A stretch of 64,000 nucleotides of DNA from Megalonaias nervosa (Eukaryota; Mollusca; Bivalvia; Unionida; Unionidae): the NCBI GenBank assembly GCA_016617855.1, contig JAECUM010001157.1, positions 62,001 to 126,000 of the forward strand, written 5' to 3'. The number at the start of each line of letters is the position of its first letter. Position 1 is the first letter of the stretch. Of the stretch, positions 1-64,000 are shown piece after piece. Below the pieces are notes generated by a model. It was not told the DNA's origin. It did not search any database and was given only the letters and a program-made list of their open reading frames with translations. The position numbers and the translations under genes were made by a program.

Positions 1-2000
1 ACCATAAAGGTTCCACAGAACACATTGTTTCATCTATCTGGCTTCAGCCTAATGCCTTTGGGTTATTTACTATAAGTGAGTTCCCATTTTCATGCCAAAT
101 TCACGTGTGTGCGTGTGCATGTGCATGTATTTTTATTCATGAATATATACTTTTATTAAGGGGGTGCTAAAAAGAGTTTCAAATTTAAGACCCAGGGGCA
201 AGTCACCAGTGGGAGACCCAGGGGCAAGAGCCAGCTGTATATGTTACCTGGTCTTTTCTTGCTAGTAAAATGTATATAGGACTATACGGTAGGACTCTAA
301 ATGGTTTCCAAGTTATGATCCTGGGGGCAGTGTTGATTCTGGGGTAAGGTGGGTGGAGGAAATAGACATGGGAACCTATGTTAACTTGCTAATTGCAGAA
401 ATGAATTCTCCATGTAATGCCAGTTGGTATATATCCTTTATGGGTGGGGCTATGGACAGTTTCTAAAGTTATAACCCTGGGGTCAGTCCCCATAAGGCAG
501 GGAGAGAGGCTGGGCCAAATGCTGGTAGCATAAATGACTTTTTCATACTGAAAAAATATGTATCTGATTGTAGAGTTGGGAGTGGGAACCTTAATGGATT
601 TGAAGATATAACCCAGGAAGTTCAACAGACATCAGGGCCCCAGCAGGTAAGGACAGACACTGGGGCAAAAATGTTTTAAATATAAGTTAACAGTCTACTA
701 CTAAATGTATGAACCACTGAAAGCATGCAGTGGACTTTGTCAAAATATGCAGAAACTACAGGCAATCTTTGACCTTTTCCCACCCAACCCCAAGTGTGGT
801 GGTATTCACTTGGATGACAGCCATGTCTTGTCTTTGCAAAATACCATATAATAAGTGTATTTTGTGAAGAAAAAAATTGGAACACCAATTAAAAAAACCA
901 CAGACATGGAAGCAGTAGCTATTTATCTCTGCTAGTTTTCTTGCATGAACAGCTCTGATTTCTTCAAACACTTACCAACTGTTGCACTTGGCAGACACAT
1001 AAAGTAACTTCCCATGCTTGTGACTTTCAATGGCAGTCTTTGGAAATGCTAGCATTTCTTGATTTCTCAGGATGTTGGTATACTGTGCACTGACTGAACA
1101 TAAATGCACCAGTTAAATAATATAATTTATATGCATACATTATTAAATATCAACAGGCACCTAATAATATGATTTGTTTCATTTTCTTTCCAGCATTGTA
1201 GTCTTTCATGCCAAATTTAGATTAACTATGTGATAAAATTTGATTGCACCACTTTATGCTGCTTTTCAGATGAAGTCATTTCATGCTGCACATTTTTATG
1301 CATTGTAGAACACAAAGTGTATCCTTGTCAGTGACTGAATTTTTTGTGCTAAAACATAATAAAATTGTCAGCTGATTGTTTGACCTCTAATTCAATCTCT
1401 TATGTATTTCTTTCTATCTATAAACTACTAATCAGGATCAAGTTAAAATTGTAAAATAATTCTTATTCTGGCAGTAATAATTAACAACCAGATTGGTTTA
1501 CATACACCATGTAACAAATATCCCTGAAAATTCAGTTCAATGTTGCTGCCTGTTGAAGGGTTGGAATAGAACACTTTCTGCAAATATAACTCTGCACTAT
1601 ACTTATATCAGATAATTTATCTGACACTCTATGTAAGTTTGCCAATTACAAGTATATACAGATCAAAATAAAGACTGTCCGACATTTACAACTTTGCATT
1701 ATATGGAGGCAAGGTACCAAAGGAGAAAATTCACTGGGAACTTTTAGATGCTTATTGTCTCTCTTGTTTGGCAATAGCATCTGTTTTTTGAAATCTTGCA
1801 GTAAACTTTTCCATTATTTTACTTGTTTAATTTCAAATGACCATCTTCCAGTGGAACAGGAGATGGGATTGATGATCTACTGGCTGAAAAGAATTTCCAG
1901 GAATTGAATACCATTTCTTCCTTTTAAATGCCATCTTCCAATGAAAAAAATGCCATTGCATAAATGGTGTGCCTATATATTAAATATATTAATCCGTGCT
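1..2000. other. Intergenic AT-rich DNA with degenerate repeats
   Basis: No coding exon is supported. Bases 160-640 hold a few diverged copies of a dispersed repeat around 'acccaggggcaag', 'atgatcctgggggcag' and 'ataaccctggggtcag'. The rest is unstructured AT-rich sequence. Confidence 0.4.
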
Positions 2001-2008
2001 TATATACG

Positions 2009-2232
2009 GCACCGATGGTCAAGTGGTCAAAGGCACTAGTCTTTACACATCACTTACACATGTTATATCTGTCTGCATAAGTTCACAGTGGATATGTGAG
2101 AAAGCTTGTCAGTAGCTTACTTTGGATTGGTGGTTCTTTATGGGGTCTTCTCTCATTCTTCTGGTAACAAATATACAGGCCGCCATGTACTGCCATGTGC
2201 TGAAAAATGGCCTTAAGCCCCACAAAAACAAG
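2009..2232 (+). mobile_element. tRNA-derived SINE, degenerate copy
   Basis: Same family as the well-preserved copy at 47611-47867. It shows a diverged A-box region (accgatggtcaagtggtcaaa), 'gtggatatgtgagaaagctt', 'ggccgccatgta', 'gtgctgaaaaatggc' and the tail 'taagccccacaaaaaca'. The B-box is damaged. Confidence 0.75.
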
Positions 2233-4128
2233 CACCAACCCTCCAAAAAATATACACACCTCACTATAAAGCACTTCATAATAACCCAGTTCCTTTTGTA
2301 ACGAAGTTATGGTCAAGGATCTCATTTTAGCATGGAGTGGTAAAATGATATATATTTCATTTTATGGAGACATCACCTTTAAGTTGGTATACTCTGCAGA
2401 CAGCATTAGAGCGCACAATGCAGGTCTTTTAACTCAACATTTACAAGCTGTAGAATCACTCTTGCGCTCTAGACATGTCTGTAGTATGAAGTTACTAAAA
2501 AAACTTTGCAGCTATACAATATAGGAAAAAATATAGCACAGTGAGCTTTTGTGCAAATTTACTAATATCAGCATATTCTGAATGTAAAAATGTTGCTTTA
2601 AATTTAAGTACATTGTCACAAATCAATTTGCAAGGACTGAATGCTAATTCATGGTGTCATATGGATTTGACCTTTATGCATGTATTTACAGTACCAACTG
2701 TTTCTTTATAACTTCTTAATATAAATTATGTACATCATGATGAAAAAAGTTGCAACTTAGCACTGACAATGACAGACTATGAGGTAGGGAATGATTATTA
2801 TGCCAACTTTCCTTAGAAATGACATGCAAAATTACATGTGAAAAATCTCCACATGATTTGCAAGAAAAAAGAAAACAAACATTATGGGACAAACATAAAT
2901 CTCAGTGAAAGGACTAGACCTTTAAAACTACATGCGGGATGAAATGCACAGAAAACTGGCATGAACAACACAAATGGCCTCAAATTATTTAGAAATGGAA
3001 ATCCAGCATGCCAGAGCATTGGCAAGATCATATCACACTTCTAGACCATAATCCAAAAAAATAGAAATAAAAAAATAAAAAAGAATTCCAAGAGGGACAA
3101 TGAAATATTGTAGAATCCACAGTAATCCATATTTCCACAGCAGGGATACAAAAAAAATTCTGACATATAATAATATTTAAAAAAATCCTCAATCTCTTCT
3201 CAGCAAAAAAAAAAAAAAAAGCAAAGCATTTCATCACACATACTATGTCTATATTCATGTAATTTAATGAAGCAGAAATACAAAGAGTAAATACTTAACA
3301 AAATGGTACCTGTCCTAGGATAATAATTTTATTAACATAGCTACAAAATGCTTAGATACACGACAATCCATAAACATTTTCAAACACACAAAAACTTTTT
3401 CATACTAGTAATAATAATACATCAATATTCACAAAATTCAGTCTCTTTATTTTCCTGTGCATTATTAAATCTGAAAATAATTTATACCAATTTTAAAGGA
3501 AAAATGTCAAAAGATGTAACTCAGAAAAAACCTTCAAAGTATCTAGCCATATTAAGGTTTATAAATGTTGACAGTTTTCATGTAAATTTGAGATTTTCTC
3601 ATCCACACTCGAGGCCTGGGATAAAACTGATCTGCATATATTTACATTAAAAAAAAAAGACTCCCTAATAAAAAAAAAAAACCTCAGTTCTCTGCAACTC
3701 AATTATGAAATTATATGCACTGGAATGTCAAATCTATGAACTCCAATGATCACATAAAATTGAACATATATATATTTTAATGAAAAATGTAAAAATCTTA
3801 AAAAAAGGAAAAAAATTGGTTAAGTCTTTTCCTTCACAAGACACATGTAACAGAAATTCCCTGATTTAACTTCCCATATTTTCAACATTTTATTTTCTAC
3901 AGCAAATTAACAGTCTGAATCATTGGCAACAAAATTCAGTACAAACACTTCAATATCACTCGAGTCAATAATTTATTCCAGTCGCATTTTATATCCTTTC
4001 TCACCAACAGTTTTGCTATAGAGCCAAAATTTCGGACTTATCACAAATTACGTATTCTTCATGTGGTTGCAGTATGACTTTCTTTCATCAACTTTTTGAC
4101 TGTTACAAGTCTGAAGAAAAGGATTCTC
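2233..4128. other. Downstream flank and probable 3' UTR of KMT2C/D
   Basis: AT-rich with several A runs (for example 3205-3221 and 3650-3680). No coding exon and no recognised element. The part nearest 4128 is presumably 3' UTR. Confidence 0.35.
3972..3977 (-). other. Candidate polyadenylation signal AATAAA
   Basis: AATAAA on the minus strand, about 150 nt after the KMT2C/D stop. The region is AT-rich and holds several other AATAAA hexamers further on, so the real 3' end is not settled by sequence alone. Confidence 0.2.
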
Positions 4129-4221
4129 TTAGTTCATCCACTTCCTGCAGTTGGGTGCTCCACAACAGCATGGTATCTTGTGTTGCTCATCCTCAAAGTC
4201 AAACTTATAGTCATATGTCAG
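4129..4221 (-). CDS. KMT2C/D: KMT2C/D exon 20 (SET end, post-SET, stop)
   Basis: 93 nt including the TAA stop (4129-4131), residues 2462-2491. Acceptor TTTCTTTAG. The peptide is [18 protein letters not shown] followed by [12 protein letters not shown]. It holds the catalytic Tyr region (YDYKF) and the post-SET zinc cysteines. The usual His between the first two post-SET cysteines is Cys here. The protein ends RKWMN, exactly as in vertebrate KMT2C/D. This exon has no long frame of its own and was found by looking for the missing SET end. Confidence 0.95.
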
Positions 4222-7200
4222 CTAAAGAAAAGGAACAAACATTAATAACTACTAGATTTCTTAAAAAGTTTACCAGAGTCTGTCCAAAGATTTATCTATA
4301 TGAGTTTCAAAGGAATCTGATTGGGGGCCAAAATCGGCCCTTATCAAACCTTGTCCATAGTAACTTGTTTCTTTTCAGATGATTTAATTTGATGTTTTAT
4401 GACACATTAAAAGAAGTGGGTCATTTAGTGCCAAAGCGATTGGAGTATACCTTGCCCAAGGACCCTTCATCGAATGGTAACTGGGCTAGGGTCCATTATT
4501 TAGAGGGAAAAATCTGATTTACTGGGTAAACAGTTATTTTTTGATTTATCTTCAAACTAATGGGAATCAATTACAGTTATTAAGGGTTCGATTTCTGGCT
4601 TGGCCCAATAAACATTTCAATAAGGATGCATTTAACTGGGGCATATTTCTGGTCCCCAGGGACCCTACAAACAAATCTTTGATTTAACAGTGCACACAAC
4701 AGATGTACAGCAACAAAAATTATCTGTTTGTTTGACTTTTCATTGGAATAAATGTTAGGCTTTAGTCCACTTGAGAATGAAATATAGTGGAATGCATGTA
4801 GTATGCATGTGGTGTGCATGTAATATGCATATACAGTGGTTCCCCTCCTATACCACCACCCTTTCTGCACCAGGAAAGTGGCCATATAAAACAGGTGGCC
4901 TTTCCAGAGGGGGACTATATTTAAAAGATGTATGTGTATGTATGTATTAATAGCAAGAAATCTACATATAACTTCAAGGAGTTAATATTTTCATTTAAAA
5001 GCAGCATTAATTATTAAAATGTTCCTCTTGTCTTAAAAACAGACTTATTTCAAGGTAACATAAATTAATAGTTCTTATTCTTAGGCGTGAAAGGTGAGTT
5101 TGATATTGTTGGCATGTGCACTGCAAAACCATTCAAAAACATTATTTAAATCTTGGTACATTCATTTATTTAAAATAATTACCATTCCATTTTCTCCATT
5201 TTCCCACTGCTACAAAATATTCTTCTTATCTGTTATGATGTTGTTTGAGTCTTCCCAACATAAAATTTATTGGCAAATGAACTCTCCCCATTGTCATCAA
5301 GATGAATAACTTTTACTTTTCCTTCTGGAGTATTATTTCTCCATTTAGCTGATAACTATTAAAGTTTTGTAACAATTTTTTCCTATGTTGCTAATTGTAC
5401 AGTACTGCAGTTTAATTATGCAGACGAAGCCTGTGTAAACAAAATTCCTTGTTTATCAACAACATGATACATGTACTGTCAAGTGATATTACGGTCTTTG
5501 GTAATGTCTGGTATCCTGTTTTGTTCAAGGTTAATTTCTTTCTGTGTCTTAATCCACAAAATCTACAGTTAGCCGATGCTGACCATGTTATGATCTTGAC
5601 AATTATGTCTGGTTGTAATCATAAAAAAAAAAAAAAACGGTTTGTGAAGCCCAAAATTCTTTCCAAAAAATGCTGACCCAATTTCCTCTAAATGTCAGCA
5701 TTAATAATACTAACCTTAGTGGTAAATGTACTTCAGCCAACACTTCTTTGAGTAACGAAAATGTGACATCCAGAAACAGACATCAGGAAAGATAATCAGA
5801 TTACTTACATTACCAGTTTAATTAAATATTGGTTCTGAACACATATTAATAATAAAATGTGGCCACTCGTGAGGGTAAATTTAACAGTTTTGTACTAATA
5901 TGTTGTCTGCTGGTTGCATTAGAGGGGTGGCCATTCTTGAGGGGTACTTTTGAACACAAACTCATTGGTACAAAGGGATTCTGGCCATAAAAAGTGGGTG
6001 GCCGCTTGTTAGGTGGGCTGTTCATGAGGGGGACCACTGTAGTATGCATATAATATGCATAAGAGATACATAAGAGAAAACACTGTACATACTCATGTAT
6101 AATTAGAGTCCAACAGCAAACAGCATAGATCCTAATCTGCCATCTCATAATGCAACAGCAGACCAGGTTCTATATTGTTTACTGACTACTCCTAACAACT
6201 GCACAGACCAGATCTGCTGGTGCATTATGTGATAGCCGATCTGGGTCTATGCAGTTGGACCAGACTTGTAAGCAAGTATATAAAGAAAGGGGCACTACTT
6301 ATTTTGTGCATGGATGATATTCTAATGAATATTCCACTGACAATGGACAGATATCACTGTTATTAAACTCTATAGCTTTTAAGAAATCTTTAATCAAAGT
6401 ACTGCCACTACAGTCTTTTCTTGGCAGATATTGACCGATTTATCATCTCTATGCTGACTCATTGGAACAATATTAGTTGACTGAAAATTATGTCCATTTA
6501 CCAACGCTCACATAAATGAAACATATAATGGGACTGGCTTGTCCAATATTCAAATGTCAATACTAGACAGATTGACAAATGAACAAATGATACAGTCTTT
6601 CTCTAAGCAACATTCTATACAAGGTACAACAAAATTGACTGAGTGATTCTACCTCCTCTCCTTTTGGAATCCTTCTGCTGGTGATGATAATGATTTTACT
6701 CTCCTTTTCAAATGGGACCACCTCAGCCACACAATCAGGGTTGCAGGAATGGTTGATGTAACGTGCTGGTCCACCAGCCATGGTGGCATCAACAACGGTC
6801 TCATTGTCGATTCGGAACATGTACACCCCACGGTTCTGCAAGCAATAGCAGTCAAACTCATTTTACAACCTTGTAGTACAAGACTGAGCCAGACAAATGA
6901 AAACGGATGATCACCACAGTGCCAGGCTAATTCAGATACACAGTAAAACAAAAGACGTGACAGACATGGATCACACTACATACCTTAGCACTGTTTAATG
7001 ATACACGAGAAGGACATTGAGTCATAAGAGGACAGCAAAGCTCACATACATATACCATAAATATTTACTTAAAAGTCAATGTTTTTTAAAACTGAAAACT
7101 CAATTCATGCAGAGTAGGCATCGTCTTAAAAGCATATAATTTTTATTATTATTTTATGGGTAATGTTGGAAACTAGATATTTGCAGTACACAAAAAAAAC

Positions 7201-10200
7201 CCTGTCAATTCAAGTATTTCTGTGTTTTCATGCTACTATTCCCATTCAGTAATGAGTAAAAGGTATGCACTGTGTTTATCCGTTTCATGACAATACTGAG
7301 GACACTATACTTGCATCTACAATGTTGTTTTTGGCATTTTAATAATTTGCAAATATCATGGGTAAATTAATAATTGCAACAATATCAGGTGTCCTTCAAT
7401 GTTGTTTACCAGTGTGTTTACTAGCATGTATTATTGCTTCCATTTTTGTGCCAATCTTAATAATCTATATTTGTATTAATATTTGTGTTTTGCTGTATAA
7501 ATACTGATTGATGCAACAAACTTTTGATTTAATTTGTATTCTCCTTTTCTAAAAGTTTGATTTAACTCACAATTATATATTTCTAATGTGGCTCAAAAAG
7601 CTCTTTGCTTGAAAAGGCAGCAATCACTTCGTTTTCAAGTTGACAAACCTTTGATCAAGCCACAAATTTAATGCATGTACTTGCTCAGTGCCAAGTAGAG
7701 TTCTACAACTTCCAGCGAACGTTCAACTTTTATCCCTTGGCTTGTAAAGGCATCACTCTCTGTTTTCCCATGTAACAACCCTCTGATCATGCTATAAGTT
7801 TGAGAAACTTGCTCAATGCCAGGTAACAGGGGGTGGTTATTTTTAAACTTCCCATGTTCTTGGCATACATGTGTTCAGTTGCAAACTTTAATAGATTTCA
7901 TGGATTGTATGATCAAAATATTACTTACAGAGCCCAAGCTCAGTCTCTATATTAGCACCTGCATTAAAGGATTTATCATATAAATGGATTTAAAAAGTCG
8001 TGCACCCACATGTTATCTCCATTTCTAAAACCATACATGTCATGTTTTCTGGGGCCAAATCAGGGTGATCAGTGTTCACAAGCAGGGAGATTTTGTCAAA
8101 ATCAGGGAGATCAGCATAACAATAATTTTTGTCATAAACTTAAGCATGAAAGTGCACACTGAACCGAAAGTTAGGAAATTAGCAGCAATGAATAATAGTT
8201 ATTCAACTTTATTTTCTTATGCAATTCTCTTAATCTCATAAATTAATTTCAGAACCTTTTCAAGAATCACTGTCTGTGCTTCAAAAACTTGTGACACACT
8301 GATATGATGATTTCTCATTTGCACCATACTTTTCAAGGTCATTTTCCTCCTACTAGTAATGTTCAAATGTGTGTCGCAAGATGTGCAGTACATAAAGCTT
8401 TCTCTATTTTCACTCATTTAAATTCATCTAACCATGTACGGTTGAACTTGCAAACATAATTCTTTTTTCCCATGGCAAATTTTCCTTCAAATCCATTAGC
8501 CTACGTTTCAACATGGTACCAAAATTATTACATTTCCAAATAGATCAAACACTGTTTTATACTTGTCAGGTTGCCTACAAGCTGTCATACTCGACACATT
8601 ACTCAATACTGAAATACTGATGAGTAAAACAACTTACGTATGTATAATAAATGAATCAGCGCATGTTACGAGCAATGATGTGATTAGTTGTTAGGTCGAT
8701 ATCACTTGACTGATGGATTACAATAGTCATAAAAGTCTATTGGATGTTGTTTAAGCTGAAAATACCTATACTTGGCAGATTTTTTATTTCCGGGAGTTTT
8801 TGTTGGGAAATTAGTAGATCAAATGATGGGGTCTAAAATCAAAAGACTACCGGGCAATCCGGGAGAAATGGCATCTATGACCGGGCAATCCGGGAGACTT
8901 GGCATCTATGACCGGGCAATCCGGGAGACTTGGCATCTATGACCGGGCAATCCGGGAGACTTGGCATCTATGACCGGGCAATCCGGGAGTCTTGGCATCT
9001 ATGCTAAAACTGTTGAATGCTGGGCAGCTATATCTGCTCTTGTTAGACTTAGAACTGATTTGACTGGGTAGTTAACATTCCAGTATGCTTCTTCTGGACT
9101 GTTTAAACACTGTAGAATGCAATATTCCTCATGATGCATTTACCTACCAAGTTATATGTTGTCTAAAAAACTGAGTTAAACATTAAGGTCAACCTACCTG
9201 CTGTTCATACAATTTCTCTCGTCTGTTGGCAACTTCATTTCTGATAAGATCACCGATGTACTCAATCACCATGGTGTGCATCTCGAGATCTCGTGCTGCA
9301 AACAACCCCAGCCCCTGCAATACAATATGATAGTACAAGGTAAATAACAGCCTCAGCCCCTGCAATACAATACAACAGTACAAGGCAAATAACTGACCCA
9401 GCCCCTGCAATACAACAGTACAATGTAATAAACAGCCCCAACCTCTGCAACACAATACAACAGTACAATGTAATAACAGCCCCAACCTCTGCAATACAAT
9501 ATGAGAGTACAAAGTAAATAATTGACCCTGCCCCAGCAATACAACAGTGCATGGTAAATAATAGCCCAGCACATGCAATACAATATGACAGTACAAGTCA
9601 ATTAACAGCCCCAGTCCCTGCAATGCAATACAACAGTACAAGGCAAATAACAGCCCCAGCCACTGCAAATACATTATGACAGTACAAGGCAAATAACAGC
9701 CCCAGCCACTGCAAATACATTATGACAGTACAAGGCAAATAACAGCCCCAGCCACTGCAAATACATTATGACAGTACAAGGCAAATAACAGCCCCAGCCC
9801 CTGCAATACAACACAACAGTACAAGGCAAATAACAGCCCCAGCCACTGCAAATACATTATGACAATACAAGGCAAATAATAGCCCCAGCCCCTGCAAACA
9901 CAATACGACAGTACAAGGCAAATAACAGCCCCAGCCCCTGCAATACAATACAACAGTACAACACAAGTAACAGCCTCAGCCACTGCAAATACAATACAAC
10001 AGTACAAGGCAAATAACAGCCCCATCCCCTGCAATGCAATACAAAAACACAAGGTAAATAACAGCCCCAGCCAATACAATATGACAGAACAAGACAAATA
10101 ACAGCCCCAGCAAATACAATACGACAGTACAAGGCAAATAACAGCCCCAGCCACCACAAATACAATATAACAGTACAAGGCAAATAACAGCCCCAGCCAC

Positions 10201-10672
10201 CGCAAATACAATATAACAGTACAAGGCAAATAACAGGTACAGCCCCTACAAATACAATACGACAGTACAAGGCAAAATAACAGCCTCAGCCCCTGCAAAT
10301 ACAATACGACAGTACAAGGCATATAACAGCCCCAGCCCCTGCAATACAATATGACAGTACAAGGTAAATAACAGCCTCACAACAACAGCAACTACTGACA
10401 GCTCATTTGAAAATTTCCTTAAAGAAAACATTTCGAGACTATGACACTTGACTAACCTGGATTCTGGATCTGCCAAGGTAAACATTATTCCTCCACTCTG
10501 TTTTCAGCCTTCTGTACTGCTGGGATTTGGAGTGGACAAACTGTTTCATGTAGGGGGAGCTCAGGTCACCTGTAATACCTGTTACAGTGGAGGGAAGAGA
10601 TCTTGTGGTGCTACTGGACTGTAGTGTGTGGGGTCTGGAATGATTGAATAAGGTATATATATAAATAAATAT

Positions 10673-10723
<51 letters not shown>

Positions 10724-11781
10724 GTATATTGAGTTAAAGGTGCCTTTTTCTTTCTGATGAATTACTCATATTTTAAAAATTATACTGTCTCAAGGACACA
10801 ATCAGTCTGTTGATCTGTTATTTTCAATCTGTACCTATCTGAAACATTGTTACAAACTAATTCAGGTACCTTTTTAAGGATGATCAGTGACAGGGTACTT
10901 TTTTAAGGATGATCAATGACAGGGTACTTTTATAAGGATGATCAGTGACAGGGTACTTTTTTAAGGATGATCAGTGACAGGGTACTTTTTAAGGATGATC
11001 AGTGACAGGGTACTTTTTTAAGGATGATCAGTGACAGGGTACTTTTTTAAGGATGATCAGTGACAGAGTACTTTTTTAAGGATGATCAGTGACAGGGTAC
11101 TTTTTTAAGGATGATCAGTGACAGATACTTTTTCCTATACTTTTTGAAGTAACTAACCCTACATAGGGATCAATATTCAACTAAGAATAGCCCCCAAAAA
11201 TGCACGACTTTATACACATTTGTAAGTGTTTTTGGATTCCTTGTACACTACTTATGTACAGTTTAACAACAGTTAACTACTTTAACATTTCATAAGTGAT
11301 GATCCTTAAAATGGACGACTGCTGCTGCCTCCATCCTTGCTGCTTAAAGAGTTGCATCAATGTCTCATCATTTTCCGATGCAGGTAAGATACAAATTGAT
11401 CCAAAACACACTGAATACAATCGCCAGCTGTAAAACCAGAGATATCTGTTGAAAGTTTTTTTAGTGTCTTGATATCCATGAAACTAAATCCATCACCAAC
11501 GATTGCATTAAAAGGTCAGGATCCAAGGAAAACAGAGACCTTACAAAAACTCTATCCACATGAAACTGTTGGTATAATCTGCAATCTGAAAATATTTGTG
11601 ATTTTACAGATACTCAAAAACAATTTTCCTCACTTTCTGAAATGTGTCCTTAATTTAGGCTCTGTCCTGGCACATCCAGTTGGGTTAATGGTGAGAGGAA
11701 GCTCAATCATTTCAGCTCGTCCAAACTTGAATATATAATTCTTCAGCAAGTCAGTGCCTGGAAGCTGCAAGAAATAATAAC

Positions 11782-11821
<40 letters not shown>

Positions 11822-14800
11822 GTAACAATATTGATAATAATAAAATGAGACCCAAGTGGGCCTGAGATTGCTTACTTGACTGACATCTAATAGCCAAATA
11901 CAAGAGCAGTTGGCCAACAAATCTGGGTCAGCAGGATTCATCTTCTAGAAATTCCTCTAGCACTGTTGACTGCATACCTGAACTGCATGCCATTAACTAA
12001 GTTTAGTCCACATTTGTGACATAAAACTAATGATACTGTGCATCATGTTTCTTTTTTCTGTCACAGTGACGATGACCTTTGACCCCCCCCCATATGCTTT
12101 TTCATCACCTTGGAAGCCATTCATGATGTCTGGTAAAGGTAACGGATGGCTGATAAGATGAATGCACATATATATGTATGGACAATATCACAACATTATA
12201 TGATCCATAGTTAGGTAGGCATGTAAAAACTGAAAACATTTAAGTATACTTTCTCTGTAGTTGCATTTCTTTACGGATTTAAAGGAAGAAGGATCAATTT
12301 CATCAAAATATAGATTTTTAAATTTTTCTATAAACTCATTCTTTTATATTTGTTCTCTGAATTGATGAAAATTTCTTGCTTGATTGTACCATAAGTTTGT
12401 GGGAATAACAAGCAAATTTAAAATTAGGAGTCCAAATGATTTCTCATACAGTTCACTGAGAGAAGTCTATCATGTGACAACAATGGGCCTAGCTTGGAAA
12501 GGTCCCATTGCATATGTGACCCATTTGTATGGGGCTCTCTTCCAGTGTGCATCTCAGGTTTTAATCTAAACCAATATCAAAAACCCTACGAATTAAACAT
12601 GCTTCAGTAACTTAGAAAAATACAAACCTCAGAGAAATTTGACACTGACATGAACAAAAAATAAGAAAAGTATGGGATATTGATTTTAAAAAAAGAGAAA
12701 AATAAAATACCCTGCAAAATTTTGAAGTGATATTTAACACAATTATAAATATCTGCCATTGCAGAATTGTTAGAAAAATGTTATTATAATCAGAGACAGC
12801 TTATTACACACACTCATCCAAATATGTACATGGACAAAAATATAAAAATGGCTACTATATCTGCCATATGATTATTCTGAAATCATGATTTTTGAAAAAA
12901 GAATATATAACTAATGAATAAAAATGATTTCATGGCTTGTTTGGGGTAGTTAGATCTTGACATCTACATTTTTACATGCTTGGACTGTAGTTACGTGTCA
13001 ATAAAAAACATAATGTCTGATCCAAGAAAAGTAGATAAATCCAAGCACTATCTATTATCAGTGTTTTAAAGTCCCCGATGTTCCTTCCTTCTCAAAATCA
13101 ATAGGCTTCTTCCTTATTTTGTATGCAAGCCATCCAAAGTTAGGTCGAGGTATCTGATACTGAACTAATGTTACTGTGTGGAAACCATTTTTATTTTTTC
13201 ATTCACAGTGAACTTGACCTCTGACCTTCTGACCACAAATCCACTAGGGTTTTTCCAAATCTGAAGTGCAAGCCATTCACAAAGTTGGTTACTGCAGATA
13301 GTGGAGAACACACATTATTATGTGGTAACTATTTTTCTTTTTTTTTCAGCCTGTGGCCTTCACCTCTGAACTTGAAATCAACAGGATTCTTTCTGAGCCC
13401 AACTGCAATTCTTCCATATAGCTTGGTAACTCTTAGATGGTGGAGAACTCAAGCTATTGTATAGAAAGCATTTGTATTCTCTAAGTTACAGTGACCCTGA
13501 CCTTTGAGCTTTTGACACAGAAATTGATAGAGTTCTTCACTACCCCAAGCCATCCACACAGTTTGGCAATTGCGTATAGTTAAAACTCTATTTCGCAGAA
13601 ACCATTTTCAGTCACAATGCACAACTGGTGGACAACTCTATTTAAAGTGCCAAAATGAAATTGAAAACAGACTGATAAAGAGACAATGTTATAAGACAAT
13701 ATGCTCTGCCTTATGGCAGACATAAAATAATTAAATAAATTCATAGTGTACTATTTAAATGATCATATTGTTTTTGAAGCCAAGGATACAATGAGCTGAT
13801 GGAAAAAGACAATAAATAATAATGAAGAAATATATAGCCACAAAAACAATTTTAAACATGACTGATTTTATCAAAACAAGTCTACAAATACACTAAATAT
13901 GGAGACAGATCATTTAATCAGTTATTCAAATGGGAACAAAGTTGACAAGAACAACAATACTGACAGAGAAACTAATGTCAAATAATGATGAATAATGACA
14001 TTCATGCAGCTAAACTGACCATTAGTTAAATACAATTAGTCTAATTAGTTGATAAGTTGAACAAATTAAAATACATATTGGATTTAACATTGGGGCCATT
14101 TTCTTTTAGCACCAACAAGATTCAGATGGGGATTTTTTATTGATAAAACGCCATGTTAATATTGCCACTCATTATGGGGAAGTAGTGACAGTAAGATTTT
14201 CAAGTAGGCCTTTGTCTTGGCCATAACAGCTTTTACATCAGCATCCTTTTCATTTGGGATAGACTAGATATCAAAATAAGTCATCTGGCAAAACCCCCAT
14301 ATTGATATGACTAGATATCAAAATAAGTCATCTGGCAAAACCCCCCATATTGATATGACTAGATATCAAAATAAGTCATCTGGCAAAACCCCCCATATTG
14401 ATATGACTTTCCTTCCTGAAGAAGCAGCAATAAAAAATGATTTTCAAGATGGCTGCCATCACCATTTTAAATTATCACTAAAAATCCATCAGAAAAAGTC
14501 TTTTGGTGAAAACCTCATGCTGATATGACTTTTTGTTTGGGAATAGTAGCTGGAATTTCAAGATGGTTGATGTGACAGCCATTTTTGATGGGAGATCAGC
14601 ATCGTTTTCATTTAGGAACAACTAGACATCTTTTGGTCAATACCCCATTTTGATATGACTGCCATCCAGAAGCACCAATAACAAATTTTCAAAATGGTTG
14701 CTATGGTGGCCATATTGGAGGTCAGATTGGCATATATTTTTATTTAGGACCAAACAGACATCATAAGAGGTCTATATCAGTATGACTTTTCGTTTGGTAT

Positions 14801-15527
14801 AAATAGCAATATGTATTTTCAAGATGGCTGCTGTTGTGGTCATATTGGATTTCAGATTGGAAGCATTTTCATTTAGGACCAACTATACATCATGAGAAAT
14901 CTTTTGGTGAAAATCCCATCTCGATATGACTGTCATTTGAGAGTAGCTTTAACATAATTTTCAAAATGGCAACCATGGTGGTATCTGAGCTGCACCATTT
15001 TTACTTAGGACCAAGAAGACTTTGGACTGAATATGTGTAAAATTTCATAGCAATCTTTCAAGTAGTTTAGGAGTGGTGACAAATGCTTGTTCTAACAGGG
15101 TATCTTATAAGTTCTTTTGTACAGCAAAAAATGCCTGTGCAACATATAATAAGCCAACTAAAAAATACACTCACTGACTCAATGGCTCTGACAATGTTGG
15201 GCTCTGTAAGACCAAACCACTCTTCTGCTGTGAGACGTTTAGGAAACACTTTCACCAAATCTGCATCCTTGTGCAGCTTTTCAATTGGCTCCATGATTCG
15301 GTTGAAAACAGCTGCAGTTGTAGCCTCAGAAAATACTGTTTCACTGTATCCACTCTCAATGACTTTGACAACAAATTTTGGGGCACCCTCATTATCCCGA
15401 ATACTGCAAATGTAGCGACTTCGCTTATACACCTGTCTCATGCTCCAATAAAATCGACTGGACTTGTATCCAACCTGAATCAAGTAGGAAGAAATGACAG
15501 TTTGCAAGAGCTATAAGAAAGCAAGAT

Positions 15528-15565
<38 letters not shown>

Positions 15566-18500
15566 ATTTCAACCTACTTGTCAACTCTGAAAATTTCTTA
15601 GTTTGTGAAACATCACACCCAAATACTACAAAATAACAACAAAATTTAATAATCATTTTCACTGCAAAATTTGTAAGCCCTCCATTACCCAAACCCCAAG
15701 AAAAATATACATTGGTTTGTCAATTATTTTAAATTTGGAATTTCAAACTTGGTTCACTTTTTAAAAAAAAAATTTTGATTTATATAAATATCTTATTACA
15801 CCTTGTACTCACTGGATATATGTGCTGCCTGGTGTGGTATCTGCCTGAGGCAATCTGGTGTGGTAACAACTGGCCAATGTTGTGCAAAATGAGGGAACCA
15901 ATCCTAAAGGTGTTCTTCCCATCCTCCTGATGTAGCATGCTGAAAAGAGAAAAAACTAGCATTTATAAATCTAACATTTTACATTAGTGCTCATTTCTTA
16001 TGAAATTTCTGACAAAAGTTGAATAATTTTTTTATTTGTAAACCTTGGTAAGCAAACTTATTCCTATGCCTGTTAGGAAACAAGGCTAGGATTATGTGAA
16101 CCTGCATGTCACTCTGTGTGTGTATATATATATATATACCCTAGGGTAGAGGCTAGCAGAATGGTATTAAATAAATACAAAATAACTCCCACATTATGAC
16201 TGGCTTGGCTTGGCTTGTGGGTTTCAATGCCATTTTTATCACATGACAGACAGTATATGGCAGCCAGTATACCTAGTGGAGGAAAAAGCACCAAGCCATG
16301 GGAAGCTACTGACAAGCTCTCTCACATGTTCAAGCTGGTTGAGCTGATACCAGCATAACTCATGCAGACAGGATGATCTATAAAGGCTTGCCCCTTAGAT
16401 GACTTGCCTCCACCCCCCATTTTGAGACTAGCACATCTAAGAATTGGTGTGTGTTGTGATCACCAAACCAAGTATCAACAAGTCTGATGAGAGGTTAAAA
16501 TGAGTTCCCTAGGGTCATGCCTTTGGACTTGCAGTTGTGTCCTGTATGTTACAAAATAGAAACCATTGAAAGTCCCATTCTGTGTGTGTGTGTGTGTGTG
16601 TGTGTGTTTATGTACACACAGACACACACACACACACCCTGTTTTTATTAGGTCTGAAAACGAAAATTTAGATTTGCACACAAATTTGGCTCCTGGGTCT
16701 ATTCTTACCTCCCCATCAAACTACATAAATACTAAACAGACCTGAAAAGACAAATTTATACATGGAACCAACATTTGGTCCCGAAGTCCATCCTTAACTC
16801 ACTGGGACTCAGTATCCTGGTGAAAGCTATGAAACTACTGAGATCTCCACTCATTAACCATTCTGGGGGTACAACTTAGATATTATATGCAATTAAAACT
16901 GGCCCCTGGGTTTATTCTCATTCCACTGACATCTGATTACTAGGGTTAATGCTTTTTAGGGGTAGGTAGGACAAAGCAGGGGAGTGTGGAAAGATGGTTT
17001 ACAAACTCTATAGTTTACCATTCAATGAGTTTCATGAACTTCTACAGCAACGAACAGTTGCAAAATTATACAGGGTTTAATGATTTCCTGAGGAAAAACA
17101 CATATACAGTGCTCATGTTCATAGTATAGTCCATCAATTCTAATTAAATCTGCATTTACCTTTTCCATGTCATGATACTCAACCAATTACCTATAACACA
17201 AACGGGTTTATGAGATGCGATACTAATGTCCTGTACACCTTTTAAATATCAAACCAATATAATATCAAACATTCAAAGCAGGTTCAAGCAACGCCATACT
17301 GATGTTATGTAATACACAAAGATTTGAGTAAACTTTGCCTTTTAAATTTCAGATTGGACCTTAACTCTTTATTCAAACTTTGTACATGTACATAAATCCA
17401 ATGAAATTGAGTCAAAGTTACTGAGACTGTCATAAACAAACAGCTGAAAATATAAAAGTCACTCAGGCATGAAAACTGGATCACATTTACCTACTTTTGA
17501 TATGCAAGATTTATTCTCCTTGATATGCCTCTTTCATGAATGTGGGTAAACTTGGGTCAAAGATAATGAAGGCACAACAAACAAAATGTTGTTGTTGTTG
17601 TAGGATTTAACGCCATTTTTCAGCACAAGATAGGCTATACATCGTGGCCAGTATAACTGGTGGAGGAAGAACCCTGGAAAACCCCGGGAAGAACCACCAA
17701 CCCACGAGAAGCTACTGGCAGGCTTTCTCACATACACACGTTTGCCGAGCCCAAGACTCGAGCCCACGCAGACAGGTGAGATGGCAGTGATCCGAAACAG
17801 TAAGCACTTCGGATCACAATGAAATGAACAAATACACAAATAAACATACATAGGAAACACATGAACAAATGGGTAAAATGCTATATCTCTTAGTAACTTA
17901 ACTGTTGAGGGGATAATGAGGTAATGAAAAACATACTTTGCCACCTGCCGATCTTCATCTCTGTTGATGTAAACACGACGGAAAACTACCAGTGAGTCTA
18001 AAATCTGTTCCACTGGTGTTGGGGTCTTGGCAATGTGATATGGACACAGAATCGTCTGAAATGAAAAATGACCATATTAGATATGCGCACTTTCTCCACT
18101 CAAAAGATATCAAACTGACTGAAATCCAAACTCATTGTCAATATCTGCATTGTGTGATACCATATTATTTCCATCTATATGTTCCATGCTACTTTTGAGA
18201 CACAATCTTTTTAGTTTTGAAAATCTGAGTTGCTTGTTTTTTCCAATATTTTCATTTCTTATAGCAGAGTCTGGTATTACAGAATGTGGATAACAGGCCA
18301 CTGTGACCTTATGCCTGTGATAAGCAGTACCTTGCATTATACTTATTATTATGAAGTTTCACCGCTGTACACATAGAAACTTAACCTTGAAGCCTTGGCT
18401 CACAACAATGACAACACTGTCAGACAGTGATACAGGGGACCCCACTGTAACACATTGCATTATAACCTGGATAAGACACTGTTGTGTCATAGTGCCTTAT

Positions 18501-21500
18501 TTCTTTTGCTGTCTTAGATGTTCCTTATTCCCTACCATTACTCAAAACCACCAGCCAGGCTGACAAATAGATATAAATCAGTTAAGTTTCAGAAACCTAT
18601 AGTTTACTGATCCTAATTTATGTTCCTACATGGAATAATTCATTTTCATTGAGCATTGGTCTATTCTAATCTTATTTGTTCTATAACGGCTGGTAGTAAA
18701 ATCAATACTATACATTGTGTTCAACTCCCTCACCCCATACAGTTTTTGACCATTTTCATTATAATGTAGCTACATAATGAAACGCATGATAGTGGGTAGC
18801 CTTGTATCTTTGTCTTGCCTGTGTTTCGTAGGTAAGACATATTAGAAATCTGATTACAATACCATATTAGTTAGTTATAAAATGTGCACAAACAGATCTG
18901 CCATTACTGATTGTGTAGATCAGGATGAATGCTGTTTGTCCTATGGACAATTTCAACTCAAATGAAGATCCGAGTCAACACTGTTTTGGAGTTGGAGTGT
19001 TAGGAGTCAACTCTGTAGGAGTTATGTGTGTTGAGTCAACACTGTTTTGGAGATGGAGTGTTAGGAGTCAACACTGTTCGAGTTATGTGTGCTGAGTCAA
19101 CACTGTTTTGGAGTTGGAGTGTTAGGAGTCAACACTGTTCGAGTTATGTGTGCTGAGTCAACACTGTTTTGGAGATGGAGTGTTAGGAGTCAACACTGTT
19201 CGAGTTATGTGTGCCGAGTCAACACTGTTTTGGAGATGGAGTGTTGGGAGTCAACACTGTTCGACTTATGTGTGCTGAGTCAACACTGTTTTGGAGTTGG
19301 AGTGTTAGGAGTCAACACTGTTCAAGTTATGTGTGCTGAGTCAACACTGTTTTGGAGTTGGAGTGTTAGGAGTCAACACTGTATGAGTTATGTGTGCTGA
19401 ATCAACACTGTTTTGAAGCTGGAGTGTTAGGAGTCAACACTGTTTGGAGCTGAGTGCTTTGATTCAAAACTGGAGTTTGAGTCAACACTGTTTGGAGGTG
19501 GGTGTGCTGAGTCAACACTGGAGTAGAGTGTGCCAAGTCTGTAGCATCTCGAGTCAGGTGTGCTGAGTGTGCACCTGGGCATGCACTGTGTAACTTAACT
19601 GGGTGTGCATTGTGTAACTTAATATTTTCCAGCTTACACTGTAATCAAGTAGAATACATTGCTGAACATCCTCTAACTTCTCTGATATATTCAAGTGCAT
19701 CATGAACATAATTCTGAACGAAGTTTTGAAAGAATAAAAAGAGTTTACCGATTTCAAATCTTTATTTGTTCTTTTTTGAATATAACATCAAGAGATTGAT
19801 GCAAATTATATATCAGAGTATATAATAAACATGCTACTGAATGTGTCCTGTCAGACAAGATTGATGGACTCTTTTTGGTGTAGCCGACTTGAAGGTTTTT
19901 TGGTCATATGACAAAATAGCTTTTCGTCACCTGAGACAACAGACAGCATAAACATAATACAAACACACAAACACATACACACACATAGCTCAGTTTGTTA
20001 TCTACAAAAAGCACTGCATCTCTTACCTTATCTTGGAAAAACCTACATCCGACTCTGATGGCACATCCAAGATGGTACACCTTAGTACAATGCAATCGAA
20101 AACAATTGACTGTTGCTCCGGTTTGCCTGCATGCAGCACACTCCACCAACAGTGACTTTTTGTATGTCTGGTCCACATTCATCAGGGCTCCGTTAAGCGT
20201 TTCATACACATCCGAGGACCACAGAGCACAGTTCAAATGAGCCCATTTGTCAATGTCCATGTTCAGTAGTCTAGAAACGGAAAGCTATCTTTATAAGAAC
20301 TCTAAGCCCAAACTATAGTCATTCGCAAGAAGTCTCAACTAATAAAAGAACAAATCAACATTTTTTTTCTCACTTTTTGCTTTAATCCAGGGTTCAAAAC
20401 TAACAGAAGGACGTTAGTCCATGACTAATAGGTTTCCTCACGGAGTAATAAATATGTTCCAATACAAGTCCGCCTGACTAATAAAAAATGAGTGCATGTA
20501 ATTATTTTAAAGTCTGCTTTTCTCGTATTTTTTAATGAAATCCATAACAGAAATGTGGACAAATAACTTGCTATTTTTAGTTACTGAACTTGTTGTAACT
20601 CCTGCATGTAAATCCAGATCACCTAGGTGCTTTATATTAAGCATTACAAATGCTGTGCAAAGCATTATTGTCACACTGACCAGGATCATAGTTAAACAAA
20701 GAAAGCAAAGAGAACAATGTGGCGATTTGTACAAGTGTGGAAAATCTGGCCAAAAGGCTGAAGACTAACAATAATGAGGACAAAAGGGAACGTGACAAAC
20801 AATATGATAAAGAAAGTAGGAACTGAACTTTTCTAGAGAAGTGGAAATGTGGTCGGCTGTGGCTTAACTTTAACCCCGAAGTAAATACCATGTTTTGCAG
20901 TGTCTGCAGAGAGCATTAAAAAACAGAAGATGAAACAAAAAGGCTCATATATAGTTGGATGTTCCAATTTACAGTTGGAAACAATAGTATACCATGAAAC
21001 CAAATAAAAAATCCATCAGAAATGCATGATCACGAGTCGAAACCCAAAGGACACTCATCTGCAAGTAAAATCGTCATGACGTTAAACGAAAAAGTTTTGT
21101 TTAGGAATGTACACGCCCTATTAAAAATGAAAAGGCCATTTAGCGATTATATGTGGATGGTCCAATTGGTTGCCAAACAGGGAATTGATATTGGTCAAAC
21201 ACATCTTAATGACAAAGATGCACAAGTATTTTCAGAATTTATTGCACAGTGTGCAAGAAATAAACTTGAACAAAAGATTAAATCAGCACCATTTATTAGT
21301 ATTATCACTGATAGTTCCATTGATAAAGGGTTCCGTGAACAAGAAGTTGTTTATGTGAGAACTGCCATGGGTGGGCAAATATACACTTCATTTTTGGGTA
21401 TGACAGAAGTTTCCCGAGCTAATGCTGATGGGATTTAAGGAGCTAATGATGATGCACCTGTATCAACTGCAATGCCTGATTACAAAAGTAAACTTGTTGG

Positions 21501-24500
21501 ATTTGGTTCTGATGGAGCTGCTGTCAATACTGGAAAAAACAACGGTGTTATTGCTAGATTTAGAGAATCACAGAAATTTCTTGTTGGAATACATTGCCAT
21601 GCTCATCGTTTGGAATTGGCTTACAAAGCTGCCATTGCAAAAAATCCTATCCAAGCAAAAGCTGAGGAGCTGTTAACAGGACTTCACTATTTGTATCGGA
21701 ATAGCCCTTTAAATAGAAGTCATTTGTTAGGTGCATGTGAGGTGCTGGGAATCACCAAGATAGTCCCTACTCATGTTGGTGAAACTAGATGGTTGGCACA
21801 TTGGCAGAGGGCTTTGGACAATTTGTGGAAATCATATCCAGCAATAGTCAGCCACCTCCAGACATTGACTAAAACTGATCAGCCTTCACCTAGAAGACCT
21901 GAAGCTACTGGGAAAGCATCTCTAAACGTTGCAAGATCTGCATCTTGTTAATTATGCCCACTTCTTGACAGATGTCATAAATTTACTGTCCAAGTTGTCA
22001 TTGTTTCTTCAAAATGAGTCTGTTTTGGTGTCTGAAGTGTACCTGAGAGTGCTTGCAACTATTGATGTCTTGGAACAGTTGAAATTAAGAGACAGGCCTA
22101 GGTTAAAAAAGTTTCCGCAGGATATTGGTAATGGGCCAATAGAAGAATTTCATGGTTTTGTACTAAAAGAACAAAGCTCTCCAACATCAGTGCAGTCATC
22201 ACTTCATGCTAGAGAGGACATGATCAACAGTTTATCAGAACACTTGAATGCCCGATATGACAAACAGCAATGTGATGTATTGAAAACCACACATTTTGCA
22301 GATTTTCATTTATGGCCAAGAGACTCAGATCATATTGGATTTGGTGATGAGGATGTTGCTGGAACATTTTTCCCCAGTAATGACAATGGCAGGCTTCTAT
22401 CCAGACAAGGTTGAAGAGGAATGGCAACTCTTGAAAAGTTTAATTTATGCTTGTGGATGTCAGGTAGAGAACTTACAATGGTGTGATGTTAACAAGAGAT
22501 TTCAAGAAGGTCACACTAACATTCTTGCACTGGTGGATATTGTGTTGATCCTTCCAGCCTTGTCTGCAGATGCAGAGAGGGGATTCAGTGAATTGAAAAT
22601 GAAGAAATCTGATTGGAGATGCAGATTGCACAGCAGTGTACTGAATGACTTGTTAACGATTCACTTTTTAAGGGAAGACATTGCTGATTATGATCCAGTG
22701 CCAGCTATATATTTATGGAACTCTTGTGGACCGAGACAAAGAAGACCGCTTTATATGGAGGACTATTCAGAATCGGATGGAGAAGATCATGATTTGGGAC
22801 AAACTGATGGCAAATCAATATATTATATATATCATATTGATTTGCCATCATGTGTATAAATCTCTGTTGTTGTGTTACGTACATGTATTTTGAGGACTAA
22901 CAACTTTTGCTGCGGACTAGTGTGTCTTTTGCCCTGTTAGCAGACCTGCCAACCCTGATGAGCCTGTCTCAGTAAGGCAGTTGAATTTTCTCCCTAAGAT
23001 TGAACAGTTTTCAGTAAGGTGTACAAAATATCAATAAGTGCTGTTGTAAAGCTGGAAAACGTAAATAAAAGTTTGATGCAGCTACGATAAACATTATGTT
23101 TAACTGAAAAGTTTGTAACGTACGCTACAAACTTTAGTTCCAAACCATATGCAACTCAATGGCTTGTTGCTATCTCTCAACTGGACATAATTCTTGGAAA
23201 TTCTTTTTCCATTTCACATTACGATGGCAATCATATCTTCCGCCACGAGACATACTCAAATTGGCATGTGATGTCCAATAAACGTAATTGTGTCCTTTCC
23301 AGCTTTTATTCACAAGAATCTGAATACTCCTTTTTATTCTTCTGTGTTGATTATTAACACTTTTAGAAGCTTATTTTCCCTTTCGTCTTAAACAAGCATC
23401 GCTTGCTGGACGACATTTTTTACAAAAGTCTATAATCAACAGTTTGATCATGCAGACGCTTTGCATGAACAAATAGGTACAGTTTAAAGCGTCTTGGGTG
23501 CTGCTGTAAAGTTAGTCTGGTTCCCTGACTAAATTTACTAATTCTAATATGAAACCCGGATCCATATCAAACATGGATGCACCAATTATCCAGATTTTTT
23601 GGCAACGATAATTTTTCATAGTTTTTTTTGTATGCTGTAAGTCCGTATTTTAAGGGTAATTTTCGTAAGACTTACGGCAAAATCGTAAGAGTTGGCAGGT
23701 CTGTGTTATTCCGCTTGCCTAGTTAATAAAAAAGTTAGTTTTGAACCCAGTAATCTATAGTAAGCTATTTCAAAATCTGAACAAAATCAATTCTTGGGAA
23801 CAACATCTTGACCCCCTGTGGGTGTATGAACCTTTAGATTTACTATACAAATAAAAATAAATGCTGGATGATCCAATTAAATATAAACTGAAAGGAAAAG
23901 TTTCAACTGGTTACATCTGTGATATGGGTGGCCATCTAGAATAAACAGGGTAGTCATTAATAACTACTTCCATTCATCTATAATGTTACACAGACAGAAA
24001 AAAAACCCCATTTTTAATCTTTCAGGAAGATTTGGATTTGGAGGCAGCAGAGTATTTTCTGGATGTAAAAAATAATCTGGTAATGTGTTTAATGGAGAAA
24101 CTGTCTATAATGAAGTACATTATACATATAATTTTACTACTACATAAAAAAAATGGAATCCACGACCATTCCAGCTTTATTAAGAAACTCTTATAATGAA
24201 GGGCCCTATCAAGACTGAGTGATGTAATCACTGACCTTGACGGTCCATCAGTGACTCCATCCCCGACTTCATGGCAGAAGGCACATTTCCTGGTGTCCTC
24301 CACAACTGTATAAACGGACAATGTCATGTTCAATGTCTTCATCAACTGTATTTAAAAAAAATGAGCATTAATTAGGTGCACAGAGAGCCAAGTAGGTGTA
24401 CATGTAGACAGGTATACAAGTAGACAACACTATTTCTGCTAATGTTAATAAACATGGACATTATAAAAACCTAAATAGTAAAAATAAACCACAAATTCAA

Positions 24501-27500
24501 TTATTTTCAAGAGTTTGCAGAAGAATTATATTTCTACTGGCACTTAAAATCAGAGACAGATGTAAGCATCTGACGGACACTGCATGTTGGATATTTCAAT
24601 TTATGGTTTGTAGCAACAATCAACTGAAATTGGTATCAAAGGGGAATTTACAGTTTAATTATTTAAAATCAATAAACTATGTAAACAGAAACACATACAA
24701 ATTTGTAAAGTATCATTTTAAACTGCAACAGTTATTTTGGGCAAGGTAAAACTGTTTTGGGGAGTGGGGGTGGAGAAACATTGCCAGTTTCCTTTATCTA
24801 AAGACAAGCACTCCATGTATCTTTCACTCTTTAGTAAAGTTGATAATCAAATATCAGTGTTCCTATTTTTTGAGTAATAAAGAGAGGACATCTACCTCTT
24901 TTAAGTAGATATACAGAATATATTTCACGAATGAAGTGGAAACAATGTATTTTTCATTGACAAAATGTCAATTTTTCGCTCCATCTGCAATCATTTTACC
25001 TGCAACCTGGAGCATCGAAGCCCAAGTTGTATCAATATATAAGACATTAAGTTTGTACTCTGTCAGTTATACATCAACATCTATGACAATGAGTTGTATT
25101 GTGTCAGTTGTATAGCAATATGTAAGACATGAAGTTATATGGCATCAAATGTATATCAATATACAGAACCCCAAGTTAAACTGCATTAGCTGTATATCAA
25201 TTTGTAAGTCATCAAGTTATATTGTATCAGCCGTATATCAATATATAAAACAACACGTCATACTGTACCAGTTATATATCAATATACAAGACTCCAAGTT
25301 ATATTGTACCAGCTGTATATCAATATATAAGACACCAAGTCATATTGTACAAGTTATATATCAATATATAAGACACCAAGTTATATTGTATTTTACATCA
25401 GTATATAAGACACCAAGATGTACTGTATCAGTTTCACAATACTGTATCAGTTATATATCAATACACAAGACCCCAATTCATATTGTACCAGCTGTATATC
25501 AATATACAAGACTCCAAGTTATACTGTACCAGTTGTATATCAATATATGACACCAAGTTATACTGTATCAGTTATAGATCAATATACAAGACCCCAAGTT
25601 TTATTGTACCATCTGTATATCAATAAATAAGACACCAAGTCATATTGTACCAGTTGTATATCAATATACAAGACACCAAGTTATATTGTATCAGTTTTAC
25701 ATCAATATATAAGACAATGAGTTGTACTGTATCTTTGTATATCAATATCTAAGACACCAAGTTATATATCTAAGACACCAAGTTATAGTGTATCAGTTAC
25801 ATATCAGTATCTAAGACACCAAAATTACACTGTACCAGTTGTATATCAATATCTAAGACACAAAGTTATATTGTATCAGTTACGTATCAATATCTAAGAC
25901 ACCAAGTTATATTGTATCAGTTACATATCAATATCTAAGACACCAAGTTATATTGTATCAGTTACATATCAATATCTAAGACACCAAGTTACAGGGTACC
26001 AGTTGTATATCAATATCTAAGATACCAAATTATACTGTACAGTTGTATATCTATATATAAGACACCAAGTTATATTGTACCAGTCACATATCATTATCTA
26101 AGACACCAAGTTGTACTGTATCAGATATATATCAATATCTAAGACACCAAGTTATACTGTATCAGTTACATATCAATATCTAAGACACCAAGTTATACTG
26201 TATCTGTTGTTTATCAATATGTAAGACATAAAGTTATATCAGTTTTATATCAATATGTAAGAAATCAACTTACATTGTACCAGTTGTATATCAATATTTA
26301 AGACACCAAGTTATATTGCAAAAGTTATACTTGCAGGTTACTGGGTTTGTGTGGGAAAATATGAATGAGTTTTTTTCTGAGTAATACTGCACAATGTTGG
26401 GACTGCAGTATTAGTTAAGAAAAATGAGTTCATATTTTCCCATACAAATGCAGTATCCTTTTTATCATATACTCATTTCCTTTACCTACCTAAGACTTCA
26501 AAATAAAGGACTATACTACAAGAAAGAAAGTAAATGAATTTAAACTGTATTTCAAAATGTTAAAAAGGCACAGTGACCTATGAACTTGAACTTGATATTA
26601 ATTTTTTTAAAAATTCTTATTTTGGTCCACTTAAAATTGAAATTTAAACTCATATTTTGAATGAATGAATGTGCATTGAAAAAAACTTTTCCAGTTGGTC
26701 TGGAATGGATGGATTTTGTTTTTCTGTTGATCCAACTCAATTCTGCTTTTCTGCTTATGATGGATTGGATTTATTGGGTCAATTAGAATGTGATTTCAGT
26801 TTGGAAATGTAGTTGAACTTACAGTACATTTTTGGAGTGTATCAGGTTTTCTTTGACATGGGTCATGTTATTCAGATTTGCAGAACAAAGTACATTTTGA
26901 GGAAATTCAAAATGCATAAATATAAGTTATTTATTACTGTTCTTATTACCAGCTAAAGAAGACATATGTTTATGCCCTGTCACTTACATTATTGCCGTTG
27001 GAAGGACCCCAGCTATGACCTATATCATACACTGTATGTCTTCTATCACTAGCCTAATATAGTATCAAAACAGTTAAAAAGGGAAAATTGCAAAGCAGCT
27101 GGTGTATGATAGTTCATTTAGCCAGCTGAAATAATACTTTTTCATTGTCTTGGCTTATTGGCTCTGAGGCTGTTAGTTTCATACCAAACCTACAGTTGCA
27201 TTTTTTCTTGAATTTAGAACTTTTACTGACTTGTAAAATGGTACGTATCTGATAGATATGCGATAGACTTAGCCTCAATATGCTTTTCTGTGCTATTTGT
27301 ATAGATCCTAGTGAGCACTGGTTATAGTCTGAACCATTCTATTTGCGAAAAATTATGAATATTTCTCCTAAATAACTGTTTAAATAATCAGAATTGTATT
27401 TTCAAATACTGCATCTCTCATGCCCCAATGTGGTGTTTAACAAACCTTCTAATGACGGTATTTATATAAAGTCCAATTTCTAAATTAGAAACAGCTTGAA

Positions 27501-30500
27501 AATTACTAAAAGGAAACAAAAGTTAAAAATGGAAGGATGGAAACACAAATACCATATCCTCCGGAAACAATCAAATAACTGAATACAATTTCAGAAACTT
27601 ACATCATCAATCTCTTGGGATGGTGGTTGTGGCCTCTTTTCCATGTTGCCTATGAACTCTGAATCCCACTTCTTGTAACGAATTCCCTTCCACTTCTTTA
27701 CTAGCGGCTGAAAATAAATTTTGTTATAAATCCATGTGTATCACTGGACTGAAATTTTATTTCAATCATACAATTATTGTACACATCTTACAGCAGTGGC
27801 AACCACATGCCATCAGAGTGTGGGGATATGCCTCACCTCTGCCAATCATCTTCACTAGCCAAGGTTCCGATAACCCTATCTACACCTTGGCCGATTGAAC
27901 AGCTATACAGGTACTTTGTCCTAGTGACATCTGTTGGATTTCTTGTGTTGCCTCCCTTAGCATATAATGCCAACTAACCAACAGCATAGTGCACTGTACA
28001 TCTGCTCAAAACATTGGTGGCAATTGACCTAAAAAGGATACTTTGTAAGATTAACATCAAAAGTATGACTGTGTACCAGAGGGAAGCCATTACAGGTGTA
28101 TCTGAGTGAAAGGTATTTGTGCAAACATGGACAGACACTGGAAAATTGCTTATTTATGAGTCCATTCAAATTGTGTGCTCCCCTTGTCTCGATCACGCAG
28201 GAAGAGTGTTCAAATTTGAACAACTTAATTTTATTAGCTGCAGTGATTTGCCGCCGTATCCAATGAAATTCACAGACCCGAAGCACAGAAATATCTGCTC
28301 GATATGCCAAGGTGTATATAAGGTTATTGGAACCTTGGCTAGTGAAGAAATATGAGAAATGACCTAAACACAAAACTTAACCAAATTGTGAAAGCTGGGC
28401 AGGTCTATATCCATATGTTTTATACAGAAAGATGGATAAGGTTTAAACTATTTACTCCTGCTATTGCCATAGTGGGGAAAAAAATAAAAACAGTGTCATA
28501 TCTACAAACAATTATCAAAAAACAACTGTTCCACATAATGTAGTGTACGTCCTCTGTATTGTGCTATGAGCTATTTCTAGTGTTTCTGACATGCTAAACT
28601 AGCACAGAATCTTAATGATGTTACTGATCACAATTAAGACTCACATACCTGAAACATGAATACCTCCCGAAGGATGAACTTTTATTGGGGCACTATAGCC
28701 ACTACTTTTCTGGCATGCTGTCAAAGCCTAATACATACATACATACATACATACATAGATACATCACACCCAGGATAAAAATGAAAATGCAAAGGAAACA
28801 AAATTGACCTTAAACTTGGAGCTACTGTTGTCTAAATTAATGGGCTTCTTCTTTGAGCTATGGTGAAGATATGTAAAAGTTGCATGGACTAAGATCTTAT
28901 CATCTGAAAACAAATTTTCATTCCTATATGTAATGCATAGGCAAAATCTATTTTTAGCAACAATAATCTCAACTTTGGAGCTCCTGCCTCCCCCCTCCCC
29001 CAATTAGGTTCTTCCTTGGGCTATGGAGAGCAAATGGAAGAAGCTGCAGTGAAATCTCTTCACAAACGCTTAAGTTATCCATAAATGACTATGGTCACTG
29101 CCCATTTTGCAGAGAACTATAATATCTTAGAAACTCTTCATTGGAGGTTTATAATAAATGAAGATGGAGATTAAAATTAGCTTTGTTTGTAAAACACACG
29201 GACACCCACCGCAAATGCAAACCAAAGTGTTTCAAAATGTTTCAAGTCACTTAAAAAATAAAACATTTTGACAAAAACGTCAAACCACTGCCATAATTGC
29301 AAGTAATTGCTATCAGTTTATCTATATATGCACACAAATATAGATACTAAATTTCATTTGTCTGCCTCTAGTTGTTTTTGCTTTATCATGCTATGAAGTA
29401 GTTTTGTCCAAAAACTGTAATGGTCTGAAAATCTAATCAGGTCATCTACATATGGACACAAATAAGCCCAAAAAAATCATTTGTCAAGTCTGAATGTTTT
29501 TATGCAATCTTTCAAATAAGCTTCTTGGGACTGACAGAATAACAGACAAATGTATGGATGGAGAAATGGACGAGATTGACTAAGATGCCCTCACTTCAAG
29601 CATTGGGGACTGATCCAGATGCCCTCACTGCAAGCACTGGGGACTGATCCAGATGCCCTCACTGCAAGTATTGGGGACTGATCCAGATGCCCTCACTGCA
29701 AGCACTGGGGATTGATCCAGATGCAGTCACTGCAAATACTGGGGACTGATCCAGATGCCATCATTGCAAGTATTGGGGACTGAACCAGATGTCCACACTG
29801 CATGCACTGGTGACATACAAAGATGAAAGTTGCAACTTATTTAGACAATATGATACTGCATGCTTTCACTGGCATTCACACTGTAAGTCAGTGGTTATAC
29901 AGTGTATGCTTCCAGGGAAGATCAGCTTAACTGATTTCTACCTTTGGTGGCGTGGCCTCGATTCCTGTGCTGCTGCTCCTCTTATGTTTCTTTCCTAGTC
30001 TATCTTCCAATTTTGGTCGCTGTGTTGGGCTTGTCAATATGGGTGTACCTGGCATGGATTTTAAGGGTGTCATAGGTTCAGATGTTGAAAGCAATTCTCC
30101 AATGACAGAACCTGCTGTTGATGGTTGTGTTACAGATGGAGTTGCATTTGGGGGCGAAGATGAACTGAGCAAAGCAGTGCTAACTGATATCTCTTTTGCA
30201 GGAGTGACTTGGTCCGAGACGGAAAGATTTTTTTGCTCCAGCAATTTGCTAGTTTCCTTGAATCTGGCCTCTGCCTCTTTGAAGCTTTTTCTTGTTTCAA
30301 CAAAGTGGGAGTAGCAGTTCATGCTACAGAACAGCAGCTCATCCTGTTCAAATTCCTGAAGAATAAAAGAGATGAGACAATGAAGCAAGAAATCAACAAG
30401 GTATCTTCCTCTAAATGTTGTGTAAAAACTTTAATGCATACTCTGTGTTTAGTATGGTTGGTAAATTTGGTGTTTCAAGGCAGAGCAATGCTTTTGAAGG

Positions 30501-33500
30501 TTGTTTTACCAAGGCAAGTAGATACAGTGTCTTGTGCAAGGAAAACACAGCAGTCAATCTGGGCTCATGCAGTGATTGGAATTTTGAAACCTGAAATCTT
30601 ATGGTCATGATGCCTTATTGTGAGCCATCATATCTCATTATCAAATCTAAATGTTAACATCATAGCCATTATGTCTCATTATTGAATATATATGTCTCAT
30701 TATAGAATATATATGTGAATATCTTAACCATCATGTCTTATAGAATCTAAAGTTTGATATCATAGCCATAATGTCTTATTATAGAATATATATATATATG
30801 CTAACATCATAGCCATGAAGTCTCATTATTAAATCTAAATGTTAACATCACAGCCATCATGACTCATTATCAAATCTAAATGTTAACATCAAACACATCA
30901 TGACTCATTATCAAATCTAAATGTTAACATAATGGCCATCATGTCTCATTATCAAATCTAAATGTTAACATCATGGCCATCATGACTCATTATCAAATCT
31001 AAATGTTAACATCATAGCACATCATGACTCATTATCAAATCTAAATGTTAACATAATGGCCATCATGACTCATTATCAAATCTAAATGTTAACATCATGG
31101 CCATGATGTCTCATTATCAAATCTAAATGTTAACATCATGGCCATCATGACTCATTATCAAATCTAAATGTTAACATCATGGCCATGATGTCTCATTATC
31201 AAAGCAAAATGTTAACATCATAGCCATGATGTCTCATTAGGGCTGTTCCATTTAAACATGCATGGTACCCAGGGAAGGCAGTTGTTTTAAAAAAAATTAC
31301 ATGCCAGGGTACTTTTGATGTCACAGACTTCTTAATAGAATGATAAGAAAATTCTAAATTGCAGCTATGGGTGAGGATCCAACACTGAAAGTGTCTTCCC
31401 TGTAATATAAATGTTAACATTGTAGAAGATATGGATTACCATGCTGTGGTATGTAAGACAATTGCTTATTATGATTACAGGTGAGACAACTGCTTATTAT
31501 GCTTACAGGTGAGACAACTGCTTATTTTTCATTAAACAATCTCAACTTAAATCTGCTGAACTGATGAAGAGTATCATGCAAAAGAAAATTTCTAATTTTT
31601 ACACCTAATATTAAATTCTGTCCAACCTGTTTCCCAGATAATTAAAAATGTTTGGCCATACATTTTGAATTAATTGAACATAATATTGCCGATGGTGAAA
31701 CAAAAGTACACACAATCTTCTGTCACAATAACCTTCATGGATATTATAAATCCAATGAAAGACTTCCTATTACAATGCATTGTGTAGGGTTATCCAGTAA
31801 GTTGTCAAGCACACTGCGGCATCCAAAATGTTTACTGCACTGTAACATGACGTTACAGTGCATCTGTTATGATGCTACAATATGTGAACAGAAATCAAGT
31901 TACAGAATGTATTTTTATGTGTGATTCAGTGATAAAAAATAATATTTTATTCAACAACATTTGTATCCTTCTTAATTTGCATCAAGTAATTTATATACAA
32001 TTTATTACTGAACCAATAGGACTAAATTATAATCAATTAAAGTCTGTACTGTTGGACATCATGGTCTTGCTCAATATAGCTCACAATATCCAACAATACA
32101 AACACTATCTTGCAAAACTACTCCCAAACTATCATGTCTAAATGAAGTAATTGAAGCAATACAAATAACTCCATGATATTGGAAAATACATTTTTTATCA
32201 GCTTGGAATGTGTCTTCCATTTAGCCAGGATTTACTTTTAAGACTGATAATATTTCTGCATCTGTAAAGGACTGTGTTTTTCAACAACTATTTCTTACTT
32301 CATTTTGGTACCTGATCCTCTTTTTCACAACTATTTCTTACTTCATTTTGGTACCTGATCCTCTTTTTCACAACTATTTCTTACTTCATTTTGGTACCTG
32401 ATCCTCTTTTTCACAACTATTTCTTACTTCACTGGGTACCTGATCCTCTTTTTCACAACTATTTCTTACTTCACTGGGTACCTGATCCTCTTTTTAACAA
32501 CTCCTTCTTACTTCACTGGGTACCTGATCCTCTTTTTAACAACTCCTTCTTACTTCACTGGGTACCTGATCCACTTCTTAACAACTACTTCTTACTTCAC
32601 TGTGTACCTGATCCTTTTTTTAACAACTGTTTCTTATTTTGTTAGATACCTGATCTTTTTAACAACCATTTCTTATTTTGTTAGATACCTGATCTCTTTA
32701 ACAATTATTTCTTACTTCATTAGGTACCTGATCCTCTTTTGAAAGGAAAGGCACTTCTGTCTTTTTCTTGCTAATCCCAACATTCATCACTATCACATCA
32801 CAGTGGCGGCAAAATCTGGGCTTAGATTTCATCAAGGACTGGATATTTATCACTTCTTCTTGGTCTGAAACACAAATTAAAATATTTTTAAAATTATTTT
32901 ATTAGTGACAATATTGTATGGACACACATAAAATCCTGATCTTGGGAATTACCCAGTACAGGCATATTAATGGGTTTGGCTCCAGTGGTCAGTCTTGGGG
33001 AATTCACCAGTGCAAACATTAATGGGTTTAGCTTTGGTGGTCAATATTAGTGAATTAACCAGCGCAAACATATTAATGAGTTTGGCTCTGCTGGTCAATC
33101 TTGGGGAATAAATATATGATATAGGTAAGGTCACTGGGGTACAGTGCATCATGAAAATGTTATGGACATCTTATACTTGGATACACTTTGCTGTGATATA
33201 GACAAGGTCATCTTATACAGGGGTATTTGTATGTGACATAGGCATCATCATCTTATACTGCAGTACATTGAGCTGTGATATAGACAAGGTCATCTTATAC
33301 AGGGGTATTTGTATGTGACATAGGCATCATCATCTTATACTGCAGTACACTGAGCTGTGATATAGACAAGGTCATCTAATACTGGGGTATTTGTATGTGA
33401 CATAGGCATCATCATCTTATACTGCAGTACATTGAGCTGTGATATAGACAAGGTCATCTTATACTGGGGTACATCATGCCATCATGCAGGCAAGGTCATC

Positions 33501-36500
33501 TTATACTGTGTTACACTGTGCTGTGATATAGGCAAGATCATCTTGTACTGGGGGACAATGTGCCATCAGATAGGCAAGGTCATTTGTACTGGGATACATC
33601 ATGCAATCAAATAGTTAAGATCATCTTGTACAGGAGTACACTGTACCATGATATAGGTGCAGTCATCTTATACTGGGGTACATTGTGACATGGTATAAGC
33701 AAGGTCATCTTATACTGGGGTACACTGTGACATGATATGAGCAAGGTCATCTTATACTGGGGTGCATCATGTCATGATATAACCAAAGGTAATCTTATAC
33801 TGAGGTAGATCGTGTCATGATATAAGCAAGGTCATCTTATACTGGGGTACATTGTGTCATGATATAAGCAAGGTCATCTTATACTGGGGTACATCGTGTC
33901 ATATGAGCAAGGATAAGCAAGGTCATCTTATACTGGGGTACATCGTGTCATATGAGCAAGGATAAGCAAGGTCATCTTATACTGGGGTACATCGTGGTAT
34001 AATATAGGAGCAATTATCTTATACTTGCGTATATCGTGTCATGATATAAGCAAGGTCATCTTATACTGGGGTACATCGTGTCACAATATAAGCAAGGTCA
34101 TCTTATATTGGGGTACAATGTGCTGTGATAAATGCACTAATGGGGGGTCCTAAGCTGTAAAAGTCTTTTTAAGTAAGGGTTATCCATTGTGAAATAAGTC
34201 ATTATCATTACTATCTTCACTTACGTTTTATATTCATTTTCAAATGCTCAGGGGATGGGCTCCTACTCAATTCATAGCTCGGTGGAACAGCAATCTTGAG
34301 CAAATCTGCAATAGCTGACAACACTCCACCTATGTCTTCTGCAGCCTTGGCTGACAAAGTCAAGGTAACAGACACTTCTTTACTCTGATTTGGACCTGAA
34401 AATGTCTTGGAAAGTCCTGTAAATGGATCAATGTCTCCTGAGAAATGTTCTTTTCCAATGATATGACTAAACTCTGGTTCAATTTCTGTCTTCTGTGACA
34501 ATTCAGTTACTGGTAAATATGCTTGGAGTTGATCCCTCTGCTCAATTTTAGGGTCCACTAGAAGCAGATTTTCTTGTTTGATGTGGATCATGGGCATCTT
34601 AATTGGAACTGGTTGAAGAATTGGAACTGTTGGTGAGGTTCCGTCATCCCCACTAGACTTATCAGGATCAATGGGCCGCAGCATTGGATAATCTGTCTCA
34701 TTTTCTGCCTCTCCAAATCCAAGCTCAGGTGAAGACGAAGATATTACAGTCTCTGGGCTTTTACTAAGTCTGTTGAACAAATAATAAAGAGAAATGAGAC
34801 GTAAGTAACATGGATCTAAATCTGTTGTACAAATAATAAAGAGAAATGAGACATAAGTAACATGGATCTAAATCTGTTCTACAAATAATAAAGAGAAATG
34901 TGACATAAGTAACATGGATCTAAATCTGTTGTACAAATAATAAAGAGAAATGAGACATAAGTAACATGGATCTAAATCTGTTGTACAAATAATAACGAGA
35001 AATGTGACATAAGTAACATGGATCTAAATCTGTTGTACAAATAATAAAGAGAAATCAGACATAAGTAACATGGATCTAAATCTGTTGTACAAATAATAAA
35101 GAAAAATGAGACATAAGTAACATGGATCTAAATCTGTTGTACAAATAATAAAGAGAAATCAGACATAAGTAACATGGATCTAAATCTGTTATACAAATAA
35201 TAAAGAGAAATGAGACATAAGTAACATGGATCTAAATCTGTTGTACAAATAATAAAGAGAAATCAGACATAAGTAACATGGATCTATGTCTGTTGTACAT
35301 CTGAGAAATATAACTTGAAGAATGAGCTTAATGTAAACACTTGGAAATGAGCTCAATGTTACACATCGAGTTTAATACAAAAACCTGAAAATAGTGCTTA
35401 AAGTAAAAACTTTAACACTGACAAGTTAAAAAAGAATAAGACAATGAACTTAGTCCAAAAACATCAACACTGAGCTTAATGTAAAAACTTGTAATGTAAT
35501 ATGGAGCTTATCCTAGTATTTAGACATGTGGTATATATATATTGATGTTGTTGTTGTAGTAGGGTTTAATGCCATTTTTCAGCACAAGATAGGCTATACA
35601 TGGCAGTCAGTATAACTGATGGATGAAGAACCCTGGAAAACCCCAGCAAGAACCACTGACCCACAAGAAGCTACTGGCAGGCTTTCTCACATACCCACAT
35701 TAGCCGAGCCTGAGACTTGAACCCACGCAGACAGAGGTGAGATGGCAGTGATCCAAAACGGTGAGCGCTTTAGACCACTTGGGGCCCCGTATATATATTG
35801 ACATACACATGGTTGACAAAGTGTGTTCAAATTACTTATTAATTGATAACCAGCAACAGATAATTTGTTGTACACTTGTAATTTTTTTAAAACTGATTAT
35901 TTCTATCTTCTATGTACAACACTATTTAAAATAAACTTTAGAGACAAGAAAGTGGCAGAAATTTGCATATTTGATAACTCTGAGGTCTTGAGTTTGATTC
36001 CAAATTTTGGCCTGAAGACAGAAATATCAATCTAGGTTTTTTAAAATTTTCTTTCACCTTAATTACCATGGAGGCTGAGGGATTAGTATGCCAGACTCTT
36101 GACCCAGAGTGTGGGTTCAAAATTCCATGTTATATACTCACTTACAAGTTGGATCCAACTGCAAACTGCATTAACCCAACTACAGACTGTACAGACCGAG
36201 AAAGAGCTAAGTGGCTTTCCAAATGACACAGGTGGCAATTCCAGGCTGGCCTGGCCAGGTACTGAACTGGTAACACTTGTATTAGGAGTCCAAGCTCCAC
36301 CAGCTGAGCCCCCTATGTGTGGGAAGGTGTTCAGTGAATGAGTGGAAACATTACACAAATATGTACTTACTCTGGAAGGACATCAACCTTGGGTTCAATC
36401 CTCGGTGGTGATGGCAGTGTGGGTTTGAAAAGAGGTGGCATCCCTCCTAGGAATGGAATATCCTGGCTAAGTGGAAACATCAGGGGCTGATCCCCACTGA

Positions 36501-39500
36501 GCCTCTGTCTCTCTTCACGATTTGCCTCTATTGACAAAAGGATACCAATGAAAATGACCAACAATATTAAAATTCATGAGCAAATAAATAATCACTTTAC
36601 AGACCAAGAAAAGGTAAATAAATTTCACATTTTATCCTGCAGAAGTATGAAAATTTGATTTACACTATGATATCCATCACCCATTTTTGATAGTAATCTG
36701 TTTTCAAGAGCATCATCTTTATAAACAAGACAGTAATAGAACAATTTTGCTAAATCCATATACTAAAGTTTAAAAATATTTCCGTAAAACTTTATGAGCA
36801 TTTCTTGTTTCGACACTAATGAGGTCATTCCATACAGAAGTATGGGAAAAAGTACCCTGGCACCAACTGTCGTCCATCAAAAGTATTGAGATTATTGATG
36901 GCTTGGAGAGATGAAGTCATACTAATTTACACAAGATCAGATCATTAGATAAGATCAGATGAAAGAATATAACTCCAGGTCCATTTTAATTACCACACAC
37001 ATACTGCTCTTAATATTCCAACATTTCTTTTCATCTCGCAAGAAAAAAAACATTTTTTAACATTATCTGAAAAATTATTGTGATCTAATTTTCAAAGCAT
37101 TTTCAACCACTATTATTTCAAGCATTAATTTCTGTGAAACAATACACAATGAGTCTAATCATTTACCTAAATTAGAGTAAACTCCTTTGCCTCTTTATTT
37201 TGTACATCAACATGAAAGGCCATTGGGTATATATTTTGCTACTAACTTTGGCATGAACAACAAGTTTGCTACTATTTATAGTAATACAAATTATGTTTGG
37301 TAACACAGAATATACACTTTGCCATAAGCATGGAGTGAGTGAAATGTCTCCATGTCAAAAGAATAATAGTGAAAACAGTACACAAAAATGTATTAAATCT
37401 GAAATGTTAAAGATCTTACACCCGTCTAATCTAATACACAGTCAAAAGTGCATTGGTTAGTTCAGTTTGTTCGCAGCATGACACAATCATTGTGATAATA
37501 TCAGCTTTCTACAACAAAATGCCTGCATGGCTGATTTATGTAGGTCATAAAAAAATGTCTTCAATAGTTTCTTGTTGACTTTACTATCTTCCTTCACAGA
37601 ATGGTTTTTGTGACTAATAAAATTGTATAATTGTTTGTTATTTTTCAATATTAATAAGAAACATACATTGCAAAAACATTTTTTTTATCCCATCTCCCCA
37701 AGAGCTCAGGGCTCTATGATAAACTCAGCTACAAGTACTATTCCATCAATTATAGCATTTTATGTCCAATCAATTATATCATTTTATATCCAATCATTTC
37801 TAGGGTTCAGGGCACTATGATACATTCATCTACAATTACTATTTCATCAATGACATATTTTTTAATCCCATCACTCCAAGAGTTCAGGGCACTATAATAC
37901 ACTCAGTTACAAGTACCGTTTGATCAATTACATCATTTTATATTAAATTTTTTCATGGGTTCATGGTACTATGATACACTCAGTTACAAGTACTGTTACA
38001 ACAATTACATCATTTTATATCCAACATCTCCAAAAGTTTGGAGCACTATGGTACATTCAGCTACAAGATACTGTTACATCAATGACATCATGATCATATC
38101 AGTTTGAGCTGCAAAGAAAGCATTTATTTTACAAAAGTGAACATCATCTAGAAAACTTTCTTTTCCCCATTTATAAGGTCAACCCTCACATATCAAACAT
38201 TTTACAAAAGTGGGTTCCTGTGTTTATCAAACTAGAAACACAATTACTTGAGAGATACATGTACAATGTGTCATTAAGTTGACTCACCCTCAGTGAAGAA
38301 CCTGCGCCGCTGGTCATTTGTCATGTGAAGTGGCCCACTGTGTAGACCTAGGAATGAGCCAAGGGGAGGCAATACACCTGACAGCAATCCCCCATAAAAA
38401 TCAGGAACTCCTTCCAGGTATGCTGCTCCAAATGATCCCTGAAGCTGGCTTTCATCTGTTGGACAAAGAAACAATGTGTGTCCAAATGACATGAATCAAT
38501 ATCATACAACTAAAGGGCTGATATTTAAGTAAAACAGGGGCCATAACTCATTCAAAAGTGTGCAGGAAAATCATAAAAATCAAATCTGACCTAAATCTTC
38601 TTAGTATATAATCTTAAAACAAATTTGGTTTCAATCTGTTAAGTCCTTCAAAATTACTGAGCAGAAACTGAATAGCAGGAACAAAGTCAAATAAGGGCCA
38701 TAACTCTGTAAAACTGCAGGAAAACATTAAAAATTAAACCTGACTTTGGTCTTTTTGTGGAAAACCTCGTACCAAATTTGATTTTTTTTCTTTAACCCAT
38801 GATTCATCAAATGCCGCTGAGCAGAAATAAACTTCATAGTATTATGCATCTATACTGTGTAACCTTTGGTACATGACTGTATCTATATTGTTTGTAAGTT
38901 TTGTCCACGACTATAAATTATAATGATCATCCATGAACAAGATGTAACATAGCTAATTTTTTCATCATTGGGTTTAGATTCTATTTTTAAAGATACTAAG
39001 CTATAAATGCGTGTTTACAAGTTAAATTCAACCTATATGGATCATGGTTTATGTGATGTTGTAGATTTATAGTTAGACTGGATTACAGTTTATATAATGT
39101 TGCTAGATGTATAGTCAGTAGTTAGACTGGATCAGAGTATATATGATGTTGCTAGATGTATATTCAGACTGGATAACAGTTTCATTTTATGAATTTATTT
39201 TATCATTACACATAAAGATTTTCAAAGCAGATTTTACACTAAAATAAAAGAACAAAGCATAATTCTAAGTTGCAGATACTGTTTGACATCTGGATATCAT
39301 AAAATTTAGCAACAGGGAACTAAGCTTACAGTAAATGACACTTATGTAAACTCTTACTGCTTAATATTGGAGCTGAGCCTGCCACTGAGATAATAGCCTG
39401 TGTTGTGTTAACGAAGGGCTCTTGAAGGGGAACTGGGGGTAACTGCTTCAAATCTTTCAACATGCTTTCAAACATGGCTTCAAAGTTCTCCAAGGCTTCT

Positions 39501-42500
39501 GCTTCCACTGGCTTCTTTTTCCTGGACTTTTTCTTTGGTGGTGGTTTTTCTTTGTCAACAGGGGGCACCTGACTTGGTTGGCTTTCTGTTGATACCTGAC
39601 CTTGACTTGTACCATCACTCGTGCTGTTACTCTTCTTTTTCCGTTTCTTTGGTGGGCCTTGTTGTCCCTCTTCTGCCTTTTTCTTTGCTTTTTTCTTACT
39701 CACTTCTATTTCTTTACGACGTTTCTCATACTCAAGCCGTCTTGTTTCTATAAAAAGAAAAGATGTTTTATTCTTTATTATATGTCAGGAGTACTTAAAT
39801 TGTTGGTTCGTTGGTTCTAATGTCCCTTTAAACCATATGATTGCCTACATAATGCTGTTGGAAATGGGATATAAGTACCTCTGTCCAGAACACACCTTGG
39901 CAGCTGACTGAGGTTGGCCAGGGTGGATTTATAACTTGCAACCCTTCATTTAGGAGTCTGATGTTCAACCAAATGACTTATGGTTACCAGCAAATATGTC
40001 CAAATATAATAAAAGTCGGTATATGCATATACTGATATTTAGTGTTTAGTATTTAAAACAGCTCTCATTTTTAAGGATATTAAAAAACTTAAACCTTTCA
40101 ATCACTGTCATGCTCTATACATTTAAGGACAGCAAGAATAAAGATATATAGGTATGTAGTATTGTACTGAGATAAAAAAACCCAAGGGACATTTTGCCAC
40201 TCCAAACTGTCGCTGTCCACCTAAATATCTTTACCCTTATAAAAAGACAAAGGCACATACAATATCACCCAGACGGATAAGCCTAAATGCAGCACTATGC
40301 ATATATGTATAGGGTTCACCAGCAAATCAGCACAATACTGGCTATATAGTGGATCATGGTTTATTTGATGTTGTAGATTTATAGTTAGAATGGTTTATAT
40401 AAAGTTGCTAGATGTATAGTCAGTAGTCAGACTGGATCATAGTATATATGATGTTGCTAGATGTACAGTCAGACTGGATAACAGTTTATGTGATGTTGCT
40501 AGATTATAGTCAGACTGGATCATGGTTTATGTGATGTTGCTAGATATATAGTTAGACTTGATCATGGATTATATGATGTTGCTATGTCAAGACTTGTGCA
40601 ATGTTGCTAAATGTCATGTCACACTGGATCATGATTTATGTGAATATTGCTAGCTGTCATGACAGACTGTCATGATTTATGTGATGTTGCTAGATGTCAG
40701 AATGTATCATGACAGGTAATGTTGCTATGTCAGATTATCATGACTTATGTTTTTTGCTGGATGTCATACAAGACACTCATGGTTTAAGTGATATTGCAAG
40801 ATGTTCTGTCAGACTGCATAATGATTTGTGTGGTGTTGCAAGATGTCATAATTTATGCAATGTTGCTAAACATCATGTCAGACTGAATTGTGATTTATGT
40901 GATGTTACTAGATGTCATGACAGACTGTCATGATGTGAAGTTGCTAGATGTCAGGTTGTATCCTGACCTATGTGATGTTGGTACATGCCTGGTTGTATCA
41001 TGATGTATGTGATGCTGGTACATGTCAGGTTGTTATCATGACCTATGTGATGTTGGTACATGTTAGGTTGTATCATGACCTATGTGATGCTACAAATGTC
41101 AGACTGTGTCATGATTTACAAAACTAGAAAATTAATATGAACATATCTAATGAACTGGCATTTAAAATTGTTACTTTGACCTTTGATCCCATGAACCAAT
41201 ACATGGAATCCTCATTAAAACTGGATGTACTTGCGTGCCAAGTTGACCATTATTTATTTTACAACTGTTTAACAGGGCTTGATGATGCACAAAGCATGGT
41301 TATCAAGTTATTACAAGTTCTCCAATTTTCTCTATGGCAAGAAACATGTAATGCTGCCATCTAAGCCATTAACAGTACTTCCATGGAATGCCAAATCTTG
41401 CTTGTGATTGATTTCTGCATACACAGGCAAGATAGAATTTTCTAATATCAAGATACACAAATCTGTCTGACAGTAATACTGTGCAAAGTTTTGTTGAATA
41501 CTTCAACTGATATAGAAGTCACGTGACCTTCAAAACTATTCCACTGGACCATAACATTGCTGACACTTCTGTTGCTGCCATTGATGCCAAAAAATTATTA
41601 GCATGAAAAGTAAATGTGTTTAAGAAATTGTTGCTGCAAGAAAGTCACAAAATGAAACCTGCATTATTGCCCAAAGGTCATGCATCACTGATTTAATTGT
41701 TTTAATTTCATAATTATCCATCCAACATGACTAAAACATCAAGGAGTTTGGGAAATGTTAACAAATTTAATCAACAGCAGTATTAACTGTGGACATACAT
41801 GATGTCATACTGGTATCAGTTATACAAAACTGAATGCCCTTGATTCTAGAATGCTTTCTATCAAATTTATTAATATTCCACTGAGCTCTTTTTCGGATGC
41901 CCAAAGGTTCTATTCTGAGTAACTGTGGCCATGTTTGATGACAGACCAACATCTTTTGCATAAATTTGAGAAGTTTTGATGCCAGGATGCTTTCTGCCTT
42001 TTGCCAGGTCAATTTATAAAAACCTTTACAACAAAAACCTTAAAACACATTTTCTATGACTGACAATGATTCCAAGTTGATGGGCCAAGCCAATGTACAG
42101 CACAATGAATTACCTTACCTTCACAATGATTCAACCCACTTTATGAACAAAATCTATCATGTGATATAGGAAAGGTAAGTATATGAAAATGTCTTACTTA
42201 AACCTAAATAAAAATTTTCAATTAATGTGCATATGGTCTGAAGGTCAATGGAGTGAGCACACAAAAACACACTGAACTATCTCAGCTTCATAATGATTCA
42301 TGCCAAGTTTGAGGTTTAGGGAATACATGGATACGAAAATCTTGAACCAAAACATTAATAACCTGTAATGCCACCCTTGTTGTTGCTGCTGGAAAAGTGA
42401 GCTCGACATTAATGACTGCATAGAATTAAAAACAATACTATAACATGTCAAATTCAATACAGGTCAAATTAAACAAATGCTGGAACATGTCAAATTAAAA

Positions 42501-45500
42501 TACTGTAACATGTCAAATGAATTACAACACCATAGCATGTCAAATCAGATATGAATCAAAACTTATTATTTACCCAGAATCCTCTCCTTCTCTTCCTCAC
42601 TCTTTGCATCCCAATCAGTCTCAGTCTCCTTTATAAGGGGCATGCTGTCAATTAGCTCCAACTGGCGCTGCTGCTCAGGAGTCAACTGAATATTACCAAA
42701 ATCATTAGAGTCCTGAAAAAAAAAAATCCAAACTTGCTAACTTCATCCATTCCTGCTGATGTGAAAACCTTTAGTTTCTTTAGACTTCATCAACAGTTTT
42801 TGAATTTCTCAACCTCAGTATTCTTAATTGTTAAATACAGATTTCAAAAGAATAAATGCTGAAATTCTTTTTATGAAGCATTTTTTTCTCACAGACTTAA
42901 AGCAGCTCGAAGGACTGTAATTATGAATAGGTAAAGCAAGCCAATGACATCATCAAAAGAACAAATTAACACCAAATAGTGATGACATATGGGCAGTGAA
43001 ATATATTATTAAGAAGAATATCTGATGAAGTACAGTTATAATATTTTATTATTTTTGATATAAACTATTTTAACCACATCCTTATCCAAAATTCTAGGAC
43101 CTGCTGTCCCTATCTATCAGACTGGTAACTGGCTTGTTGTACAGCCTGCCTGTTAGGGAGGATCACAGACGGCAGCTGTGTCACACCTTAGACATGAGAT
43201 GGCAGGTCTCATGCAACAAATTTTTGTCCTATGTCTCTCCAACTCTGACTGTTTGCCCACTAGGGCATACTTTTTCATCAGGAAAAAAAATGCGCCTACA
43301 ATTTTTCTTTAGTGGATGTCCATCTACATATGCTGGTGTTAGCAATGGCCAAAGGTTTGTGTCAATGAGCTGAACTGCAATGCAAAGTCTTTGCCTGCCA
43401 CAAGTGTTACATATTTTCGAGGTTAACGTCACACCTGTTGCAAGAAAGATTTAATTTATTTCGCAGCTCAGTTAATGAGAAAAGACAGTAAAATTTATGC
43501 ATATACACAATTTGTCACTTAATGAATGATGTTAAAGTGCCAAAACTGTCATTGCAAATTAGGTATCTCATTTTGTTAACAGTGCATTAAGTACTATTTT
43601 CTACTGACCCTTTCAAATGTTGCATAACCCCAATTTTTTTTTTTTTTTTTTGGGGGGGGCCACATCCTTTGCCCTTGTTATCCTAGGTGCAACACTGTGA
43701 CAGATAGCCAGACATGCAGACACTTGTATTGCATGTATGTGTGTACGTATGTATGCATGTATGTATGTATGTATTTAGATATCCACTGTACCTAAAATGA
43801 TCTCTTGCATTGGTGGCCAAGTTTGCTGTGCAAATTGACAAACTCACAATTTGGGACATAGATGTAAAAAGACATGACAGAGACAGAGACAGACAGAAAA
43901 TATGTGTACTTACATCAGACTGGTCTCCTGCTGCAGCTGCTTGGGCTTGCTGTGCTGCCCGGCTGTTCACCAACAGCTTCTTCAGCATGGCATTCTGACT
44001 AGCCTGATCAAAGCCCATCTCCATAGCAAAAGCTTCCAAAAATGATAGGAAATAGTGTCAACTCAATTGCTCATGTGTCACTAATTTTAATGGATTTGCA
44101 CCACTTAAAAAAAAAAAAAATTGTGGACAGAATAAGAGGCCCTGCCATTACCCCCAGATTTAAATACTTTGGAAAATGTCATTTTTCACAAACAATGAAA
44201 AATGAATCCTCTTGAAGGTACCATCTATATGTGCATAAATGTCTGCTCGGCTCTAACTGCTGAGACAGCGATATGCTGTTTTATCATGCACTGGTACATT
44301 GGAGTCAATGTTCTTCTTTCTGATAATGATTTCAAGGATGGTTACTTTTGAAGTGTTGAAATACATTCAATACTTGCTTAGAAGCAAGATACAACTGCAA
44401 AAGGCAGAAATGCAGATCTGCCATAACATGCTGTGATGGCAGTTCTGGGTCTATGCACTCTGTTACGAACAGTCAGTAGAACAAACAACACAGACCCTTA
44501 TCTGTCTGCATAATATATGACAACACTTCAGGGTCTATTTTGTCTGCAGTGGACTTATAAGCAAGTATATACAACATTTGATGCTTTTATAAAAACTGAA
44601 ATTTTTACATAGTCAAGGGTCCAAGAAATCCAAAATGTATAGGCTGATCTGCATTTTCTTGTCGAAATATCTATTGCAAAGAAGGAGTCATTACACAGAA
44701 ACATATGGGCAAAATGTACCCTCACACAAATTGAGCATAAAAATGTACCTGGACACTAAATATACGTATTTAAATTCATAAAATCTGCACAGGATGAAGA
44801 CTGCCAACTCCATCACTGATTTTTTTTTCTTCAGACAACAAAATTATTGTGATCCCATCAGATCAGTTTCAGCACCAGAACCTGTTACATTAGGTTGTAA
44901 ACTGCAAAAGATTCCAAAGGTTCCATATACATTTCATTGACTTTATCATTTTCCTTCACAGGGCTGTTATTGCACTTATTATTATTGTACTAGTTTTCAT
45001 TTTCAGTATTTAAGGAGATGGAAGTTGCTATCTCTTCTAAAGTCATAAATCTATGAAAAAGGTAAAAAATGTAACCTCATACTGATTATGTTATAACGTC
45101 ATCATTTTGCTGTAAGAACAAGAGCCAACTACTTAGGTATGGAGTTTATAGCTAGATGTACAAATAGATTTTTGTGAGAGTTTTGCCATGAGAAGTGGAT
45201 GTTTTGTATACTGGAAATCTGGAATAAAAAGCAAGTATTAATGAATTAAGTTTCTTCAGGGAAGTTCGCAAAACGAATGCTGGAGTGAGGTGACCACTCT
45301 CAAAAACAGAAATTTTGAGACCCTGAAAGAAAACAAGAACCCTTCAAAGGGAATGATACTCTAGTGGTTGAAAAATCTTCCAAGATAAGAACATTTCTTT
45401 AACTGCCGAGTGTTGAAACCATCCAATATTCTTCAGCAATAACAAGATTTTCAAATTAGGTGATGTGAACGTCATATTGGCACCATATTTATTTAGGACA

Positions 45501-47420
45501 AAACAAGACATCAAAATAAGTCGTGAAAACCTTATGCTGATATGACTTTTGTTTTAGGGTAGTAACAATAGGAGCACTTGTTTTCAATATGGCCAACATG
45601 GTAGCCATGTTAGATATCAAATTGGCATCATTTCCATTTGGGAACCAAGTAGATATCACAAGATAGAAGTATATTATCAATATGAGCACACATCAAATAG
45701 TAGCTATAATAATTAATGCATTCTTTAATATCTAGCCAAAATATAGTTTTAGAATAATTTATTTTTACAATTCAGTTGTTTAAAATGGCATTTTTAATAC
45801 ATCTTCTAATGTGCAGCTAGTTTAAGCCTAACTGTGAGTGGCCTACCTAACAGACATATTTAATTCTGTAACATTCTAAACTCTGCATCTTAACAATTTT
45901 AATGTAATGTCATCAGGAACAGCAGTATTATCACAGCCATTAGTTTGGGTCTTCTCTTGACACAACAGTGGTGTACCATTTTTTGGTTAGATATGGTACA
46001 AAACATCTGCTGAGCACTGCCAGTGTGTGCTCTTTGATCTTTACCGCCAAGTGAGGCAGAAATAAACAACAGCATGAGCTTGCAGCACTGGATGGGGAGT
46101 TCTTGTGTCCGGTACATATGTATGCAAGTGGCATTGGTTGCCGGGTATCTTTTGTGAGGATCTGTAGATATGAGAGGCATGAAGTCACTATTACAGAAAG
46201 CACTGGTGCCGTTAACATAATTATTTCTCATTGATTATAAATCAAAGATCACGAGTTTTGAGGTTTTCAATGATGATCATTACTTGCAACCTGCCAAAAA
46301 TATCTGAAACAGATCTTTCAGCAACAATCTTAAGGTATTATGACTGTGACCAGGTAAGCTACAAAATAATTGTTACTAAAATTCTGCTGGTGGGCACTGC
46401 AATATATTTAGATAAATTAGAGCTGTATTTTTCAAGGTGACGACAGTGAAAACTTCAAAAGACTAACTTTATATCTTGACCGCACTGAACTACAGAAAGT
46501 GCCAACTATGTGAGCGTTACTGGAGTGCAGGTAGTTATTTTCTCATATATGAAAACCACTATATGGATTTGTGTGCATGTCAAACTTAAAAACATTTTAT
46601 CAAACACTTTTTTTTTTAGAATAAAAAGTTCCTCACTGAGGAATTTATTTTCATGCAAACTTTTACAACTGCACAAGTCTGAAATTTAAACAACTGATTT
46701 CTTATTTTGATTTGGAACACAGTGCCAAGACTAAGCAGTTTTCTTTACAGAAAATTATTCTTTAAAAAAAGAGCAGTTAATTATTTTATTACCTAAGCAT
46801 TTAAGTATCGCAGCGAGTTGTTTTTTGTTTTAAATTACTGAAATTCCTTATAACTGTTAATAGATTAAATTTTCATGCAAAACCTTTGTTTTTAATATGT
46901 GGTCGCAATTTGCTTTGAATCTTCGTATCATTTAGGATTAATCATATTTTTAATTTAAAATTCAGGTACAAGTTATACATCTTATTCAATGGCAATAGTG
47001 GATCAAAATATTTTCATACACAATTTTAATAGGGTAGACTTTATTAAATAATTTTTATTAAGTGCTAAGCTGTCAAACATTCTGGGATAATCAAAAATCA
47101 ACAAGTTGTGTATGTTTATTGGCCTACTTGTGAAACTAGTTCTGTAAAACGAAACCCACAAGGATAAAAATTCCATCTGGTCGAACGTTCTGCTATTGAA
47201 TGATGGGACTGATTATATATTCCATGTCATGTGATACATTTCATACTGCTGTCATAAGAGTTAATAAGTCTCTCTCTCTCTCTCTCTCTTGTCCATTTCC
47301 AACTTGAGAGAGAGAGAGAGATCCTTTCCAACTTGAGAGAGAGAGAGATCCTTTCCAACTTGAGAGAGAGAGAGAGATCCTTTCCAACTTGAGAAAGAGT
47401 GAGATCCTTTTCAACTTGAG

Positions 47421-47451
<31 letters not shown>

Positions 47452-50400
47452 CAAAAAGATCTTCATAGCACAAGATTATTATCCGTTAGAAAAAAAACAA
47501 CTTTCTGATACACAGTGAAAAGAAATCAATACCTAACACCCCCGAAAAAAAAAAAAATGGTTGGTCCCTTTCAAAATTGCTACAGTTCTCACTCTTGATG
47601 ATGCAATGCGAGGGGCCCCGAGTGGCCGAGTGGTCTAAAGCGCTCTCCGTTACGGATCACTGCCATCTCACCTCTGTCTGCGTGGGTTCGAGTCTAGGAT
47701 TCGGCGAATGTGGATATGTGAGAAAGCTTGCCAGTAGCTTCTCGTGGGTCGGTGGTTCTTTCCGGGCATTTCCCGGTTTCTTCCTCCACCATTAATACTG
47801 GCCGCCATGTATAGCCTATCGTGTGCTGAAAAATGGCGTTAAGCCCCACAACAACAACAACAACAACATGATGCAATGCGTCCTCCCAAGTATAAAAGGA
47901 TCTGTGCATGACAGATTCATTGATAAACAAAACTTGAGCACTAGTTCAAGCCTGAGTTGGTGGATCTCTGAATTTGTTACTGAATGGGATTGCTATGTTA
48001 TAGCACTTGCATATCAGCACGTGGTAAGTTAGAGCACTTTCATACCAACATGGGGTATACTCCTGCAGAAAATTAATTCTCAAATTTTGAAAATTCAGCA
48101 TATTAATATTTATACTTCTACACTTTTACACTAAGCCCTAACGAACTTTATTTTAATTGGGACTACCCCATACATATATATGGTAATAAGTGGCCATTGC
48201 CTATGCGGCAGCTGCGAGACAACAGCTACTCAACAACCACATTACATAGACGTCCACTGTTGACAACAGACTTTCCCGGTTAAAAAAAAGTTTGTCGTCT
48301 TTGTTTTACTGTGCTACTGTTACAATGATGTAGAGCCATTACACATGCTGTCTTCTTGATACTATCAGCACGAATGATGACAGGCCGAGATTGGACATTT
48401 GTGGACGTCACTGTCCTGTGCCAAACAAACATGGTATCCGCATACAGCTAGGTGATGTTTGACCATAAATATATGGTTCCCGCATACAGAACTAAGTGCC
48501 GTCTTTCACCAAAATATGGATTCCGTCCTATCATGGTTATTTCTCAAAGAAATTGCCTCTAGAAATCTTGCGGTCATACATTATGGTCAATAGGAAATAT
48601 TGCAGATGAGCATTAGGTATCTTCTGAATGGGTTTTCCAACCATTTTACAACTGTGATAAGATCAAGTGCTCAGAAACATAATTCTTAATTTTTGGGCAA
48701 TAAAACTGATTCAGGATCTTGTGACAAGTCTTACTGACTCGTAAATGACCAAGGGAGTTTCATGGGTTAAGTGATATTACTTCAGATCAACGGCTTCATG
48801 GTTCACTGAACACTCGCAACCAGCAGGTATTTCCATTTTCTTATAAGACCCCATTTTCACTAAATCACAATCTGGGACTTGTGTGGCTTCAGCTTAGCTA
48901 AAATAGCCCTCTGAAACAAACAGGAGCTTTCAATATATTGTTCCTGTTAGACAATGGGATTTCATTCTTAACAGGATCAACTTTTTGAAATAAAAACAAG
49001 GCTTGTCAGTTACAAGTGAATTAACCATGACCTTATTTGATGCTAGGTCTTGACATCACCATGGATGCAATTCTGAAAACTCAAGGAATATGAGCTCTCT
49101 GAGGTTATCATAATCCTGCTGAACCTTCTTCGTTGAACACCACCTGTCACAGAGTTGTTCTTTTTTGCTTGCAAATTTGACATGGTTTGTCTAGTTTCTT
49201 TTCTACAATTCCTGAACCTTTTGTCAACATATCACAGGTACCGACTCATAACCCTTCAAGATACATTCCTTAACAATAATATCATCAGTTTTACTGAGAG
49301 TGAAGCGTAGACTTCACAAATTTTACCCCAAAAATACTCTCTGTACCGACAAAGTCCAATGCTCTAAAGGCCATTTCATGTTTTCAGCAATGTTGTCAAA
49401 GTAAGATAAGTATTTATCTACTTCCTTTTGTTGAAAAGGGGTATTAACCTAATATTTCTGGTAACATCAAAACCTGGACTCGTGTGTAAAATGGGGAAGC
49501 ATTCCCCACCTGTCAGTTCTAATTTTAATCTATATTGGTTCTCTCTCTCTCTGCATTTGCCTCTCATAATCCTCTTTCTGAATTTGCATTTTCATTTTTT
49601 CTTTCTGAAGCTGAAGTTTTGTTAATTCAATTTCCATCTAGTCTCATTTAAACTGTAATTACCTTAATTTCCTATTAAAAAAAAAAACAACAGAGACAGC
49701 CTTACTAATCAAACCCATGACACTAACACAACATTTCCTTTCCCAACCAAATGAACAGAAAATGTCATCTCCTGCTTTGTTAAAAAATGTTTTCTCTTTA
49801 GAAAGATCACAATGTCTAGTAAAATCAAGCAAAATGTCCTTTTTCATTCAGGGTAGGATTGAAAAAGTTCTCCACATTGTGAATACTTACTGGTTTAACT
49901 AAACATATCTTAAATTTGTATAATTAAAATCTGTATCAGGGACAGTGAAAATTCCGAAACAAAGGCAAAGTACATTTTAAATGAAATTGTCAATACCTCT
50001 GAAATATTTTCAAGAAATTCAGATTCCGAATGAGCTCTAATTTCTATTACAGCTCTAGTTCTTAAAATAAGTAGCAGAAAGGACGTGAAACCAACAGTTT
50101 AAGTAAAATTCAACAAACAATTTATTTCCCTAGATTACAAAGTGAAAATTTAAGAGGAACTTACCGTATTATGAATTAAATCACACAAAAATCCTAAATG
50201 TCCTATGGCAAGTTCAAAAGTATAGACTGCTCTAATTGAATTTCAATAGTCTTGAGTGTCTTCATGCATCACAATGATATTATCCATAATGTCTTTGATT
50301 GAGTCCTCAATTATCCCAAAGTAGTGTCTTAGTCCCAAAAGTCAATGACCACTTCATAATTCTAATGAATAATTTAAATTACTGTTCCTCTAGAATTATA

Positions 50401-53400
50401 TCTGAACACAACTAAAAGTGAATAATTGTTTGCCAAGTCCCATATATACTAATTTCACTTCATCTAAGATATAACAGAATCTTAAATGGAAAACCCCACG
50501 AACTCGTAAACAAGGTCAGGTCTTAAACTCAAATTCTGGAAAACACATTGTTTACTTCTTAGAATCATTACAAAAATCATATATTCATTTATTAGTCGAC
50601 TTCCGTTTCTAGCGCTGCAAAAAGCCAATTTCTCGTTGACTCTCCTGTAAGCAGTGCCGGATTAAACCCTGTGGAGGCCCCTAGGCAGTCAAAATCTCAG
50701 GGGGCCACCCTGCGCAAATTATCTTCTAATACATCAAGATCAAATCAATTCAATATTATTTTGATCCGTTGCCCCTACTCTGCCTATCTGGTAATCCAGT
50801 ACTGCTTTTAAGTAGGGGTGTAGTCATATCCGTCTGATGGGGTGGCATGTAGTCTGTGAGTTGCACTATGGAAAAAACTCCAGCCAAACCGGATTAAAAA
50901 AAAGATGACAAAATCAGTATTGAATAGAATTAAATTGTTGTGTGGAATGTGTCACAAATAAATTGACGACTTACAATCTGTCCGAATTAAATCCATTAAA
51001 ATCCACAATGGTTAAAATTTTAAATCCATTTTTATGATAAATCATTTATAGGTAGAATACTGGTATAAAAATAGTAGTTCAAAATGATCTAATTCACTAC
51101 ATCCCGTACTCTTATTAATGGAACCTAAGTCCATATTTTTGTGATTTCAGTATCTTATAAAGTTCAAGAATTCATCCTCGATGTCTGATAAAGTTCTGAA
51201 GTCCTTCATCGTTGTCTAGTAGATATAAGTCGGCGTCTAGTCACTGTAAATATGGTCCGATTTGGTTTCGTGGGCTACACCATCAAATAAAGGTGCTTAG
51301 GAAGAGACTGAGCTTGGGCTCAATAAGTAATACTTTAATCATACAGTCTGTGAAATCTATTAAAAGCTGCAGCTCAACATGTGCCAATCGTGCGGCAAGA
51401 CCATGGGGAATTTAAATAACCACCCTGTTACTTGGTGCTGAGAAAATCTCAACTCGCAGCTCGATCAAAGAGTTGTCAAGTGAGAAAACAAAGAGAGTGA
51501 TGCGTTTAGATGTGCAGGCTAAGGTGATTACGGTCAAACATGCAGAACAAGTTATATAACTCTACGTAGCACTGAACAAGTACATGTATAATTTTCATGG
51601 TGCGTGTATGAACCGAGGGCTTATGTTCAGGCAGAAAAATTGGGAATTAAATCTGGTGTTGTTTTGGTTTTAACGCCATTTCTCTGCGCAAGTTAGGCTA
51701 CATTTGGCAGCCAGTATAACAGATGGAGGAAGAATCCATGAAATACCCGGTAAGAACCGTTCAGCAAAGGGATGCTGCTAATGTCAAGCATTTTCACATA
51801 CCCACCCTTATCAAGCCCGAGACTAGAACCTACACAGACATAGGTGAAATAGCAGTGATCGCTAATGGCGAGCACTTTAGATCACTCGGCCAAATGCGGA
51901 CTCGAAATTAAGTCTAACTTATGTAAAATGAAAATTCAAATAGAATCGAAACCTTTATTGCCACAAACACAATGTTTATACAACAAAACAAATATTAATA
52001 AAATTACACGTTAGGACTTGCACGAAATGGAAGCAATTGCTAGAAAACACCCATTGTAAACAACGATGATGGACACATCACTTTGCGATCGGTAGTATTA
52101 AGTTTAACCTTAATATTTTTCAAATTGATAAAACCCGGACAAATATTGATACAAAAATATTGTGTAACAAAGACAGTCATGAAACAGATAACCACAGTGC
52201 ATAATGCCATATACGCTTTTTTGAATGGAAGTAGTGGCATGAAAACGTAAAATATCTGACTATACTGTAATTTTTGGATACTGTAAACATATAGTTTCCA
52301 ACATTACCCCTAGATTGCTAAAAACCTTTTGGTATATCCCGCTTAAAAGACGAACCCTACTGCATGAGCCGAATTTTCAGTAAAACAAAACCCCGCTGCC
52401 TCATAAGCAAATATATATCACACACACACACACACACACACACACACCAGTGCTAAAAACAATCCAACAGCCTGATGCTCGGGGCCCCTCTAATTTCAGA
52501 TTGGGTCTCTCCTGTATTCTAAGTGGTGCTTTCGAAAATATCTAATTTGCCTGAGAAAACTCTGATAGCGCTGATATGATGTGGAAATTTATTTTCAAGA
52601 TGTTGACATACCTGCCAAAACACAGCACAATCCGATTAAAATCAGATCTCCATTGTCCTACATGAAGTGGGGATGGGGATGTGTGTGTGTGTGTGTGTAT
52701 GTGTGTTATGGATTTGTAATGTAGCTTTAAAAAATTTTCAGTCATATTGCTACGATATCTGCAGTGTAGCAGTTCATAGTGATGTCTAGCACTGGGGCAT
52801 CATGCCCAGTCATATTATCCTGACACCAGGCCGACAGGTCGTAAAACTAACCTCTCAATGCTGAGTGCCCACCAATGCAGTTGTTAGTAGCACTTTTTTA
52901 TAAGTCTTTGAAATGATTTAACCGAGGTTCCAACCTGCGACCTCCCTCATCCGAGGTGGATGCTCATACCACAAGGCCACCAGAGCGGTCTGTGAAGTCG
53001 GGATCTGATTTTAATTAGATTGTAATACAATTCAGTACTCCCAAACCCCTGACACGGTCATGTTTCACAAACACAATTTTCATTAACCTTCTAAAATAGA
53101 AAGAAAAAACTCCACTTCATTGAGCATGTATAGAAATTAAACAGTAATGACTGGAACTGATGTAAAACTATCGTTTGGGCAGTTTAAAAAGCAGCAATTA
53201 AGGCAAATATGTCTGGTATAAAACACCAGTTCAGATATTACTTGTCTTACAGTAGCTAGTGAGATGTGTCTGAAGACTAATCTCCATTGGTAAAAGATCA
53301 CAAAGTGGAACAACCCTAGTCCGATAAATCACCTGCCCCCTCCCCCCAATCTATGTTGATACTGATGGACAATATGTGGGTCTAATGTCTGTTCATTAAA

Positions 53401-56400
53401 ATGTGCAATTTTAAAATCTTTCCGGAACACATGCGTACAGTTTAGACACTTGCTCATATTTGGTAACATCCATATCTAGCGCGAAATTAAAAATGGCCAC
53501 AGGACAGAGGGTTGTGCTATTCCACGTGGATTTACAAGTCGCCAAACATAGGATTTGACCCAGAAATAGTTATGTACATATCGGTCAAGGAACCATTCTG
53601 CCGACGGTAGCTCAACAGCCGCAAGAAATACAGGTAAGTGTATAAAATGCACACCAATGAGTGTGGACAAGAGTATTGGCAGATTTTTGTAGGTTTTAAT
53701 GAATAGGCAATATGATCCCCTAAATTGCCATTTAAAATTTTACAGGTGTGGGGATGATTTATTGGTCTAGAACAACCTAATATCGGCAGATCAAAAAGAT
53801 GCTAAAAGCGTGTAGGAGAACAAAATACATTACATATTGTCTTGAATGTGAATGTTTAAGTCATCTGTACTAAAGATAAATGTCAAGTTTGTGAAAAACT
53901 GCAAATCTACTATGATTTTTGATTATGTGTTAATATTACTACTATTTGTAGGCAAAGATGTTTACTTAGATTTGAGTTCAGGACACTGGTTTCTCCCTCT
54001 GGAATTCCTAGCATATGCTGTTGTTGTTGTTTTGGGTTTAATGCAATTTTCAGTGCAAGATAGGCTATACATGGTGACCAGTTTAACTGGTGGAGGAAAA
54101 ACCCGGAAACCACTGACCAACAGGAAGCTATCAGTAGCTTTCTTACATACCCAGCCTGAGACTCGAATCCACATGGACAGAGGTGAGATGGCAATAACTG
54201 GTAAAGACGAGCGATTTAGACCAATCTGTCCACCCCCTGCATACGTGATGTTTGCCAGGTTATTTATTAAACTTTTAGTAATAACCTGATCTTGCTGACA
54301 TCTTAGAAGTTCTGGAAATATATTTTGACGCTCATCCTGGTCCTCACATTGTGTCTTAGGTTTTTATACAAGGGAGATCCCCCTCCCCAAGTCTTTATTC
54401 CTACTTTAACATCTGACTAGTGGAATCAGTCTTTAAATGTGCTCAGTTTTAATTTGACAAGATTTATATATCTAAATTGTTCATTGGAACTAGAATATAC
54501 TCAATACAACTCTTGGAGTAAATCACTACTTTGGGATTATTGTGAATCCAATTAGAAACATTTTGGATTATATCATTGTGATCCATCAACACTATTCCAG
54601 GCTACTGATACGTCAGCATGTTCAAGAGTGAAATTCATTTAGAATGTCACCAGGATTCATTTGGAATACTTTTTGACTTGTGATAGAAAATTTAGGACTA
54701 TTTGGATTTAATTCACAATACTCCTAAGTTATTTTTTAAACTTTCACTTTGTATTATTGGGATATTATTTGCTGAATTTGACTAACTTGTTGGTTTTCGC
54801 TCTTTTCTGTTACTATGAATACAACCACAGAGTCGTAACACTGAAACAATTCCTTTGAGAAATATGAGAACTAAAACTACAGTAAAAGCTTTGATAAATC
54901 TTTTATTTTCTTTACATATGTTGACCTTCCCAAATCTGTCCAACCTGATCAAAGGTTAAATTTTATGTTTGGAATTTTCCAACAAGTTATGCATGAATTA
55001 GGCATCAAATCGTATGCCTCTCACCCTAAAAATCAAGCAGCTTTCGAAAGAATTCATCAAACTTGAAGAACATGATTGGATCATATTGCTTTGATACAGG
55101 AATGGATTGTGATGCACATCTCTATTTTGTTGCTGTTTGGGAATCAGTCACAGAATCTTTAGGTTATTGTCCTTCTGAACAAGTTTTGGATATATTGTTC
55201 GTGGACCACTGAAGTTATTTAGAAGAACTTCATTCAAATTAGGGTTCCATGATAACTCTTTTTGACCATGTCTCTGATTTCAAACAGAAGTTGTCAAAGG
55301 CTTGTTAAGTAGCAAAAACTAATCTTTACTCAAAGATAAAATTAAGGTCTGATAGAAACATGATAAGTAGCTTTGAGTCTGGTGATAGAGTTCTAGCTCT
55401 CTTGCCCATACTTCAAAATCCTCTTCTGGCTACACTGTATGGTCCTTATACAATTGAAAAGAAAGTAAATCACTTAAATTATATCATTAACACACCTAGG
55501 AGGCTGAAACAAAAACAACTTTGACATATAAATACGTTAAAGGAGTACTTTCATACAGACAGCCCAATCAATCATTCAATTTAGTTGCACTTGTCCCACA
55601 CAGTGAGAATGTAAATGATGGAATTAAATTTGACTGTAGTAACTTTGGTTTATCCAATCTTTGGAATTAAGAAATATTAAACAATCTGGATCAGAAACTT
55701 TGACATCTACAACCACAAGAAAATAGTTAACTAAAACAGCTATTATAAGAATATGAACACTTGTTTCCTGAAGTTACAAAACAAGCAAATACAATCTATC
55801 ATGATGTTGAGATAGTAGATTGTACACCTGTGAAACGGCATCCTTACAGGTTGAATTAATACTTGTGGAGAACGATTTATTAGAACCAAGTAAAAGTAAC
55901 TGGAGTTTACCATGTATTCTTGTGATACATTCTCCTTGACTTGTCTGCTGCATTTGACACTATAGACCATGATATATTACTTCACCGTCTCCAGCATGTA
56001 TTTGGCATTCATGATACGGCCTTACTATGGTTTAAGTCCTACTTGGTCAACAGGACACAAATTATGTCCGCAAATGGTATACACTCCAGCCCAGTTGATC
56101 TGTGCTGTGGTGTTCCACAGGGGTCTGTTCTTGGACCTGTTCTCTTCGTTCTATACACTCAGCCACTCTCAAGTGTCATAGATCATCATCCAGTGTCTCA
56201 CCAATTGTATGCTGATGACACCCAAATATACAAATCTAGCCATCCAACTGAAGTTGAAGCTACCATCCAAGGCGTAGAGAGGTGCATTCCCGATGTGAAA
56301 TCATGGATGACATGTAACAAGCTGCAGATGAATGATGATACAACTGAAGCCATTCTGATTACAACACAAAGACTTTCTCATTCACATCCTTTACCTCAGA

Positions 56401-59400
56401 CAATAAATATCGGCAACACCAACATTAAATTCACACAGTACTCTCTCATTGCACCAACATGTCATGAACATGTGCAAGGCTGCATATCTTGAACTGAGAC
56501 GCATCAGCTCCATTCGCAAGTATCTTTCAGTTGATGCCACTAAAACACTTGTGTGTTCCTTAGTACTTTCAAGACTGGACTATTGTAACTCAATTCTGTC
56601 TGGTTTGTCTCAACATCTACTCCAGAAACTTCAAAAAGTTCAAAACAGAGCTTCTCGGATCATCCTTAGAGTACCACGATCAGAGCACACCTCTCCCCTG
56701 CTCTCTACCCTACACTGGCTATCCATACAATCCAGAATTAAACACAAAATTTGTTCTCTGTGCTACGTTTCACTGACGGGCTCCAGTCCAACATACCTAT
56801 CTGACCTCACCCATGTGTACACACCTGCAAGATACTTACGCTCCTCTTCTGACACTCGTATTCTCATTATTCCCACTATGAAAATGAAATCATACGGACA
56901 ATGCTCTTTTGCATACCAGGGCCCAGCAATGTGGAATGAATTGCCCACTGCACTTAGACACAAAGACAGTGATCTCATTCAAGAGCACTCTTAAAACTCA
57001 CCTATTTCAACTACAAGAACAGACTTAAAGACCTAATAATGTATCCTTATAATGTATCCTTACCTTAAATATTTAGAGCATGTTTTCTGTTTCTAATTTC
57101 GTGGTGTTTGTTTTTATTTTTGTAATCATATCATTATATATGTTTTTTTTTAAGTGTTGTCAAATGTTGTAAAGCACTTAGAGCTTCTAAAGATTAGACG
57201 CTATACAAAGTCCTCATTATTATTATTATTATTATTTATTATTAAACCAGATAATACATTCCAAATGTGTACAGACTATAAAAATGTAAATGCTGTCACC
57301 AAGAGAGACTATTTTCCAATGCAAAGAATAGATGACCACATTGACAAAATTGGAATTCAAAATATGTCACCAAGTTTGACCTTCAAATGGGATTTTGGCA
57401 AATTCAATTCACGGATAGAGGAAATGAAATGTCAGCATTTACAACTGCAGATGGATGGATTTTATCAGTATAAAGTTGTACCATCTGGTATGAAAAATTC
57501 TCAGTCTACATTCCAGTGTTTAATGAACATGATAATATTTGGTCAAGATAGCTGTTATGTTTACATCAAAGACATCATCATCTGTCATGATACAGGGAAA
57601 GATCACTTATAAACTATAAGGAAATTCTTTGGTCAATGCAGTGATGCAAATCTGACATTTGAGGTACAAGTGAGTCTTGCTATCTTTGTTTTACACTTTT
57701 AGTACATTCTGGAACATGGTTAAGTGAAACCTATAGGAGTTGTTGTTGTTATTGTTGTTGTGGGGCTTAACGCCATTTTTCAGCACACGATAGGCTATAC
57801 ATGGCGGCCAGTATTAATGGTGGAGGAAGAAACCGGGAAATCCACGGAAAGAACCACCGACCCACGAGAAGCTACTGGCAAGCTTTCTCACATATCCACA
57901 TTCGCCGAATCTTAGACTCGAACCCACGCAGACAGAGGTGAGATGGCAGTGTTCCGTAACGGAGAGCGCTTTAGACCACTCGGCCACTCGGGGCCCCCCC
58001 CCCATAGGAGTTAAAGTGAAGGCTATCTCTGAGTTCCCAGTCATAAATCTTTGGCATTAATACTGACTTTGCAACAATCTGAAGTGTGTGTTAGTTCAGT
58101 TACTTCTCAGATTATTATTACTTAGTGATCATAACCCTTTTACTTGCAATAATAAAATAAAAATACAAAAATCAGAAACTGTTGTGATGTCTGATGCTGC
58201 TGCAGTACAATACTCACATTAGACACATTGAAGGAAAAGATTATCTGATTTATAGACACACTTTCACATGTACAGAGGTAGTATATTGTTTTGTTTATGA
58301 ATATTTTGTCATTCATAAGACAATATTGGTAGATAAGTTTAATAGCACGTATTAATAATATCATATGTACATTTCACTGAGATGTAAAAGAAAGTTTTAT
58401 TATATAAATCTTTCATTTTCTTTAGGAGGGGAGGTGTTATGTACATGTATATCTATACTGTGTGCTTAATTTTTGTCTGTAATTGAGGTCTGGAGTTTTT
58501 GCCTATCTGACTTTTGTCACAACTGAAAGAAGTAAGCAACATTTTTACTTTTGAATCTGAGTTCAAGTCCTGGCCTTATTTACGAGTTTGTGGCTTTTTC
58601 AGTTGGAAATCTATTGCATTATCGATTAAGTGGGTATCTGTATATATTGGGGTCTTGGTAAATAATTATTCATTCCCGTTTCATATCAGTCTTTGAGAAT
58701 CTATGATCAGAAATTGTAGTTGTGTTCAGATATAATCGGAGATGAATTATTTATTTAAATTTTGCACTAGAATGACAAAGTGCTCATTGAAGTTTTGGAC
58801 TAAAATACTAATTCAGGGTTATTTAGAATTCATTCAAAGACATGTTGGATTTTTCAATCCCAGCCCTGGTTTGCTGCCTTAATGTGCTCTTGGAAACTGC
58901 ACTTTGCTCTCACTTCCTGTGCATTATATATCAAATAATGTTTTAAAAGTGCAATTAAAACCAACAAATACATGAAAATAACTACTTTATAAAAAAGTAT
59001 GGAGCTGGATAAAGTTTCCTAAAAATATTTATATGGGTTAACAAGGGTCAGCCTTAATAAAGACACTGACTTCTATTATCCGTGTTCCGTCTTTGAACCT
59101 TAAGGGTATGAATGTAAACATGTTAGTAAATGTGAAGTCAAGGTATTTATTAGGCTAAATTACATCACAGTATCTTTATTAGTTTAAAAGTGACACCTTT
59201 TCATGGACAGTAACATTGATTTACATTTCCCCAAGTATTATCTTGAGGCATGTGTATAAGGATACTTTAACCAGTTCATAATTACATGGTGTTTTACATA
59301 CCATATCCTCACACACATGCCTCAAGATCATACTTGGCAAAATGTAAATCAATATCACTATTCTAGTTATGAACTGGTTAAAGTTCCATAAAACTCAGTT

Positions 59401-62400
59401 ACAAGTCTCAGTTATATTTCTCTGAAGTGACCTTCACCTTCAGGCAGGGGCCATGCCTATGGTACGTGACAGTACATATAAAATCTATGTAACTAAGGTA
59501 GTCTTAAATTTATACTATAAACAATTATAGAAACCACAGACCTGTATTTTCACCTGACATGACCTTGACCTTAAGGAAGTGGGCATGGCTATGGTAAGCA
59601 ACACAACCTACAACTAATAAATAATTGGCCAAAGCTTTACTAAAATATCTTTAGTAGTTCAAGTGTTATCCTAAAATAAGGACAGAGAGAATTTTATTTC
59701 CCCCTGCTGTGACCTTGACCCTGGGGCATGGGGTATAGCTATGGTAGGCAACACTGTCCAGTCATGATATGTACCTGAGCAAGGTTACATTAACATATTC
59801 ATTGGTTGAAAATATATAGTCTGGAAAAGGTTAAAAGTTGCAAATTGCATTGTCCCTTGTCATGACCATTGCCATGAGAAGATTAAAAATGGCAAATTAC
59901 ATTGTCTCTTGTCATGACCATATCCTAGAGGCACTGAGTGTGGTTATGGTGGTCAACACATGAACCAGTCATGATACATGCATGGGCAAACCTTAAAAAA
60001 TATATCTCCAACCTTTACAAAGTTATGGGCCAGAAAAGCAACAGAAGGACAATACTATAAAATAATACACTATACAAATTCTGTGCAGAATTAACACTTT
60101 GCTTGCTGTGTTTATTTTTGAGCTACACCTTATAATATTTATTTAGATTTGAGCATAATGCTTCTTTACCATAACTTACAGAAATCAGGAACTGGTAGCT
60201 GCCCTAATGAGTTTTCTGGTTCAACTTTCTCATATTGTATATATCAAATGTGCTAGATATGTGCAAATAATAAGAGTGTCCAATAAACAGATTTTCTTAC
60301 CTTGCATCTTTGCCAACTCTGAAGGATCTGCCTCTGTCCTCATAGGTCCAACACGTGGGAAGGGCAGACCATCTTGGGATGTAGGCAACAGGCCCCCGCT
60401 TTCTGATCCTGATGGAAGTCCAAGGTGGGGAGGGGGTGGTCTCATCATGTGAGTAGGTATACCTCCTGGAGGCCTTGGAAACCTGTGTTGGAATGGAGCC
60501 ATATTTTGAATAGAGGATGGTAAGGATCCATGTTGAGTTACCAATGATCCATCAGATGAAACTGAGGCCTGGGCAATACTGATTACTGCAGACAGTTGTG
60601 TCACATCTCCACTAGATACTGGTGCTGATCTTATAATGCCATCTGCAGACATGAAACCAGGGTGTGGCCGGGAAGTGGTTGGTGAAGGCAACAGTTGAGA
60701 TTCTCCAGGTTTCATTGGCTGATGAGGCATGGGGACCTGGCTTCGTTGCATCATGAGTGGCATCATCCCTTGTGGTCGTAACATGGACTCTGGTGCTTGT
60801 TTGCGCATCTGGTTATGCATTTGTTGAAGAGAATCGAAGGACATTTGGACCTCTGGTGAAAACTGGGGGGAGAATCGAGGACCAGCTGATGAGGAAGTAG
60901 GTGAAGTTGTTGACATGGATAAGATCCCTGGATGGAAAGAAACATTTGGCATCATTCCTGATGTTGGTGGCACTCCTGAGTGTGGGGGAGTTTGTGGTGT
61001 CATAGGAGATTGTCTCTCACTATGTGGTGTGGAACGGCTAGGTGAAGCAGGTGGCATCTGTGGACTAGTTGCAGGGTGCTGTTGCATCATGTGTGAGAGT
61101 TGTCCTGGTGATGTTTGTGCCATGCCTGGATGAGGCGGTCTTTGTGGCATCACAGAGTGCACTGATGTAGCCAAAGATTCTGATGTGGTTGGTCCTAATA
61201 TTGGTGGTCTAGCATGAGGCATCATCATTGGAACACCAGTTAAATCAGTCCTTGGACCTGCGATGATGTTCATTCTAGGACCTCCTGGAATATCCATGGG
61301 AAATCCAGGTGGATGACGCATTGTGGGCATCCCAGGATGCATCATTCCCATTCCTGGATGTCTGAGTAAACCTGGGGGCATGGGCATGCTAGCTTGTGAT
61401 GCTCCAGATTTGTGCATTCCATCCTGAGGTATGGCCTGTGGCAAGGGATAGGGCATTGGTCTAGGTCCTCTCATTCCATCCATATGTGGCATGTTCATAT
61501 GAAGATGCATCCTTTGTTGTGGCAGGAGTACGGGTCTCTCTTGCCCCATCATAGTCCTTCCTTGTGTAGATCCTCTCATATTGGCCATGGCATATGCAGC
61601 CAGATGAGGAGGAATATTGCTAGGGATACGAGGATATCTTGGTGAAGCAGGTAATGGTGGACTCTCAAGAACAGAAGTTGGAAACCTGGGTCCTTTCGCT
61701 GTGGATAGATCTGGCCTTACAGGTTGCTGAAGAGGTGGCATGCTGCCTGTAGTGGGAACAACTAATTGTATATGTTGTTCTTGTGAAGATGGCACAGAAG
61801 TAGTATGTTCTGCTGACCGTGGCCGTGTCATAGATGATTCTCCATATCCAGCTGTGGGAACAGAGGAAGTTGTTGCTAATGAGGTGGAAGAGGCAGATGT
61901 TGCTGTAACCATAGATCCTGAATGCTGATGAAGATGAAGTTGGTCTCCAGTTAAAAAAGCAGCCACTGAGGATGTTCCTGCACTGGAAGAGTGAGTCAGT
62001 ACACCTAAATGTTCATTATCATTGCTTCCACTTGCAGCTGGCAAGGAAATTTTTGGAGCAGTAGAATATGACTGTAATGGTACTGATATATCCTGAGTTA
62101 CCAATGATGCTGCTTGAGTATCAAGACCAAAGTGATGAGGTGGTCTTGAACGGTATATTCCTGATGAAGGAATAGGAGGTCCAGACTGTACATGACTAGA
62201 AGATGAAAATGGTGCAAAACTTGGTCTTGAGCCAGTGGACATAATACTAATTGTTGAAGCAGTTGGCAAGGGGGGCATTACTGGTGTTGGGATTTTTGTC
62301 AGTGATGGAAATGGAAAACTGTATCCCATGAGTGTGGTTCCATGGCTCCTGTGTCTTTCTGTTTCCATACATGCACTTTCTTCAACCTTTTCCAACTTTA

Positions 62401-64000
62401 CTTGAGAAAGTGTGGGTAAAGATATGGATGTTGTGGGTGCCTGCTGTCCTCCATTAGCACTGGACATCAAATGTGGTTGACAATACTGTTGTGTGACTGG
62501 TTCTGTTTTTATAATAGACTGATCAATGCCTGCAGCTGTAACTGGCAATGCTGAAGATGAGGTGAAGACTGAAGGTGGTGACTGACTGGATATAGGTATA
62601 TGCTGTTGCTGCTTAACATCATCTAGTGACTGCCTCCTAACAGTGTCTGGGGCAGAGGTTAGGTCATGGGAACCTAATGTTTTGTTTGGTAGAGCTGACA
62701 ACAAACCAACAGAATGATGTGGTGGTACAGCTAGATGTCCTTGCTGGGTTGGTGCATGCTGTGATGTCACATGATCAGTAATGGATCCATCTACCGGCAT
62801 ATGTCTTGTACTTGTGGTCTGGCTAGAGTGATGAATGGAAACACCTGACTCAATTTTTGCTAGCTGGTTTGGAAGTGATAAATTCGGTGTTGTCTGTTGA
62901 CTTACCATATAGTTAAAAACAGGTTTTGCTGATGTTGCAGTGACAATGGTTGCTTGACTTGGAATTGGTGATGCTGTATTGTTTGTTGAATGACTAGGTT
63001 CTGCCTGGTCCACTGCTGGTGGGCTGTGCGCCTCACTTGAAGAGGATGATGTTTGTTGAGTATCTTGATTTATTGAAGTTTGTCTTGATAACTGATTTTC
63101 AGATGGTATAGCAGTCCCATGTGCCCCACCAACTGCAGTGGACTGATGTGGAACTGGAGGTTGTGTTAGCACAGGTGAAGTTTGTCTGGCATGCTGAATT
63201 GCTATTGATGCAACCTGTCCTGAGAAAACAGTTTGTCCTTGTGTTTGGCAGGCAGAAGTAGCTGAATCATAAGAAGTTTCTTTGTTAGTGAAATCAGAAT
63301 GAACTGCAGCAAATTGTGACTGTTGTGAAGCTGGAATAGTTTGGGGTGCAGGCCACATAGCTGACTGGGTTACTGAGGAACTGGTCAATCCTGTCTCCTG
63401 TCCTGTTCCTTGGTTTACTGGTGCTTTACCTATCCTTCCTACCCGACTTGTTATCAGAGGATCTGGTGGTGATGATGATGGGGCAGATATGGTCTGGCTC
63501 TGCACTGTTTCTACTGGTAATGAAGCATTTGTTAAACCTTGGATAGTTGATTGATGAGCCAAAAGAGGTTTGGTTTCACTAGTTTCTTGCACAGAAGATA
63601 TGACAGGTCTTGTACCAGATTCTGACATGTTATGAGCTGTCAATGTTGGCTTTGTGGTTGAAGAAAAATTGATTTCTTCAGTAGAAGCACATACAGATGA
63701 ACCACACAGATTATCTGGTGATGGCTCAGTTTCAATCTGCAAAGATGGAATTTGCTTTGATATATTCTCCAACGAAGACATAACTGGTACTTTGTTACCA
63801 GTAGGTAAGTTTGGCTGAATATCTGGCTGTCCACCACTTGCTGAAGCTGCTTGCTGCATAATAACAAGCTGCTCCTGAATTACAGGTGGAGTAGATGAAG
63901 ACATGACAGGCACTGAATTTAAGGGGTCATTCTGAGTGGTACCCTGCTGATTGGAATGTGATGAGTGTTCTGTAGCATGTAGTTCATGACCATGCTCATG
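4129..64000 (-). CDS. KMT2C/D: KMT2C/KMT2D-type H3K4 methyltransferase, 3' part, 20 exons (5' end beyond window)
   Basis: Spliced minus-strand gene. Twenty exons were placed by protein similarity and GT/AG sites: 64000-60301, 44032-43914, 42712-42574, 39747-39358, 38455-38288, 36527-36371, 34769-34225, 32864-32728, 30355-29942, 27707-27603, 24345-24236, 20270-20027, 18055-17937, 15939-15813, 15474-15175, 11764-11634, 10634-10457, 9314-9198, 6835-6653 and 4221-4129. Codon phases match at every junction, giving 7,476 nt, or 2,491 residues plus stop, counted from the window edge. C-terminal order is Cys-rich segment, extended PHD, FYRN, FYRC, Win motif, SET, post-SET, which is the KMT2C/D order. 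Known family role: catalytic subunit of the COMPASS-like complex that monomethylates H3K4 at enhancers, in the nucleus. Vertebrates have two paralogues; invertebrates usually have one, so I do not choose between C and D. Small phase-neutral exons could have been missed in the 16.3-kb first intron. Confidence 0.93.
4834..6039. mobile_element. Tigger/pogo-like non-autonomous DNA transposon
   Basis: About 1.2 kb with imperfect terminal inverted repeats: CAGTGGTTCCCCTC on the left and CAGTGGTCCCCCTC (reverse strand) on the right. TA dinucleotides flank it at 4832-4833 and 6040-6041. Subterminal 'gtggcc' and 'aagtggcc' motifs repeat near both ends. The TIR and TA duplication match the pogo/Tigger group of Tc1-mariner elements. 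No transposase frame remains. It sits in the last intron. Confidence 0.65.
6196..6257. repeat. Short foldback repeat
   Basis: Two 20-base arms, 6196-6215 (caactgcacagacc...) and 6238-6257 (...gggtctatgcagttg), pair with few mismatches around a 22-base loop. Related sequence recurs at 44400-44570, so this is a dispersed element. Confidence 0.45.
6653..6835 (-). CDS. KMT2C/D: KMT2C/D exon 19 (SET domain core)
   Basis: 183 nt, 61 codons, residues 2401-2461. Acceptor GCTTGCAG, donor GAGGAG|GTAGAA. The peptide has [18 protein letters not shown], then [15 protein letters not shown], holding the RYINHSC SAM/substrate motif of SET, then SRRIPKGEE. Every catalytic-core motif expected in this stretch is present. 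Confidence 0.97.
6836..8848. other. KMT2C/D intron 18, no recognised element
   Basis: AT-rich intron sequence; I see no gene or clear transposon. Around 8050-8110 'cagggagat' occurs twice, loosely recalling the CCGGGAG motif of the array at 8849. Confidence 0.4.
8849..9003. repeat. 31-bp tandem repeat, about 5 units
   Basis: The unit has 'accgggcaatccgggaga' then 'cttggcatctatg', nearly identical between copies, so recently amplified. It lies in intron 18, about 150 nt past the donor of exon 18 (gene direction). Confidence 0.9.
9198..9314 (-). CDS. KMT2C/D: KMT2C/D exon 18 (SET domain, first part)
   Basis: 117 nt, 39 codons, residues 2362-2400. Acceptor TTGCAG at 9315, donor CAG|GTAGGT. The peptide starts [21 protein letters not shown], the SET-N and SAM-binding region, and continues [15 protein letters not shown]. 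The first roughly 14 bases of this exon and its acceptor are repeated through almost the whole upstream intron (9315-10380). Confidence 0.96.
9315..10380. repeat. 45/46-bp tandem array carrying copied 3' splice sites
   Basis: About 23 units fill almost the whole 1.14-kb intron 17. On the minus strand each unit reads roughly ATTGCAG|GGGCTGGGG, then CTGTTATTTGCC, then TTGTACTGT. Its start is the acceptor and first roughly 14 bases of the SET exon at 9314. The intact 'ctgca' acceptor core recurs at 9360, 9405, 9445, 9489, 9618, 9663, 9709, 9755, 9801, 9846, 9892, 9938, 9983, 10029, 10293 and 10339. Spacing is mostly 45-46. Long minus-strand open frames across the array (LYC- and GLGLL-rich) come from the repeat, not from separate genes. 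Confidence 0.93.
10457..10634 (-). CDS. KMT2C/D: KMT2C/D exon 17 (pre-SET linker)
   Basis: 178 nt, about residues 2302-2361. Acceptor ATCATTCCAG, donor CCAG|GTTAGT. The peptide [13 protein letters not shown], then [18 protein letters not shown], then [10 protein letters not shown] is almost the vertebrate KMT2C/D pre-SET sequence. It ends exactly at SRIQ, where the copied 3' splice sites of the next intron begin to matter. Confidence 0.95.
10655..10722. repeat. (AT)n/(AC)n microsatellite
   Basis: An AT run followed by AC, within about 40 nt upstream (gene direction) of the exon 17 acceptor. Confidence 0.9.
10863..11128. repeat. 29-bp tandem repeat, about 9 units
   Basis: The unit has 'gtacttttttaagg' then 'atgatcagtgacagg', with near-identical copies. 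It lies in intron 16 and does not reach either splice site. Confidence 0.9.
11634..11764 (-). CDS. KMT2C/D: KMT2C/D exon 16 (FYRC end, Win motif)
   Basis: 131 nt, about residues 2259-2302. Acceptor TTTCTTGCAG, directly behind an (ATT)n microsatellite; donor AGAAA|GTGAGG. The peptide runs [16 protein letters not shown], then [23 protein letters not shown] (residues 2288-2294) is the WDR5-interacting Win motif. Its Arg inserts into the WDR5 propeller and tethers the SET domain to the WDR5-RBBP5-ASH2L-DPY30 core. Vertebrates have GCARSEP here. Confidence 0.95.
11774..11821. repeat. (AAT)n microsatellite next to exon 16 acceptor
   Basis: AAT repeats on the plus strand (ATT on the gene strand) end about ten bases before the exon 16 acceptor, so they form its polypyrimidine/branch region. 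Confidence 0.9.
12040..13640. repeat. Degenerate dispersed repeats with TGACC-TGACC motif
   Basis: Three or more diverged blocks of about 130-150 bp contain 'gtgacgatgacctttgac', 'gtgaacttgacctctgacc' or 'gtgaccctgacctttgag', then 'aagccatccacacagtttgg', then 'gtggagaac'. A similar motif occurs at 59420-59760. This looks like a degraded family common in marine invertebrate genomes (inference). Confidence 0.5.
14264..14405. repeat. 47-bp tandem repeat, three units
   Basis: Unit 'gactagatatcaaaataa' then 'gtcatctggcaaaaccccc' then 'atattgatat'. The copies are almost identical. Confidence 0.9.
14410..15010. repeat. Degenerate ~120-bp repeats ('tcaagatggctgcc')
   Basis: Diverged copies of 'ttttcaagatggctgcc', 'catattggatttcagattgg', 'catttaggaccaac' and 'ttggtgaaaatccc'. 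The same family is found at 45450-45690, so it is dispersed and not private to this intron. Confidence 0.6.
15175..15474 (-). CDS. KMT2C/D: KMT2C/D exon 15 (FYRN end, FYRC domain)
   Basis: 300 nt, exactly 100 codons, residues 2159-2258. Acceptor TTGATTCAG, donor TCA|GTGAGT. The peptide contains [32 protein letters not shown] and LFGL-like [17 protein letters not shown], aligning along its length with FYRC of vertebrate KMT2C/D. FYRN and FYRC fold together into one domain. Confidence 0.95.
15528..15566. repeat. (AT)n(AC)n microsatellite
   Basis: Lies in the 338-nt intron 14, about 55 nt upstream of the exon 15 acceptor (gene direction). Confidence 0.9.
15813..15939 (-). CDS. KMT2C/D: KMT2C/D exon 14 (FYRN domain)
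   Basis: 127 nt, about residues 2116-2158. Acceptor CTCTTTTCAG, donor CCA|GTGAGT. The peptide has [19 protein letters not shown] and ends HIYP, continuing as [11 protein letters not shown] in the next exon. This is the FYRN half of the FYRN/FYRC pair, a small protein-protein module found in KMT2 enzymes. Confidence 0.94.
16198..16400 (-). mobile_element. tRNA-derived SINE, degenerate copy
   Basis: The minus-strand copy shows 'gtgggtttcaatgccatttt', 'ggcagccagtata', 'tggaggaaaaag' and 'ggaagctactgacaagctct' in the order seen in the other copies. The tRNA-like end is eroded. Confidence 0.65.
16575..16640. repeat. (GT)n-(CA)n inverted microsatellite
   Basis: A GT run is followed after about 8 nt by a CA run, so the strand can fold back on itself. 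Confidence 0.8.
17588..17818 (-). mobile_element. tRNA-derived SINE
   Basis: The copy begins with the 'gttgttgttgttgt' tail, then 'taacgccatttttcagcaca', 'gtggaggaagaaccc' and 'gaagctactggcaggctttc'. The B-box complement 'actcgagcccacgcagacag' follows; the A-box end is eroded. It lies in intron 13, about 120 nt from the exon 13 donor. Confidence 0.85.
17937..18055 (-). CDS. KMT2C/D: KMT2C/D exon 13 (ePHD end, FYRN start)
   Basis: 119 nt, about residues 2077-2116. Acceptor CATTTCAG, donor GCAAA|GTATGT. It starts TILCPYH, the last CxxH zinc ligands of the ePHD, and ends [17 protein letters not shown], the conserved run-in to FYRN. The reading frame is fixed by both neighbours. Confidence 0.92.
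18967..19530. repeat. 61-bp tandem repeat, about 8-9 units
   Basis: Each unit contains 'gagtcaacactgtt' twice, separated by 'cgagttatgtgtgctg' and 'ttggagttggagtgttag', so a roughly 30-bp half-unit was amplified first. A 103-codon plus-strand open frame across it is a by-product of the repeat. Confidence 0.9.
20027..20270 (-). CDS. KMT2C/D: KMT2C/D exon 12 (core of extended PHD finger)
   Basis: 244 nt, about residues 1995-2076. Acceptor CGTTTCTAG, donor AAG|GTAAGA. The peptide shows [19 protein letters not shown], then [13 protein letters not shown], then [17 protein letters not shown]: the HxxC, CxxC and HxxC ligands of an ePHD module. In KMT2C/D this module reads histone tails; in human KMT2D it is reported to bind histone H4. 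The upstream intron holds the decayed hAT element. Confidence 0.95.
20770..22745 (+). pseudogene. hAT transposase remnant
   Basis: Upstream frames hold a TTF-type zinc-finger-like piece ([16 protein letters not shown], near 20860-20920). The main body starts at 21022 and shows [11 protein letters not shown] and [22 protein letters not shown]/RNase-H-like motifs of ZNF862-type transposases, then [11 protein letters not shown]. An in-frame TAA lies at 21436-21438. The frame then shifts near 21930-21950 and again near 22370-22410. The end carries the hAT dimerisation motif [20 protein letters not shown]. One stop and at least two frameshifts make it inactive. Confidence 0.85.
22941..23703. mobile_element. 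Nested hAT-type MITE
   Basis: Inverted ends CAGACCTGCCAAC (22941-22953) and its complement (23691-23703). Flanks TGTTAG and TGTTAT form an imperfect duplication. It has no coding capacity. It inserted into the 3' part of the larger hAT element. Confidence 0.7.
24236..24345 (-). CDS. KMT2C/D: KMT2C/D exon 11 (start of extended PHD finger)
   Basis: 110 nt, about residues 1959-1995. The acceptor AAATACAG at 24346 keeps phase; a second acceptor-like CAG at 24306-24308 would break the frame. Donor CAAG|GTCAGT. The peptide has [19 protein letters not shown], the first zinc-binding CxxC of the extended PHD (ePHD) finger and the hallmark 'GDG-TDGP' of KMT2C/D. Confidence 0.93.
25020..26330. repeat. 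~41-bp tandem repeat, about 30 units
   Basis: Unit 'tatatcaatatctaagacac' then 'caagttatattgtatcagt', moderately diverged between copies. It fills 1.3 kb of intron 10. Open frames on the plus strand here (YQLYIN-type peptides) are readings of the repeat. Confidence 0.9.
26336..26458. repeat. Long hairpin (MITE- or miRNA-like)
   Basis: Arms 26336-26392 and 26404-26458 pair over about 55 bases with roughly ten mismatches around an 11-nt loop. The central 'gggaaaatatgaa' and 'aatactgca' segments match perfectly. It directly follows the tandem array. The sequence cannot say whether it is a small MITE or a transcribed hairpin. Confidence 0.7.
27603..27707 (-). CDS. KMT2C/D: KMT2C/D exon 10 (Trp/Lys block)
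   Basis: 105 nt, exactly 35 codons, residues 1924-1958. Acceptor ATTTTCAG, donor GATGAT|GTAAGT. The peptide [18 protein letters not shown] matches the conserved 'MKWKGQRWRRW' block that precedes the extended PHD finger in vertebrate KMT2C/D. It lacks a start codon in frame, so it shows only as an exon. Confidence 0.85.
27851..28352. repeat. Inverted repeat pair, ~75-bp arms
   Basis: 'ttcactagccaaggttcc', 'ataaccctatctacaccttgg' and 'cagctatacaggtactt' at 27851-27922 match the reverse complement of 28275-28352. About 350 nt separate them. This may be a foldback element or two copies of one repeat in opposite orientation. It lies in intron 9. Confidence 0.65.
28731..28756. repeat. (ACAT)n microsatellite
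   Basis: Six tandem ACAT/CATA units in intron 9. Confidence 0.9.
29585..29815. repeat. 34-bp tandem repeat, about 7 units
   Basis: Unit 'actgatccagatgccctc' then 'actgcaagcactgggg'. It ends about 125 nt from the exon 9 donor and does not include it. Confidence 0.9.
29942..30355 (-). CDS. KMT2C/D: KMT2C/D exon 9 (second half of Cys-rich segment, linker)
   Basis: 414 nt, about residues 1786-1923. Acceptor ATTCTTCAG, donor AAG|GTAGAA. It starts [18 protein letters not shown], the second zinc-ligand-like pair. A charged helix follows, then a Ser/Thr/Pro linker, then [14 protein letters not shown], which closely matches the '[11 protein letters not shown]' block of vertebrate KMT2C/D. Confidence 0.92.
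30620..31235. repeat. ~41-bp tandem repeat, about 15 units
   Basis: Unit 'catcatggccatcatgactc' then 'attatcaaatctaaatgttaa'. It lies in intron 8, about 265 nt upstream of the exon 9 acceptor. Confidence 0.9.
32285..32735. repeat. 39-43-bp tandem array carrying copied 5' splice sites
   Basis: Ten units follow the real donor of exon 8. On the gene strand each has GATCAG|GTA, the last exon bases plus donor, and most have AAAGAGGATCAG|GTAC. GAAGTAAGAA or a variant and TGTTAA or TGTGAA follow. Junction copies lie at 32689, 32650, 32608, 32566, 32524, 32482, 32440, 32398, 32355 and 32312; spacing is 39, 39, then 42, then 43. The last 12 exon bases are included in the unit. Stop codon TAA falls in frame in the first units. 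Confidence 0.93.
32728..32864 (-). CDS. KMT2C/D: KMT2C/D exon 8 (first half of Cys-rich segment)
   Basis: 137 nt, about residues 1740-1785. Acceptor GTTTCAG at 32865. The donor is CAG|GTACCT at 32727, or alternatively GAA|GTAAGA twelve bases further on (exon end 32716); both keep the same phase. The peptide has a CxxC pair ([14 protein letters not shown]) that pairs with the CxxxC of exon 9, as in the Cys-rich region before the extended PHD finger of vertebrate KMT2C/D. The donor junction is copied ten times in the adjoining intron. Confidence 0.85.
32940..33120. repeat. Short ~48-bp tandem repeat, about 3-4 units
   Basis: Diverged units around 'ttaatgggtttggctcc', 'agtggtcagtcttggggaat' and 'accagtgcaaaca'. 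It begins about 75 nt upstream of the exon 8 acceptor (gene direction). Confidence 0.75.
33170..34125. repeat. ~42-bp tandem repeat, about 20 units
   Basis: Unit 'ggtcatcttatactggggt' then 'acatcgtgtcatgatataagcaa', with length and sequence variants. It ends about 100 nt before the exon 7 donor and does not contain it. Confidence 0.9.
34225..34769 (-). CDS. KMT2C/D: KMT2C/D exon 7 (conserved VTLTL...ADLLKI block)
   Basis: 545 nt, about residues 1558-1739. Acceptor TTGTTCAACAG, donor AAAC|GTAAGT. The N-terminal part is acidic and disordered. The C-terminal part carries [15 protein letters not shown], then AIADLLKI (about 1710-1717), then [13 protein letters not shown]. This block resembles the one vertebrate KMT2C/D carry before the extended PHD finger, and IADLL is LXXLL-like. 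The acceptor is the first member of a 52-bp tandem array (34762-35303) in which it recurs ten more times. Confidence 0.9.
34762..35303. repeat. 52-bp tandem array carrying copied 3' splice sites
   Basis: On the gene strand each unit reads TTATTATTTGTACAACAG|ATTTAG and continues with 'ATCCATGTTACTTATGTC'. The first copy is the real acceptor of exon 7 (TTATTATTTGTTCAACAG|ACTTAG). Further copies lie at 34822, 34874, 34926, 34978, 35030, 35082, 35134, 35186, 35238 and 35290, at an exact 52-bp period. The six first exon bases are part of the unit, with one change. Confidence 0.95.
35544..35789 (-). mobile_element. tRNA-derived SINE with target duplication
   Basis: The copy runs from 'gttgttgttgtagtagggttt' through 'ggcagtcagtataactg' to the A-box complement 'ctttagaccacttggggcccc'. 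'atatatattga' flanks both ends, a likely target-site duplication. Confidence 0.85.
36066..36345 (+). mobile_element. Possible second tRNA-like SINE
   Basis: 'aggctgagggattagtatgcc' resembles an A-box region and 'tgtgggttcaaaattcc' a B-box, correctly ordered and spaced for a tRNA-derived promoter. Only one copy is seen here, so family status is uncertain. Confidence 0.35.
36371..36527 (-). CDS. KMT2C/D: KMT2C/D exon 6 (Pro-rich segment)
   Basis: 157 nt, about residues 1506-1557. The acceptor is TTGTCAATAG with exon start 36527; a second AG two bases inside is excluded by phase. Donor CCAGA|GTAAGT. The peptide contains [13 protein letters not shown] and a Pro-rich tail ending [11 protein letters not shown]. 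No domain is recognised. Confidence 0.8.
36600..37680. other. KMT2C/D intron 5, no recognised element
   Basis: AT-rich intron sequence without supported gene or repeat structure. Confidence 0.4.
37690..38095. repeat. Degenerate ~80-110-bp tandem repeats
   Basis: About four diverged units of 'aagagttcagggcactatga', 'tacactcagttacaagtact' and 'tacatcattttatatccaat'. They lie in intron 5 and end about 195 nt from the exon 5 donor. Confidence 0.75.
38288..38455 (-). CDS. KMT2C/D: KMT2C/D exon 5 (Gly/Leu-rich segment)
   Basis: 168 nt, about residues 1450-1505. Acceptor TTTGTCCAACAG, donor GAGG|GTGAGT. The first two bases complete an Asn codon begun by the previous exon. The peptide is Gly, Leu and Pro rich ([18 protein letters not shown]) and ends in [10 protein letters not shown]. 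No domain is recognised. It is placed here by phase, splice sites and position between exons 4 and 6. Confidence 0.82.
38530..38830. repeat. Dispersed 'gggccataactc' repeat
   Basis: Two diverged units with 'gggccataactc', 'tgcaggaaaa', 'aaatctgacctaaatcttctt' and 'aaccaaatttggtttc'-like text. This wording is familiar from bivalve and other mollusc DNA, which supports the organism guess. Confidence 0.5.
39030..39185. repeat. Minisatellite block, 3' side of exon 4
   Basis: Units 'ggatcatggtttatgtgatg' then 'ttgctagatgtatagtcagact'. It is nearly the same as 40345-40490 on the other side of exon 4. Confidence 0.85.
39358..39747 (-). CDS. KMT2C/D: KMT2C/D exon 4 (coiled coil and Lys-rich NLS-like segment)
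   Basis: 390 nt, about residues 1320-1449. Acceptor TTTTTATAG, donor AGCA|GTAAGA. It opens with a charged coiled-coil-like stretch ([14 protein letters not shown]). Two Lys/Arg clusters follow, KKRKKK near 1353-1358 and KKKSRKKK near 1391-1398, that look like nuclear localisation signals. An amphipathic segment ([19 protein letters not shown]) closes the exon. Related minisatellite blocks lie on both sides of the exon (39030-39185 and 40340-41110). Confidence 0.85.
40340..41115. repeat. ~40-bp tandem repeat, 5' side of exon 4
   Basis: About 18 diverged units of 'catgatttatgtgatgttgc' then 'tagatgtcatgtcagact'. The end at 40345-40490 matches the block at 39030-39185 almost base for base. Confidence 0.85.
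41120..42570. other. KMT2C/D intron 3 remainder
   Basis: AT-rich. A 'ttgacctttgatcc'-type repeat lies near 41175. At 42420-42550 'taacatgtcaaat' recurs four times at roughly 30-nt spacing. No gene is supported. Confidence 0.4.
42574..42712 (-). CDS. KMT2C/D: KMT2C/D exon 3 (acidic/Gln helical segment)
   Basis: 139 nt, about residues 1274-1319. The acceptor follows a long T run (TTTTTCAG) and the donor is CTGG|GTAAAT. The peptide reads [18 protein letters not shown] and onward to SEEEKERIL: charged, helical, with no known fold. It keeps phase with both neighbours. It was too short to stand out as an open frame and was found by reading the reverse strand between exons 2 and 4. Confidence 0.78.
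42713..43913. other. KMT2C/D intron 2
   Basis: Contains a T run followed by a G run (43628-43658) and a (GTAT)n microsatellite (43735-43775). No gene or clear transposon. Confidence 0.45.
43914..44032 (-). CDS. KMT2C/D: KMT2C/D exon 2 (LXXLL-containing helix)
   Basis: 119 nt, residues 1234-1273 of the partial protein. The acceptor is AG at 44034-44033 and the donor GAT|GTAAGT. The first two bases complete the GCT codon begun by the giant exon. The peptide is a predicted amphipathic helix containing LKKLL (about residues 1250-1254), an LXXLL-type nuclear-receptor box, followed by an Ala/Gln run. The same kind of short helical block occurs in the middle of vertebrate KMT2C/D. The upstream intron is 16.3 kb, the longest in the window. 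Confidence 0.8.
44040..47260. other. First part of the 16.3-kb intron 1
   Basis: Bases 44400-44570 hold a relative of the 6196 foldback family. Bases 45450-45690 hold the 'tcaatatggccaacatgg' repeat also seen at 14410-15010. No coding exon is supported; open frames here have no family likeness that I recognise. Confidence 0.4.
47268..47460. repeat. (CT)n / (GA)n with 30-bp tandem units
   Basis: A CT run (47268-47290) is followed by five units of 'gagagagagagatcctttcc' then 'aacttga', ending in a long GA run. The opposite-sense runs can pair with each other. Confidence 0.85.
47611..47867 (+). mobile_element. tRNA-derived SINE, best-preserved copy
   Basis: 257 bp. A-box TGGCCGAGTGG (47623-47633) and B-box GGTTCGAGTCT (47685-47695) form a tRNA-like polymerase III promoter. 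A conserved body follows ('gaaagcttgccagtagcttc', 'ctgaaaaatggcgttaagcc') and then an (ACA)n tail. A perfect 13-bp duplication atgatgcaatgcg flanks it (47598-47610 and 47868-47880), so the insertion is young. Confidence 0.93.
47890..49060. other. Intron 1 segment without clear element
   Basis: No gene is supported. The right part (about 48900-49060) may continue the Gypsy internal region that starts at 49640 on the minus strand, but it is too decayed to call. Confidence 0.35.
49070..49645 (-). pseudogene. Gypsy (Gmr1-like) gag remnant
   Basis: Minus-strand frames read a Glu/Lys/Gln-rich start ([18 protein letters not shown]), then [52 protein letters not shown] and [10 protein letters not shown]. 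This is the order of motifs in Gag of Gmr1-type Gypsy elements. Several stops and frameshifts are present. An LTR of the same family lies upstream at 50030-50640, so this is a second copy in the opposite orientation to 54420-58870. Confidence 0.7.
50030..50640 (-). mobile_element. Gypsy LTR (5' LTR of minus-strand copy)
   Basis: On the reverse strand it aligns with 58540-58870 ('acgagttcgtggg', 'gttgtgttcagatataat', 'caaagacatta') and with 54480-54850 ('actactttgggat', 'atatcattgtgat', 'ttgttggttt'). It therefore bridges the two truncated LTRs of the plus-strand element. Internal gag follows at 49645-49070. Confidence 0.7.
50652..50804. mobile_element. Short hAT-type MITE
   Basis: 153 bp with inverted ends CAGTGCCGGATTA and CAGTACTGGATTA (reverse strand). 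The 8-bp flanks CCTGTAAG and CTTTTAAG match at six positions. It lies next to the Gypsy LTR. Confidence 0.65.
51657..51905 (-). mobile_element. tRNA-derived SINE, degenerate copy
   Basis: Shows 'ttaacgccatttctctgcgc', 'ggcagccagtataacagatg', 'aagcccgagactagaaccta' and 'gagcactttagatcactcgg', in order and in minus orientation. Confidence 0.8.
52415..52447. repeat. (CA)n microsatellite
   Basis: About 14 CA units. A (GT)n run lies at 52680-52705. Confidence 0.9.
52795..52990 (-). mobile_element. tRNA-derived SINE of a different family
   Basis: On the reverse strand 'tggtggccttgtggtatgag' is A-box-like and 'ggtcgcaggttggaacctcg' B-box-like, at tRNA spacing, followed by a non-tRNA body. It shares no body sequence with the main SINE family. 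Confidence 0.6.
54018..54235 (-). mobile_element. tRNA-derived SINE, degenerate copy
   Basis: Begins 'gttgttgttgttttgggttt', then 'gataggctatacatgg', 'actggtggaggaaaaacccg' and 'cctgagactcgaatccacat', ending 'gagcgatttagaccaatc'. Minus orientation. Confidence 0.8.
54890..55520 (+). pseudogene. Gypsy integrase remnant
   Basis: Across frames it reads [20 protein letters not shown], then [16 protein letters not shown] (integrase core), then [20 protein letters not shown], then [19 protein letters not shown], the C-terminal GPY/F module of Gypsy integrases. Several stop codons are present. Confidence 0.8.
55735..55928 (+). pseudogene. Gypsy reverse transcriptase, 5' part
   Basis: Reads [14 protein letters not shown], then [20 protein letters not shown], then [14 protein letters not shown], the usual entry into Gypsy reverse transcriptase. 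It breaks off at the LINE insertion and resumes at 57244. Confidence 0.8.
55933..57243 (+). mobile_element. CR1/L2-like non-LTR retrotransposon (LINE), 5'-truncated
   Basis: The first supported codons are the reverse-transcriptase motif [18 protein letters not shown] (spanning 55933 on); everything upstream is missing. The 3' end has 'gttgtaaagcacttagagc' and 'agacgctatacaaagt', then an (ATT)n tail, typical of CR1/L2-type elements. It was inserted into the Gypsy reverse transcriptase. Confidence 0.85.
55935..57000 (+). pseudogene. LINE reverse transcriptase remnant
   Basis: Two overlapping frames. The first (to 56492) has [22 protein letters not shown] and the catalytic box [10 protein letters not shown]. 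The second (to 56994) has the thumb/C-terminal motifs [25 protein letters not shown] and [14 protein letters not shown], then [10 protein letters not shown] frameshift near 56450 and another near the end, plus loss of the endonuclease part, make it inactive. Confidence 0.88.
57244..57665 (+). pseudogene. Gypsy reverse transcriptase, 3' part
   Basis: Reads [20 protein letters not shown], then [14 protein letters not shown], then [20 protein letters not shown] and [13 protein letters not shown]. The catalytic box is YIKD where YIDD is expected, so one catalytic Asp is lost. A stop follows at 57610. Confidence 0.85.
57742..58003 (-). mobile_element. tRNA-derived SINE inserted in the Gypsy element
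   Basis: Full-length minus-strand copy from the 'gttgttgttattgttg' tail to the A-box complement 'accactcggccactcggggc'. A 9-bp duplication ataggagtt flanks it (57733-57741 and 58004-58012). The Gypsy reading frame ('PIG' then '[10 protein letters not shown]') resumes directly after it. Confidence 0.93.
58435..58870 (+). mobile_element. Gypsy 3' LTR, 3'-truncated
   Basis: Begins TGTTATGTAC directly after the polypurine tract 'aggaggggagg'. It matches the minus-strand LTR at 50030-50640 until about 58860. Confidence 0.7.
59214..59385. repeat. Interleaved inverted repeats (A-B-A'-B')
   Basis: A (59214-59264, 'ttgatttacatttccccaag' and on) pairs with A' (59302-59355). B (59265-59284, 'actttaaccagttcataatt') pairs with B' (59363-59384). 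The order A-B-A'-B' prevents both stems from nesting. Confidence 0.75.
59420..60060. repeat. Degenerate ~140-160-bp repeats with 'tgaccttgacc'
   Basis: Four or so diverged units with 'gtgaccttgaccctggggca', 'atggctatggtaggcaacac' and 'cagtcatgatatgtacctg'. They lie in intron 1, starting about 240 nt after the donor of the giant exon (gene direction). Confidence 0.65.
60301..64000 (-). CDS. KMT2C/D: KMT2C/D exon 1 of window: giant disordered-region exon (partial)
   Basis: Open on the minus strand from the window edge to a GT donor (G|GTAAGA) at 60300; 1,233 codons plus one base. The frame stays open upstream of the first possible start codon at 63913, so the exon continues beyond base 64000 and no start is assigned here. 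Composition is Ser, Thr, Pro, Gln and Met rich with no folded domain that I recognise. A Met/Pro/His/Gly-rich stretch lies near residues 785-890 and Pro/Gln-rich stretches follow. This matches the long disordered centre of KMT2C/D, between the N-terminal PHD fingers and the C-terminal domains. It ends in 'ELAKMQ', joining to 'AFAMEMGF' in the next exon. Confidence 0.9.

What the first reader, a model, noticed from the sequence alone, without database searches (positions are those of the whole stretch)
9315..10380. The 3' splice site of the KMT2C/D SET exon is the seed of a minisatellite with at least 16 further acceptor copies
Seen: the unit repeated through intron 17 contains the acceptor TTGCAG and the first roughly 14 bases of the SET exon (GGGCTGGGG plus TTGTT or CTGTT). 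At least 16 copies keep the acceptor core. Almost the whole intron is array. A spliceosome scanning this intron meets a series of near-equivalent 3' splice sites before the real one, in one of the most conserved domains of the genome. Inference: the array grew from a duplication across the intron-exon junction. I know of no such description for KMT2 genes.
Basis: partly seen in the sequence, partly recalled or inferred. Interest (0 to 1): 0.87.

Follow-up and report, generated by a model that had tools for sequence, protein, structure and literature searches.

The report
Repeated splice-site copies in KMT2 gene
In an animal gene for a histone-modifying enzyme, short DNA stretches that straddle exon edges have been copied in tandem into the neighbouring introns, making rows of look-alike splice sites; the same kind of structure is already known from amphioxus, and whether it alters splicing here is untested.

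Summary
On the minus strand, the SET exon of a KMT2C/D gene (9314-9198) follows a 1,142-nt intron that is 93% minisatellite (array 9301-10376, 45/46 bp). The unit carries the acceptor and the first 14 exon bases (13 of 14 match the consensus). Of 23 in-register upstream copies, 17 keep AG, 16 as TTGCAG. The exon start is conserved in KMT2 proteins, so the junction most likely seeded the array.

It is not alone. The same gene has a second acceptor array (34764-35299, 52 bp) and a donor array (32278-32740, 42 bp). Of 35 splice sites tested, 3 have seven or more nearby copies and 32 have none at 70% identity. The kind is known: amphioxus 'mirages', reported not to disturb splicing.

Most likely a by-product of tandem duplication, with the last acceptor used. 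Eight of 18 scored decoys beat the real site on a recalled matrix, but 13 of 18 lack the branch-site-like motif that the real copy has. Two near decoys, 9360 and 9405, would insert 15 or 30 residues in frame. No RNA, relatives' DNA or population data were available. New member of a known kind.

The parts
9198..9314 (-). KMT2C/D SET exon ([21 protein letters not shown]...); donor CAG|GTAGGT at 9197
   Evidence: phmmer of the joined 168 aa to KMT2D 1.5e-94; Pfam SET 8.2e-26; donor
9301..10376 (-). Array A: 45/46-bp minisatellite; unit holds acceptor plus first 14 exon bases
   Evidence: TRF; unit alignment
9301..9314 (-). Exon-derived seed, GGGCTGGGGTTGTT
   Evidence: 13 of 14 to unit consensus
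9315..9359 (-). Last unit with the real acceptor (AG ends at 9315); branch-site-like TTTAC 26 nt upstream
9360..9405 (-). Nearest two decoy acceptors (AG ends at 9360 and 9405); use would add 15 or 30 residues in frame, no stop
10457..10634 (-). Preceding exon, ending ...VYLGRSRIQ; donor CAG|GTTAGT at 10456
   Evidence: frame joins to SET exon
34764..35299 (-). Array B: 52-bp minisatellite across the acceptor at 34770; unit ...TTATTATTTGTACAACAG|ATTTAG; 9 other copies at 70% or more
   Evidence: TRF
34225..34769 (-). Exon whose acceptor lies in array B (...[17 protein letters not shown]...); donor at 34224
   Evidence: assigned from the reading frame, no RNA
32278..32740 (-). Array C: 42-bp minisatellite across a donor; unit AAAAGAGGATCAG|GTACC...GAAGTAAGAA; 10 of 10 decoys keep CAG|GTA[CT]
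   Evidence: TRF
32728..32864 (-). Exon whose donor lies in array C (...[12 protein letters not shown]...FLSKEDQ|); real donor either CAG|GTACCT at 32727 or GAA|GTAAGA at 32715
   Evidence: assigned from the reading frame; no PDB or Pfam match

Best explanation
Array A is a junction-spanning minisatellite of the kind called a 'mirage'. A short tandem duplication took in about the last 31 intron bases and the first 14 bases of the SET exon, and unequal exchange or slippage then multiplied it through the intron. The copies are by-products, not parts of the gene product. The spliceosome most likely still joins at 9315, because that copy has the exon body and downstream donor attached and has a branch-site-like TTTAC, where most inner copies read TTTGC, probably through one change spread by homogenisation. 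Shown: repeat anatomy, match of the 14 bases to the exon, retained AGs, absence of the motif from most decoys, two further such arrays. Inferred: the order of events, the branch-site role, use of 9315.
For: Exon-derived 14-mer in register and present in units 3-24. GLGL start shared with KMT2C/D in the three alignments shown. Intron-like residues directly before GLGL in 17 of the first 33 related ORFs, and no second GLG-like copy in any of the 33; of all 146 related proteins held, 116 show the motif and none shows it twice. The unit at the far edge is the closest to the real unit, 0.927 against 0.70-0.88 for units 3-24, and units 16 and 17 are identical: preserved edges and inner turnover, as reported for an amphioxus globin mirage (PMC3087553, passages). 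Two more junction arrays; 3 of 35 sites tested have seven or more copies. yUnAy about 15-45 nt upstream in 15 of 17 real acceptors and 5 of 18 decoys. Published mirages are reported to keep regular mRNA (passages).
Against: On the recalled acceptor matrix 8 of 18 decoys outscore 9315 and one equals it; 9315 is the second lowest of 12 real acceptors scored. The change at the motif is probably one event spread among related units, so 5 of 18 against 15 of 17 is not a set of independent observations; which letter is ancestral is not known; yUnAy is a recalled consensus, and two real acceptors lack it. Five decoys, 9405 among them, keep the motif. No RNA, no reads, no DNA of relatives.
Confidence: 0.8

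Rival explanations
1. The copies are working alternative acceptors: 9405 and 9360 (and 9489, 9528, 9618, 9663) are used part of the time and make SET-domain isoforms with 15-116 extra residues directly before GLGL, so array length affects H3K4 methylation.
For: Six decoys join in frame without a stop. 9405 scores 5.2 and 9360 4.3 against 3.7 for 9315, and 9405 keeps a yUnAy motif, TTTAT. The SET frame has 1 stop in 354 codons of array.
Against: All three frames are unusually open (1, 5 and 4 stops against a mean of 47 in total for mononucleotide shuffles), so openness comes from the unit, not from selection on one frame. None of 146 related proteins shows a doubled GLGL-type motif, but these come from other species and are a capped list (120 of 460, 33); the array part of the ORF matched nothing at E 0.001. 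Decoy use would meet a stop early in array B (9 decoys examined) and array C (10 of 10).
Confidence: 0.08
2. The array arose inside the intron by chance and later grew over the exon edge; the match to the exon is capture or coincidence rather than seeding.
For: I merged 20 minisatellite arrays in the window and 17 do not cross a known splice site. Because array A nearly fills its intron, random placement alone would let it cross an edge with probability 0.31 when 15 bases of entry are allowed. For array B only 5 of 6 exon bases match, which is weak.
Against: For A the exon-derived bases are in units 3-24 and about as well kept as the rest, as expected if they were in the founding unit. For three of 19 arrays to cross junctions the expected number is 0.30-0.67, P 0.0016-0.018.
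Confidence: 0.12
3. Assembly artefact: copies were multiplied or mis-joined by the assembler.
For: Units 16 and 17 are identical and 15 nearly so, so the exact count is open to error. PMC3087553 reports that one amphioxus mirage appears aberrantly assembled in the draft genome (passage).
Against: The other neighbouring units differ from each other (0.65-0.93), and a row of differing units is hard to invent; three separate arrays with different units show the same anatomy.
Confidence: 0.04

Closest known systems
'Mirage' minisatellites of amphioxus: Adh3 (Canestro et al. 2002, known here only through citing papers), globins BflGb6 and BflGb9 (PMC3087553, passages), troponin C and PGBD5 (PMC3902484, passages)
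   Same: Tandem repeats whose unit spans an exon-intron boundary; both 5' and 3' boundaries; many copies keep AG/GT; edge units escape homogenisation (BflGb6).
   Different: Here in a gene whose closest named matches are molluscs, in the SET exon of KMT2C/D, with three arrays in one gene and about 10-24 units of 42-52 bp (BflGb6: 150-160 bp, 3 or 6 units; Adh3: 10-72 bp units). Splicing and polymorphism are not tested here.
Tandem repeats at exon-intron boundaries in human segmental duplications (PMC2812944, passages)
   Same: Minisatellite expansion, in some cases at boundaries, with possible activation of cryptic splice sites or new introns.
   Different: Half of those repeats lie in coding sequence, in recent primate paralogs; here the copies lie in introns of an old gene with a conserved intron position.
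NAGNAG-type tandem acceptors (recalled)
   Same: Several competing acceptors before one exon, in-frame variants.
   Different: Copies about 45 bp apart, carrying whole acceptor regions, not 3-nt shifts.

Membership tests
Mirage (junction-spanning minisatellite) | Repeat unit contains an exon-intron boundary with both exonic and intronic bases | tested here: met
   Array A 13 of 14 exonic bases; C 13 of 13; B 5 of 6, weak
Mirage (junction-spanning minisatellite) | Tandem array adjoining the genuine boundary | tested here: met
   TRF coordinates against exon edges read from frames and homology, not RNA
Mirage (junction-spanning minisatellite) | Many but not all copies keep the AG or GT signal | tested here: met
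   A: 17 of 23 upstream copies keep AG; C: 10 of 10 keep CAG|GT
Mirage (junction-spanning minisatellite) | Regular mRNA splicing is not disturbed | not testable with these tools
   No RNA reads for this organism
Mirage (junction-spanning minisatellite) | Length instability between alleles or cells | not testable with these tools
   One sequence only; identical units 16-17 hint at recent turnover
KMT2C/D (host gene) | FYRN/FYRC followed by SET and post-SET at the C-terminus, closest to KMT2C/D | tested here: met
   KMT2D 1.5e-94 and KMT2C 2.2e-92 against KMT2A 8.1e-46; FYRC, FYRN and SET in Pfam; CRKWMN end

The most novel reading that the evidence does not exclude
The SET-exon array is a length-variable splicing module: decoys 9405 and 9360 are used at a regulated level, giving KMT2 proteins with 30 or 15 extra residues just before the GLGL motif of the SET domain, so that minisatellite alleles tune histone H3K4 methylation; and this genome creates such arrays at splice junctions more often than elsewhere in introns.
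Probability: 0.07. Interest if true: 0.8.

Novelty: new member of a known kind. Interest (0 to 1): 0.5.

Why it matters
Three rows of near-copies of splice sites in one conserved gene are a natural test of how a spliceosome chooses among look-alikes: score, branch site, attached exon and distance can be separated because the copies vary. It also suggests that junction-seeded minisatellites are not confined to amphioxus, where they were proposed as a route to new introns (PMC3087553, passages).

Tried and rejected
Coding role of the array: unproven; all frames are open because the unit has few stop codons, and the array part of the ORF has no relative at E 0.001 among 245 candidates. The readthrough ORF 9192-9719 matches Pfam only through its SET end, below the curated cut-off.

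Selection keeping or removing decoys: the A and G of the acceptor keep 0.77 and 0.86 in units 3-24, against a mean of 0.88-0.90 for the other parts of the unit, so there is no clear sign either way.

Structured RNA: no Rfam match in the window at gathering score. Another copy of the unit elsewhere in the window, either strand: none at 32 of 46 identities or better, without gaps.

NCBIfam's single weak SET match (44.6 bits, cut-off 550) is to a bacterial effector; ignored as below cut-off.

Own genome: the genome search was asked five times with the same request and never answered, so genome-wide frequency is unknown. I fetched no DNA of related animals; the caps allow no scan of the metagenome collection, and the other DNA collections hold prokaryotes, viruses, phages or plasmids.

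Limits of the splice-site test: 17 acceptors and 18 donors, assigned by me from reading frames and homology, without RNA. The donor 39341 is uncertain (its alternative 39329 also had no copy); the acceptor of the exon ending at 43914 was not placed; exons between 60300 and about 44 kb were not sought systematically. Donor C is ambiguous between 32727 and 32715. In one search one of the 18 scored decoys, 9528, is out of register. A control of 1,000 random 37-mers outside arrays gave 76 with at least one other copy at 70%, so a single copy means little; seven or more next to the site is what counts. The placement test used 19 of the 20 merged arrays (47296-47451 lay outside the listed introns; 10 short-unit arrays were left out before), allowed 6, 10 or 15 bases of entry into an exon, and was designed after seeing the data.

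Literature: ten searches. 'Minisatellite' with 'KMT2D' gave 2 papers, listing only, on cancer topics; KMT2C and mollusc terms were not searched. PMC3087553, PMC3902484, PMC12783039 and PMC2812944: passages only. PMC12783039 (earthworm metallothionein) has intronic minisatellites; the four passages seen do not describe them as crossing a junction. Canestro et al. 2002 is not held. The remarks on duplicated splice sites, NAGNAG, yUnAy and the acceptor matrix are recalled.

Full report
What was checked. The minus strand of the window carries the 3' part of a KMT2C/D gene. Joining exons read from the sequence gives 168 residues that match solved KMT2D at 1.5e-94 and KMT2C at 2.2e-92, but KMT2A only at 8.1e-46; Pfam finds SET, FYRC and FYRN. 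The nearest named proteins are from the mussel Mytilus galloprovincialis and the land snail Bradybaena similaris, both 88% identical, so the organism may be a mollusc or a near relative; it was not identified.

Array A. The intron between the exon ending ...SRIQ (donor at 10456) and the SET exon starting GLGLF (9314) is 1,142 nt long, and 1,062 of these are a minisatellite of 45/46 bp. Read on the coding strand the unit is GGGCTGGGGCTGTT-ATTTGCCTTGTACTGTCATATTGTATTTGCAG (consensus used). Its first 14 bases match the first 14 of the SET exon (13 of 14, against at most 8 of 14 at any other offset), and the match stops there (6 of 26 beyond). Sixteen further TTGCAG acceptors and one TTGTAG are present; in register, 17 of 23 upstream units keep AG.

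Direction. The exon start GLGL is shared with KMT2C/D in the three structure alignments shown. The intron position looks old: of the first 33 related ORFs, 9 have the spliced SRIQ-type stretch before GLGL and 24 have something else, of which 17 show a longer intron-like stretch, 6 only 2-4 residues and 1 (P0019) is cut off; none of the 33 has a second GLG-like copy upstream. A script over all 146 related proteins held found the motif in 116 and never twice. These are short ORFs from a capped list, so an array elsewhere in such an intron could be missed. The exon-derived columns are about as well kept as the others in units 3-24 (0.90 against 0.88 for columns 15-42). A founding duplication across the junction is the simplest account. 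The edge unit farthest from the exon is the closest to the real acceptor unit (0.927; units 3-24 0.70-0.88), and units 16 and 17 are identical, with 15 one base away, which fits turnover inside and preserved edges.

Not alone. Reading the arrays of the window against exon edges showed two more. Array B (34764-35299) has a 52-bp unit ending in TTATTATTTGTACAACAG and overlaps the acceptor at 34770; only about six exon bases are shared and one differs. Array C (32278-32740) has a 42-bp unit containing AAAAGAGGATCAG|GTACC and overlaps a donor; the last 13 exon bases match the one unit compared at 13 of 13, and all ten decoys keep CAG|GTA[CT]. In C the used donor may be CAG|GTACCT (32727) or GAA|GTAAGA (32715); 8 of 10 decoy units keep the second. 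In a scan of 35 splice sites, 3 had seven or more copies at 70% identity and 32 had none. Random placement of 19 arrays in their introns would make 0.30-0.67 cross an edge, P 0.0016-0.018 for three or more, depending on how far entry into the exon is allowed; array A contributes about half of that expectation since it nearly fills its intron, and the test was designed after seeing the data.

Consequences if decoys were used. In A, six decoys (9360, 9405, 9489, 9528, 9618, 9663) join in frame without a stop and would insert 15 to 116 residues right before GLGL; the other 12 shift the frame or meet a stop. In B the nine decoys examined meet a stop after 15-18 codons, and in C all ten would meet a stop nine codons past 32727. 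The openness of A is a property of the unit: 1, 5 and 4 stops in the three frames against a mean of 47 in total for 500 mononucleotide shuffles.

How the real site may be chosen. On a recalled human-like matrix 9315 scores 3.7, the second lowest of 12 real acceptors scored; 8 of 18 decoys score higher and one the same. In B the real site (5.9) beats all ten decoys. A yUnAy motif about 15-45 nt upstream, also recalled, is present for 15 of 17 real acceptors including 9315 (TTTAC, 26 nt) and for 5 of 18 decoys of A (10339, 10029, 9528, 9489, 9405); at that column 17 of 22 units have G where the real unit has A. This makes loss of the branch site in the decoys a testable explanation, though it probably rests on one substitution spread by homogenisation. 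From recalled work on duplicated splice sites, attached exon sequence also favours the last copy. 9405 has both a good score and a motif, and is the decoy I would expect to be used first.

Known or new. The kind is described: in amphioxus, minisatellite-like tandem repeats of intron-exon boundaries, called mirages, occur in Adh3, globins, troponin C and PGBD5 (the last imperfect), at 5' and 3' boundaries, and are reported not to disturb regular splicing (PMC3087553 passages; PMC3902484 passages). The KMT2 arrays meet the anatomical features of that kind; normal splicing and length instability could not be tested. The ten searches listed in Tried and rejected showed no account for a KMT2 gene; they did not use KMT2C or mollusc terms. 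Three such arrays in one gene is the point most worth following.

Changes made on checking.

Noticed in passing
20998-22856 (+): Broken ORFs, the last resembling a hAT-type transposase (Dimer_Tnp_hAT 0.0064, below the curated cut-off; the other two without a match), in the intron between the two extended-PHD exons.
   Followed up: partly
55926-56991 (+): Reverse transcriptase ORFs of a LINE-like element (RVT_1 1.1e-19 for 55926-56489), antisense to KMT2, downstream of its large exon.
   Followed up: partly
17537-17800 (-), 47490-47792 (+), 57817-58056 (-): Dispersed element with related translations ([43 protein letters not shown]) at several places (by eye).
   Followed up: no
whole window: Twenty merged minisatellite arrays with units of 20 bp or more; several have units of 41-42 bp (25030, 30670, 32278, 33167, 40424) that look different by eye.
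   Followed up: partly
39070-39167 and 40424-40699: Two arrays in different introns share a related unit (...CATCTAGCAACATCATATATACTCTGATCCAGTCTAACTA) (by eye).
   Followed up: no
P0017: A relative's 129-kb contig has an ORF running from SRIQ straight into GLGL, so this intron seems absent there.
   Followed up: no
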